From positions 1 to 39,084 of the forward strand of contig JAGYOG010000025.1 of NCBI GenBank assembly GCA_018399495.1: a stretch of DNA of 39,084 nt. Direction: 5' to 3'. The notes under the pieces were generated by a model, which saw nothing but the letters and a program-made list of their open reading frames with translations, made no database searches and was not told where the DNA came from. Below are positions 1-39,084 of this stretch, piece by piece (within the stretch, counting starts at the first letter, position 1; each line of letters begins with the position of its first letter). This DNA comes from Sphaerochaeta sp. (GTDB lineage Bacteria; Spirochaetota; Spirochaetia; Sphaerochaetales; Sphaerochaetaceae). The position numbers were made by a program, and so were the translations under genes.

Positions 1-95
1 TACCCTGAGAAAATCTTGCAAACCTCGCAGGATTGTGCATCAATAGAGAGGATACATTTGTTTCCCTACTCCATACTGAGACTCGAGGTCAGAGA

Positions 96-951
96 ATGCA
101 ATGGATTGAGCGATTGAACGAAGCACTTAACTATGTGGAAGAACACCTCGATGGTGAAATTTCCTATGAGAAAGCGGCCCGGTTGGCAAACTGTTCAACC
201 TACCACTTCCAGAGGATGTTCACCTATATAGCAGGAGTTCCCCTCGGAGAGTACATCCGTAGAAAGGAAACTGACCAAGGCAGCCCTTGCACTCCAGCAA
301 GGGGAAAAAGTCTTGGATGTCTCACTTCACTATGGATATGACTCCCCTACCTCCTTCACCCGGGCGTTTCAGACACTCCATGGCGTGAACCCCTCTGAAG
401 CAAAGAAGGAAGGTGCATCTTTGAAAGCTTTTCCTAGAATCAGCTTCAGCCTGACCATCAAAGGAGACCAGGAAATGGAGTATCGAATTGAACGGAAGGA
501 CGCATTTCGCGTAACGGGGGTTTCTCTCAAGCTTGTCAAAGACATGGAAGAGAACATGAAAACAATACCGCAGTTCTGGGGTGAGAAGACCATGGATGGA
601 ACCATCCCCAAGCTGTGTTCGCTCATGAAGCCAGGGCATGGGCTCTTCGGTCTCTGCACCAACACCGATGAGAAAGACTATTAGCTCTATACCATAGGAA
701 TTGAACCGGATGAAGGCATTACCCTTGAAGGCATGAAAACTCAAGAGATGGATGCAACGCTTTGGGCAATATTCCCAGGCAGGGGAGAAATGCCTAATGT
801 CATCCAGGATGTTGAGCGACGTATCATGACAGATTAGTTGCCAACCAGTGGATACGAATTGGCAAAAGGGGTTGATGTTGAGTTGTATCTCTCAGAAGAC
901 CCAGCTGACCAAGTATTCGAGGTCTGGATGCCGATTAGGAAACAAGGCTGA
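96..951 (+). pseudogene. AraC-family regulator with GyrI-like effector domain, decayed
   Basis: Start ATG at 96 sits behind a GAGG motif. The first ~60 residues are an AraC-type helix-turn-helix (LNYVEEHLDG, AARLANCSTYHFQRMF, GEYIRR). An extra A in the AAAGG run near 264-268 shifts the frame. The next frame continues the second HTH (VLDVSLHYGYDSPTSFTRAF) and a GyrI-like/effector-binding domain beginning around MEYRIERKDA. Two in-frame TAG stops at 682-684 and 835-837 interrupt that domain; homologous reading continues past both to TGA at 949-951, ending in VFEVWMPIRKQG. The full protein would be about 285 residues, normal for AraC-GyrI fusions. One frameshift plus two nonsense changes make a functional product unlikely. 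The family assignment is confident; the ligand is unknown. Confidence 0.85.
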
Positions 952-961
952 TGATCATTAT

Positions 962-989
962 GAGAGAGCACCCCAAGGGGGCTCTCTTT
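962..989 (+). terminator. Rho-independent terminator after the AraC pseudogene
   Basis: Stem GAGAGC / GCTCTC with an inner CCCC / GGGG (one bulged A) and a two-base loop, followed by a short TTT. It lies 10 bases after the pseudogene stop and before the amidohydrolase promoter, so it separates the two transcription units. Confidence 0.65.
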
Positions 990-1040
990 CATAATTGCAC
1001 AGTTTGTATAGAAATCCATGCTAGAAGCACCATCTTTCAC

Positions 1041-1069
1041 TTGGAAGCAATAAAAGCTCATGGTATGAT
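1041..1069 (+). promoter_or_regulatory. Sigma-70-type promoter placing +1 on the ATG of the amidohydrolase gene
   Basis: -35 TTGGAA (1041-1046), 17-base spacer, -10 TATGAT (1064-1069) with an extended TGG just before it. Counting the last -10 base as -7 puts +1 at 1076, the A of the start ATG. No Shine-Dalgarno is visible before that ATG, so the mRNA may be leaderless. Confidence 0.5.
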
Positions 1070-1075
1070 TTGTTC

Positions 1076-2368
1076 ATGATTCTTAAACATACACGATACT
1101 TAGGCCCTGATTTCTCATTGTACTATAAGGATATCAGGATCCAGAACAACAATATCACAGACATACAGCCTTCCTTGCAGGCTGAGCATGAAGAAGAGAC
1201 CATCGATTGCTCAGACTACCTGATCTACCCCGCCCTTGCAGATTGTCATGTGCATACCCCAGATACCCTGCTCAGGGGTCTCTTCAGTGACATGAGCCTC
1301 CACGAGTGGTGTGACGAGACAGAACAAGGACGACTGCAAACATACCTGTTTGAATATCTCGACAACAGTGTGGGAACACCTAGCTTTGAAACACTGGTCC
1401 TGTATGCCTACCTGCAATATGTCAAATCAGGGGTTGGCTTCATCGTAGAGACCGGGCAGGCTGATGAGAGCAGTGGAATTCTGGAAGCATGTGCTGAGAA
1501 GATTGGTATCAAGGCATTGGTTGACTGGTATGACGAAACACCCAGTCATGAACTCACCAGCACCAATTTACAGCGCGGTACGCATTTCCCAGAAGAAGAG
1601 GACCTAGATGAGAAAGGCCTGCAAGAAGCAATAGATAGAGTCGCAAAAACCTCTTGGCCACTCATGACCCACTGCTTGGAGACACGCTTCAGAAGAGAAG
1701 AAATACTCAGAAAATTCGGTATGTCTACTGTGGAATTGCTAAACATGCAGGCTGTTCTGGATGAAAAAACTATTCTGTTCCATTGTGTTGAGACTTCCGA
1801 GAGGGACCGTGCGCTGCTATCTTCAAGCAAAGCTACAATCGTGCACTGTCCGGTTTCCAATCTTATCTCTGGAGCACGTTCCATGAATCTCAGTGATCTC
1901 TTGGAACGAGGTGCTCACATCACACTGGGAACAGATTACCTTACCCATGATATCTGGGAAGTAATGCGTACCACTTATGCTGAATTGAAACAGAGCACCA
2001 AGAGTGAACACTTTGGAGCAAACCACGTTTGGAACATGGCCAGCAAGGCAGCAGCTCCAATAGCCTCCGCCTCAGGATACCAGGGTACCATCATGGTTGG
2101 GGCTCCCGCTGACCTCCTCTTCGTGGAAGACAATTTCGCGCTCTCCCCTCTTATCGAAACCCCTGGATTCTCCAATGTCGCCTACAACACCTTGATCCAT
2201 ACCCGCCCCTCCATGATCAAGCACGTTATGCTGGGTGGACAGTGGATTATACGGGAAGGTCGGTGCCTTACCATCGATGAAGAAACACTCGAGATGGAAT
2301 ATGCAGCCATTTTACACAGTGTGTTCGCCGAGAAGCTCATCAATCGCCCTGATAGCCTTACACATTGA
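1076..2368 (+). CDS. Metal-dependent amidohydrolase (deaminase-like, TRZ/ATZ group)
   Basis: A 430-residue cytosolic hydrolase of the amidohydrolase superfamily. It has the N-terminal small beta domain, then the metal motif DCHVHTP (~residue 58), a THCLE strand with the third ligand histidine, HC/HCPVSN further on, and the C-terminal ligand aspartate in GTDYLTHD (~residue 290). The closing segment PADLLFVED and VMLGGQWIIREGR returns to the beta domain. This arrangement is typical of deaminases of nucleobases, SAH/MTA or triazines; the substrate cannot be read from sequence. ATG at 1076 is preferred over TTG at 1070 because of the promoter position. It stands alone between two terminator-like boundaries. 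Its last 57 bases overlap the convergent gene ending at 2312. Confidence 0.8.
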   Translation: MILKHTRYLGPDFSLYYKDIRIQNNNITDIQPSLQAEHEEETIDCSDYLIYPALADCHVHTPDTLLRGLFSDMSLHEWCDETEQGRLQTYLFEYLDNSVGTPSFETLVLYAYLQYVKSGVGFIVETGQADESSGILEACAEKIGIKALVDWYDETPSHELTSTNLQRGTHFPEEEDLDEKGLQEAIDRVAKTSWPLMTHCLETRFRREEILRKFGMSTVELLNMQAVLDEKTILFHCVETSERDRALLSSSKATIVHCPVSNLISGARSMNLSDLLERGAHITLGTDYLTHDIWEVMRTTYAELKQSTKSEHFGANHVWNMASKAAAPIASASGYQGTIMVGAPADLLFVEDNFALSPLIETPGFSNVAYNTLIHTRPSMIKHVMLGGQWIIREGRCLTIDEETLEMEYAAILHSVFAEKLINRPDSLTH

Positions 2369-2686
2369 GCTCATTCTTCTCTCCAGCAGGGTCCTCTGCG
2401 GACTACCTGGAACCAGGTTGTTGTACGAGTTCTCCAAGGAAGGAATAAGACCGGAGAGAACGGTCTGAGCCTCTCTGAGTTCATCTGAACAGTATGATAA
2501 GCCATCAGGGAACAGCACAGCAAAACCTACACGATAGGCACGCAATCGCCTCTCAGCCAATGCGGTGGGTGCACCCTTTCTCTGGAGTGTGAGAAGGGTT
2601 TTCTCCAACTTTCCAATTGTGGAAAGAAAGGAAGCTTTCATGATATCTTCTTCTCTGTGTAGCTCACTCATTTTTTTTATATACAT
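2312..2686 (-). CDS. Hypothetical helical protein overlapping the amidohydrolase 3' end
   Basis: 124 residues, no recognised family. It is rich in Leu, Arg and Glu with predicted long helices (for example IGKLEKTLLTLQRKG and a C-terminal RRMSSMCKAIRAIDELL) and has no signal peptide or membrane segment. The start at 2686 has GAGG a few bases upstream; an internal ATG at 2671 lacks a ribosome-binding site. The final 57 bases run antisense through the 3' end of the amidohydrolase gene. The pattern looks coding (few rare residues, amphipathic periodicity), but homologues were not checked. It could be a lineage-specific protein or, less likely, a spurious frame. Confidence 0.45.
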   Translation of the reverse strand: MYIKKMSELHREEDIMKASFLSTIGKLEKTLLTLQRKGAPTALAERRLRAYRVGFAVLFPDGLSYCSDELREAQTVLSGLIPSLENSYNNLVPGSPQRTLLERRMSSMCKAIRAIDELLGEHTV

Positions 2687-2701
2687 AAGCCTCGCATGAA
2701 A

Positions 2702-2736
2702 AACATTATGCCGACCCTCTTGAGAGAGTCGGCATA
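2702..2736 (-). terminator. Rho-independent terminator for the purine nucleoside permease gene
   Basis: Perfect 9-bp stem TATGCCGAC / GTCGGCATA with a further CTCT / AGAG inside. Read on the minus strand it is followed by a T run (AATGTTTTT). It lies 24 bases past the stop at 2760. Confidence 0.85.
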
Positions 2737-2759
2737 GAGATACGTGTTGAAATCCCTAC

Positions 2760-3755
2760 CTAAAAAGCATTTTTGTAGTTTTCCCAATCAGAGAGTAACT
2801 CATCAATGATGGTATTAGTAACAGCAAACCCGTTTTTCATACCAATAGAAAAAGCCCCGGAAGAAGCGTCCAGACTCTCTGTCACACTTTGTCCGGGATA
2901 CGGCTGGTCGTAGTTGACCACATCCCTGATTACAAGAAGCCGGTCAAGCTTGTTCTCATTCATAGCAACCACACCAAAGGCATTGTCTTCCATCTGGGTG
3001 ACCATATAGGTACCAGCGTCATAGGCAGCACACACATCGTCAGCATGTTCGCTGGAGGCTTTTCCGTGCCAGTAGCTGTCGCCGGTAACAGAGACACCTC
3101 TACGGACAGCAGGGGTTTCCAAAGCCTCATCGGCTGAATAATGTTTTCTGTATTCCTTAGCCGCATCGGCATCGTTAAGAGAAACATCCTGGACGAGTTC
3201 AAACGCCCAATCAACCAAAGAAGCATTGAGCTTGATAAATCCAGGGCGGTCATAGCCAACAGAACGTAAGAACAGGGTGTCAGAGTCCTTGGGATTATCA
3301 GATTCCTTCCATGCATGGCCAAGTTCATAATCAACCAAGGCATCTGCAATTACTACGTCCCCAAGGGTGCCACGCTCTGGATTCATCCCAGAACAGCCAC
3401 TGATAAGGATATACGTATCACTGAAGTCAAACCGATCGTCTCGAAGGATAGTTGTCAAGGTCGCACTTGCCTGCGCCTTTCCCATACCGGCGATAGCACC
3501 TGCAACACCATCTTCATTGACATAAAGCGTCAAGGGCAATGTATTCAACTCATATGACTCGGCACCATCAAAATAAGCTTCATAGAAGTGTTGGAACTCC
3601 CCTGCAAAGTCTCCCTTGTTTTCCCCTACTTCGAACATTCCAAACACCAGAACCTTGACCGGCTGCTTCTCTTCGATTGGCTGTGCAGCTACCATTGAAA
3701 TGGCAAGAAACAGCATTATCACAATGAGAATACATCGTACTTTTCTTTGTTTCAT
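2760..3755 (-). CDS. Purine nucleoside permease (NUP) family protein, exported
   Basis: 331 residues beginning with a clear signal peptide (MKQRKVRCILIVIMLFLA ending near MVAAQ). The mature part follows the NUP family: KVLVFGMFEVGE, ELNTLPLTLYVNEDGVAGAIAGMGKAQAS, then ILISGCSGMNPERGTLGDVVIAD, and GDSYWHG with QMEDNAFGVV. The family is named for fungal nucleoside transport, but its fold resembles nucleoside phosphorylases, and bacterial members are periplasmic or secreted. A role in extracytoplasmic binding or cleavage of nucleosides is inference. A strong GGAGGT ribosome-binding site precedes the ATG, and a terminator follows. It is a single-gene unit, divergent from the flavoprotein gene at 4068. 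Confidence 0.85.
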   Translation of the reverse strand: MKQRKVRCILIVIMLFLAISMVAAQPIEEKQPVKVLVFGMFEVGENKGDFAGEFQHFYEAYFDGAESYELNTLPLTLYVNEDGVAGAIAGMGKAQASATLTTILRDDRFDFSDTYILISGCSGMNPERGTLGDVVIADALVDYELGHAWKESDNPKDSDTLFLRSVGYDRPGFIKLNASLVDWAFELVQDVSLNDADAAKEYRKHYSADEALETPAVRRGVSVTGDSYWHGKASSEHADDVCAAYDAGTYMVTQMEDNAFGVVAMNENKLDRLLVIRDVVNYDQPYPGQSVTESLDASSGAFSIGMKNGFAVTNTIIDELLSDWENYKNAF

Positions 3756-3999
3756 TTTGGACCTCCATCCTTAAAAACTACCTACAGCGTAGGGAAGGAG
3801 AAAAACAACTGCAAGAGGAGTTTAATATCTTATCATTTCACTCGAGAAACGAAATTTTTGAGGAATAACTGGATATTTATTACAAATTTGCCATATATGT
3901 CAATAACAGCACAATGAGTGAGGAGATCCATATACAAAAAATTTTCCTCTTTCGATCTTGAGTGATTTGGTAGGGGATCCAACAAAAGAATCTTTTCTT
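3756..3999. other. Divergent intergenic region, left part
   Basis: AT-rich spacer between the divergent NUP and flavoprotein genes. I see no open frame with coding character and no RNA gene. It presumably holds the NUP promoter, but no convincing -35/-10 pair stands out. The right end of the spacer carries the long dyad annotated separately. Confidence 0.4.
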
Positions 4000-4026
4000 A
4001 CACTATTACAAATATTGTAATTGTGT
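4000..4026. promoter_or_regulatory. 27-bp dyad operator candidate upstream of the flavoprotein gene
   Basis: Core ATTACAA-ATA-TTGTAAT (4005-4021) flanked by ACAC on the left and GTGT on the right. That gives 11 of 12 outer pairs complementary around a three-base centre. It sits 42 bases before the ATG of the NMO/FabK-like gene. The size and symmetry fit a TetR- or MarR-type dimer or tetramer site; the regulator is unknown. Confidence 0.5.
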
Positions 4027-4067
4027 TAATATTTAAGCACATCATACCTATACTAGAGGAATGTAGC

Positions 4068-5501
4068 ATGACAATACCAGATTTAGAAACATTACATACC
4101 AATCTCAAAAGCGTGATGCACCACTGTGTGCAACAACTCCATCTAGGGGAGGTCAAACCTGCGATTGATAAAATTCTCAGTTCAAAGATTGCTTGGCCGG
4201 AATTGAGAATTGGTGATCTTGTGGCAAAGACCCCCATTGTCCAAGGGGGAATGGGAGTAGGGATCTCTCTCTCATCGCTTGCATCGGCTGTGGCCAATGT
4301 AGGAGGCATCGGAGTCATCGCAGCTAATGGGATCGGACTTTTGGATAAGGACTACTATGCGGACGGCAGAGCTGCCAACCTCAGAGTATTTCGAAAGGAG
4401 ATTCAGAAAGCTCGGAACATGAGTGACGGAATCATTGGAGTAAACATCATGGTCGCAGTGAATGATTACCACCAGCTCCTCGATGTTGCCATTGAGGAAA
4501 AGGTAGATATCGTCTTTCTTGGTGCAGGACTCCCGATCAAGAATATACCCGTTGAAGCGATGAGAAAGGCAAACATAAAGTTTGCCCCTATCGTAAGCTC
4601 TGCCAGGGCAGCCCAAATGATATTCCGTATGTGGGAGAAGCTTTATAGTGATACCCCTGATGCAGTCGTAGTGGAAGGACCAAAAGCCGGAGGCCATCTC
4701 GGTTTCACAGTAGAACAACTGGATGATCCAGAGTTCCAACTTGAGACCATCGTTCCCAAGGTAGTAGAAGCCCTCAAATCTTTCGAAGAAAGCAAAGGAA
4801 TCCCGATTCCTGTCATTGCAGGGGGTGGAGTATACACGGGAAAAGATATCTATAAGGTACTTAGTCTTGGTGCAAGTGCCATACAAATGGCAACCCGCTT
4901 TGTTGCTACTGACGAGTGTGACGCCGACATTCGTTTCAAGGAAGCCTACGTTTCCTGTACGAAAGAAGAAATAGGACTCATTAAAAGTCCTGTGGGAATG
5001 CCGGGACGTGCAATTCGCAACCAGTTCATTCTTGACAGTGAAGCCGGAAAGAATCCCCCGTTTCGTTGTGCATGGAAATGCCTGGCAACCTGTAAGGCAG
5101 AACAGGCAAACTACTGCATCTCCATTGCTTTGAACAATGCAAGAAAAGGATTGCTGAATAGTGGTTATGTCTTTGCAGGAAGCAACGCTTACAGGGTCAA
5201 GAGAATCGTACCGGTAGCCACCCTGGTTGAAGAATTGCAGAGAGGATACCAGTTGAATGTTCAAACAAAATTGGCTGAACTCCTGGAGACGGTGAAAGCA
5301 TTGCTTGATGCGTACGGGAAGAAAGAAGCCTTGCTGGGAGAGCTCTCTGAGCGCTATGAGCAAGCTTTGGAAGCCCTTCCTAGCCAGAAAGCTGTCATCA
5401 CTGCACTGAAAAAACAGTACAACAAGCTTGTCTCACAACAGGAAGAGCTTCGCTTGACCGTGAAAGAGAAACTCGTGGTCTCTTCACACTTGGCACATTA
5501 G
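4068..5501 (+). CDS. Nitronate monooxygenase / FabK-like FMN enzyme
   Basis: 477 residues. The TIM-barrel flavoprotein signatures of the NMO/2-nitropropane dioxygenase family are present: TPIVQGGMGVGIS near residue 55, GVIAANGIG, EGPKAGGHLG (~residue 205) and IPVIAGGGVYTGKDIYKVLSLGASAIQMATRF for the FMN phosphate. A cysteine-rich stretch CX3CX3CX7C (within FRCAWKCLATCKAEQANYC) lies near residue 340, and a charged helical tail (~residues 400-470) follows. The family oxidises nitronates or reduces enoyl-ACP; which applies here is not decidable. The start at 4068 has GAGGA 7 bases upstream; the GTG at 4023 has none. It converges on the PNPOx-like gene with a 4-base overlap. Confidence 0.82.
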   Translation: MTIPDLETLHTNLKSVMHHCVQQLHLGEVKPAIDKILSSKIAWPELRIGDLVAKTPIVQGGMGVGISLSSLASAVANVGGIGVIAANGIGLLDKDYYADGRAANLRVFRKEIQKARNMSDGIIGVNIMVAVNDYHQLLDVAIEEKVDIVFLGAGLPIKNIPVEAMRKANIKFAPIVSSARAAQMIFRMWEKLYSDTPDAVVVEGPKAGGHLGFTVEQLDDPEFQLETIVPKVVEALKSFEESKGIPIPVIAGGGVYTGKDIYKVLSLGASAIQMATRFVATDECDADIRFKEAYVSCTKEEIGLIKSPVGMPGRAIRNQFILDSEAGKNPPFRCAWKCLATCKAEQANYCISIALNNARKGLLNSGYVFAGSNAYRVKRIVPVATLVEELQRGYQLNVQTKLAELLETVKALLDAYGKKEALLGELSERYEQALEALPSQKAVITALKKQYNKLVSQQEELRLTVKEKLVVSSHLAH

Positions 5502-5869
5502 AACAACTTTTCCTGGCCGCTGTAGCCATCTTGGGCATGGAGTACCAGTGCTCCGTGTCCAGGGTGTTCAACGGAATTGAATGCCTTCATGAAATCATAA
5601 TAGACTCCCTCTGTGTGGTAGCTCACATCCCCTTTCAGCTGATACGAATTACCCTCCTCAGTAATGAAGAGAACCGAAGCTTTGGTTCCAGTATCGATGT
5701 TCTGCTTCGTTTTATCGAAGTAGTTGTTGGCTATGACAATTTCATTGTCCTGATAGAGATCTGCACAGATGGCATAGATGCTGTTGGGCAGCCCTTTCTC
5801 ATCAACGGTAGTGAGTACAACAGCAGGCTGTCGGTTCTTCCAAGCTGTAATGATTGCTTTTGGTAACAT
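5498..5869 (-). CDS. Pyridoxamine 5'-phosphate oxidase-fold flavoprotein
   Basis: 123 residues of the split-barrel FMN-binding family: AIITAWKNRQPAVVLTTVDEKGLPNSIYAI at the start, then DNEIVIANNYFDKTKQNI and ASVLFITEEGNSYQLKGDVSYHTEG. These small stand-alone proteins bind FMN, F420 or haem, and most have no known substrate, so PNPOx activity should not be assumed. GGAGG lies 7 bases before the ATG. It is a monocistronic-looking gene, convergent with the NMO-like gene; its own 3' end overlaps that gene by four bases. Confidence 0.8.
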   Translation of the reverse strand: MLPKAIITAWKNRQPAVVLTTVDEKGLPNSIYAICADLYQDNEIVIANNYFDKTKQNIDTGTKASVLFITEEGNSYQLKGDVSYHTEGVYYDFMKAFNSVEHPGHGALVLHAQDGYSGQEKLF

Positions 5870-5934
5870 GATATATCCTCCAGTAGTCTATATTATGCTT
5901 ATTGCCTATTTCATGCAAGCTGCATTATTGCACG

Positions 5935-5985
5935 AACTAAAAACCATCCGCTCCTTGTATGCGTAGCAATACAACAAACGGATGG
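5935..5985 (-). terminator. Terminator for the iron-type alcohol dehydrogenase
   Basis: Two-stage hairpin: outer CCATCCG / CGGATGG and inner TTGTAT / ATACAA. On the minus strand it runs into TTTTTAG. It lies 22 bases past the stop of the dehydrogenase gene. Confidence 0.75.
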
Positions 5986-6006
5986 ATGGATAAATATTGT
6001 AACGAT

Positions 6007-7176
6007 CTATCTAAACGACAGCTGATAAATCCTCAGACAATCCTCATCGCTGAGGGTCATCGGGTCAACCTCGAACAGACCGCCCATGTTCTCTCTGGCG
6101 TTCTTCACCATTAAGGGGATCTCCTCCTCAGTCATTCCGTAGTCACTCATTTTGAGGTCTGCTACCCCACAATCCTTCTGGAGATCCTCCAAGGCTTTTA
6201 CAAAGTCCATTGCTTCTGTTGCCTCTTTCTTGCCCAGAGCCTTCGCCATCTCGGTCATCCGCTCATCAGCAATATGGTTCTCGGCAATATGGGTGTAGTA
6301 GGCCTTGCTTATCATGATCAAACCTGCACCATGAGCAAGCTCTGGATGGAAGGCACTCATGGCATGCTCAAGCGAATGTTCGCTGATGCATCCACTGGTC
6401 CATTCGACAAGACCTGCAAGGGTATTAGCAAGAGCTACATCTTCGCGTGCTGCGAGGTCCTTACCATCCTCAACTGCAATTCTCAAGCTCTTACCAATGA
6501 GCCGTATCGCTTCCAAGCTATAGAGATCACTGAACGTATTTGCTGTCTTGTTGAGATACCCTTCTGTGCTGTGAAAGAGTGCATCGAAGCCTTGGAATGC
6601 TGTGAGCTGTGGAGGAACACTAACCATCAAGGTTGGATCGACAATGCTGAGCGTTGGAAAGGTGTCCACAGTGCCCATACCAATCTTCTCATTGGTCTCT
6701 TCCTTGGTTATGACCAACCAAGGGTCTACCTCCGTACCGGTTCCTGCTGTAGTGGTAATAGCAACAATTGGGAATGGTTTTTTATTCATGGGCTGGCCCT
6801 TTCCAGAGCCTCCGCTTATATAGTCCCAAAGATCTCCATCATTGGTTGCCATGATGGCAATCGCTTTCGCTGAGTCAATGATTGATCCACCTCCGAGTCC
6901 AATGACAAAGTCGCATCCATTCTCCTTGGCGAGGGCAGCACCTTCGGCGACATGCCGTTTGACGGGGTTGGGAAGAATCTTGTCAAAGACTTCGTAGGCA
7001 ACACCAGCTTGCTTTAATTGATCTTCAACTTGGCCAAGATAGCCGTACTTACGGGTAGATGTACCGCTGGAAATAACGATTAACGCCTTCTTTCCGGGGA
7101 GTGACTGTTCGTGGAGTGTTGAGAGTGTATTCTGACCGAAAACAAGTTTCGTTGGGAGAAAATAGGTCATGTTCAT
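6007..7176 (-). CDS. Iron-containing (group III) alcohol dehydrogenase
   Basis: 389 residues, full length for the family. N-terminal Rossmann-like half: PTKLVFGQNTLSTL, GLGGGSIIDSAKAIA (nucleotide phosphate loop, ~residue 95) and TTTAGTGTEVDPW. The C-terminal helical half carries the metal ligands: GFDALFHSTE (Asp and His), then SLEHAMSAFHPELAHGAGL (two His). The likely reaction is NAD(P)H-dependent aldehyde-to-alcohol reduction in fermentation, with close relatives acting on butanol or lactaldehyde. AAGGAGG precedes the ATG at 7176. A terminator follows, and the 205-base upstream spacer separates it from the KdgF-like cupin, so it is probably transcribed alone. Confidence 0.9.
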   Translation of the reverse strand: MNMTYFLPTKLVFGQNTLSTLHEQSLPGKKALIVISSGTSTRKYGYLGQVEDQLKQAGVAYEVFDKILPNPVKRHVAEGAALAKENGCDFVIGLGGGSIIDSAKAIAIMATNDGDLWDYISGGSGKGQPMNKKPFPIVAITTTAGTGTEVDPWLVITKEETNEKIGMGTVDTFPTLSIVDPTLMVSVPPQLTAFQGFDALFHSTEGYLNKTANTFSDLYSLEAIRLIGKSLRIAVEDGKDLAAREDVALANTLAGLVEWTSGCISEHSLEHAMSAFHPELAHGAGLIMISKAYYTHIAENHIADERMTEMAKALGKKEATEAMDFVKALEDLQKDCGVADLKMSDYGMTEEEIPLMVKNARENMGGLFEVDPMTLSDEDCLRIYQLSFR

Positions 7177-7381
7177 ACAAACCTCCTTGGTTTATGTATA
7201 TAACATACAACTATTCTTTACTCTCGGCAAATAAAGGATGCCCTGCTGACATATAGACAGAAACCAAACATCGAAAGACAATAACGCGTCGGAGAATCTC
7301 CAAAACATTCCATGAAGAAAGTATCTCGAAGTATTTCAGACATCACTACAAAAACAATCTTTGGGTACTTGGTGAGGAATC

Positions 7382-7705
7382 CTAGAGGAAATCTTCCCGA
7401 GCAGGTGTGAAGCAATCTAGTACCATGCCATCTTCCAAGCAGGTGACGCCATGCTCAACGTTTGAAGGGAATGCAAAGGTATCACCAGGGCCTGCTTCTA
7501 CAAACTCTCCATTACTTCCAAACGAGAAACGCCCAGACTTGATATAGCTTATCTGATGATGAGGGTGACTATGAACAGGTACTACCGCTCCGGAAGCAAA
7601 GGTTACTTCAACCAACATCAGCTCGGGAGTATGAGAGAGGACCCTTCTCGAAACCCCAGGGGCCATGGTAATAGCCGTTGTATCAACGTATATCATTTTA
7701 TTCAT
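7382..7705 (-). CDS. KdgF-like cupin (unsaturated uronate-processing type)
   Basis: 107 residues, a single cupin barrel. Metal-ligand pattern HSHPHHQISYI with the later histidine in NVEHGV. The ending VLDCFTPAREDFL closely follows the KdgF pattern (VLD-F-P-RED). KdgF proteins help linearise 4,5-unsaturated uronates during pectin or alginate breakdown, feeding 2-keto-3-deoxygluconate. That fits the KDG kinase at 13.3 kb and the eda remnant, but specificity is inferred. The start at 7705 has GGAG upstream; the longer frame from 7732 has no such site. It lies just downstream of the decayed TIM-barrel gene on the same strand and was probably co-transcribed with it. Confidence 0.75.
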   Translation of the reverse strand: MNKMIYVDTTAITMAPGVSRRVLSHTPELMLVEVTFASGAVVPVHSHPHHQISYIKSGRFSFGSNGEFVEAGPGDTFAFPSNVEHGVTCLEDGMVLDCFTPAREDFL

Positions 7706-7754
7706 ATCTGCTCCTGCAGAAAGACTACCCAATTTTAGGAAGGAAGAGAAGCTC

Positions 7755-8560
7755 CTAACTTAGCAATCTCCTGACCTGTTTCCCCTCAAACGGTGCTATC
7801 TTCACACCTCGGGTATTGCTCATTGGAGCATGTACAAGAGGACCTTCATAATGCATAAAGTCGAGCCTCTCCTTGATAAGAGCCCATGGCAACGCACCCT
7901 CTCCAACCGCCTGTCCATTGTTCTCCCGGACATGAATGCAGTGCAGGTAATAACCAGCTTGCTCGAAAGCAGCAAGCATGTCCGACTCTCGATATTCTGC
8001 TGGAAGGTATCAAGATCAATTCCACAGCTTGGATGATTGACTGCCCGTACAAACTGCAAAGCATCAGAAGCAGTATTCATAAAGAAGTGTTCGTAACGAT
8101 TTACCGGGCGGATGTTCAATAAGACATCCTCATCCTCAGCAATGATGGCTAAGGTCCTCAAGCTACCTACACTTGTCTGAATAATCTCTCCTTCATGCTT
8201 CAAGTGAAGTAAAGGAGGAATGACGTGTAGAAAGGCCCGCTTAGGCTCCCGCCACCCATCTGCCCAATGTTCCTGATGATTTTTTCAACTGTGAAAGTCC
8301 CCTCTTTCTCACCTCTTCATCCAGGGATGAAAGATCGTAGAGAGGGCCAAGAGCAAGTGAATAGGAAAGATCGAGTTGAAATTCTGGCTTCCAAGGATAT
8401 GCGTTTAAGCCCAAGGATAGATAAGGAGAGCAAACTGTTCTCCATTAATTTCGAGCAGATTGTATTCGAGCTCTCTCGCTTTTGGAGAACATCAGATAGG
8501 CAGTGATATCAACGTTCCCAGATTCTGCAAACCGAGTTCGTGTACACCAACTCTTCTCAT
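7755..8560 (-). pseudogene. Sugar-phosphate isomerase/epimerase (TIM barrel), decayed
   Basis: Pieces in all three minus-strand frames read as one protein of about 268 residues in order. From the ATG at 8560 these are MRRVGVHELGLQNLG, then NVDITAYLMFSKSERAR, LGLNAYPWKPEFQLDLSYSL, MKHEGEIIQTSVGSLRTLAI with NIRPVNRYEHFFMNT, AVNHPSCGIDLDTF, and finally YYLHCIHVRENNGQAVGEGALPW to the stop at 7755. The metal-site style (NRYE, HPS-GI-LDTFHxx, HVRENN) matches xylose-isomerase-like TIM-barrel epimerases such as the D-tagatose/psicose 3-epimerase group. At least four frame changes and internal stops separate the pieces, so it is a pseudogene. Its partner downstream is the KdgF-like cupin. Confidence 0.8.
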
Positions 8561-8564
8561 ATAG

Positions 8565-8592
8565 AAAACCCTCTACTACAGTATAGCAGAGG
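8565..8592 (-). terminator. Probable terminator after acetolactate decarboxylase
   Basis: Hairpin CCTCT-CTA / TAG-AGAGG with one mismatch and a five-base loop. On the minus strand it is followed by GTTTTC. It lies 37 bases beyond the second in-frame stop of the decarboxylase and just before the epimerase pseudogene. Confidence 0.4.
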
Positions 8593-8736
8593 AGTATGGG
8601 AGGAAACCAGACAAGCATCTCTTTCGCCCTAGGGCTTGGCTACACCCTCAATAGCAAGCGTTTCTTCTCTTTCGTCGTCAGCAATATCCATCGCTGCAAA
8701 AGAACTGCTAGAAGGAAGAATGAGCTGGATACTTCT

Positions 8737-9441
8737 TCATATCTCCCATTCCAATTTCTTCCCTTGAACAAGCGAGGCCTCCAGTAGATGGCCCTTGCTT
8801 CGATCTTCAGAAAGAAAGTGCAAATGCCACCCCGGCAGGTTGATTCCTTCAACATAGGCAGGACTACGGAACGCAACAATTGTTCCTTCCACCTGCTCAT
8901 ACGTGTACTCCTTTTGCGTTGAGGCAATGACAGAAAGTGGACGATAAGGCTTTTGTTGGGATGGAACACTACGTACCCGTATATGGCTGAATAACCCTTG
9001 CACTTTCGCTACATAAAAACGATTGAAATCATTGGTAGTTTCTGCAATACATGCATCCATCGCATTTTTCAAGATCTCAATGTCTGCAATCGCACTATAT
9101 GGTTTCACCACCACATCTGGTTCAAACGTTGTTGCAACAGCAAAGGGCACCATAACCTGGTCATCCATTATTTCTACAGAGCCGTCAGCCTTGGCTTTAT
9201 ACACTTCCCCATCGAGGAAAATCATCTCACCATCGAGGGTATCAAAGGTACCAATACCGGTATCACCGTGAGACTTCAAGGTACCCACCGACACAAATCC
9301 ATCATACTCACCCTGTAGTAATGCATTAAGCACCGATACCTGATAAAGGTTGTCTTCACTGGGAAGCGAGGAACAACCAGTGAAAAATAGTACAAGAATG
9401 ACCAGGATGACCCCATATGCTATACGATTCTTCCACCCCAT
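8737..9441 (-). CDS. Alpha-acetolactate decarboxylase, lipoprotein form, C-terminus cut by TGA
   Basis: Converts 2-acetolactate to acetoin and CO2. Family blocks: YQVSVLNALLQGEYDG, GDTGIGTFDTLDGEMIFLDGEVYKAKADG, VPFAVATTF, FYVAKVQGLFSHIRVRSVP and the metal site PGWHLHFLSEDRSKGH (three His). The 234 residues start at 9441 behind AGGGGGTG and open with a signal peptide and lipobox LFFTGC, so the enzyme is probably membrane-anchored outside the cytoplasm, as in some bacterial homologues. The frame stops at TGA 8739-8737, but the same frame continues for 35 more codons (IQLILPSSSSFAAMDIADD...) to TAG at 8629-8631, matching the expected family tail. The TGA therefore looks like a recent nonsense mutation. 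Activity of the shortened protein is uncertain. Confidence 0.85.
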   Translation of the reverse strand: MGWKNRIAYGVILVILVLFFTGCSSLPSEDNLYQVSVLNALLQGEYDGFVSVGTLKSHGDTGIGTFDTLDGEMIFLDGEVYKAKADGSVEIMDDQVMVPFAVATTFEPDVVVKPYSAIADIEILKNAMDACIAETTNDFNRFYVAKVQGLFSHIRVRSVPSQQKPYRPLSVIASTQKEYTYEQVEGTIVAFRSPAYVEGINLPGWHLHFLSEDRSKGHLLEASLVQGKKLEWEI

Positions 9442-9565
9442 CACAACACCCCCTGCAAATGTAAGCATAGGGTGTGCTGAAGGAGGGAGCAAGAAAAACA
9501 TATCACATAATCCAATAAAAAAGTTGAATCGATTATTCACCCCATGATTCTAAACGACTATTATC

Positions 9566-9631
9566 ACTTTTATCCTACTACTATAAAAGTTTAAATACCA
9601 ACTACTAATTTATTAGTCAATATGGTATATT
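9566..9631 (+). promoter_or_regulatory. Promoter with two inverted repeats before the DUF89 gene
   Basis: Two dyads: ACTTTTAT-N9-ATAAAAGT (9566-9590) and ACTAATTTATTAGT (9604-9617). They are followed by an extended -10, TGG-TATATT (9623-9631). +1 would fall at 9638/9639, on or next to the start ATG, and no Shine-Dalgarno is visible. The -35 is weak. The second dyad overlaps the -35 position, as expected for a repressor site. Confidence 0.45.
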
Positions 9632-9638
9632 CGCTCTC

Positions 9639-10523
9639 ATGAATACTACACTTAATTGTATCCCCTGTTTTTTCAATCAGGTACTCGCGTCAGGAAAACT
9701 TTTGGGACTTTCCCCTGAATCAATCAAATATATCATGGACGAAGTCGGAAATGAACTTAAGAATTTTCCCTTGGACATGCCTCCTCCAGCCATGGCTTAC
9801 CATATACAACGACTGTTTGTGGAGAAATCGGAAGAGAACGATCCCTATCGTACTGTAAAAATCATGAGCAATACACAAGCGCTTGCAGTAATCGACGATT
9901 TGAGAACCATAGTAAAGAATTCCCAAAATCCGCTGAAAACCGCTGTGAAACTTGCATGCGCTGGAAATATCATCGATTATGGAGCATTCCCCAACGGTAT
10001 TAACGTACAGGCAGAAATCACAAAAATTCTGGAACAGTCGCAAGATGCAGAAGAAGAGGGGTCTCCTTCTTTATTTGATTTCGATACCTTCAAGCAGTCT
10101 CTCAGTTCTGCAAAACGAGTGATGTATATCGGGGACAATGCTGGGGAAATCGTTTTTGACAGGGTTCTCTTGGAAACTATTGCAAAAGAATTCCCACAAA
10201 TTGAACTGTATTTTGTCACGAGGGGAAAACCGATACTTAATGATGTGTTGGTCAAGGATGCCATGGATTGCGGACTCGATTCGGTTGCTAAGATTGTTTC
10301 CAGCGGGAACAGAACCCCTGGGCTGATCCTCAGCGAGGCTGACCCTGATTTCTTGAAACTGTACCATGAGGCAGACATGATCATCAGCAAAGGGCAAGGC
10401 AACTATGAAGCGCTCTCCCAAGCTGAAGGACCAATATTTTTTCTCTTCATCATCAAGTGTGAAGTGATCATGCAACTTATCGGAGGGTCGAAGATGGAGC
10501 TGGTACTTAAGAGGAATACCTAG
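9639..10523 (+). CDS. DUF89 / ARMT1-like metal-dependent phosphatase family protein
   Basis: 294 residues, full length. N-terminal Cys pair in NCIPCFFNQVLA, then a helical region, and the Rossmann-like C-terminal domain with RVMYIGDNAGEIVFDRVLLE (DNAGE motif, ~residue 170), FVTRGKPILNDV and DMIISKGQGNYEAL. Bacterial and plant members hydrolyse phosphate from damaged or side-product sugar phosphates in a metal-dependent way, so a housekeeping role near sugar-phosphate enzymes is plausible. The ATG lacks a ribosome-binding site and lies at the predicted +1. It is followed directly by an AraC remnant. Confidence 0.8.
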   Translation: MNTTLNCIPCFFNQVLASGKLLGLSPESIKYIMDEVGNELKNFPLDMPPPAMAYHIQRLFVEKSEENDPYRTVKIMSNTQALAVIDDLRTIVKNSQNPLKTAVKLACAGNIIDYGAFPNGINVQAEITKILEQSQDAEEEGSPSLFDFDTFKQSLSSAKRVMYIGDNAGEIVFDRVLLETIAKEFPQIELYFVTRGKPILNDVLVKDAMDCGLDSVAKIVSSGNRTPGLILSEADPDFLKLYHEADMIISKGQGNYEALSQAEGPIFFLFIIKCEVIMQLIGGSKMELVLKRNT

Positions 10524-10756
10524 GAACCTTTGCAGCCCTAACTGAAGAGAACCCTGCATCAGCACATGGCCCGTCATGCGGCTATCTGTATACCTTTGCT
10601 TGCTTTCTCTCCCTTCCTGCCGATGTTTCCAAGTGGTCAGAGAAATCCTTGTTGTCAAAACCCTCAAACAACACTTATGTATGCGAGTCACTGCAATACA
10701 TTCAGGACCATTGCTCCAACTATCTGATGCCTTTCCGGTCCCATGTACGTACATAG
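10511..10756 (+). pseudogene. Fragment of an AraC-family regulator (central part)
   Basis: An 81-codon open frame without a start codon: EEYLGTFAALTEEN, HGPSCGYLYTFACFLSLP, then VCESLQYIQDHCSNYL, ending at TAG 10754-10756. The order matches the region of arabinose-type AraC proteins between the sensor domain and the first helix-turn-helix (helical dimerisation segment, then 'ALxYIxxHxxxxL'). Both the cupin sensor and the DNA-binding domain are missing. It is a degraded remnant; the assignment rests on pattern recognition only. Confidence 0.4.
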
Positions 10757-10872
10757 GGGCATAAACAACAAGAGGAAAACGTCAGGTACTTTCCATCAAG
10801 TCCCCATATACCAATCAGATACAGCCCCTTTACCATGACGCCTCCCCGCTCTTCAATTTGTATCATACTAAA
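10757..10872. other. Spacer upstream of the RpiR promoter
   Basis: About 115 bases with no coding character and no hairpin of note, completing the gene-free stretch from 10524 to 10936. Confidence 0.3.
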
Positions 10873-10918
10873 TGAATATTTTTTTCTCATTGCCTGAATA
10901 TTTATTTCATACTATACT
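10873..10918 (+). promoter_or_regulatory. Promoter and double operator of the RpiR-family regulator
   Basis: -35 TTGCCT (10890-10895), 17-base spacer, -10 TATACT (10913-10918). A 15-bp palindrome TGAATATTTATTTCA (10895-10909) fills the spacer. A 13/15 match (TGAATATTTTTTTCT, 10873-10887) lies exactly 22 bases upstream, two helical turns away. The shape TGAA-N7-TTCA resembles sites of RpiR/HexR-type regulators, so autoregulation is likely. Confidence 0.6.
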
Positions 10919-10936
10919 GAATACAAGAGGATCCTC

Positions 10937-11779
10937 ATGCAAGAAGTAAGTGCCATCTATACGATCAGGAGCAAGTACCATACGCTCAGTGCAAAAGAGA
11001 AGAAGATTGCTGACTTCATCCTTGAACATCCCAAGGAATCGGTCAATCCAAGCATTGAGAAATTGGCTGAGAGAATTGGGATCAGTGAATCAACCATGGT
11101 TCGCTTTGCCCGTAAACTTGGGTACACTGGATACCAGCGCTTCCGTATCGCCCTTGCAAGGGAAACCATCCCAAAAAATGAGCAACTTTTTGAAACAGAA
11201 GTAACCGAGGGTGAAGAGGTGGTGGACATGGTCTTCAAGAATGCACAACATACCCTTGCAGAAACACTGGGAGGCATTGACCGTAAGGCAATCAAGGAAA
11301 CCGCCAAATTGATAGCCAAGGCTCGCTCAGTATTTCTCATGGGCCTCGGGGGTTCCAATACCCTCGCCCAGGATGCGTATCATAAATTTATAAGAACAGG
11401 AATCAACTGTCAGTATGCTGCTGACTTTCATATGCAGCTGATGCTTGCCAGTCAAGCAACAAAAGACGATGTTGCCATGATCGTAAGCCACACCGGCGAG
11501 GGCTATGACACTCTTGCCTTGGCAGAAGAACTCAGAAACAATGGGACCAAGTTACTTGTTTTAACCAGCAATGGACGCTCCCCTCTAGCGAAACTGGGAG
11601 ACTATGTATTGTCAGTAAGCCCTTGTTGTTCGAAAATTGTCGCAGAATCCTTCTCCGCCAGAATTACCTCCTTGGTTCTCATTGATGTCCTGTACGTGGA
11701 AATCCTTGAACTCATGGAGAATACCGGGGTGGAGAATCTGAATAAAATGAGAAATGTTATCGCAAAACGAAGAATTTAA
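10937..11779 (+). CDS. RpiR/HexR-family transcriptional regulator (HTH + SIS)
   Basis: 280 residues. N-terminal HTH_6 domain (KIADFILEHPKESVNPSIEKLAER and ISESTMVRFARKLGYTGYQRFRI, residues 20-75). The sugar-phosphate-binding SIS domain covers residues ~120-250 (SVFLMGLGGSNTLAQDAYHKF, DDVAMIVSHTGEG, LLVLTSNGRSPLAKLGDYVL). GAGGA lies upstream of the ATG. It heads a plus-strand group with the gnd pseudogene, KDG kinase and two oxidoreductases, so it most likely responds to a sugar phosphate of the KDG or pentose-phosphate route. The double palindrome in its own promoter suggests self-control. Activator or repressor mode is not known. Confidence 0.9.
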   Translation: MQEVSAIYTIRSKYHTLSAKEKKIADFILEHPKESVNPSIEKLAERIGISESTMVRFARKLGYTGYQRFRIALARETIPKNEQLFETEVTEGEEVVDMVFKNAQHTLAETLGGIDRKAIKETAKLIAKARSVFLMGLGGSNTLAQDAYHKFIRTGINCQYAADFHMQLMLASQATKDDVAMIVSHTGEGYDTLALAEELRNNGTKLLVLTSNGRSPLAKLGDYVLSVSPCCSKIVAESFSARITSLVLIDVLYVEILELMENTGVENLNKMRNVIAKRRI

Positions 11780-11798
11780 GATGAGGAGTCATATACAA

Positions 11799-13248
11799 AT
11801 GAAAGCAAACATCGGCCTTATCGGCCTTGCTGTAATGGGAGAGAACCTGGTACTCAATATGGAGAGCAAAGGGTTCAGTGTCGCTGTCTACAACCGTAGT
11901 ATCGCAAAAGTCGATGCCTTCCTTGACTCCAGGGCAAAAGGAAAGAACATTATCGGTACCCACAGCCTTGAGGAGCTTGTTGAAAATCTGGAACGCCCAG
12001 GAAAAAGTAATGATGATGGTGAAGGCAGGAATGCTGTCGACGAGACCATTGAAAAAGCTCATCCCCCTCCTGGAAGCAGGAGATATCATCATTGATGGAG
12101 GAAACTCTAACTATGAAGACAGTGAGCGAAGAATGGCCTTGGTTGAAAGCAAAGGCTTGCTCTATATAGGAACAGGGGTATCGGGTGGGCAAAGAAGGAG
12201 CCCTCATGGGACCCTCCATCATGCCTGAGGCTCAAAGCCAGCATGGGAGGCAGTAAAGCCCATACTCCAAGGCATCAGTGCAATATGTACATGGCGAGCC
12301 CTGTTGTGATTGGATTGGAAAGTGATAAGTGCAGGCCACTATGTGAAGATGGTACACAACGGCATCGAGTATGGTGACATGCAGCTTATCGGTGAGATCT
12401 ACGACCTGATGCATCGCCTCTTGAAGCTAGATAATGAAAGTATGCAAAGCATCTTCTCCGATTGGAATGAAGGAGACCTGGATAGCTACCTAATCGAGAT
12501 CACCAAGGACATCCTTGGCTATAAGGAAGAGGATGGAACCTTCCTCCTCGACAAAATCCTTGATACGGCTGGACAAAAAGGGACCGGTAAATGGACCGGT
12601 ATCAGCGCACTCCATGAAAGTGTTCCCTTGACCTTGATCGTTGAGTCTGTCTTCGCAAGAAGTGTTTCCAGCCAGAAAGACGAACGCCTTGCTGCCAGCA
12701 AAGTGTACGGCCTAGCACCAAATCATCCTGTTTCAGATCCGAAAGCATTCGTTACCATGCTTGGTAAGGCACTCTATGCTGCGAAGATCATCAGCTACGC
12801 ACAGGGATTCAGTTTGATCAAGACAGCGGGAGAGACAAACAACTGGGACCTGAACCTAGGAGGGATTGCTCTGCTTTGGAGAGGGGGTTGTATCATCCGC
12901 TCTGCATTCCTGGATAAGATCAGCCAGGCCTTCACCAAGAATCCCATGCTGCAGAATTTGATCATGGACCCTTACTTTGTGCAGATCCTGAAGGAGAATC
13001 ATCAGAGTCTGAGAGAAGTAGTCTCTGCTGCTGCGTTGAATGGGATTCCCATCCCGTCCTTGAGTGCTGCCCTTTCATGGTTTGACAGCTACAGAACTGA
13101 ACGCCTGCCGGCTAATCTGCTGCAGGCACAGCGTGACTATTTTGGGGCCCATACGTATGAACGTGTAGACAAGAAGCGGGGAAAGTTCTTCCACACAAAC
13201 TGGACTGGTCGTGGCGGTGATACCGCCAGTACCACCTATTCCGTATAA
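11799..13248 (+). pseudogene. gnd: 6-phosphogluconate dehydrogenase, multiply frameshifted
   Basis: Would convert 6-phosphogluconate to ribulose-5-phosphate with NADPH formation. Start ATG at 11799 behind GAGGAG. The N-terminal Rossmann part (IGLIGLAVMGENLVLNM) is intact to ~12000. The frame then changes around 12000, 12040, 12060, 12185, 12230 and 12290-12320, although homologous segments remain readable in order (VMMMVKAG, VDETIEK, LIPLLEAGDIIIDGGNSNY, GALMGPSIMP, SKPAWEAVKPILQGISAI). From 12310 to 13248 one clean frame carries the catalytic and C-terminal domains (HYVKMVHNGIEYGDMQ, GTGKWTGISALHE, RDYFGAHTYERVDKKRG). Damage confined to the first third is odd: either clustered mutations or local sequence errors. 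Resequencing would decide. Confidence 0.85.
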
Positions 13249-13267
13249 GCACAATGGAGGTTTGCAG

Positions 13268-14368
13268 ATGGCATCAATTCCACTCATGAAAAAAGAGAAC
13301 GCATCCTTGGATTTTCTCTCACTTGGAGCCTTGGTTGTTCGTCTCGACCCAGGTGTAATTCCTTTCGAATATGCCCAGAATCTTGACTTGCATGTATCAG
13401 GCGGAGAGTATAATGTCGCTGCAAACCTAAGCAGGGCCTTCGGGCAAAGAACAGCCATTGCATGTGCAATGGTAGATTACCCACTCGGGCAGAAAATTGA
13501 GAGTGAAGTCAGGAGAATGGGGGTACAAGCGTTTTACAAGCGCTTTGCCCATGATGGGGTCAGGGGCCCCAATATGGCCCATGTGTACAGCGACCGAGGG
13601 CAAGGACTCCGCGCCCCTGTGGTTTTCTACAACCGGAGCAACGAGGCGGCATCCTTACTCACCGAGGACAGCTTCGACTGGAATGCCATCTTCGCAAACA
13701 AGGTCAGGTGGTTCCACAGCGGAGGCATCTTCAGTGCACTCTCCCCTGCCATCCCTTCCTTGATCATCCGTGCGATGAAAAAAGCAAAGGAACAGGGAGC
13801 CATCATCTCCTTCGATCTTAACTACCGTGGAAAGCTTTGGAAGTCAATCACTGAAGCGGGTCAAGATCCCCAGAAAGTAGCGCAGGAAACACTCTCTTCA
13901 ATCGTTGAACATGTTGATGTACTCATCGGCAATGAAGAGGATCTCCAGCTCGGTTTGGGGCTCAAGGGACCGGAAGTACACAAGAGTGATAAACTCGACC
14001 CATCCTCGTTCTATGCGATGATGGAGACAGTTGCAAAGCGGTTCCCCCAGATAAAAGCAGTTGCAACCACCATGCGGGAAGTACAATCAACCAACCGACA
14101 CCGCTGGAGTGCCGTACTCTATCTCAATGGAAAGGGATATCAGGCACCAACCTGTGAGCTGGATATCCTTGACCGGGTTGGAGGTGGTGATGGATTTGCC
14201 AGTGGCCTTATATATGGTTTGCTGGAAGGAAAAGAACCGGAGGAAGCACTACGTTTGGGTTGGGCTCATGGAGCTCTCCTGACCAGTTATCCCGGCGATA
14301 CCACCATGGCCAGTTTGGCCCAGGTGGAGGCACTTGCCCAAGGTGGCAGTGCACGAATTCAGAGGTAA
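13268..14368 (+). CDS. kdgK: 2-keto-3-deoxygluconate kinase (PfkB family)
   Basis: 366 residues. Phosphorylates KDG to KDPG. PfkB signatures: the N-terminal sugar site LHVSGGEYNVAANLSRAFG (~residues 40-58), FDLNYRGKLW in the middle, HVDVLIGNEEDL, and the catalytic/anion-hole motif DRVGGGDGFASGLIYGL (GGGD in place of the usual GAGD, catalytic Asp retained). GGAGG lies 7 bases before the start. It follows the gnd pseudogene by 19 bases and runs 2 bases into the dehydrogenase gene, so the three are one transcript. The partner KDPG aldolase in this window is only a remnant, so KDPG must be cleaved by another copy, or the kinase acts on a different sugar. Confidence 0.82.
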   Translation: MASIPLMKKENASLDFLSLGALVVRLDPGVIPFEYAQNLDLHVSGGEYNVAANLSRAFGQRTAIACAMVDYPLGQKIESEVRRMGVQAFYKRFAHDGVRGPNMAHVYSDRGQGLRAPVVFYNRSNEAASLLTEDSFDWNAIFANKVRWFHSGGIFSALSPAIPSLIIRAMKKAKEQGAIISFDLNYRGKLWKSITEAGQDPQKVAQETLSSIVEHVDVLIGNEEDLQLGLGLKGPEVHKSDKLDPSSFYAMMETVAKRFPQIKAVATTMREVQSTNRHRWSAVLYLNGKGYQAPTCELDILDRVGGGDGFASGLIYGLLEGKEPEEALRLGWAHGALLTSYPGDTTMASLAQVEALAQGGSARIQR

Positions 14369-14370
14369 TA

Positions 14371-15414
14371 ATGCAAGCTCTTATTCTCACTGACTACAAG
14401 AAATTGGAAATTCAGGATGTGAAGCGTCCTGTCATCGCTTCCCCTACCCAGGTGCTCATCCGCATCAAGGCAGCTGCCATCTGTGGGAGCGATGTTCATG
14501 GATATGATGGTTCAAGCGGACGTCGTCGTCCCCCCATCATTATGGGGCATGAAGGGAGCGGCATCATCGAGGAAGTGGGATCGATGGTTACCAGCTTTGC
14601 CGTTGGGGATCGTGTTACCTTTGACTCAACCATCTACTGTGGTACCTGTTCCTACTGCAGACAAGGGTTGTTCAATCTCTGTGACAATCGCAGGGTGCTC
14701 GGAGTAAGTTGCGAGGAGTACAAACAGGACGGCATTTTCGCTGAGTATGCCTTGGTGGAAGAACGTGTCCTGTTTCATCTCCCACCCTCATTGGATTTCA
14801 TACAGGCATCCCTCGCTGAACCAGCAGGGGTAGCAGCCCATGCAATCTCACTAGCCAATATTTCCCTCGCTGATGATGTTGCAGTGGTAGGAGCTGGTTT
14901 GATCGGACTCTTGATCATCAAACTGCTGAGAACCATGACCAGTGGAACCATCATTGCATTGGACCTTGATGAGAACAGAAGGAAAAAGGCACTGGAAGTA
15001 GGTGCAGACAAAGCATTTGATCCCACCGACAGTGATATGCTCTCAAATGTTCAGCAGATAACTGACCGGCAGATGCTCCCCCTTGTCTTTGAGGCGGTTG
15101 GGGCTACCGCTCCAATCCAAACAGCCCTCTCCTTGGTAAAAAAAGGAGGAGAGGTAGTTCTGGTCGGAAACATCACTCCAGAGATCAAGATTCCGCTGCA
15201 GAACGTTGTAACCCGACAGATCAGACTCCAGGGAACATGTGCGATCAACGGGGAATATCCATCCGTCCTGAAGATGATGGCGAACAAGACGCTGGTGGTG
15301 GATGACATAATCAGCAAGGTGGTACCACTTGAAGAAGGCCCACTTTGGTTCAACAAACTCTACAATCGTGAAGAAGACCTGCTCAAGGTTGTACTGGTTC
15401 CCGGTAAAAAGTGA
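14371..15414 (+). CDS. Zinc-dependent alcohol/polyol dehydrogenase (MDR family)
   Basis: 347 residues. Catalytic zinc site in AAAICGSDVHGYDG and GHEGSG; structural zinc cysteines in YCGTCSYCRQGLFNLC; Rossmann motif VAVVGAGLIGLLIIKLL (~residue 175). This pattern is shared by threonine, sorbitol and galactitol-1-phosphate dehydrogenases. The context (KDG kinase upstream, Gfo/Idh oxidoreductase downstream) favours oxidation of a sugar acid or polyol to a keto sugar. AGAGG precedes the ATG, and the gap to the kinase stop is two bases, so translation is probably coupled. Confidence 0.85.
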   Translation: MQALILTDYKKLEIQDVKRPVIASPTQVLIRIKAAAICGSDVHGYDGSSGRRRPPIIMGHEGSGIIEEVGSMVTSFAVGDRVTFDSTIYCGTCSYCRQGLFNLCDNRRVLGVSCEEYKQDGIFAEYALVEERVLFHLPPSLDFIQASLAEPAGVAAHAISLANISLADDVAVVGAGLIGLLIIKLLRTMTSGTIIALDLDENRRKKALEVGADKAFDPTDSDMLSNVQQITDRQMLPLVFEAVGATAPIQTALSLVKKGGEVVLVGNITPEIKIPLQNVVTRQIRLQGTCAINGEYPSVLKMMANKTLVVDDIISKVVPLEEGPLWFNKLYNREEDLLKVVLVPGKK

Positions 15415-15421
15415 GGAAAAT

Positions 15422-16489
15422 ATGGTACGGTATGCACTGGTAGGATATGGCAAGGTAGCACACGTTCATGCCAAGGCCATCAAGGAAGCAAAAGAGAGTA
15501 CCTTGGTTGCTGTTTGGGGCAGGAACAAGGAGAAAGCTGAGTCGTTTGCATCTGGGTGGAATATTTCTGCTTTCACCGATATGCATCGCATGATCAAGGA
15601 AGAAAAGGTTGATGCGGTCATCATAACCACCCCTCATCCACTACACAAGGAACATGCCATTACTGCCTTGCAGGCAGGGGCCCATGTCCTGGTAGAGAAA
15701 CCAATGGCACTCACGGTACGTGAGTGTGATGCCATGATAGAGGTTGCAAAGCAAGAAAAGAAGCAGCTTGCAATTATCAGCCAACGCCGTTGGTTCCCCG
15801 CAAGTCAGCGCATCAGGAAAGCTATAGATGAGGGGAAACTCGGCACCCCTATGATCGGCCAGGTCACCATGTTGGGCTGGAGAGATAAGGAGTACTACAA
15901 CAGTGACCCATGGAGAGGCAAATGGGACAGTGAGGGAGGCGGTGTCTTGATAAATCAGGCACCTCACCAGTTTGACCTGCTCTGTTGGTACCTTGGACCG
16001 GTCAAGGAGGTCTACGCACAGTGGGAGAACGTGAATCACCCCTACATCGAGGTGGAGGATACTGCTGTTGGCACTGTACGCTTTAAAAGTGGGGCCATTG
16101 CCTCAATCCTGGTATCGAACTCCCAGAAACCTGGTATCCACGCCAAGGTGCATATCCACGGATCAAGTGCAGCCTCGGTAGGAGTACAGACAGATGGTGG
16201 AGCGATGTTCATTGCAGGGAGAAGCGGTATTGCCGAGCCTCCCATCACTGATCTCTGGACCATTGAAGGAGAAAAGGAGAATATTGGACTTTGGAAGACA
16301 GAAGATACCAATCTCTTCAATTCCATCGACCCGGTTGCCTACTTCTTTACGTTACAGATTGAGAACTTCACCCAGGCACTCCTGAACGGAAGCCCGCTCA
16401 TCTCCTCTGGAGAGGAAGGAAGAGAGACCGTCAAGATAATCGAAGGCATGTATAGGAGCCAGAGAGAAGGGAAACCTGTAAGGTATTAG
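15422..16489 (+). CDS. Gfo/Idh/MocA family NAD(P)-dependent oxidoreductase
   Basis: 355 residues. N-terminal Rossmann domain (VGYGKVAHVHAKAI) with the family signature VDAVIITTPHPLHKEHAITALQAGAHVLVEKPMAL (catalytic Lys in EKP). The C-terminal alpha/beta domain has GGGVLINQAPHQFDLLCWYLG, including the conserved H in the NQAPHQFD block. Members oxidise sugars, inositols or their derivatives. It starts 7 bases after the dehydrogenase with GAGGA upstream, and is last in the RpiR-led group. Substrate unknown. Confidence 0.88.
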   Translation: MVRYALVGYGKVAHVHAKAIKEAKESTLVAVWGRNKEKAESFASGWNISAFTDMHRMIKEEKVDAVIITTPHPLHKEHAITALQAGAHVLVEKPMALTVRECDAMIEVAKQEKKQLAIISQRRWFPASQRIRKAIDEGKLGTPMIGQVTMLGWRDKEYYNSDPWRGKWDSEGGGVLINQAPHQFDLLCWYLGPVKEVYAQWENVNHPYIEVEDTAVGTVRFKSGAIASILVSNSQKPGIHAKVHIHGSSAASVGVQTDGGAMFIAGRSGIAEPPITDLWTIEGEKENIGLWKTEDTNLFNSIDPVAYFFTLQIENFTQALLNGSPLISSGEEGRETVKIIEGMYRSQREGKPVRY

Positions 16490-16498
16490 AAGATAAGC

Positions 16499-16536
16499 AA
16501 AAACACTTGCTCCCCATTTCTTGGTGCAAGGGGAGC
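16499..16536 (-). terminator. Terminator for the Fic gene (possibly shared)
   Basis: Stem GCTCCCC / GGGGAGC with a 14-base loop. On the minus strand it is followed by AAGTGTTTTT. It lies between the convergent oxidoreductase and Fic genes and may stop the plus-strand transcript weakly too. Confidence 0.55.
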
Positions 16537-16543
16537 TCACCCG

Positions 16544-17629
16544 TCACAGAACCAGAGCGTAGCTAGTACTTCTTCCGCCACGCTCTGATTGTCTAAGAAT
16601 ACCTTTAGCTATGAGGTCTTTAATATCTCGTATAGCGGTATCATGGCTGCAATGTGAAAGCTTGGCCCATTTTTGGGTTGTCAAATCCCCATAGAAGTCT
16701 GTGGTCAATCTTTCCAACATCGCTTTTTGGCGATCATTAAATATGAATTGCTGAAACCAGCTTTGGATTGTTAGCGTTTTCTCGATGGTGACAATTACTG
16801 TTTCTTGAGCCTCAACTATTTGAGAGAGGTACCAGCTAACCCAGGTTGTACATTCCAAACCATCACTCTGTGCCATTTGAAGCTGCCTGTAATACTCATT
16901 CTGGTGTATCTTGAGTCGGGTAGCAAGGCTGAAAAAGACTCTATTCTCGGTGTTATTCTGATTCAGTACATAGTCGCTTATAATTCTCGCCATCCTTCCA
17001 TTACCATCTTCAAAGGGATGAATCGTTAAAAACCAGAGATGAGCAATTGCACTTCTAACCACATTTGGAATCCTAGAAGGAGCATTGACCCATGCAAGAA
17101 AGACCTCCATTTCCTGCAACACACGCTCTGCCGGTGGGGCTTGAAAAAGAACTCTTTGGTTCTTGAATGATCCTTCAACTACATCAATGGAATCTAAACG
17201 ATAGGCTCCTGCAAGAACAGGGAAGGGCCCGCTGATGTTTTGTGGAAACAATGTGCGATGCCAAGAAAACAGCCTCTCATGGCTGAGAGGTTTATCGGAC
17301 CCTTGCAAAGCATTCAGCAATGATTCCACTACTCCTTCGATATGAGGACCCGAGAGTTTCATTGAAGCATTTGGAACATGCAACCTACGACTAAGTGAAG
17401 AATATAGTTTTACTTGCTCGAGATGCTCACCTTCTATTTCATGTGAGTGATGGATTTCTTTGGTAAGAATTTGTGCTTCAAACTCATATTTTTCCGGTAC
17501 GCCCACTTGGGAAAGTAATGTTTCTACTATTCCTTGTGCATATGCTAGCTCACCGAGTGTTGCAAGCAAAAGAGAAGCATCAAACGTAAGATTAGGCCAG
17601 TCGGGAAGTTGCCAAATATAACGAATCAT
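16544..17629 (-). CDS. Fic-domain AMP-transferase with DUF4172 N-terminus and winged-helix C-terminus
   Basis: 361 residues. The N-terminal segment IWQLPDWPNLTF is typical of the DUF4172 domain that precedes many Fic proteins. An inhibitory helix motif HSHEIEGEHL (S/T-xxx-E-G/N) near residue 62 indicates a class II, self-inhibited Fic enzyme. The active-site loop HPFEDGNGRMAR (~residue 205) is complete, so AMP transfer (or deAMPylation) is expected. Residues ~290-361 form a winged-helix-like region (LTTQKWAKLSHCSHDTAIRDIKDLIAKGILRQ) that could bind DNA. The start has AGGA 7 bases upstream. No antitoxin gene adjoins. The upstream region has a repeated dyad that may be its own operator. Confidence 0.9.
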   Translation of the reverse strand: MIRYIWQLPDWPNLTFDASLLLATLGELAYAQGIVETLLSQVGVPEKYEFEAQILTKEIHHSHEIEGEHLEQVKLYSSLSRRLHVPNASMKLSGPHIEGVVESLLNALQGSDKPLSHERLFSWHRTLFPQNISGPFPVLAGAYRLDSIDVVEGSFKNQRVLFQAPPAERVLQEMEVFLAWVNAPSRIPNVVRSAIAHLWFLTIHPFEDGNGRMARIISDYVLNQNNTENRVFFSLATRLKIHQNEYYRQLQMAQSDGLECTTWVSWYLSQIVEAQETVIVTIEKTLTIQSWFQQFIFNDRQKAMLERLTTDFYGDLTTQKWAKLSHCSHDTAIRDIKDLIAKGILRQSERGGRSTSYALVL

Positions 17630-17648
17630 TTGTATATCCTACACTACG

Positions 17649-17722
17649 TGCGTAGATTACACAACTTATTCTACGCATTATTACTAATATATATGCGTAA
17701 TTTAGGCTACCTATTCTACGCA
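17649..17722. repeat. Two copies of a 29-bp dyad, 45-bp period, in front of fic
   Basis: Copy 1 (17649-17677): TGCGTAGA, 13 bases, TCTACGCA. Copy 2 (17694-17722): TGCGTAAT, 13 bases, TCTACGCA. The left arms lie exactly 45 bases apart and so do the right arms. A smaller palindrome CTACGTGCGTAG overlaps copy 1 on the left. The array lies 20-93 bases upstream of the Fic start codon and spans the expected promoter, so it looks like a pair of regulatory sites. Confidence 0.7.
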
Positions 17723-17862
17723 AGAAACCTTTTTACCGAGAAACTTCATTTTAAAATACTCTATCCAGCGTTTACACTCTTTCCTCGATATCATTATCAC
17801 CAACTTGGGTGAGGCTGAGATGTGTCGTAGGTAGATTTAGGACTATCACCCATCATTATTTC

Positions 17863-17894
17863 TTGACAAATCGACAGCTTGGTATAGTATATAC
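17863..17894 (+). promoter_or_regulatory. Promoter with HutC-type GntR operator for the 17.9-24.4 kb operon
   Basis: -35 TTGACA (17863-17868) and extended -10 TGG-TATAGT (17883-17888, short 14-base spacer). GTATATAC (17887-17894) fits the HutC-subfamily operator GT-N-TA-N-AC exactly and covers the -10 and expected +1. A related GTACATAC follows directly. The GntR/UTRA gene in the same operon is the natural ligand-responsive partner. Confidence 0.6.
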
Positions 17895-17939
17895 GTACAT
17901 ACATACATTTAGATACATTAGAGAATGAAGGAACCAACC

Positions 17940-18893
17940 ATGCCCACCTATACCCCTGCACTGAAACCCACCATGTACTTTATCGGAGTGACAACCACCA
18001 AATCATCAATCATGAAAGTATTTCCAAAATGGATGGAGCATTTTGGGATTGATGCCGAGTTGAAAGGTATCGACTTTGTCCCCCATTCCGCACCTGAAGC
18101 CTACCGAGAAGCTGTCTCCTTCATTAAGAATGACCCTAACTCCCTGGGAGCTTTGGTCACCACCCATAAGCTCGATTGTTACCAAGCAAGCAAGGACTTG
18201 TTCGAAGGAACCGGGCCCTACACCAAGCTACTGCATGAGGCTAGTTCCATCAGCAAGTGGGAGAAAGCACTCTGGGCACATGCCAAAGACCCCCATTACT
18301 AGTGGCCTTGCCTTGGAAAATTGTATGCCCAAAGGATATTTCACTCAACTCCTGAGATGCTTCCCATGCTTCTCTTTGGGAGCTGGTGGTAGTTCACTTG
18401 CACTCAGTCTCTATCTGATCAACAAGGCAAAGAATCTGATGATGTTCCAAAGCACATCATCATTACAAACCGCAGTGAGAAAAAGATTGAAGAGATGAAG
18501 GCTATTCATGCGACATTGAAGAGTCCCATCAGCTTACCTACAACCTCTGCCCCACACCGGAGGAGAATGATGCGGGGTGATGGTAGATTGCTGGAAGGCT
18601 CCTCGTAATCAACGCAACAGGACTCGGAAAGGATGGGCCTGCTCTCCACTTCCCGACAACGCCCACTTCCCCAAGAATGGGTATGTCTGGGAGTTCAACT
18701 ACCGGGGTGAGTTGCAGTTCCTCAGCCAAGCAAAGGCAGCACAAGCAGAGAAAATCTCACCATCATCGATGGCTGGCAGTATTTCATCTATGGATGGACA
18801 CAGGTCATTGCAGAAGTCTTCCATATTGATATCCCTGTCAGCGGACCTGCCTTCGACACCATCTGTGATATCGCTCAGAAGGCAATCAAATAA
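17940..18893 (+). pseudogene. Shikimate/quinate dehydrogenase-like protein, frameshifted
   Basis: The first 121 residues are intact (MYFIGVTTTKSSIMKVFPKW, GALVTTHKLDCYQASKDLF with the family's conserved TxxK...D pattern). Stops and frame changes begin at 18300. Later pieces in shifting frames read LLFGAGGSSLALSLYLINKA (Rossmann loop), PKHIIITNRSEKKIEEMKAIH, VINATGLGKDGPGSPLPDNA and IIDGWQYFIYGWTQVIAEVF, ending at TAA 18891. Together these give about 317 residues of AroE-like fold. Because it heads a sugar-related operon, the ancestor probably acted on a cyclic polyol or keto acid rather than in aromatic biosynthesis; this is inference. The start is at 17940 with AAGGAA upstream. Confidence 0.8.
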
Positions 18894-18906
18894 TCAGGAG
18901 CACAAA

Positions 18907-19485
18907 ATGCAATCATCTAAAACCAAATTCAACCTAAAAAACGGGCTTGCCTTACGTGAAGGGATGGAATCCCTCAAGCGATATGCCACCAATCTCAAGG
19001 GAATCTTCGCAGACGAGAAGAGCCTCACATCCTTAATCGATTCATCCAATCCATTGATCTATGAATTCTATGATCTTGGGGTGGAAGAGAAACCCGGGAA
19101 CCTCGCGTATGGCACCAGCATCGTATACCCTGGAGTGGTAGGACGGGAGTTCTACATGACAAAGGGTCACTTTCATACTGTTCTCGACACTGCTGAGGTA
19201 TATCTCTGCCTCTCAGGGCATGGTTTAATGGTAATGGAGAATCCAGAAGGGGAAACCGAAATACAAGAACTGACAGCTGGAGAAGCAGTCCTCGTTCCCG
19301 GCCGCTATGCTCATCGCTCGGTTAATATCAGTGATTCAGAACCATTGGTCACCTTCTTCACCTTCGCAGCCAATGCAGGACATGACTATGGGACCATTGA
19401 ACAGAAGGGGTTCAGGAAACTGGTACTGAGAACTGGGAAAGAGACCTATGAGGTGGTGGACAATCCAAATTGGAAGGCAAACTGA
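18907..19485 (+). CDS. Cupin-type glucose-6-phosphate isomerase family protein
   Basis: 192 residues of the archaeal-type GPI cupin family. Metal ligands are in KGHFHTVLDTAEVYLCLSG (two His, one Glu), and the last histidine is in GRYAHRSVN. The N-terminal YDLGVEEKPGNLAYGTSIVYPGVVGREFYMT block is typical. It would interconvert glucose-6-phosphate and fructose-6-phosphate, or a related aldose/ketose phosphate, in the cytosol. It has no homology to the classical Pgi. CAGGAG precedes the ATG. Its stop TGA overlaps the next ATG (ATGA-type coupling at 19483-19487). Confidence 0.88.
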   Translation: MQSSKTKFNLKNGLALREGMESLKRYATNLKGIFADEKSLTSLIDSSNPLIYEFYDLGVEEKPGNLAYGTSIVYPGVVGREFYMTKGHFHTVLDTAEVYLCLSGHGLMVMENPEGETEIQELTAGEAVLVPGRYAHRSVNISDSEPLVTFFTFAANAGHDYGTIEQKGFRKLVLRTGKETYEVVDNPNWKAN

Positions 19486-20360
19486 TGCTAGAAAAACGCA
19501 TGGTCGATTCATTGGAAACTTGGTTTTCAGAAGAGACAGACAAACTCCCTGCAAACTCCCTGCAATTTGCATGGGCAGGTCAGGCAGGATTCCTGTTCAA
19601 GACCAATAGGGTTCGTCTAGGAATCGACTTGTACCTCTCAGACTCTCTCGCAAAGAAATACCAAGGCGGTGAATTTCCACACAAACGTATGGTGGATGTT
19701 CCAATCCGGCCAGAGGCACTTACAAATCTGGACGTTGTGTTGTGCTCCCATGGTCATACCGACCATATGGACAAGGATACACTTACTGCCCTCTTCAGCA
19801 AAGAAAAAGGCCCCTTGGTCATTGCTCCACGGTATGAGGTCTCACGCCTCTTGGATATGGGAATACCTGCACAGAGAATTGTAGGATTGAGTGAGGGAGA
19901 GTCGTTCAAAATGCAGGAAGGCGTAACCATCCATGCAATTCCAGCTGCGCACGAAGAACTCACCTATGATTCCTGGGGCCAGATAAAAGCACTGGGGTTC
20001 GTGGTCGACATGGGGTTTGTCTCTTGGTATCACAGTGGCGATACCGTGCGCTTCCCATCGCTCTGCGAGTCTGTCAAAACTTGGAATCCCACACTCTGCT
20101 TCCTCCCCGTAAATGGGAAAAAGCCACACCTTACCGAGAAGGGAATTATCGGCAATCTCTCGATAACCGAGGCAGGAGAACTTGCCAAGGATATCGGCTC
20201 TTCCCTCCTAATACCTCACCACTTTGGCATGTTCGATTTCAATACCGTAGGAGAGGATGCAATCATCAGAGATCTCAGTGCACAGGGATGGAAGCAGGAC
20301 AAAACATTCATGCTTCCAAGCCTCAATACCGTCTATACCTTTACCGATGAGAGGAAGTAA
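19485..20360 (+). CDS. UlaG-like metallo-beta-lactamase-fold lactonase
   Basis: 291 residues. MBL-fold metal motif SHGHTDHMDKDTL (HxHxDH, ~residue 88), later ligands in HAIPAAHEE and SWYHSGDTVRF (Asp), and the closing IPHHFGMFD histidine. UlaG proteins open L-ascorbate-6-phosphate lactone. In this operon, beside a phospho-sugar isomerase and DeoC, a sugar-phosphate lactone is a reasonable substrate, but none is proven. The start overlaps the upstream stop, so it is translationally coupled. The TTG in-frame at 19470 is unlikely. Confidence 0.8.
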   Translation: MLEKRMVDSLETWFSEETDKLPANSLQFAWAGQAGFLFKTNRVRLGIDLYLSDSLAKKYQGGEFPHKRMVDVPIRPEALTNLDVVLCSHGHTDHMDKDTLTALFSKEKGPLVIAPRYEVSRLLDMGIPAQRIVGLSEGESFKMQEGVTIHAIPAAHEELTYDSWGQIKALGFVVDMGFVSWYHSGDTVRFPSLCESVKTWNPTLCFLPVNGKKPHLTEKGIIGNLSITEAGELAKDIGSSLLIPHHFGMFDFNTVGEDAIIRDLSAQGWKQDKTFMLPSLNTVYTFTDERK

Positions 20361-20362
20361 CA

Positions 20363-21124
20363 ATGCATAGTTTCTTTGGGCAGCAATGCCTCGACAAGAA
20401 CACTCCCATTCCTCTGTATTTCCAACTGAAAGCACTCCTACTTCAGTTCATAAAAACCCAGGATGGTGTGGTATCACTCCCCACAGAGAAACAACTCTGT
20501 GACCATTTTGACATATCCCGTTCCACAGTGCGACAAGCCCTGAAGGAGTTGGTGAATGAAGGAGTCATTGAACGCCACAAGGCAAAAGGATCAGTCAGCA
20601 TTCCCAAAAAACTGGAACAGAATTTTCTATCAGTCTTGGAGAGTTTCAATGATGAGATGCAGGAGAAAGGGTTGCTACCAACAACACAAGTACTCGACCT
20701 CTCCCTCATTGAACCTTCCCTAACAATTGGGGAAGCCTTGGATCTTCCCCCTGGCGAACAAGTCGTTCAGTTGATCCGTCTCAGGGGAACTGGAGAAGAA
20801 CCCATTGTCCTTGTGTACACCTACCTCCCTGCTTCCTTCAAAGGAATCCGTAATCTGGTCCAGGAAGACCTGGTAAACAACTCCTTGTACAAATTGTTGC
20901 AGAGCAAGTACCACGTAGCAATCGACTGGACCAGGAGAATCATCGAAATCAGAAGTGCAGGTGAGTTTGAAGCAAATCAGTTGCACATCAAGGTAAAGGA
21001 CCCACTGCAGTATATTGAAACCATCTCCAGGACAAAGGAGGGGGTACCCTTTGAATTCTCAAAGGCATATTACCGTGGGGATCTGAACAAATTCGTCATA
21101 GAAATCAGAAATAAGAGGTTATGA
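20363..21124 (+). CDS. GntR-family regulator, HutC subfamily (UTRA domain)
   Basis: 253 residues. Winged helix at residues ~20-85 (PLYFQLKALLLQFI, SLPTEKQLCDHFDISRSTVRQALKELVNEGVIER). UTRA ligand domain ~100-250 (VLDLSLIEPSLTIGEALDLPPGEQVVQLIRLR, PFEFSKAYYRGDLNKFVIEI). HutC members sense sugar phosphates or organic acids and usually repress their own operons. A matching GT-N-TA-N-AC site lies at the operon promoter, 2.5 kb upstream. GAGGAAG precedes the ATG; the gap to the previous stop is two bases. Confidence 0.9.
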   Translation: MHSFFGQQCLDKNTPIPLYFQLKALLLQFIKTQDGVVSLPTEKQLCDHFDISRSTVRQALKELVNEGVIERHKAKGSVSIPKKLEQNFLSVLESFNDEMQEKGLLPTTQVLDLSLIEPSLTIGEALDLPPGEQVVQLIRLRGTGEEPIVLVYTYLPASFKGIRNLVQEDLVNNSLYKLLQSKYHVAIDWTRRIIEIRSAGEFEANQLHIKVKDPLQYIETISRTKEGVPFEFSKAYYRGDLNKFVIEIRNKRL

Positions 21125-21125
21125 T

Positions 21126-21734
21126 ATGAAGCAGACGTTATTGGCCTATGGACCGAGCCTAACAACATCACAGATTCAGGCTCTTGCGCTGAAAGCAGAA
21201 ACTGAGGACATGGATCCTCTGTATCTCCAGGAAATTGCTGTAGGCAGATTACCCAGAGAAGAGCGGTCAGGTATGTTGGCTTCCCTTCCCTTTGCAGGCT
21301 TGATGAGTGAACAACTCACCTTCATGCTGGAGAGAGCCATGGCGTTGGATTGCTCCCACTTCACGTTTGCACTTCCAGCAGGCTATGTTCGAGATGGCCG
21401 TTTCGAAGAAATAGAAACGTTGCTTTCTCTATTGAAAGCAAAAGCTACTCTTAGCCTTGTCCCTACCATAGTCCTTGCTGAACTTCCAGTGAAACGCTTG
21501 AAAGAAATAATAAATCGCTGTTTCACCTTAGGATTGAACCATCTGTGTCTGGGAACAGGAACCTCGCTCGATGGAGTTACTCCAGAGCATATCGAGACAG
21601 CTCTCTCCCTGTACAAGAACCAGGGTATACCGACCACAAACCTGGAGATTGCCTGTTCAGTACCTGACCCGGCACTTCCTGTAACGCATCGCATCTGCCT
21701 ATCGCAAACACCAGGCAACCTTTCCGCCTATTAA
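21126..21734 (+). CDS. DERA-like TIM-barrel protein of unknown function
   Basis: 202 residues; not a family I can name with certainty. Size, position directly before deoC, and motifs such as HFTFALPAGY, RCFTLGLNHLCLGTGTSLDG and TNLEIACSVPD suggest a class I aldolase-like barrel distantly related to DeoC. The Schiff-base lysine motifs of true DeoC (KTATGY, VKAAGG) are not recognisable, so it may be a structural or regulatory partner or act by a different mechanism. It overlaps closely with its neighbours (1 base after the regulator stop, 11 bases before deoC), indicating co-expression. AGAGG precedes the ATG. Confidence 0.55.
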   Translation: MKQTLLAYGPSLTTSQIQALALKAETEDMDPLYLQEIAVGRLPREERSGMLASLPFAGLMSEQLTFMLERAMALDCSHFTFALPAGYVRDGRFEEIETLLSLLKAKATLSLVPTIVLAELPVKRLKEIINRCFTLGLNHLCLGTGTSLDGVTPEHIETALSLYKNQGIPTTNLEIACSVPDPALPVTHRICLSQTPGNLSAY

Positions 21735-21745
21735 GGGAGAATATC

Positions 21746-22405
21746 ATGGACAGTAAAGCATTTTGTCACCTCATCGATCATACCTTACTCAAGCCTGAGG
21801 CAACCAGAGAACAGATAGAACAACTGTGCAGGGAAGCAATCGAGTATGAGTTTGCCACCGTCGCAATTGAACCAGTCTACATCCCCTATGCAGCAAGTCT
21901 CTTGAAGGGGAGTAAGACGGGAATCACCAGTGCAATAGCCTACCCTCATGGCTCATGGTCTATTAAAGCGAAGTGCCATGAAATTGAGCTTTGCCTGAGA
22001 GCGGGTGCCAGCGATTGTGACTATGTCCTCGATTTGGGTGCTCTTAAAGAAGGAAACTGGGATCAAATCAGAAAGGAAGCACGGGAGTGCAGGAAAGCTA
22101 CCGGTTCAGCCATTTTAAAGATAATCCTCGAAGTATCTCTCCTTACCGATGAAGAGATTCGTACTGCTTCCCTCATCAGCGCCGAGGAGGGGGCAGATTT
22201 CATAAAAACGGCTACCGGCTATCTATCCTCCCCTACCATGGAACAAGTTGCCATCATGGCTAGGGCAGTCTCAGGCACCGCAACAAACGTCAAGGCAGCT
22301 GGTGGGTTCTCTTCTATGAAACGGGTACAGCAAGCTTTGGATTTGGGAGTAAAACGCATCGGAACCAGTTCTGCTTTCAAACTCCTGAAAGAATTTGAAT
22401 CATAA
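21746..22405 (+). CDS. deoC: Deoxyribose-phosphate aldolase family protein
   Basis: 219 residues. Start IDHTLLKPEATREQIEQLC, then ITSAIAYPHGSWSIKAKCHE, DCDYVLDLGALKEGNW, the Schiff-base region GADFIKTATGYLSSPTM (Lys ~residue 154) and the second lysine in NVKAAGGFSSMKRV. All catalytic positions of the DeoC fold are present. The classical reaction cleaves deoxyribose-5-phosphate to acetaldehyde and glyceraldehyde-3-phosphate. Lactaldehyde-forming relatives acting on deoxy-ketose phosphates share this pattern, and the operon context (lactonase, isomerase) makes a non-nucleoside substrate plausible. GGGAG precedes the ATG. Confidence 0.88.
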   Translation: MDSKAFCHLIDHTLLKPEATREQIEQLCREAIEYEFATVAIEPVYIPYAASLLKGSKTGITSAIAYPHGSWSIKAKCHEIELCLRAGASDCDYVLDLGALKEGNWDQIRKEARECRKATGSAILKIILEVSLLTDEEIRTASLISAEEGADFIKTATGYLSSPTMEQVAIMARAVSGTATNVKAAGGFSSMKRVQQALDLGVKRIGTSSAFKLLKEFES

Positions 22406-22426
22406 TCGGACCTACAAGGAATGAAC

Positions 22427-24409
22427 ATGAATGAGCATCAAATTTTCGAACTATGGCAGGAATTTGCACTCCACCAAAAATCGGTGGAACTAAGCATGGT
22501 TACTCCCGAGATTGCAGCATCCTGGCATCGCTCAAGAGATCTGGGTATCGATCCATTCCTTGCAGATATGCAAACAGTTTCTGACCAGGAACTGAATCAA
22601 CGGCGGAGGAAAGTCCAGGAACTAATTACCTCTTCCCTGCCCTACATGCATAAGCTCTTTACCTTGATCAAAGATGAACAAGCCGTTATCACCCTCTGTG
22701 ATGCCGATGCAGTAATCCTGGAAGTTCTGGCCAATCCTACAGCCTATCCAGAAATCAGTTATCCGAAGGAGGGAACCATCCATAGCGAGCAGTATGTAGG
22801 AACCAATGCAATTGGCTTGGCACTCACCATCGACAGCCCGGTAAAAATAGTGGGGTCAGAGCATTGGAGAAAAGTAAACCATTCATGGGCATGCTACGCA
22901 AATCCACTGCATATAGGCAACTCAATTGTGGGATGCCTCAACGTTGCCTGCCCTATCACAAGGTACAACGATTTTGAAACCATAACGCCGACGGTGCAAG
23001 CATCGTCCAACGCCATTGAACGGGAGTTGATGTTCAAACTGAAGCTAAGTGACCAAGAAAAGGTCATCCAACAGCAAAAAACACTGCTCGAGTATGTCGA
23101 CACGGGAATCATAGCCATCGACCGGGAGGGGGTGATCAAACAGATCAACCGACAAGCACTTGACATTTTCAAGGTACAGGGAGCTTGGGAAGGGCGTTTT
23201 TTGAAAGATTTGTTCCACACTGATATAAATCTTACTGCACTGGCAGGACAAGGGAAGATGCTTGACGAGCAGGATCTTCCTATTAAGATTGGATCTTCAT
23301 ATGCTCATATCACCTGTTCCACCTATACATTAAATCTTGACAAACTTGGCATCAATCTCGTCATCTTGGTAAGAACCCCTGCCACGGTACGAAGAATCGT
23401 CAACAAGGTATCTGGAGCCAATGCCCGGTACAGCTTCTCAGATATCATAGGAACCTCCACAGCTATGGAGCAACCTCTGAAAATTGCCCAGCTTGCAAGC
23501 AAAAACACTGCAAATGTGTTGGTGATGGGAGAGACTGGAACAGGAAAAGAGCTGTTGGTTCAAGCCATCCATAATGCAAGTGAACGAAGGAATAAACCGT
23601 TTATCGCCATCAACTGTGGGGCTCTTTCCCGTGAGTTGATCAGAAGTGAATTATTCGGGTATGAAGGCGGGGCCTTTACCAGTGCAAAGAGCAGCGGAAG
23701 CCTTGGAAAATTTGAGCTTGCTGAAGGAGGAACCCTTTTCTTGGATGAGATTGGGGAGATGCCTCTGGAAGTGCAGGCAGTCCTTCTCCGTGTATTGCAG
23801 ACCCAAGAAGTAGTACGAATTGGGGGTAAATATCCGATTCCTGTGAATGTTCGGGTGATTGCTGCAACCCATAAGGACCTTGCAATTGCAGTCCAGGAAC
23901 AAACGTTCAGAAATGACCTGTACTACCGCTTGAACGTACTTTCAATCAATCTTCCCCCACTACGTGATAGAAATGACGACATCCTCAAGCTTGTTGAGTT
24001 CTTCCTCAAGAAATTTAAACACCAATTCGAAAAAATAAACCTAACTATTGATGACATGGTATGTAGACTTTTCGAAGCATACGATTGGCCTGGCAACATC
24101 AGGGAGCTGGAAAATGTACTACAGCGTGCAGCAGTAATTTGCGAAAATGATCTGATAACCATCCATGATATCCCGAGTACCATTGTGAATTACCAACCGA
24201 ATGAGTTTTCCCAGAACCAGGCACAGCAAGATGGATTTTCTCTGGAGGAAGGAAAACGAGAGAAGTTGATACAGATTCTCCAGAAAACAAATGGAAACGT
24301 ACGAGAAGTATCCACACTTCTCAGAATATCAAGAGGAACGGTCTATAATATGCTGAACCGTTACCACATCGATCTGGATGCCTTCAGGAAAGGTTATACA
24401 AACTCATAA
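22427..24409 (+). CDS. Sigma-54-dependent activator (GAF-PAS-AAA+-Fis)
   Basis: 660 residues, AcoR/DhaR-like layout. The N-terminal helical region begins AASWHRSRDLG; GAF domain residues ~70-205 (ITLCDADAVILEVL, GTNAIGLALT, CLNVACPI); PAS ~220-320 (YVDTGIIAIDREGVIKQINRQALDIF); AAA+ ~340-570 with Walker A GETGTGKE, Walker B LFLDEIGEM and arginine-finger region NDLYYRLNVLSINLPPLRDR; Fis-type HTH ~620-655 (GNVREVSTLLRISRGTVYNML). The sigma-contacting GAFTGA loop reads GAFTSA, a substitution at the fifth position. It is last in the operon, 21 bases after deoC. ATG at 22427 is chosen because AAGGA lies at good spacing. A sigma-54 promoter stands before the ABC operon at 38.1 kb. Confidence 0.92.
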   Translation: MNEHQIFELWQEFALHQKSVELSMVTPEIAASWHRSRDLGIDPFLADMQTVSDQELNQRRRKVQELITSSLPYMHKLFTLIKDEQAVITLCDADAVILEVLANPTAYPEISYPKEGTIHSEQYVGTNAIGLALTIDSPVKIVGSEHWRKVNHSWACYANPLHIGNSIVGCLNVACPITRYNDFETITPTVQASSNAIERELMFKLKLSDQEKVIQQQKTLLEYVDTGIIAIDREGVIKQINRQALDIFKVQGAWEGRFLKDLFHTDINLTALAGQGKMLDEQDLPIKIGSSYAHITCSTYTLNLDKLGINLVILVRTPATVRRIVNKVSGANARYSFSDIIGTSTAMEQPLKIAQLASKNTANVLVMGETGTGKELLVQAIHNASERRNKPFIAINCGALSRELIRSELFGYEGGAFTSAKSSGSLGKFELAEGGTLFLDEIGEMPLEVQAVLLRVLQTQEVVRIGGKYPIPVNVRVIAATHKDLAIAVQEQTFRNDLYYRLNVLSINLPPLRDRNDDILKLVEFFLKKFKHQFEKINLTIDDMVCRLFEAYDWPGNIRELENVLQRAAVICENDLITIHDIPSTIVNYQPNEFSQNQAQQDGFSLEEGKREKLIQILQKTNGNVREVSTLLRISRGTVYNMLNRYHIDLDAFRKGYTNS

Positions 24410-24434
24410 TATGAACATAAGAAGAAGCAACCCC

Positions 24435-24684
24435 TATGCCTGAAGCACTGTCTGAATAAATCCATAAGATTGGCCTGATATCGGTAATGCCATCCATTGC
24501 CTTGGAGGCGAGTACCACTAAGGGAATACATCGGCTTCAGGCGCTTAAACATCGAGGGCACCCTCTCCTACTTCTCCTCGTTCGGCTTCTCCGTAAACGA
24601 GGAGACCATCGCACGCGATGCAAAGGGGAAGATCAAGGTATGTTACCTTGCGCAGGAGCTCAGCGGCTTTGCCATCAGGCATAA
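24435..24684 (+). pseudogene. eda: KDPG/KHG aldolase remnant with a large internal deletion
   Basis: The beginning reads MPEALSE, an in-frame TAA, then IHKIGLISV (N-terminus of KDPG aldolases), up to ~24500. From ~24520 another frame continues with IGFRRLNIEGTLSYFSSFGF, NEETIARDAKGKIKV and YLAQELSGFAIRH. That segment matches the extra C-terminal domain carried by some bacterial KDPG aldolases (GHIAIGT...IERAI...DGK...GGFAIH). The catalytic barrel, roughly 500-600 bases, is missing. A stop codon, a frameshift and the deletion make it non-functional. It sits between the convergent activator and hydroxyacid dehydrogenase genes. Confidence 0.65.
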
Positions 24685-24688
24685 CCAT

Positions 24689-25648
24689 TCAACCTACACA
24701 ATAGTCACACACATGGCCTTCCAGTATATCGATAAGATTCTGGGAGGCCATAAGACTCATATTGCTTGACGCTTCATAGGTAGCTGCTCCTGCATGTGGA
24801 GTAAGGATACAGGAAGGCAGGGATGCAAGCGGTCCAGTCTCGGGATGTTCCTGGGAGCTTACATCCAAGGCAGCAGCACCAATCTGTCCACTCTCAAGAG
24901 CAACAGCCAATGCTTCTTCATCTATAATTCCCCCTCGCGCAGTATTGACCAACACCGCTCGTGGTTTCATGCTGGCAAATGCTTCTGCATTAAATAAGTT
25001 CTTTGTCTCTTCAGTCAAAGGCGTATGGATGGAGATGAAGTCACTCGTGCTTGCCAAAGTGGCGAAATCTACATACATAGCCCCGTAGTGTTGCTTCAGT
25101 TCCTCATTCTCATAGACATCATGGCAGAGAACCTTCATCTCAAAACCCTTGCAACGCTTGACCACACCAGCCCCGATCCTTCCTGTTCCGATAACCCCCA
25201 GGGTCTTTCTCCACATTTCCACACCAATGGGACGTTTTGATTCACCCCTTTTCATCTGATAATCCATATAGGGAACATGCCTGGCAGCTGAGAGCATCAG
25301 AGTGACTGCCAAATCGGACACAGAGTCCCCATTTGCTCCCGGGGTTATGGTCACCTTGATATCCCGCTCTCTTGCATAATCAAGATCAATTGCATCATAC
25401 CCGACCCCATAGCGAGAGATTACTTTCAGTTTCTTCGCTTTGCTGAGCAGTGCTTTGTCATATGATTCCAGTCCTGCAATTATCCCGTCAGCGTTTGCTA
25501 TCTGATCATGCAGCTGGTCTGTGACACTTTCTGTCTCTGTTGCTTTTATATGTCGGACTTTACATCCGTGGGTACGCAACAGCTCCCAGGCTTTCTCATC
25601 TGAACTCCCAAACGAACGGGCGGTTATCAATACAAGGAATGAGTTCAT
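24689..25648 (-). CDS. D-2-hydroxyacid dehydrogenase (phosphoglycerate dehydrogenase-like)
   Basis: 319 residues. N-terminal substrate half (ADGIIAGLESYDKALLSKAKKLKVISRYGVGYDAID), NAD Rossmann motif LGVIGTGRIGAGVVKR (~residue 150), catalytic Arg in VLVNTARGGIIDEEAL, Glu in SSQEHPE and His in TPHAGAATYEA. It is short, without the ACT domain of biosynthetic SerA, so a catabolic 2-hydroxy- or 2-keto-acid reductase is likely. AAGGAG lies upstream of 25648. It follows the FGGY kinase by 19 bases on the same strand: a two-gene unit for a sugar acid or deoxy sugar, substrate not known. Confidence 0.85.
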   Translation of the reverse strand: MNSFLVLITARSFGSSDEKAWELLRTHGCKVRHIKATETESVTDQLHDQIANADGIIAGLESYDKALLSKAKKLKVISRYGVGYDAIDLDYARERDIKVTITPGANGDSVSDLAVTLMLSAARHVPYMDYQMKRGESKRPIGVEMWRKTLGVIGTGRIGAGVVKRCKGFEMKVLCHDVYENEELKQHYGAMYVDFATLASTSDFISIHTPLTEETKNLFNAEAFASMKPRAVLVNTARGGIIDEEALAVALESGQIGAAALDVSSQEHPETGPLASLPSCILTPHAGAATYEASSNMSLMASQNLIDILEGHVCDYCVG

Positions 25649-25667
25649 AGAATGCTCCTTTCTCGTT

Positions 25668-27059
25668 TTATATCTTTCTTTTTGTTTTTTCATACCAATA
25701 TCGGTATTTTTTAAAATGTCTAGTATAGTATTCTCTGATTTCTGGTTCTGGATTCAGTACATTGGGCTTGTTTTGCAAAGGGCCTGGTATTTCTTCATGG
25801 GCAGAACGAGCGGCCAGTATAAGTGCACCATAGAGGGAAGTCTGATCCTGAAAATCCTCTTGCATAGGCACGCCAAAATAGTTGCAGCACAACTGTTTCC
25901 AGAAAGAAGAGTGCAATACACCACCTGAGAGCCTGATGCCTTCAGGTATGTACCCACTTCCCAGAAGTTCCACATAACACTGATAGAGATTGGCAACGAC
26001 ACCTTCCAAAACCCCTTGGTAGAACGTGTGGGTTGTCATGCAAGCTTCCACCTCATGGAAACTTGCAAGACGGGTGTCATCCCATCCTGGACAACGCTCT
26101 CCCACCAGGAAAGGAAGGAATAGTGGAGTCCGTGAGCCTTCAATCAGTGAATCTTCAATCTGAGCATATGTAACATCTGGATTAAAGGCGTGTTCCTTGT
26201 ACCAATCTACACAGTTGGAACAACCACTAGTGGCTGCTCCGAGCAGGAACCCATTATCCACACTACGATATAGCCATGTAGCATGGGTAGACGAAAACCA
26301 AGGTTCTGGGATGACCATTCTCATTGCTCCACTGGTACCCAAGGAGAGCGTCATGACCCCAGGTTTCTCTGCTCTTGATCCGACTTGATTCAATGCACCA
26401 TCGGGGAGAGGAGGAAGAACAGAAATACCTTCGCGTAGTCCCAGCACTCTTGCTCCTTCGGCTGTGAGTGTACTGCAGTCATTCCAAGTACAGATAGGGC
26501 CAACCTTGCAATCCAAGGCTTTAGCCATAGGATGCAGATCAATCGAAGAGGTGGAGAGAAGCCCCATGCCACTAAGCATGGAAGCTGTTTCCTTGACGGT
26601 ACCAGTAAGAAGATAGTGGAGGTAGCCAGCGAGAGAACCGATTTGTCGACCTGTTAGAGCAATCCCCTCTTTCTTCTGTTTCAAGAGCTTGAAGAAGGGA
26701 TATAGTGCGTGCACCATTGCACCACTTTCCCTATAGTACTCCTCAACAAAAGAGGGGTCCTCCCTAAGCTCTCTACAGAAGGCACGTCCAGAGACATCCG
26801 TCCAGTCGGTGAGTGGTTGAATGGGTACATTGGATGCATCGCAAACCACCAGGCTATGCCATGTCCCCGCGGTGGTTATACGGTCAACTGTTCTACCTTC
26901 GGCTACACGTTTCCCCAGCTGTATGACATGCCTACACAGCAACTCTGCATCGCTCGAGGAGGGATTTCTCTCCACAAGCAATGTCGATTCGCCCGTTATG
27001 GTATCGAGGTATTGAGCTTTCGAGGATGAGGTGCTGATTTCAAGGGCAAGTAGCTTCAT
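25668..27059 (-). CDS. FGGY-family carbohydrate kinase, divergent
   Basis: 463 residues from the ATG at 27059, which has GGAG upstream; the longer frame to 27134 lacks a site. FGGY fold: N-terminal domain LLALEISTSSSKAQYLD (usual first Asp is Glu here), TTAGTWHSLVV, PLTDWTDVSGRAFCREL, catalytic Asp in VLPPLPDGALNQVGS, second domain TLSLGTSGAMRMV, PFLVGERCPGWDD and IRLSGGVLHSSFWKQL. It resembles gluconokinase/fuculokinase-like subgroups. It is divergent from fucU, with the shared spacer carrying a palindrome and a promoter, so the phosphorylated sugar may be one handled by the FucU mutarotase. Glu for Asp in the phosphate-binding motif is conservative but notable. Confidence 0.82.
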   Translation of the reverse strand: MKLLALEISTSSSKAQYLDTITGESTLLVERNPSSSDAELLCRHVIQLGKRVAEGRTVDRITTAGTWHSLVVCDASNVPIQPLTDWTDVSGRAFCRELREDPSFVEEYYRESGAMVHALYPFFKLLKQKKEGIALTGRQIGSLAGYLHYLLTGTVKETASMLSGMGLLSTSSIDLHPMAKALDCKVGPICTWNDCSTLTAEGARVLGLREGISVLPPLPDGALNQVGSRAEKPGVMTLSLGTSGAMRMVIPEPWFSSTHATWLYRSVDNGFLLGAATSGCSNCVDWYKEHAFNPDVTYAQIEDSLIEGSRTPLFLPFLVGERCPGWDDTRLASFHEVEACMTTHTFYQGVLEGVVANLYQCYVELLGSGYIPEGIRLSGGVLHSSFWKQLCCNYFGVPMQEDFQDQTSLYGALILAARSAHEEIPGPLQNKPNVLNPEPEIREYYTRHFKKYRYWYEKTKRKI

Positions 27060-27086
27060 CGGGTTTCTCCAGGGCATAAATAGTCG

Positions 27087-27101
27087 ACTGTAAAATACAG
27101 T
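27087..27101. promoter_or_regulatory. 15-bp palindrome upstream of the FGGY kinase
   Basis: ACTGTAAAATACAGT, perfect 6+3+6 dyad, 28 bases upstream of the kinase start codon, in the divergent spacer. Likely operator. CTG-N7-CAG is too short for a LexA box of the E. coli type. Confidence 0.4.
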
Positions 27102-27123
27102 TAAGTTTTTATATAATAATGAT

Positions 27124-27164
27124 TTGACATCCACATAAATCAGTTTTACACTAGAGGTATAAAC
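27124..27164 (+). promoter_or_regulatory. Promoter of fucU with a HutC-like site
   Basis: -35 TTGACA (27124-27129), 17-base spacer, -10 TACACT (27147-27152). Just downstream, GTATAAAC (27157-27164) fits GT-N-TA-N-AC and lies within AGGTATAAACCT. It could be a second target of the GntR/UTRA regulator, though an 8-base match can arise by chance. Confidence 0.55.
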
Positions 27165-27213
27165 CTACCTTGCTTGGTCTTTATCCAGGTGAGAGAAGAA
27201 AAGGAGTAGCCTC

Positions 27214-27645
27214 ATGTTGATTGGAATTTCCCCTTACATTGGTCCAGAACTACTGGAAGCACTCGATAGAATGGGTCATGGTGATGAGATTGTCATCGTC
27301 GACGCATTCTATCCTGGAGACACCCGATCCTCCCGCTGTATCAGAGCTGATGGAATCAAGGCAGAAGACCTACTGGATGGCATCTTCCGTCTGATGAATC
27401 CTGATGATTATGTCAAAGATCCGGTAGTGATGATGCAACCTTCTGAAGGCGATAGCGCAGATCCTGCAGTGGAGGCGTCATTCCAGGCTGTCTTGGACAA
27501 GTACTGGCCTGATATACCAAAAATCCAAAAGATCGAACGCCAGGAGTTCTATGACAGAGCAAAACGGGCGTATGCTGTAGTGGTTTCTGGTTCCATCGTA
27601 AAATATGGATGTATCATCATCCGTAAGGGTGTACTGCCCCATTAA
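27214..27645 (+). CDS. fucU: FucU/RbsD-family sugar mutarotase
   Basis: 143 residues. Strong FucU pattern: MLIGISPYIGPELLEALDRMGHGDEIVIVDAFYP (catalytic His in MGHGDE), then IRADGIKAEDLLDGI, DPVVMMQPSEGDS and the C-terminal FYDRAKRAYAVVVSGSIVKYGCIIIRKGV with the conserved Y/R/K pattern. It interconverts sugar anomers (fucose, or ribose-type pyranose/furanose) in the cytosol after uptake. AAGGAG lies 7 bases upstream. Monocistronic, with its own promoter and terminator, between two sugar-kinase operons, so it may serve either. Confidence 0.9.
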   Translation: MLIGISPYIGPELLEALDRMGHGDEIVIVDAFYPGDTRSSRCIRADGIKAEDLLDGIFRLMNPDDYVKDPVVMMQPSEGDSADPAVEASFQAVLDKYWPDIPKIQKIERQEFYDRAKRAYAVVVSGSIVKYGCIIIRKGVLPH

Positions 27646-27652
27646 CTTGTAT

Positions 27653-27687
27653 GCAGGCCACCAGAAGAGGTGGTCTGCTACTTTTTT
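27653..27687 (+). terminator. Rho-independent terminator of fucU
   Basis: 10-bp stem GCAGGCCACC / GGTGGTCTGC (one G-T pair), six-base loop, then TACTTTTTT. It directly abuts the 3' end of the convergent ten-gene operon; no T run is present on the minus strand. Confidence 0.9.
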
Positions 27688-28722
27688 CTAGTCAATGAGT
27701 ATCACCGGCTTGATAACCTGCTCCTCCTTATTTCCAAATACTGCAAATGCCGCATCTAGCTCATCCATGGTAAATCGATGCGTCAGCAAGAGAGAACTGG
27801 GAATATGGCCCTGCTTCAACAGCTCAAAGGCTTGGGGGAATCCCCAGTTGGGGATGGCATGAGAGGCGATAAGACGCTTCTTGGAGAAATGGAAATCATT
27901 TGCTGAAAATGTTACCTGATCATGTTTGAAATCGATACCGTCGTAGACTATCGACCCACAGAATCCGGCGAGCTCAATACCATCATCAAGCGTTGCAGGA
28001 GGAGAGGTGACAATCACCCGGTTAAACAGCTTGGGAAACTGTTGCTTAATCGCATCCTTCCACCCCGCCTTAGCACTATCAATGACCAAGTCGGCTCCAA
28101 GCTTCTTAGCAACCTCGGCTCGATATGCTCCCCGGGGAGTATCGAGATGATGCCCTACCATGACCACATTTCGTGCACCGCGTAACTTGGCAAGCTTGAT
28201 ACAGCTCAAACCGATGATTCCCGGTCCCATGATCAGTACATCATCAAAAAGTTCTACAGCGGCCTCCCGGCTGAGATCAAGGGCAACAGTAATAGGCTCA
28301 GCTAGGGTAGCTTCAGGATAGTCGAGTCCTTCGTAGGGAATCACCATCTCCCGGGGGACTACCAAAAACTGCCCCATTCCTGCCTGATCATCCATGTAAC
28401 TGTAGATATTTTCACAGGCTTGCGGCTTTTGATTCAGACACTGACTACATCTTCCGCAGGCAATATTGTTTTCAACCACCACCGAATCTCCGACCTTCAA
28501 ACCAGGAAAATCTGATCCTACTTCGTGGATATACCCGGCAACTTCATGACCAAGCGGGGTCAAGGTTCCTGTGGGAAGATCCTTGACAAAGTGGATATCA
28601 GTCCCACAAATTCCACACGCCTTAATACGCACCACAACCTCATTTGCTTTTGGTTTGAGTAGTGTTTTCTTCACAATTTTGATTTGTTCATTTCTATCGA
28701 CCCAGGCGCTTGTAAATTCCAT
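27688..28722 (-). CDS. Zinc-dependent polyol (sorbitol/xylitol-type) dehydrogenase
   Basis: 344 residues. Catalytic zinc site KACGICGTDIHF and LGHEVAG; structural zinc Cys4 in NNIACGRCSQCLNQKPQAC; Rossmann motif VLIMGPGIIGLSCIKLAKLRGA (~residue 172). MDR family, polyol or sugar-1-phosphate oxidation with NAD. The ATG at 28722 follows GAGGAG. It is the last gene of the ten-gene operon, 8 bases after the cupin gene. With the ABC importer and two xylulokinase-like genes, the simplest reading is oxidation of a pentitol to a ketopentose before phosphorylation; this is inference. Confidence 0.85.
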   Translation of the reverse strand: MEFTSAWVDRNEQIKIVKKTLLKPKANEVVVRIKACGICGTDIHFVKDLPTGTLTPLGHEVAGYIHEVGSDFPGLKVGDSVVVENNIACGRCSQCLNQKPQACENIYSYMDDQAGMGQFLVVPREMVIPYEGLDYPEATLAEPITVALDLSREAAVELFDDVLIMGPGIIGLSCIKLAKLRGARNVVMVGHHLDTPRGAYRAEVAKKLGADLVIDSAKAGWKDAIKQQFPKLFNRVIVTSPPATLDDGIELAGFCGSIVYDGIDFKHDQVTFSANDFHFSKKRLIASHAIPNWGFPQAFELLKQGHIPSSLLLTHRFTMDELDAAFAVFGNKEEQVIKPVILID

Positions 28723-28730
28723 TTCACTCC

Positions 28731-29081
28731 TCACTTCAAAAAATCTTCACTTCCCGATGGAATGACACAGAGGAAGACCAAATCTTCTTCCAGTGAGTCA
28801 TTCAACCACTGATGCTCATCTCCTCCGGGAACGAATACCGACGTACCTGGAAGCAGAACCTTTTCTTCCTTGGGTCCAACCACTCTACCTTTCCCTTGCA
28901 GGACATACACGACATGCTCATGTTCGTGGCTCCCGTTGCTGCTTTTTCCGCCAAGAGGAATCCTAATCTCCCGCATCTCAAAATGGCTTGACCCATCTTC
29001 CTTGCTTACCAACCATCGAACCTTGTTTCCCGATCCTGTAGTACTTAATATTGCTTCTGCTGCTGTTCTTGTTACAATCAT
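28731..29081 (-). CDS. Small cupin protein in the polyol operon
   Basis: 116 residues, a single cupin barrel. Metal ligands in GSHEHEHVVYVLQGKG (His-x-His and downstream Glu/His) and DEHQWLN; two-strand motif PGTSVFVPGGDEHQW. No catalytic residues beyond the metal site are recognisable. It could be a sugar isomerase/epimerase accessory or sensor. The start at 29081 overlaps the ribokinase stop (ATGA), and GGGAG lies upstream; the longer frame to 29096 is not needed. Tightly co-translated with both neighbours. Confidence 0.78.
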   Translation of the reverse strand: MIVTRTAAEAILSTTGSGNKVRWLVSKEDGSSHFEMREIRIPLGGKSSNGSHEHEHVVYVLQGKGRVVGPKEEKVLLPGTSVFVPGGDEHQWLNDSLEEDLVFLCVIPSGSEDFLK

Positions 29082-30040
29082 TTCACACACTCCCAATAGT
29101 TTTTTTTATCCAAAGATGAAAGGAACATCTGTACTTCGTTATAAGTAGGCATTGCAGGAGCCGTACCAACCTTGGTTACCGAAAGAGAAGCAACGGCTGT
29201 TGCAAAATAGATTGCCTGTTTCAAATCCTCGCCCTTGCTGAGTGCTGTTGCCAACCCCCCGTTGAATGCATCCCCTGCACCAGTGGTATCAACAACCTTT
29301 ACATCCATGGTGGGAAACATTAAGGCTTCCTTCTCTGCAGTAAGAAGAAAACAACCCATTTTCCCCATGGTGATGATGACATCTTTGACTCCCTTGGATT
29401 GCAAGGCCAATGCTGCGTTGTATGCAGTCTGACGATCTACAACATCGACACCGGTCAAGCAAGAAGCCTCAGTCTCATTTGGTGTTACCAAATCAAACAT
29501 GCCAATAAACTCATCATCCAAAGGCTCAACAGGAGCTGGAGCTGGATTGAGCAAGGAAATCCCACCGGCAGCATGCACCCGAGCTACCGCTGGAGGAAGG
29601 ATATCAAGGTTGGTCTCCAGCTGAGCAACCAGGACATTGGTATCATCCAATATGGTATCGATTGACCGTATCTCCTCCTGACTGATCGCACCACAAGCTC
29701 CAGGGACAACCGTGATACTGTTCTGGGAGGTATGTTCATCCACCATGATCAATGCAATACCTGTTGCCAGTTCAGGATCTTCGAATACATACCGGCTATC
29801 CATCTTTTCATCGGCATAGAAATCCTTGGCGACCTTTCCAAACACATCGTTTCCCACTTTTGTGACCAGTACCACATCTCCACCACAGCGGTGAGCTGCT
29901 ACGGCCTGGTTGGAACCCTTTCCTCCGGGGCCCATCTTGAAAATGGTTCCCTTCACTGTCTCTCCCTGTACGGGAATATGGGGGGACCGTGCCATGAGAT
30001 CAACTACAAAACTACCAATTACTGTGACACGTTCTGCCAT
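29078..30040 (-). CDS. Ribokinase-like PfkB sugar kinase
   Basis: 320 residues. RVTVIGSFVVDLMARSPHIP start, GPGGKGSNQAVAAHRCGGDVVLVTKVG (sugar-binding Gly motif), VVPGACGAIS, LLNPAPA, LVTPNETEASCLTG, and the catalytic loop VDTTGAGDAFNGGLATAL (GAGD, Asp base). All ribokinase hallmarks are intact. Probable reaction: ATP-dependent 5-phosphorylation of ribose or a similar pentose. GGGAG precedes the ATG. Coexistence with two xylulokinase-like kinases in one operon implies more than one phosphorylation step or substrate. Confidence 0.9.
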   Translation of the reverse strand: MAERVTVIGSFVVDLMARSPHIPVQGETVKGTIFKMGPGGKGSNQAVAAHRCGGDVVLVTKVGNDVFGKVAKDFYADEKMDSRYVFEDPELATGIALIMVDEHTSQNSITVVPGACGAISQEEIRSIDTILDDTNVLVAQLETNLDILPPAVARVHAAGGISLLNPAPAPVEPLDDEFIGMFDLVTPNETEASCLTGVDVVDRQTAYNAALALQSKGVKDVIITMGKMGCFLLTAEKEALMFPTMDVKVVDTTGAGDAFNGGLATALSKGEDLKQAIYFATAVASLSVTKVGTAPAMPTYNEVQMFLSSLDKKNYWECVK

Positions 30041-30043
30041 GTA

Positions 30044-31045
30044 CTACTCCCTTGTATAGCGTTCGATAAAGCTATAAGGCGATGGTTTCCCAATGGAACT
30101 GACATCGTTCAATCGTTTCATCTGATCATCACTCAACAACCAAGACAGTGAGTCAAGGTTCTCCCTGAGCTGGCTGACAGTGCGAGCTCCTATAAGAGGA
30201 ATGATACCCGCTGGATTTTGCCTAACCCAGTTTATACTTACCTGCGATACACTGCACCTAACTTCCTCAGCGATCTCATACAAGACCTCAATGATGTCAA
30301 ACGCCTGTTCGCTTCCACGTTGTTCAGCCTGGTCATCCCATCGGTCCTGCCTTCCTGCACGGCTGTTTCGGGGGATGTCCTTCCCCCTTCGGTATTTTCC
30401 ACTGAGCCAACCACCGGCCAAGGGGGACCATGCAAGCATCCCTACCCCTTCTTTCTCGCACATAGGTATCAGTTCCCACTCAGGACTACGCACCAGCAGG
30501 CTGTACTCCAACTGCAGGCTTACGAAAGGCTCCTTCTGGGTATAGCGAGCAATCATAAGGTTTTTCATCAAATCTGATGGGGTGTAGTTGGATGCACCGA
30601 GGTAGCGGACCTTACCAGCTGAGACAAGATCATCCAGGGTTCTCAAGGTCTCCTCAAAGGGAGTCCTTTTGTCCAAACAATGAATCTGTAGTAAATCGAT
30701 ATATTCTGTATTGAGTCGTCTAAGACTAGTTTCCACACTGTTTAGGATATGTTTACGACTTGCACCGGTATCATTAACGTTCTCAGTAGTTGGAAAGAAC
30801 ACCTTGGTGCCTAGGATCAAATCATCCCTCCTAGAACCAATATCCTTAATCCAGGACCCCAGGATTCTTTCAGAATCTCCGTTGTTGTAGGAATCAGCAG
30901 TATCGAGGTAGTTTCCACCTGCTTGGAAGTATTCCTCTAGCAATACCTTCGATTCCTTTTCCTCAATATTCCAACCAAAGGTTTGCGTACCAAGAGCAAT
31001 GGCACTCATACGCAGTCCCGTATTTCCGAAATAACGATACTCCAT
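30044..31045 (-). CDS. Aldo/keto reductase
   Basis: 333 residues, (beta/alpha)8 NADPH-dependent reductase. Catalytic tetrad visible: Asp and Tyr in LDTADSYNNGDSE (~residues 51-56), Lys in LILGTKVFFP and His in IDLLQIHCLDKRTP. Cofactor part: GMLAWSPLAGGWLSGKY and IPLIGARTVSQLRENL. The group resembles YajO/potassium-channel-beta-like AKRs acting on aldoses and small aldehydes. GGAGG lies 4-8 bases before the ATG, with two bases between it and the small unknown gene upstream. It could reduce an aldose to a polyol or act in reverse with the dehydrogenase. Confidence 0.9.
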   Translation of the reverse strand: MEYRYFGNTGLRMSAIALGTQTFGWNIEEKESKVLLEEYFQAGGNYLDTADSYNNGDSERILGSWIKDIGSRRDDLILGTKVFFPTTENVNDTGASRKHILNSVETSLRRLNTEYIDLLQIHCLDKRTPFEETLRTLDDLVSAGKVRYLGASNYTPSDLMKNLMIARYTQKEPFVSLQLEYSLLVRSPEWELIPMCEKEGVGMLAWSPLAGGWLSGKYRRGKDIPRNSRAGRQDRWDDQAEQRGSEQAFDIIEVLYEIAEEVRCSVSQVSINWVRQNPAGIIPLIGARTVSQLRENLDSLSWLLSDDQMKRLNDVSSIGKPSPYSFIERYTRE

Positions 31046-31047
31046 AC

Positions 31048-31437
31048 CTACCTCCGCAACAACAAGGCCCGCATATCCTCATCTTCTACTACGTACCAGT
31101 TCCGGGAAAAACATTGTGGGGGATGGATGTCATCTGAATCTGGAGCTGTAAATATCTCATGATGGATATGAGGCTTCCAAAGCGAGAGAATATGATGATG
31201 AAACTCATCCGCATGTGAGTACCATTCCTCCCAGAACAAATAATCTTGGTCATCCTTTTCTGGGATCGCATTCACAACTAAAAACCCATGATTCTCTTTC
31301 ACAATCCATGTATGTTTTCGGTACGGATTCTCTTTGAGTTCATTAATACCAGGAAACATATCTTCCAGTTTGAAGCCGAAACGCTTCATGGCCTCTGTGA
31401 CGTTAGCTTGTTGTAATTGTAATAGTAGTTCACTCAT
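31048..31437 (-). CDS. Small histidine-rich protein of unknown family
   Basis: 129 residues; I do not recognise the family. Visible features: N-terminal helix MSELLLQLQQANVTEAMKRF, a central aromatic/acidic part (WIVKENHGFLVVNAIPEKDD, LFWEEWYSHADEFHHHIL) and SLWKPHIHHEIF, so about eight histidines in 40 residues, plausible metal ligands. No signal peptide or membrane segment. The start is set at ATG 31437 because AAGGAGGG lies 6 bases upstream; TTG at 31443 is too close. It lies between an FGGY kinase (2-base gap to its stop) and the aldo/keto reductase, in a translationally packed operon, so a catalytic or accessory role in the same pathway is expected. Confidence 0.8.
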   Translation of the reverse strand: MSELLLQLQQANVTEAMKRFGFKLEDMFPGINELKENPYRKHTWIVKENHGFLVVNAIPEKDDQDYLFWEEWYSHADEFHHHILSLWKPHIHHEIFTAPDSDDIHPPQCFSRNWYVVEDEDMRALLLRR

Positions 31438-31439
31438 AC

Positions 31440-32978
31440 TCAACCCTCCTTTGTATTGGTAAATTGGTCGAGATTCTGATAGAAATCGACCAAACTTGTA
31501 TAGGCTTGTTCATATAGGGGTAGATAGCGATCGTAAAATTCAACATTTGCTTCGTTTGGAAGTATGCGTCGCTCGTAATGGAGTAGCTCCTTCACCACGT
31601 CAGCACTCTCGTACATCCCTATTCCCAAGCCTCCGATTACTGCCGCCCCAAAGTTTTTGCTGTCCTTGAGATGGTTATGTGATACCACTGGAATATTGAA
31701 GGCATCGGCAATGATATGCTTGTTGATGTCACTATTGGCTTGTCCTCCAATCACCACCAATTCTGTTGCTTTGTTTATGGGTTTGAGAGCTTCCCAAATA
31801 ATCTTAAGATTCATTGCCACGCCCTCATAACAAGCGCGGAACATATCAGAGCGACGTGTGTTTCGTTTAAGACCGATGAAGGCACCACGAGCCTGGGGAT
31901 CCCAGTAGGGGCTACGCTCACCCATAAGATAGGGAAGGAACAGCAATCCATTTGCCCCAGGGGGCGATTGGGTGACCAGCATTTCGATCAAATGCTGTGG
32001 ATAGCTGCGTTGCAATGCCGCTTGGGAGACTTCTTCCCTTGCCAGTTCATCCTTCAGCCAATCCAGAGAAGCCCCAGCTGCTTGCATGGTACCACACGGG
32101 GCAATCTGATCAGGCTGAATGAATGACCAATTGAAGGTTCGCATCTTTGGCTCCCAATACGGAGACTGCTTGACCATCCCGATCCATGCTGATGACCCAA
32201 AGTAGAGATACGCATCATCCTCAGTGGTACAACCTCCACCCAAGGAGGCACATATACCATCCCCTGCCCCGATGACAACCGGGGTGCCTGGAAGCAACCC
32301 TGTTGCAACGGACGCATCCATGGTTACATAGCCTGCAATTTCGGTAGACGGAATAGCCTCAGGGAGTATTTTTGGATTGATCCCGATAATGCTTGTCAAG
32401 GTACGGGACCACTGTCGCTTTGTAAGATTAAACAGGTTTGTTCCCGATGCATCAGAGTAATCGGTAACAATTTTATCCGTAAGTTTATAAACGATATAAT
32501 CCTTCGCTTGGACTACTTTAGTGGTCTTGGCAAAGACGTCTGGACGATGATGCATGATCCAAAGCAGTTTACTCAAGGTATAGGAAGCACTGATCCTATG
32601 GCCTGTAATATGGAAAAAGAGTTTCTCATCAATCTGGTTCAACAATTGCATCGATTCCTTGTCTGAACGCATATCTGCCCAAATGATTGCATTACCAATT
32701 GGGTCTCCTGCCTTGTCGAGACAGAGGCATCCCATCATCTGTCCACTAAAGGTAACCACAGCAATTGATTTCTCGTTGATACCCCGCATAACCTTCTTTG
32801 TGGACTCGCAGACAGCACACCACCAATCACTAGGGTCTTGTTCTACTTTATTACCCTCTTGATAGATGACCCTGTAAAGAGAAAGCCAGGAACTGATGAT
32901 ATTTCCCTTTTCATCATACACTACCGCTTTGTCCCCAGTTGTTCCCAGATTATGCGATAGGATGAGTCTGTCATACAT
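31440..32978 (-). CDS. Xylulokinase-like FGGY kinase, second copy (Asn in DxGT motif)
   Basis: 512 residues. FGGY layout with FSGQMMGCLCLDKAG, GHRISASYTLSKLLWIMHHRPDVF, SDASGTNLFNL, catalytic Asp in IGAGDGICASLGGG, FGSSAWIG and LLFLPYLMGERSPYWDPQARGAF (FGGY signature region). The N-terminal phosphate/Mg motif, usually DLGT, reads HNLGTTGDK: the first Asp is Asn. This may weaken or abolish kinase activity or change its role. It is paralogous to the next gene upstream across its whole length. AAGGGG lies 6 bases before the ATG. Ketopentose phosphorylation is the family function. Confidence 0.85.
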   Translation of the reverse strand: MYDRLILSHNLGTTGDKAVVYDEKGNIISSWLSLYRVIYQEGNKVEQDPSDWWCAVCESTKKVMRGINEKSIAVVTFSGQMMGCLCLDKAGDPIGNAIIWADMRSDKESMQLLNQIDEKLFFHITGHRISASYTLSKLLWIMHHRPDVFAKTTKVVQAKDYIVYKLTDKIVTDYSDASGTNLFNLTKRQWSRTLTSIIGINPKILPEAIPSTEIAGYVTMDASVATGLLPGTPVVIGAGDGICASLGGGCTTEDDAYLYFGSSAWIGMVKQSPYWEPKMRTFNWSFIQPDQIAPCGTMQAAGASLDWLKDELAREEVSQAALQRSYPQHLIEMLVTQSPPGANGLLFLPYLMGERSPYWDPQARGAFIGLKRNTRRSDMFRACYEGVAMNLKIIWEALKPINKATELVVIGGQANSDINKHIIADAFNIPVVSHNHLKDSKNFGAAVIGGLGIGMYESADVVKELLHYERRILPNEANVEFYDRYLPLYEQAYTSLVDFYQNLDQFTNTKEG

Positions 32979-32999
32979 TGTTGGCCCCTTTCTCTTCCA

Positions 33000-34484
33000 T
33001 TACCGATTGAACCAAGGTTCAAGACTGCGATACAGATCAGCGAATCGTTCTGTCAACTCTTCATAGAATGCAGAGTTATTCCTATTTGGCTTTACGACTT
33101 CCTTGATGGGATTCATGTTTTCGATTATGGAAAAGTCCTCATACAAGCCACAGCCCACTCCTCCAAGCAAGGCTGCTCCCATGCTTGTCGCCTCAGTGAG
33201 AAACTGGGGCACAACAATCTCACAACCAAAAACATCGGCCAGTACCTGTCGGAGGAAGGTATTCAAGGCACCTCCTCCTATGAACATCACCCTGCGGTCA
33301 GGAATCTCAGATAACATTCCTGCAAAGTTGAGTTTCTGGTTCATCGCCACTCCCTCGAGTAGGGCTCGGCAGTGATCAGGGAAGGTTGTTGAGACATCCA
33401 TACCCACAAAAGCCCCTTTCGCCTTGGTATTCCACCAAGGAGATCGTTCTCCCATTAGGTAGGGAAGGAAGAATAAACCATTTGCCCCAGGCTGGGACTC
33501 CTTGGCTAAATCATTGATAGTATCAAGTGTCTTGCCCTTGTCGTCACCCATGTAGGTCTTTGCAAACCAAGAAAAAGATCCACCAGCTGTCTGCATCGTT
33601 GCACATGGTTGATACAAACCAGCAACGGGATGTGCCCAAGTAAAACCAATCTTTTTAGGATCAGAAAGATGATTCTTACTTGCAATAGATACCCAGGAAG
33701 AAGACCCCATATAGATGTAAGGTTTTCCGAAGGCCACTGATCCAGCACCAAGACTGGCACAGCCCCCATCTCCGGCTCCCACGATAACAGGGGTTCCTTC
33801 AGGAATACCGGTCTCTTCACTGGCTCGTTGATGTACCTCTCCAATCTTGGTTGATGAGGGGTAAGCTTTAGGGAACAAGGAAGAGGGAACCCCCATTGCA
33901 TTGAGAATTACATCTGACCAGTTTAACGAAGCAAGATCAAAGGCATTGGTTCCTGAAGCATCATTATAATCGGTTGCATACTCTCCGGTGAGCAAGAAAT
34001 TCATATAATCCTTTGCCTGGAGTACTTTGTATGTTTTTTCATAGACTTCGGGACGATGCTTCTTGATCCACAGGAGTTTGGTGAGAGAGTAGGAAGCACT
34101 GGGCCTATGACCGGTTATCTGATAAATCCGGTCAAACCCAAGAGCCTGGATGAACTCCTGCTCTTCTTCCGTACTCCGTTGGTCGCAATACAACAAGGCA
34201 TTGTGCAAAGGTTTTCCTTTTTTATCCACCGGCAGACAAGCCATCATCTGCCCGCTGAAGGAAACTGCTGCAACATCCTTGGGGTTGATTGTTGAAAGCA
34301 CTTCCCTGGAAGAAGAACAAACAGCATTCCACCAGATGGATGGGTCTTGTTCAGCCCAATTGGAATTAAACACCTCCATCTGATAGGGAGTCACTCTACT
34401 TCCTATCAATACTCCCTTTTCATCAAATAGTGTTGCTTTATTCCCTGAAGTACCCAGATCATGTGCCAAGACATATCGCTTCAT
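33000..34484 (-). CDS. Xylulokinase-like FGGY kinase, first copy
   Basis: 494 residues. All key motifs present: HDLGTSGNKATLFDE (intact Asp), FSGQMMACLPVDKKGKPLHN, GHRPSASYSLTKLLWIKKH, NDASGTNAFDL, VIVGAGDGGCASLGAG (catalytic Asp), MGSSSWVS, FFLPYLMGERSPWWNTKAKGAF and FIGGGALNTFLRQVLADVFG for nucleotide binding. Expected reaction: ATP-dependent phosphorylation of D-xylulose or a related ketose. ATG at 34484 is preferred because AAAGGGG is well spaced; ATG at 34490 abuts it. It follows the permease gene by 26 bases. It and its downstream paralogue look like a tandem duplication. Confidence 0.88.
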   Translation of the reverse strand: MKRYVLAHDLGTSGNKATLFDEKGVLIGSRVTPYQMEVFNSNWAEQDPSIWWNAVCSSSREVLSTINPKDVAAVSFSGQMMACLPVDKKGKPLHNALLYCDQRSTEEEQEFIQALGFDRIYQITGHRPSASYSLTKLLWIKKHRPEVYEKTYKVLQAKDYMNFLLTGEYATDYNDASGTNAFDLASLNWSDVILNAMGVPSSLFPKAYPSSTKIGEVHQRASEETGIPEGTPVIVGAGDGGCASLGAGSVAFGKPYIYMGSSSWVSIASKNHLSDPKKIGFTWAHPVAGLYQPCATMQTAGGSFSWFAKTYMGDDKGKTLDTINDLAKESQPGANGLFFLPYLMGERSPWWNTKAKGAFVGMDVSTTFPDHCRALLEGVAMNQKLNFAGMLSEIPDRRVMFIGGGALNTFLRQVLADVFGCEIVVPQFLTEATSMGAALLGGVGCGLYEDFSIIENMNPIKEVVKPNRNNSAFYEELTERFADLYRSLEPWFNR

Positions 34485-34510
34485 AACCATCCCCTTTCTA
34501 TAATTATATA

Positions 34511-35464
34511 CTAGTTCTTCTTCGTCTTTCTTATTTGGTCATACCAAACAGAAGCTACAATCAGGACACCAACAATGATCTGCAAGATAAAGGAATTGAT
34601 GCCAAGCAAGTTTCCTCCATTTTGAATAAGAGAAATCAACAAGGCACCCAACACAGTACCGATGACGGTTCCAGAACCACCACTCAAACTGGCTCCACCG
34701 ACAACTGCAGATGCGATGGCATCCATCTCATACCCTTGTCCAGCGGTAGGAATACCATTGGCAAGACGACTGGTCATCAGAATACCGGCAATACCACTAA
34801 GCAATCCACTCATAGCATAGACACTCACTGTTACTTTTGCGGTATTGATTCCGGAGAGTCTTGCTGCCTCAATGTTGCTTCCATAAGCAAAGATATTTCG
34901 TCCAAAAATGGTTTTTGTGGTCAGCACAAAGGTGACAAGAATGACCAAAAACCAGACAAAGAACAGAGAGGGAAATCCCAAGAACACCAACTGTGCAAAA
35001 CCGGTAAAAACCTTCGGAAGCCCCGCGACCATACGAGCATTGGAAAGCAACATAACAATACCACGGGCTGCCTGCATCATTCCCAAGGTGGCTATAAACG
35101 GTGGGACCTTGCCATAGTGGATAATCAGTCCATTAAGGGTGCCCAACAGTACACAAACAAGCAATGCGATAATTATAGCGGGGAATACTCCCATGCCTGC
35201 TACCAAAAGCTTAGCAACTACAATACTGGCAACACCAACAACGGAGCCAACTGAAAGGTCTATTCCACCCGAGATGATAACAAAGGTCATTCCCAGAGCA
35301 ATAATGCCGTTGACCGAGGTTTGCCGAACCAGATTTCTTAAATTATTGACAGTGAAAAAATTCTTTGTTGCGAACGAAAGGATCACCATCAATACGATTA
35401 CAATTACTATCAGGTTGCCTTCAGCGATCCTGAATTTAGTATTTTTCTTTGAAAACAATTTCAT
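34511..35464 (-). CDS. Ribose-type ABC transporter permease
   Basis: 317 residues, about eight to ten transmembrane helices in the inner membrane. BPD_transp_2 family: VNGIIALGMTFVIISGGIDLSVGSVVG, GLIIHYGKVPPFIATLGMMQAARG, and the EAA-like coupling region NIFAYGSNIEAARLSGINTAKVTV, then MDAIASAVVGGASLSGGSGTVIGTVLGALL. It carries sugar with the ATPase and binding protein encoded just upstream. AAGGAG lies 6 bases before ATG 35464, and the gene begins 21 bases after the ATPase stop. Confidence 0.93.
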   Translation of the reverse strand: MKLFSKKNTKFRIAEGNLIVIVIVLMVILSFATKNFFTVNNLRNLVRQTSVNGIIALGMTFVIISGGIDLSVGSVVGVASIVVAKLLVAGMGVFPAIIIALLVCVLLGTLNGLIIHYGKVPPFIATLGMMQAARGIVMLLSNARMVAGLPKVFTGFAQLVFLGFPSLFFVWFLVILVTFVLTTKTIFGRNIFAYGSNIEAARLSGINTAKVTVSVYAMSGLLSGIAGILMTSRLANGIPTAGQGYEMDAIASAVVGGASLSGGSGTVIGTVLGALLISLIQNGGNLLGINSFILQIIVGVLIVASVWYDQIRKTKKN

Positions 35465-35485
35465 CTTTATCTCCTTGCTTTCCAA

Positions 35486-36976
35486 TCACAAGCCTGATGC
35501 GTATCTCAGCAAGGTTTCCTCACTGAATGCTTCTCGTTCAACAATGTTCGGCATTGACCCCTCATGCAAAACACCAATTCTATCAGCAAGTCCCATAATC
35601 TCGGGAAGGTATGAGGAAATCAAAATGACTGCATGTCCTTCCTTCGTCAATTGTTCGATCAACTTGTAGATCTCTTGTTTTGCCCCGACATCAATTCCAA
35701 CAGTGGGTTCATCGAAAATGAACAGTTTGCTTTCGCAGCAGAGCCACTTAGCAATGATTACCTTCTGCTGGTTTCCTCCTGAGAGGTTGCCCACCAGCTG
35801 ATGAATGGAAGGAGTCTTTACCTTCAACTGGTTCACATATTCAACTGAACGCTGTCTCTCTCTCTTCTCCAATACAAAATTGAATTTTGAGATTGCCTTA
35901 TATGATGCCAGATTTATGTTGTGATTGATGGACTGAGTCAAGGCCAAACCTTGATGTTTTCGGTCCTCTGGCAACAGTCCAATTCCCAGGGAGATGGCCT
36001 TGGAAGGATGATTGATCACTTCCTTTTTTCCCTTAAAATACACAGTTCCGCTCTCGATGGAATCTGCTCCGTAAATTGCCCTGACTACCTCGGTTCTTCC
36101 CGAGCCAACGAGGCCGAACAACCCAAAAATCTCTCCTCTCTTCACGGAGAAGGAAATGTTTTTCAGAGCCTTTCCTCGATTCAGATCCTCAACACGCAAC
36201 AACTCTTCCCCTTTGGGGTAGTGTTCAATGTTGTACATATCAGTGAGGGAACGTCCAACCATATAGGAAATCAATTGATCTTCGTTTGTTTCTTTAACCG
36301 GAAGTGTTTTGACATGCTGGCCGTCCTTGAGCACAGTAACACGGTCTGAAACGGTAAAGATTTCTTCGAGACGGTGTGATATGTAAATAACCGAGATACC
36401 GGAAGCCTTCAGCTTCTTGATTATCTCAAACAATATTTCTACTTCTTCATTGCTCAACAAGGCAGTCGGCTCATCAAAGATGACCAGCTTCGATTTCTTG
36501 TGAACTGTTTTTGCGATAGCGACCATTTCCTGCATTGCAGGAGAAAGTTCGGTAATGCGTAGCCGAGGATCGACATCCACATTTAAGGCTTTCAAGGTCT
36601 CTGCAGTCTTGGAATACACATGATTCCAATCAATCATTCCATTCTTCTTTCTGGGAAACTGTCCCATAAAGAAGTTCTCCCCGATCGAAAGGTCAGCAGC
36701 AAGCGTCAAGTCCTGATATACAGCTGCCAAGTCCAATCGGTCCGCTTCAATAACATTCGGTATGGTGACCTGCTCTCCATTCAGAGTAATCGTCCCCTCG
36801 TCCTCTTGGTAGACGCCCATGATAATCTTGATGATAGTGGACTTACCCGCTCCATTTTCCCCTACCAAGGCATGCACCTCACCGGGATAAACGGTTAAAT
36901 CCACATTGTCAAGTGCCTTAACTCCAGGAAACTGCTTGGATATTCCCTTCAATTCCAAGAATGGTCTTGTCTCCAT
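35486..36976 (-). CDS. Ribose-type ABC transporter ATPase, tandem domains
   Basis: 496 residues with two nucleotide-binding domains. First: Walker A GENGAGKST (~residue 40), degenerate signature LSPAMQEMVAIAK, Walker B LVIFDEPTA. Second: degenerate Walker A GLVGSGRTEVVR as in RbsA-type proteins, signature LSGGNQQKVIIAKWL, Walker B LFIFDEPTVGID. It powers uptake with the permease. The start at 36976 has GGAGG 6 bases upstream; an upstream in-frame extension to 37030 has no such site. The 86-base gap to the binding protein contains a stable hairpin. Confidence 0.93.
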   Translation of the reverse strand: METRPFLELKGISKQFPGVKALDNVDLTVYPGEVHALVGENGAGKSTIIKIIMGVYQEDEGTITLNGEQVTIPNVIEADRLDLAAVYQDLTLAADLSIGENFFMGQFPRKKNGMIDWNHVYSKTAETLKALNVDVDPRLRITELSPAMQEMVAIAKTVHKKSKLVIFDEPTALLSNEEVEILFEIIKKLKASGISVIYISHRLEEIFTVSDRVTVLKDGQHVKTLPVKETNEDQLISYMVGRSLTDMYNIEHYPKGEELLRVEDLNRGKALKNISFSVKRGEIFGLFGLVGSGRTEVVRAIYGADSIESGTVYFKGKKEVINHPSKAISLGIGLLPEDRKHQGLALTQSINHNINLASYKAISKFNFVLEKRERQRSVEYVNQLKVKTPSIHQLVGNLSGGNQQKVIIAKWLCCESKLFIFDEPTVGIDVGAKQEIYKLIEQLTKEGHAVILISSYLPEIMGLADRIGVLHEGSMPNIVEREAFSEETLLRYASGL

Positions 36977-37009
36977 TCTGGACCTCCTTCCTTTTATACA
37001 GCTAAACGT

Positions 37010-37044
37010 GTCTCCAGCTCCTCCTATCAAAAGGAGCCAGAGAC
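37010..37044 (-). other. Intercistronic stem-loop between binding protein and ATPase genes
   Basis: Outer GTCTC / GAGAC and inner GCTC / GAGC arms around a small loop, in the only sizeable gap of the operon, with no T run after it. Such hairpins commonly protect the upstream binding-protein mRNA and lower ATPase/permease expression. This is inference from position. Confidence 0.5.
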
Positions 37045-37062
37045 TTCAGTTCAGAGAGACAA

Positions 37063-38076
37063 TCAATACTTTTTCATTGTGAACGGATCAAGAATACCCT
37101 GTACTTCTGGATCGTTGACATTGTGCTTTTCAACAACAACTACACCAGTGTCGACATATTCTGGAAGGGTTGCACCTTCGATAGCCTTCACTGCAAAATC
37201 GACGCCCTTGTAACCCATACCATATGGATCCTGGACCATGAGAGCCTTGATAACGCCACTCTTGATTGCTGCGACTTCTTCTGGATCGCTGTCATAAGCA
37301 GTAATGATAATCTTGTCTTTCAGACCCTGCTCTGTAATTGCACGAGCTACACCGTCTGCAGATTGGTTATTGTCTGCAAAGATTGCAATCAAGTCATCAC
37401 CATACGTGGTAATCAAATCCTCAGTTGTGGAGAGAGACTTGATAATGTCATTATCCACATATCTGGTAGGAATTACCTCGATGCCAGGAAGCAATTCATT
37501 GATGCGGGTGAGAAATCCATTGTCACGATCGGTCAATACCTGGACACCAGCCATTGCACTCACTACAGCAATTTTCTTTCCAGCGGTAGAGATGTTGTTT
37601 TTCTTCAGATACTCAACCATCTTCTCTGCAGCAAGTGAACCACCAAGCGTGTTATCGGTAGCCAAGAAGGTGTGCACCTTGTCAGTGTTCACCCTGTTGT
37701 CAACGGTAACAATCTTGATTCCCTTGTCATAAGCCTGTTCAAGAGCTGGTACAGATGCATCTGAACTGGTGGAAGAAATGACAATAGCATCGGGATTGGT
37801 CGAAATGACATTCTCAAGAATGACAATCTGCTGGTCGATATCTGATTCAGAGGGTGGGCCGTAGGTCGTTACGTTGACCAAATCAGGATGTTCAAACTCA
37901 TAGTTTAAAACACCAACAAGCATATACTGCCAGAAATCAGAATCAGTAGCCTTGATGATTACAGCAATCTCGTAGGGTTTTTCGCCCTTCGGACCTGCTG
38001 CTTCTTGTGCACCTTGTGCAAACAAGCCGGACATTACAATTGTGACCAAAAGTATGGCACATAGCACTTTTTTCAT
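37063..38076 (-). CDS. Periplasmic sugar-binding protein, ribose type
   Basis: 337 residues. Signal peptide MKKVLCAILLVTIVMSGLFAQ with cleavage near AQG and no lipobox cysteine. Two Rossmann-like lobes of the PBP1/peripla_BP_4 family: EIAVIIKATDSDFWQYMLVGVLN, DAIVISSTSSDASVPALEQAYDKGIKIVTVDNRV (ligand Asn/Asp/Arg), ATDNTLGGSLAAEKMVEYL, AIFADNNQSADGVARAI and ITAYDSDPEEVAAIKSG. It binds a monosaccharide or polyol in the periplasm and delivers it to the permease. AGGAGG at 38084-38089. First gene of the operon, 33 bases after the predicted sigma-54 +1. Confidence 0.93.
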   Translation of the reverse strand: MKKVLCAILLVTIVMSGLFAQGAQEAAGPKGEKPYEIAVIIKATDSDFWQYMLVGVLNYEFEHPDLVNVTTYGPPSESDIDQQIVILENVISTNPDAIVISSTSSDASVPALEQAYDKGIKIVTVDNRVNTDKVHTFLATDNTLGGSLAAEKMVEYLKKNNISTAGKKIAVVSAMAGVQVLTDRDNGFLTRINELLPGIEVIPTRYVDNDIIKSLSTTEDLITTYGDDLIAIFADNNQSADGVARAITEQGLKDKIIITAYDSDPEEVAAIKSGVIKALMVQDPYGMGYKGVDFAVKAIEGATLPEYVDTGVVVVEKHNVNDPEVQGILDPFTMKKY

Positions 38077-38118
38077 TTTTTTTCCTCCTAATGTTGAAAA
38101 AAACTGTTACAAAGTATA

Positions 38119-38136
38119 TTGCATAAATTGTGCCAA
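38119..38136 (-). promoter_or_regulatory. Sigma-54 promoter (-24/-12) of the ten-gene operon
   Basis: On the minus strand: TTGGCACAATTTATGCAA, with GG and GC separated by exactly 10 bases, a close match to TGGCAC-N5-TTGC. The GG is at 38134-38133, the GC at 38122-38121, so +1 lies near 38109, leaving a 33-base leader with AGGAGG before the binding-protein ATG. No good sigma-70 pair is seen close by. Confidence 0.8.
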
Positions 38137-38403
38137 TTATCAAAATTTTGTTTAGTTAATTTGATTATTTTGTTACATTATAGTATTATATAAATATTTT
38201 GTACTATTTTTTTATCGCTTTTAGCATAGGTTAAGAAAGAATTGCAATCAGTATCTATGTGCATATTTTGTACATGTTCTAAATTTATTAAACACTTTAT
38301 ACACAAAACCCATTCTTTTTAGACACACCAAAAGAAGAGAATTATGTCCAATTCTGTAACATTACACATGCCAGTAGCTTTTTTTTATTATAGTGCTCAT
38401 TAC
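38137..38403. promoter_or_regulatory. AT-rich upstream region with repeated TATTTTGT(T)AC
   Basis: No gene in about 270 bases. ATATTTTGTAC occurs at 38194-38204 and 38263-38273, and TATTTTGTTAC at 38167-38177. The second full copy runs into the palindrome ACATGT. Spacing 30-140 bases upstream of the -24 element suits enhancer sites for the sigma-54 activator; AT-rich DNA also favours bending. Function is inferred. Confidence 0.4.
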
Positions 38404-39084
38404 TCAAGCAACAGGAATCTTTTGGTCCTTCTCTACTTTTAGCAATTGATAGATTGTTGCTGCAAAAGGAACCCCAAACAGAATGCCAGGAATACCAAAG
38501 AGACCACCTCCAAGAATGACGGCAGCGAATACCCATACCCCTGGTAGTCCAACAGAAGTCCCTACCACCCTGGGATAAATGATATTTCCTTCCAGCTGCT
38601 GGAGAATAACCAGAAAGAGTACAAACAGAAGAGCCGTCTGATACCCTTGACTGAAGAGCAGGACGAATCCTATTGCCCCTCCAAGATAGGCACCAACCAA
38701 GGGGATGATGGCTGTCATACCCACTACCGATCCAACGGTCAAGGCATAGGGGAAGCGGAAGAGCAACATTCCGAGTGTACAGAGAGAACCCAAGATGATT
38801 GCTTCTACAAACTGACCCGTGAAGAACTTGCCAAATGTTCTGTTTGCAACTACTTTCACATGCACAATCTTACGGCAGTACTTCTCAGGGATGAAACGTT
38901 CCATCAAATAAGCAAGCTGGGACAGCAACCTGCGCTTACCAAAGAGCAAGTAAATACTAAATACCAAAGCGATGGCACTGTTGACCACCCCATTGATTGC
39001 ACCACCCAAGATAGAAAGCGCGTAGTCTGCAATTTTGGGAGAGGAAGATTTTAAATTTTCTACAAAGGTGTTTATATATCCTTC
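38404..39084 (-). CDS. AI-2E family transporter, C-terminal part (gene runs off the window)
   Basis: 226 codons visible; the frame stays open to the window edge, so the N-terminus lies outside. Multiple membrane helices: AIALVFSIYLLFG, IILGSLCTLGMLLFRFPYAL, GMTAIIPLVGAYLGGAIGFVLL, ALLFVLFLVILQQLEGNIIYPRVVGTSVGLPG (the family's conserved QxxEGN-I-P-VVG), and GGGLFGIPGILFGVPFAATIYQL. Inner-membrane permease of the YdiK/PerM/TqsA superfamily; members export or import small molecules or ions. Downstream lies the operon's regulatory region, transcribed in the same direction. Confidence 0.88.
   Translation of the reverse strand, partial: EGYINTFVENLKSSSPKIADYALSILGGAINGVVNSAIALVFSIYLLFGKRRLLSQLAYLMERFIPEKYCRKIVHVKVVANRTFGKFFTGQFVEAIILGSLCTLGMLLFRFPYALTVGSVVGMTAIIPLVGAYLGGAIGFVLLFSQGYQTALLFVLFLVILQQLEGNIIYPRVVGTSVGLPGVWVFAAVILGGGLFGIPGILFGVPFAATIYQLLKVEKDQKIPVA

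What the first reader, a model, noticed from the sequence alone, without database searches (positions are those of the whole stretch)
27688..38136. Ten-gene sugar/polyol operon under a sigma-54 promoter
Ten minus-strand genes with gaps of 0-86 bases begin with a near-perfect -24/-12 element (TTGGCAC, then ATGC, GG-N10-GC). Ribose-type ABC sugar operons are usually sigma-70 controlled. The combination of importer, two FGGY kinases, ribokinase, AKR, MDR dehydrogenase, cupin and an unknown protein is not a pathway I recognise. A sigma-54 activator is encoded in the same window.
Basis: partly seen in the sequence, partly recalled or inferred. Interest (0 to 1): 0.72.

Follow-up and report, generated by a model that had tools for sequence, protein, structure and literature searches.

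The report
Sugar operon switched by sigma-54
A ten-gene set for importing and breaking down a still unidentified sugar in a Sphaerochaeta-like bacterium carries a conserved switch of the rare sigma-54 type, and its probable activator gene lies nearby and travels with it between species.

Summary
Ten minus-strand genes (27688-38076) follow TTGGCAC-N5-ATGC at 38136-38121, the best-scoring sigma-54 site of the window. The genome encodes RpoN with all three Pfam domains. The element is conserved in ten genomes of three spirochaete genera and two families, while most flanking DNA diverges. The activator at 22421-24409 is very probably the cognate one: its orthologues and those of the operon's binding protein occur in the same 9 of 139 family genomes. 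In G077 and G483 the activator gene sits directly upstream of the binding-protein gene, with the element between them. A TGT-N11-ACA palindrome at 38274-38258 is a probable activator site, but weak by pattern alone. The operon encodes a CUT2 importer, two FGGY kinases, a ribokinase-type kinase, AKR, MDR, cupin and an orphan 131-aa protein. The sugar is unknown; 'polyol' is not shown. One kinase (FGGY2) has Asn for the phosphate-loop Asp in 9 of 9 sequences, so it may be a poor or non-catalytic kinase. Textbook regulation, unusual target: a new variant of a known kind.

The parts
38258..38274 (-). candidate upstream activating sequence (UAS), TGT-N11-ACA palindrome TGTACAAAATATGCACA; first base 138 nt before the -24 element
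   Evidence: TGT-N11-ACA at -137/-138 in 8 of 8 genus genomes, -134 in G077, -98 in G483; weak by pattern alone (in the four regions tested, 108-292 of 2000 shuffles contain one); motif class and distance as in PMC6615313 section 6
38121..38136 (-). -24/-12 sigma-54 promoter element TTGGCACAATTTATGC; predicted start near 38109 (inferred)
37063..38076 (-). CUT2-type sugar-binding protein (Peripla_BP_4)
35486..36976 (-). tandem ABC ATPase of the importer (ATG at 36976; longer ORF to 37030)
34511..35464 (-). ABC permease (BPD_transp_2)
33000..34490 (-). FGGY1, xylulokinase-like kinase with the usual Asp (HDLGTSG)
31440..32978 (-). FGGY2, paralogue with Asn in place of the phosphate-loop Asp (HNLGTTG)
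31048..31443 (-). 131-aa protein without a family match (u131)
30044..31045 (-). aldo/keto reductase
29078..30040 (-). ribokinase-family kinase (above the TIGR02152 cut-off)
28731..29081 (-). small cupin (Cupin_2)
27688..28734 (-). zinc-type MDR dehydrogenase
22421..24409 (+). probable cognate sigma-54 activator (enhancer-binding protein, EBP), similar to DhaR over nearly its full length; AAA+ domain 342-509, Fis-type HTH at the C-terminus
18910..22405 (+). companion genes upstream of the activator: GPI-type cupin, UlaG-like hydrolase, GntR regulator, unknown 202 aa, deoC; GPI, UlaG and GntR also precede the activator in G077; not shown to be sigma-54 controlled
24689..27056 (-). 2-hydroxyacid dehydrogenase and a third, divergent FGGY kinase; conserved neighbours
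27214..27645 (+). L-fucose mutarotase family protein (just above the NF011949 cut-off), convergent with the operon

Best explanation
The operon is transcribed by RNA polymerase carrying sigma-54 from the -24/-12 element at 38136-38121. It stays off until the activator encoded at 22421-24409 binds upstream (most likely at the TGT-N11-ACA palindrome 38274-38258, centred about 157 bp before the predicted start), receives a signal through its N-terminal half (probably the imported sugar, an intermediate, or an operon enzyme), hydrolyses ATP and opens the promoter. The ten products import a monosaccharide through a CUT2 ABC transporter and convert it, through AKR/MDR redox steps and FGGY and ribokinase-type kinases, to a sugar phosphate. 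Shown here: the anatomy, rpoN, conservation of the promoter, co-occurrence and adjacency of the activator. Inferred: that the promoter is used, that the activator binds the palindrome, the signal, and the identity of the sugar (a pentose or deoxyhexose is the best guess).
For: -24/-12 element in 10 of 10 genomes found with the operon; the 300-nt upstream shuffle test gave 0 of 2000 for eight and 1 of 2000 for G077 and for G483. rpoN with its three domains. Activator and binding protein occur in the same 9 of 139 family genomes and in G483 of another family. Activator gene directly upstream of the operon in G077 and G483. Three related binding-protein loci (L085-L087), with no match to the activator in the stretches held, have no such element in the sequence checked. 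Other sigma-54-like sites in this genome precede two PspA, two Hsp20 and an RpoS-like gene. Activators of sugar and fermentation operons with TGT-N10-12-ACA sites, mostly 100-250 bp upstream, are described in Clostridiales (PMC6615313).
Against: No RNA or binding data. Seven of the eight Sphaerochaeta-type promoters are close relatives, so there are only about four independent lineages. The palindrome is not significant by pattern alone, and similar palindromes are common in the genome (90 strand matches at up to 2 mismatches, reversed control 30; a palindrome can count on both strands). The Sphaerochaeta-type activators have GAFTSA where GAFTGA is usual (the usual motif recalled), so contact with sigma-54 is not certain to be normal. 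The HTH_8 match is just under Pfam's cut-off (21.7 against 22 bits). The activator has no equivalog assignment (DhaR model 395.9 bits, cut-off 551). In the phylum sample two genomes have a 42-44% binding protein without the activator and one a 36% activator without the binding protein, at the cut-offs used.
Confidence: 0.88

Rival explanations
1. The palindrome at 38274-38258 is the operator of a repressor (for example the GntR-type regulator encoded at 20363-21124, or a LacI/ROK-type one), and the activator binds elsewhere; the promoter is still sigma-54.
For: Similar palindromes TGTTCAA-N3-TTGAACA occur elsewhere in the genome. A GntR gene lies in the activator's gene cluster in the window and in G077, where a second one follows the operon.
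Against: TGT-N11-ACA recurs upstream of the promoter in ten genomes, at nearly the same distance in nine, and class and distance match published activator sites.
Confidence: 0.3
2. The promoter is sigma-54 dependent, but another of the genome's activators drives it.
For: Five strong PF00158 proteins, including the window's, are encoded in the genome, plus one weak match.
Against: Same 9 of 139 genomes as the window's activator; adjacency in G077 and G483.
Confidence: 0.06
3. The element is a look-alike, such as a LacI-type operator, inside a sigma-70 promoter (TTGATA-N19-TATACT in the window, seen by eye).
For: AT-rich region; a TATACT lies just downstream of the element.
Against: TATACT is not conserved (for example TGTACT, TGTTCT, TATTCT, TATCTT, TGTAGT in relatives) while GG-N10-GC is; no minus-strand sigma-70 match at 16-18 spacing in the scan.
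Confidence: 0.05
4. The operon is an ordinary ribose (rbs) operon.
For: The PfkB kinase passes the ribokinase cut-off (310.9 against 299.65) and the importer is ribose-type.
Against: Binding protein, ATPase and permease fall far below the RbsB, RbsA and RbsC cut-offs; two FGGY kinases, AKR and MDR have no known place in ribose use (the last point from general knowledge).
Confidence: 0.08

Closest known systems
Sigma-54/EBP regulons of sugar and fermentation genes in Clostridiales (PMC6615313; section 6 and search passages seen)
   Same: Sigma-54 promoter, activator usually close to its target, TGT-N10-12-ACA sites mostly 100-250 bp upstream
   Different: Different phylum; sugar targets named in the passages seen are cellobiose, dihydroxyacetone and gfr systems (CelR, DhaQ, GfrR; that cel and gfr are PTS systems is recalled), while here it is a CUT2 ABC importer with FGGY kinases; 'ABC transporter' occurs 0 times in that main text
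DhaR, activator of the dihydroxyacetone kinase operon (NF008485)
   Same: Similarity over residues 19-655 of 662
   Different: Score 395.9 below the cut-off 551; no dha gene among the neighbours examined; target is a sugar ABC operon
Ribose (rbs) operon with CUT2 importer
   Same: Importer architecture and ribokinase-family kinase
   Different: Importer parts below the rbs equivalog cut-offs; extra kinases, reductases and the orphan u131; sigma-54 promoter
Xylulokinase XylB (TIGR01312)
   Same: FGGY1 379.7 and FGGY2 372.1 bits
   Different: Both under the cut-off 380.25; FGGY2 has Asn in place of Asp

Membership tests
sigma-54 dependent promoter | GG-N10-GC with TTGGCAC-N5-TTGC-like core at a plausible distance from the gene | tested here: met
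   TTGGCACAATTTATGC, 60 nt before the ATG; element in 10 of 10 genomes
sigma-54 dependent promoter | rpoN in the same genome | tested here: met
   PF04552 E 1.1e-51; AID, CBD and DBD domains in one ORF
sigma-54 dependent promoter | cognate AAA+ activator | tested here: met
   PF00158 228 bits; co-occurrence and adjacency; that it acts here is inferred
sigma-54 dependent promoter | upstream activator site | tested here: inconclusive
   TGT-N11-ACA at conserved distance, but found in 5-15% of shuffles of the four regions tested
sigma-54 dependent promoter | transcription lost without rpoN | not testable with these tools
   needs RNA
DhaR activators (NF008485) | score over the curated cut-off of 551 | tested here: not met
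   395.9 bits
CUT2 (ribose-type) ABC importer | Peripla_BP_4 binding protein, ATPase with two ABC domains, BPD_transp_2 permease | tested here: met
   195.9 bits; two ABC_tran stretches; 147.8 bits
rbs ribose operon | RbsB, RbsA and RbsC equivalogs | tested here: not met
   87.8, 508.2 and 254.2 bits against 337, 745 and 398
ribokinase (TIGR02152) | score over cut-off 299.65 | tested here: met
   310.9 bits; substrate not tested
xylulokinase XylB (TIGR01312) | score over cut-off 380.25 | tested here: not met
   FGGY1 379.7 (0.6 bits short), FGGY2 372.1
active FGGY kinase | Asp in the N-terminal phosphate loop (D-x-G-T; its role recalled) | tested here: not met
   applies to FGGY2: Asn in 9 of 9 sequences; of the 26 other FGGY_N loci read 24 have Asp and 2 Glu; FGGY1 meets it in 9 of 9

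The most novel reading that the evidence does not exclude
FGGY2 is not a working kinase but a sugar- or nucleotide-sensing pseudokinase partner of the DhaR-like activator. In dihydroxyacetone metabolism the kinase subunits themselves switch DhaR on and off (recalled); here an FGGY paralogue with an invariant Asp-to-Asn change would do the same job, so that the pathway's own kinase pair reports its state to sigma-54.
Probability: 0.12. Interest if true: 0.75.

Novelty: new variant of a known kind. Interest (0 to 1): 0.5.

Why it matters
It gives a conserved, self-contained sigma-54 sugar regulon (activator plus operon) in spirochaetes, on which the listings of my searches showed no paper (only those of 33 and 78 were complete, one paper each). 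The target is a CUT2 ABC/FGGY operon, whereas the sigma-54 carbohydrate targets stressed in the passages I saw are PTS systems (PMC12316311). The pairing tells an experimenter which activator to test, where it should bind, and which genes to assay for an unassigned sugar pathway, including one kinase with a suspicious active site.

Tried and rejected

Considered and rejected: sigma-70 promoter (not conserved); rbs operon; filing the activator as DhaR (below cut-off). Not resolved: repressor operator versus activator site for the palindrome.

Limits. In one search the ungapped comparison was anchored on TTGGCA, so those six columns are invariant by construction; TGC at 13-15 is not, and only 7 of the other 196 columns are invariant in all ten genomes. 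In that ungapped comparison the palindrome shows only 2 invariant columns of 25 in the genus, because its distance varies by one base and its letters vary. G109 and G110 are nearly identical here. Co-occurrence depends on the E-value cut-offs used (1e-60 and 1e-100). In the phylum sample two genomes (G226, G282) have 42-44% identical binding proteins without an activator match at 1e-120, and one (G206) has a 36% identical activator without a binding-protein match at 1e-80. In one search the upstream stretch of L086 was measured from residue 36 of the alignment, so less true upstream DNA was covered there; L085-L087 hold only about 1.5 kb on each side. The matrix was built on seven sites chosen by eye from 25 pattern matches (13 in the reversed control) as promoter-like; two further matches outside ORFs (L020, L039), the operon's own and those inside longer ORFs were left out. 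In one search only the 30 of 53 rows that had a locus were read. The chance test for the palindrome was run on four regions (window, G096, G077, G483), not ten.
Full report
What is in the sequence. The window is contig C18 (1-39084) of a 2.6 Mb draft genome. The nearest named records holding the operon are Sphaerochaeta sp. S2, a Sphaerochaetaceae MAG and a Spirochaetales MAG, so the host is a Sphaerochaeta-like spirochaete (inferred). Ten minus-strand genes run from 38076 to 27688 with spacings of -4 to 86 bases: CUT2 binding protein, tandem ATPase, permease, two xylulokinase-like FGGY kinases (FGGY1, FGGY2), an orphan 131-aa protein (u131), aldo/keto reductase, ribokinase-family kinase, cupin and MDR dehydrogenase. 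Among the NCBIfam hits shown, only the ribokinase-family protein passes a curated cut-off (lists cut at 25 for the ATPase and the ribokinase).

The promoter. TTGGCAC-AATTT-ATGC lies at 38136-38121, 60 nt before the first ATG. A whole-window count of loose matches is at chance (117 against 106.6), so the element had to be tested otherwise. I collected 25 matches to TGGCAC-N6-TGC in the genome (13 in the reversed control). Seven in promoter position, besides the operon's, precede an RpoS-like sigma factor, two Hsp20 genes, two PspA genes and two candidate small RNAs. A matrix from these seven gives the operon's site 19.9 bits, the best in the window. In the 300 nt before the first gene 0 of 2000 shuffles reach the observed score for each of the eight genus genomes, and 1 of 2000 for each of the two more distant ones.

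Conservation. Orthologues of the binding protein occur in 9 of 139 genomes of the family (8 in the genus, and G077 of another genus) and in G483 of another family of the class. All ten have the element: TTGGCACAATTTATGC in seven, TTGGCACACTATTTGC in G096, TTGGCATGTTTCTTGC in G077, TTGGCATACAATTTGC in G483. The TATACT just downstream in the window is not conserved, and the scan finds no sigma-70-like site on that strand at 16-18 spacing. About four lineages are independent.

The activator. The gene at 22421-24409 encodes a sigma-54 activator with AAA+ domain (228 bits) and Fis-type HTH (21.7 bits, cut-off 22), similar to DhaR along nearly its whole length but under that model's cut-off (395.9 against 551). 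Its orthologues (E up to 1e-100) are in exactly the same 9 of 139 genomes as the binding protein. In the window and in G110, G113, G114 and G115 it lies about 14 kb from the operon's promoter; in G096, G108 and G109 it is on another contig of a draft assembly. In G077 it ends some 260-280 nt before the binding-protein gene, on the same strand. In G483 it is also directly upstream. In a sample of 392 genomes of the phylum, activator relatives at 1e-120 occur in four: G000, G077, G483 and G206. In G206 the next gene begins as a transketolase (45.3 bits on 82 residues), with ATGGCATGTAAATTGCAT between them. Three related binding-protein loci (L085-L087), with no activator match in the stretches held, lack the element in the DNA checked.

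Upstream site. A TGT-N11-ACA palindrome lies at 38274-38258. The same spacing occurs 137-138 nt before the -24 element in 8 of 8 genus genomes, 134 in G077 and 98 in G483. Section 6 of PMC6615313 (read in full) describes TGT/ACA sites with 10-12 bp spacers, most UAS sites lying 100-250 bp upstream of sigma-54 promoters. By pattern alone the site is weak: in the four regions tested 108 to 292 of 2000 shuffles contain one. Similar palindromes are frequent in the genome (90 strand matches at up to 2 mismatches, 30 in the control), so a repressor operator remains possible.

What the operon does. The core shared with G077 and G483 is importer, FGGY1, FGGY2, AKR, ribokinase-type kinase and u131. MDR is also in G483; neither MDR nor the cupin was found in the G077 stretch at E 1e-15. 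FucU, a third divergent FGGY kinase and a 2-hydroxyacid dehydrogenase are conserved neighbours in the six other genus genomes whose contig reaches that far. The nearest solved binding proteins are 4rxt and 4wut, which I recall as D-arabinose and D-fucose complexes (not verified). Together with the fucose-mutarotase neighbour this points to a pentose or 6-deoxyhexose, but the substrate is open.

An odd kinase. FGGY2 has HNLGTTG where FGGY1 has HDLGTSG. Asn is present in 9 of 9 FGGY2 sequences and Asp in 9 of 9 FGGY1. Of 30 FGGY_N loci read out of 53 rows in four genomes, Asn occurs only in the 4 FGGY2; 24 others have Asp and 2 Glu. Four of the five nearest solved kinases cover the position in the printed alignments, and all four have Asp. 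From memory this Asp helps bind Mg-ATP in FGGY kinases, so FGGY2 may be slow, specialised or non-catalytic. Since DhaR is controlled by its kinase subunits (recalled), a regulatory role of FGGY2 is the boldest reading not excluded.

Literature. Searches for sigma-54 with spirochaetes or Sphaerochaeta and for sigma-54 sugar operons showed nothing on this system in their listings, of which only those were complete. PMC12316311 (passages only) stresses PTS genes among sigma-54 carbohydrate targets. In PMC4641369 (term search only) sugar, ribose, xylose and ABC transport occur 0 times in the main text. The library lacks most subscription journals.

Verdict. 'Polyol' and the pathway remain unproven. 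The regulation is textbook; the target and the kinase pair are unusual.

Noticed in passing
L091:897-1260 (own genome C35:13396-13759); relatives L092-L111: Two tandem small-RNA candidates, each behind a sigma-54-like site: conserved start AGAACAGAGCAACA, U-run, anti-Shine-Dalgarno CCUCC, GGUGCCA terminator hairpin (three pairs with two-sided changes in 15 aligned copies of the second and third kinds; copies). Related DNA in 26 of 26 genus genomes, up to 5 matches in one; no Rfam match at gathering score. Reminiscent of multi-copy sigma-54 small RNAs such as Qrr (recalled). The one paper search listed five papers, none on it by title.
   Followed up: partly
L017:583-1467 (-), L011:1075-2436 (-): An RpoS-like sigma factor (293 bits to TIGR02394, cut-off 378.7) starts 48 nt from the TGGCAC of TTGGCACGTTAGTTGC; the site lies about 3.3 kb from the gene of a response-regulator-type sigma-54 activator with a histidine kinase next to it, receiver and kinase recognised by eye. 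Resembles the Borrelia sigma-54 to sigma-S cascade (abstract starts of PMC11109971 and PMC3037356 seen).
   Followed up: partly
L030, L032, L033, L036 (own genome): Two Hsp20 and two PspA genes (Pfam) have sigma-54-like sites whose TGGCAC begins 65-77 nt before the start codon.
   Followed up: yes
window 22421-24409 and orthologues: The sigma-54 contact loop reads GAFTSA in 8 of 8 Sphaerochaeta-type activators, GAFTGA in G077 and G483.
   Followed up: partly
window 11754-13248 and 17925-19000: The 6-phosphogluconate dehydrogenase-like and shikimate dehydrogenase-like genes (recognised by eye) appear as several overlapping ORFs in different frames, so they look broken or mis-assembled.
   Followed up: no
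L060 (G096 C53:28784-30751): The activator of G096 is reported with one TGA inside the match.
   Followed up: no
L065:10004-10390: A u131 relative (49-50%) in Candidatus Marispirochaeta lies beside a DeoR-type regulator and genes that look like acetoin/pyruvate-dehydrogenase and polyol-type dehydrogenases (by eye); no other tested window protein matches that locus with over 80 bits.
   Followed up: partly
L144 (G206 C430): A 36% identical activator is followed by a sigma-54-like site and the start of a transketolase gene, cut by the contig end.
   Followed up: partly
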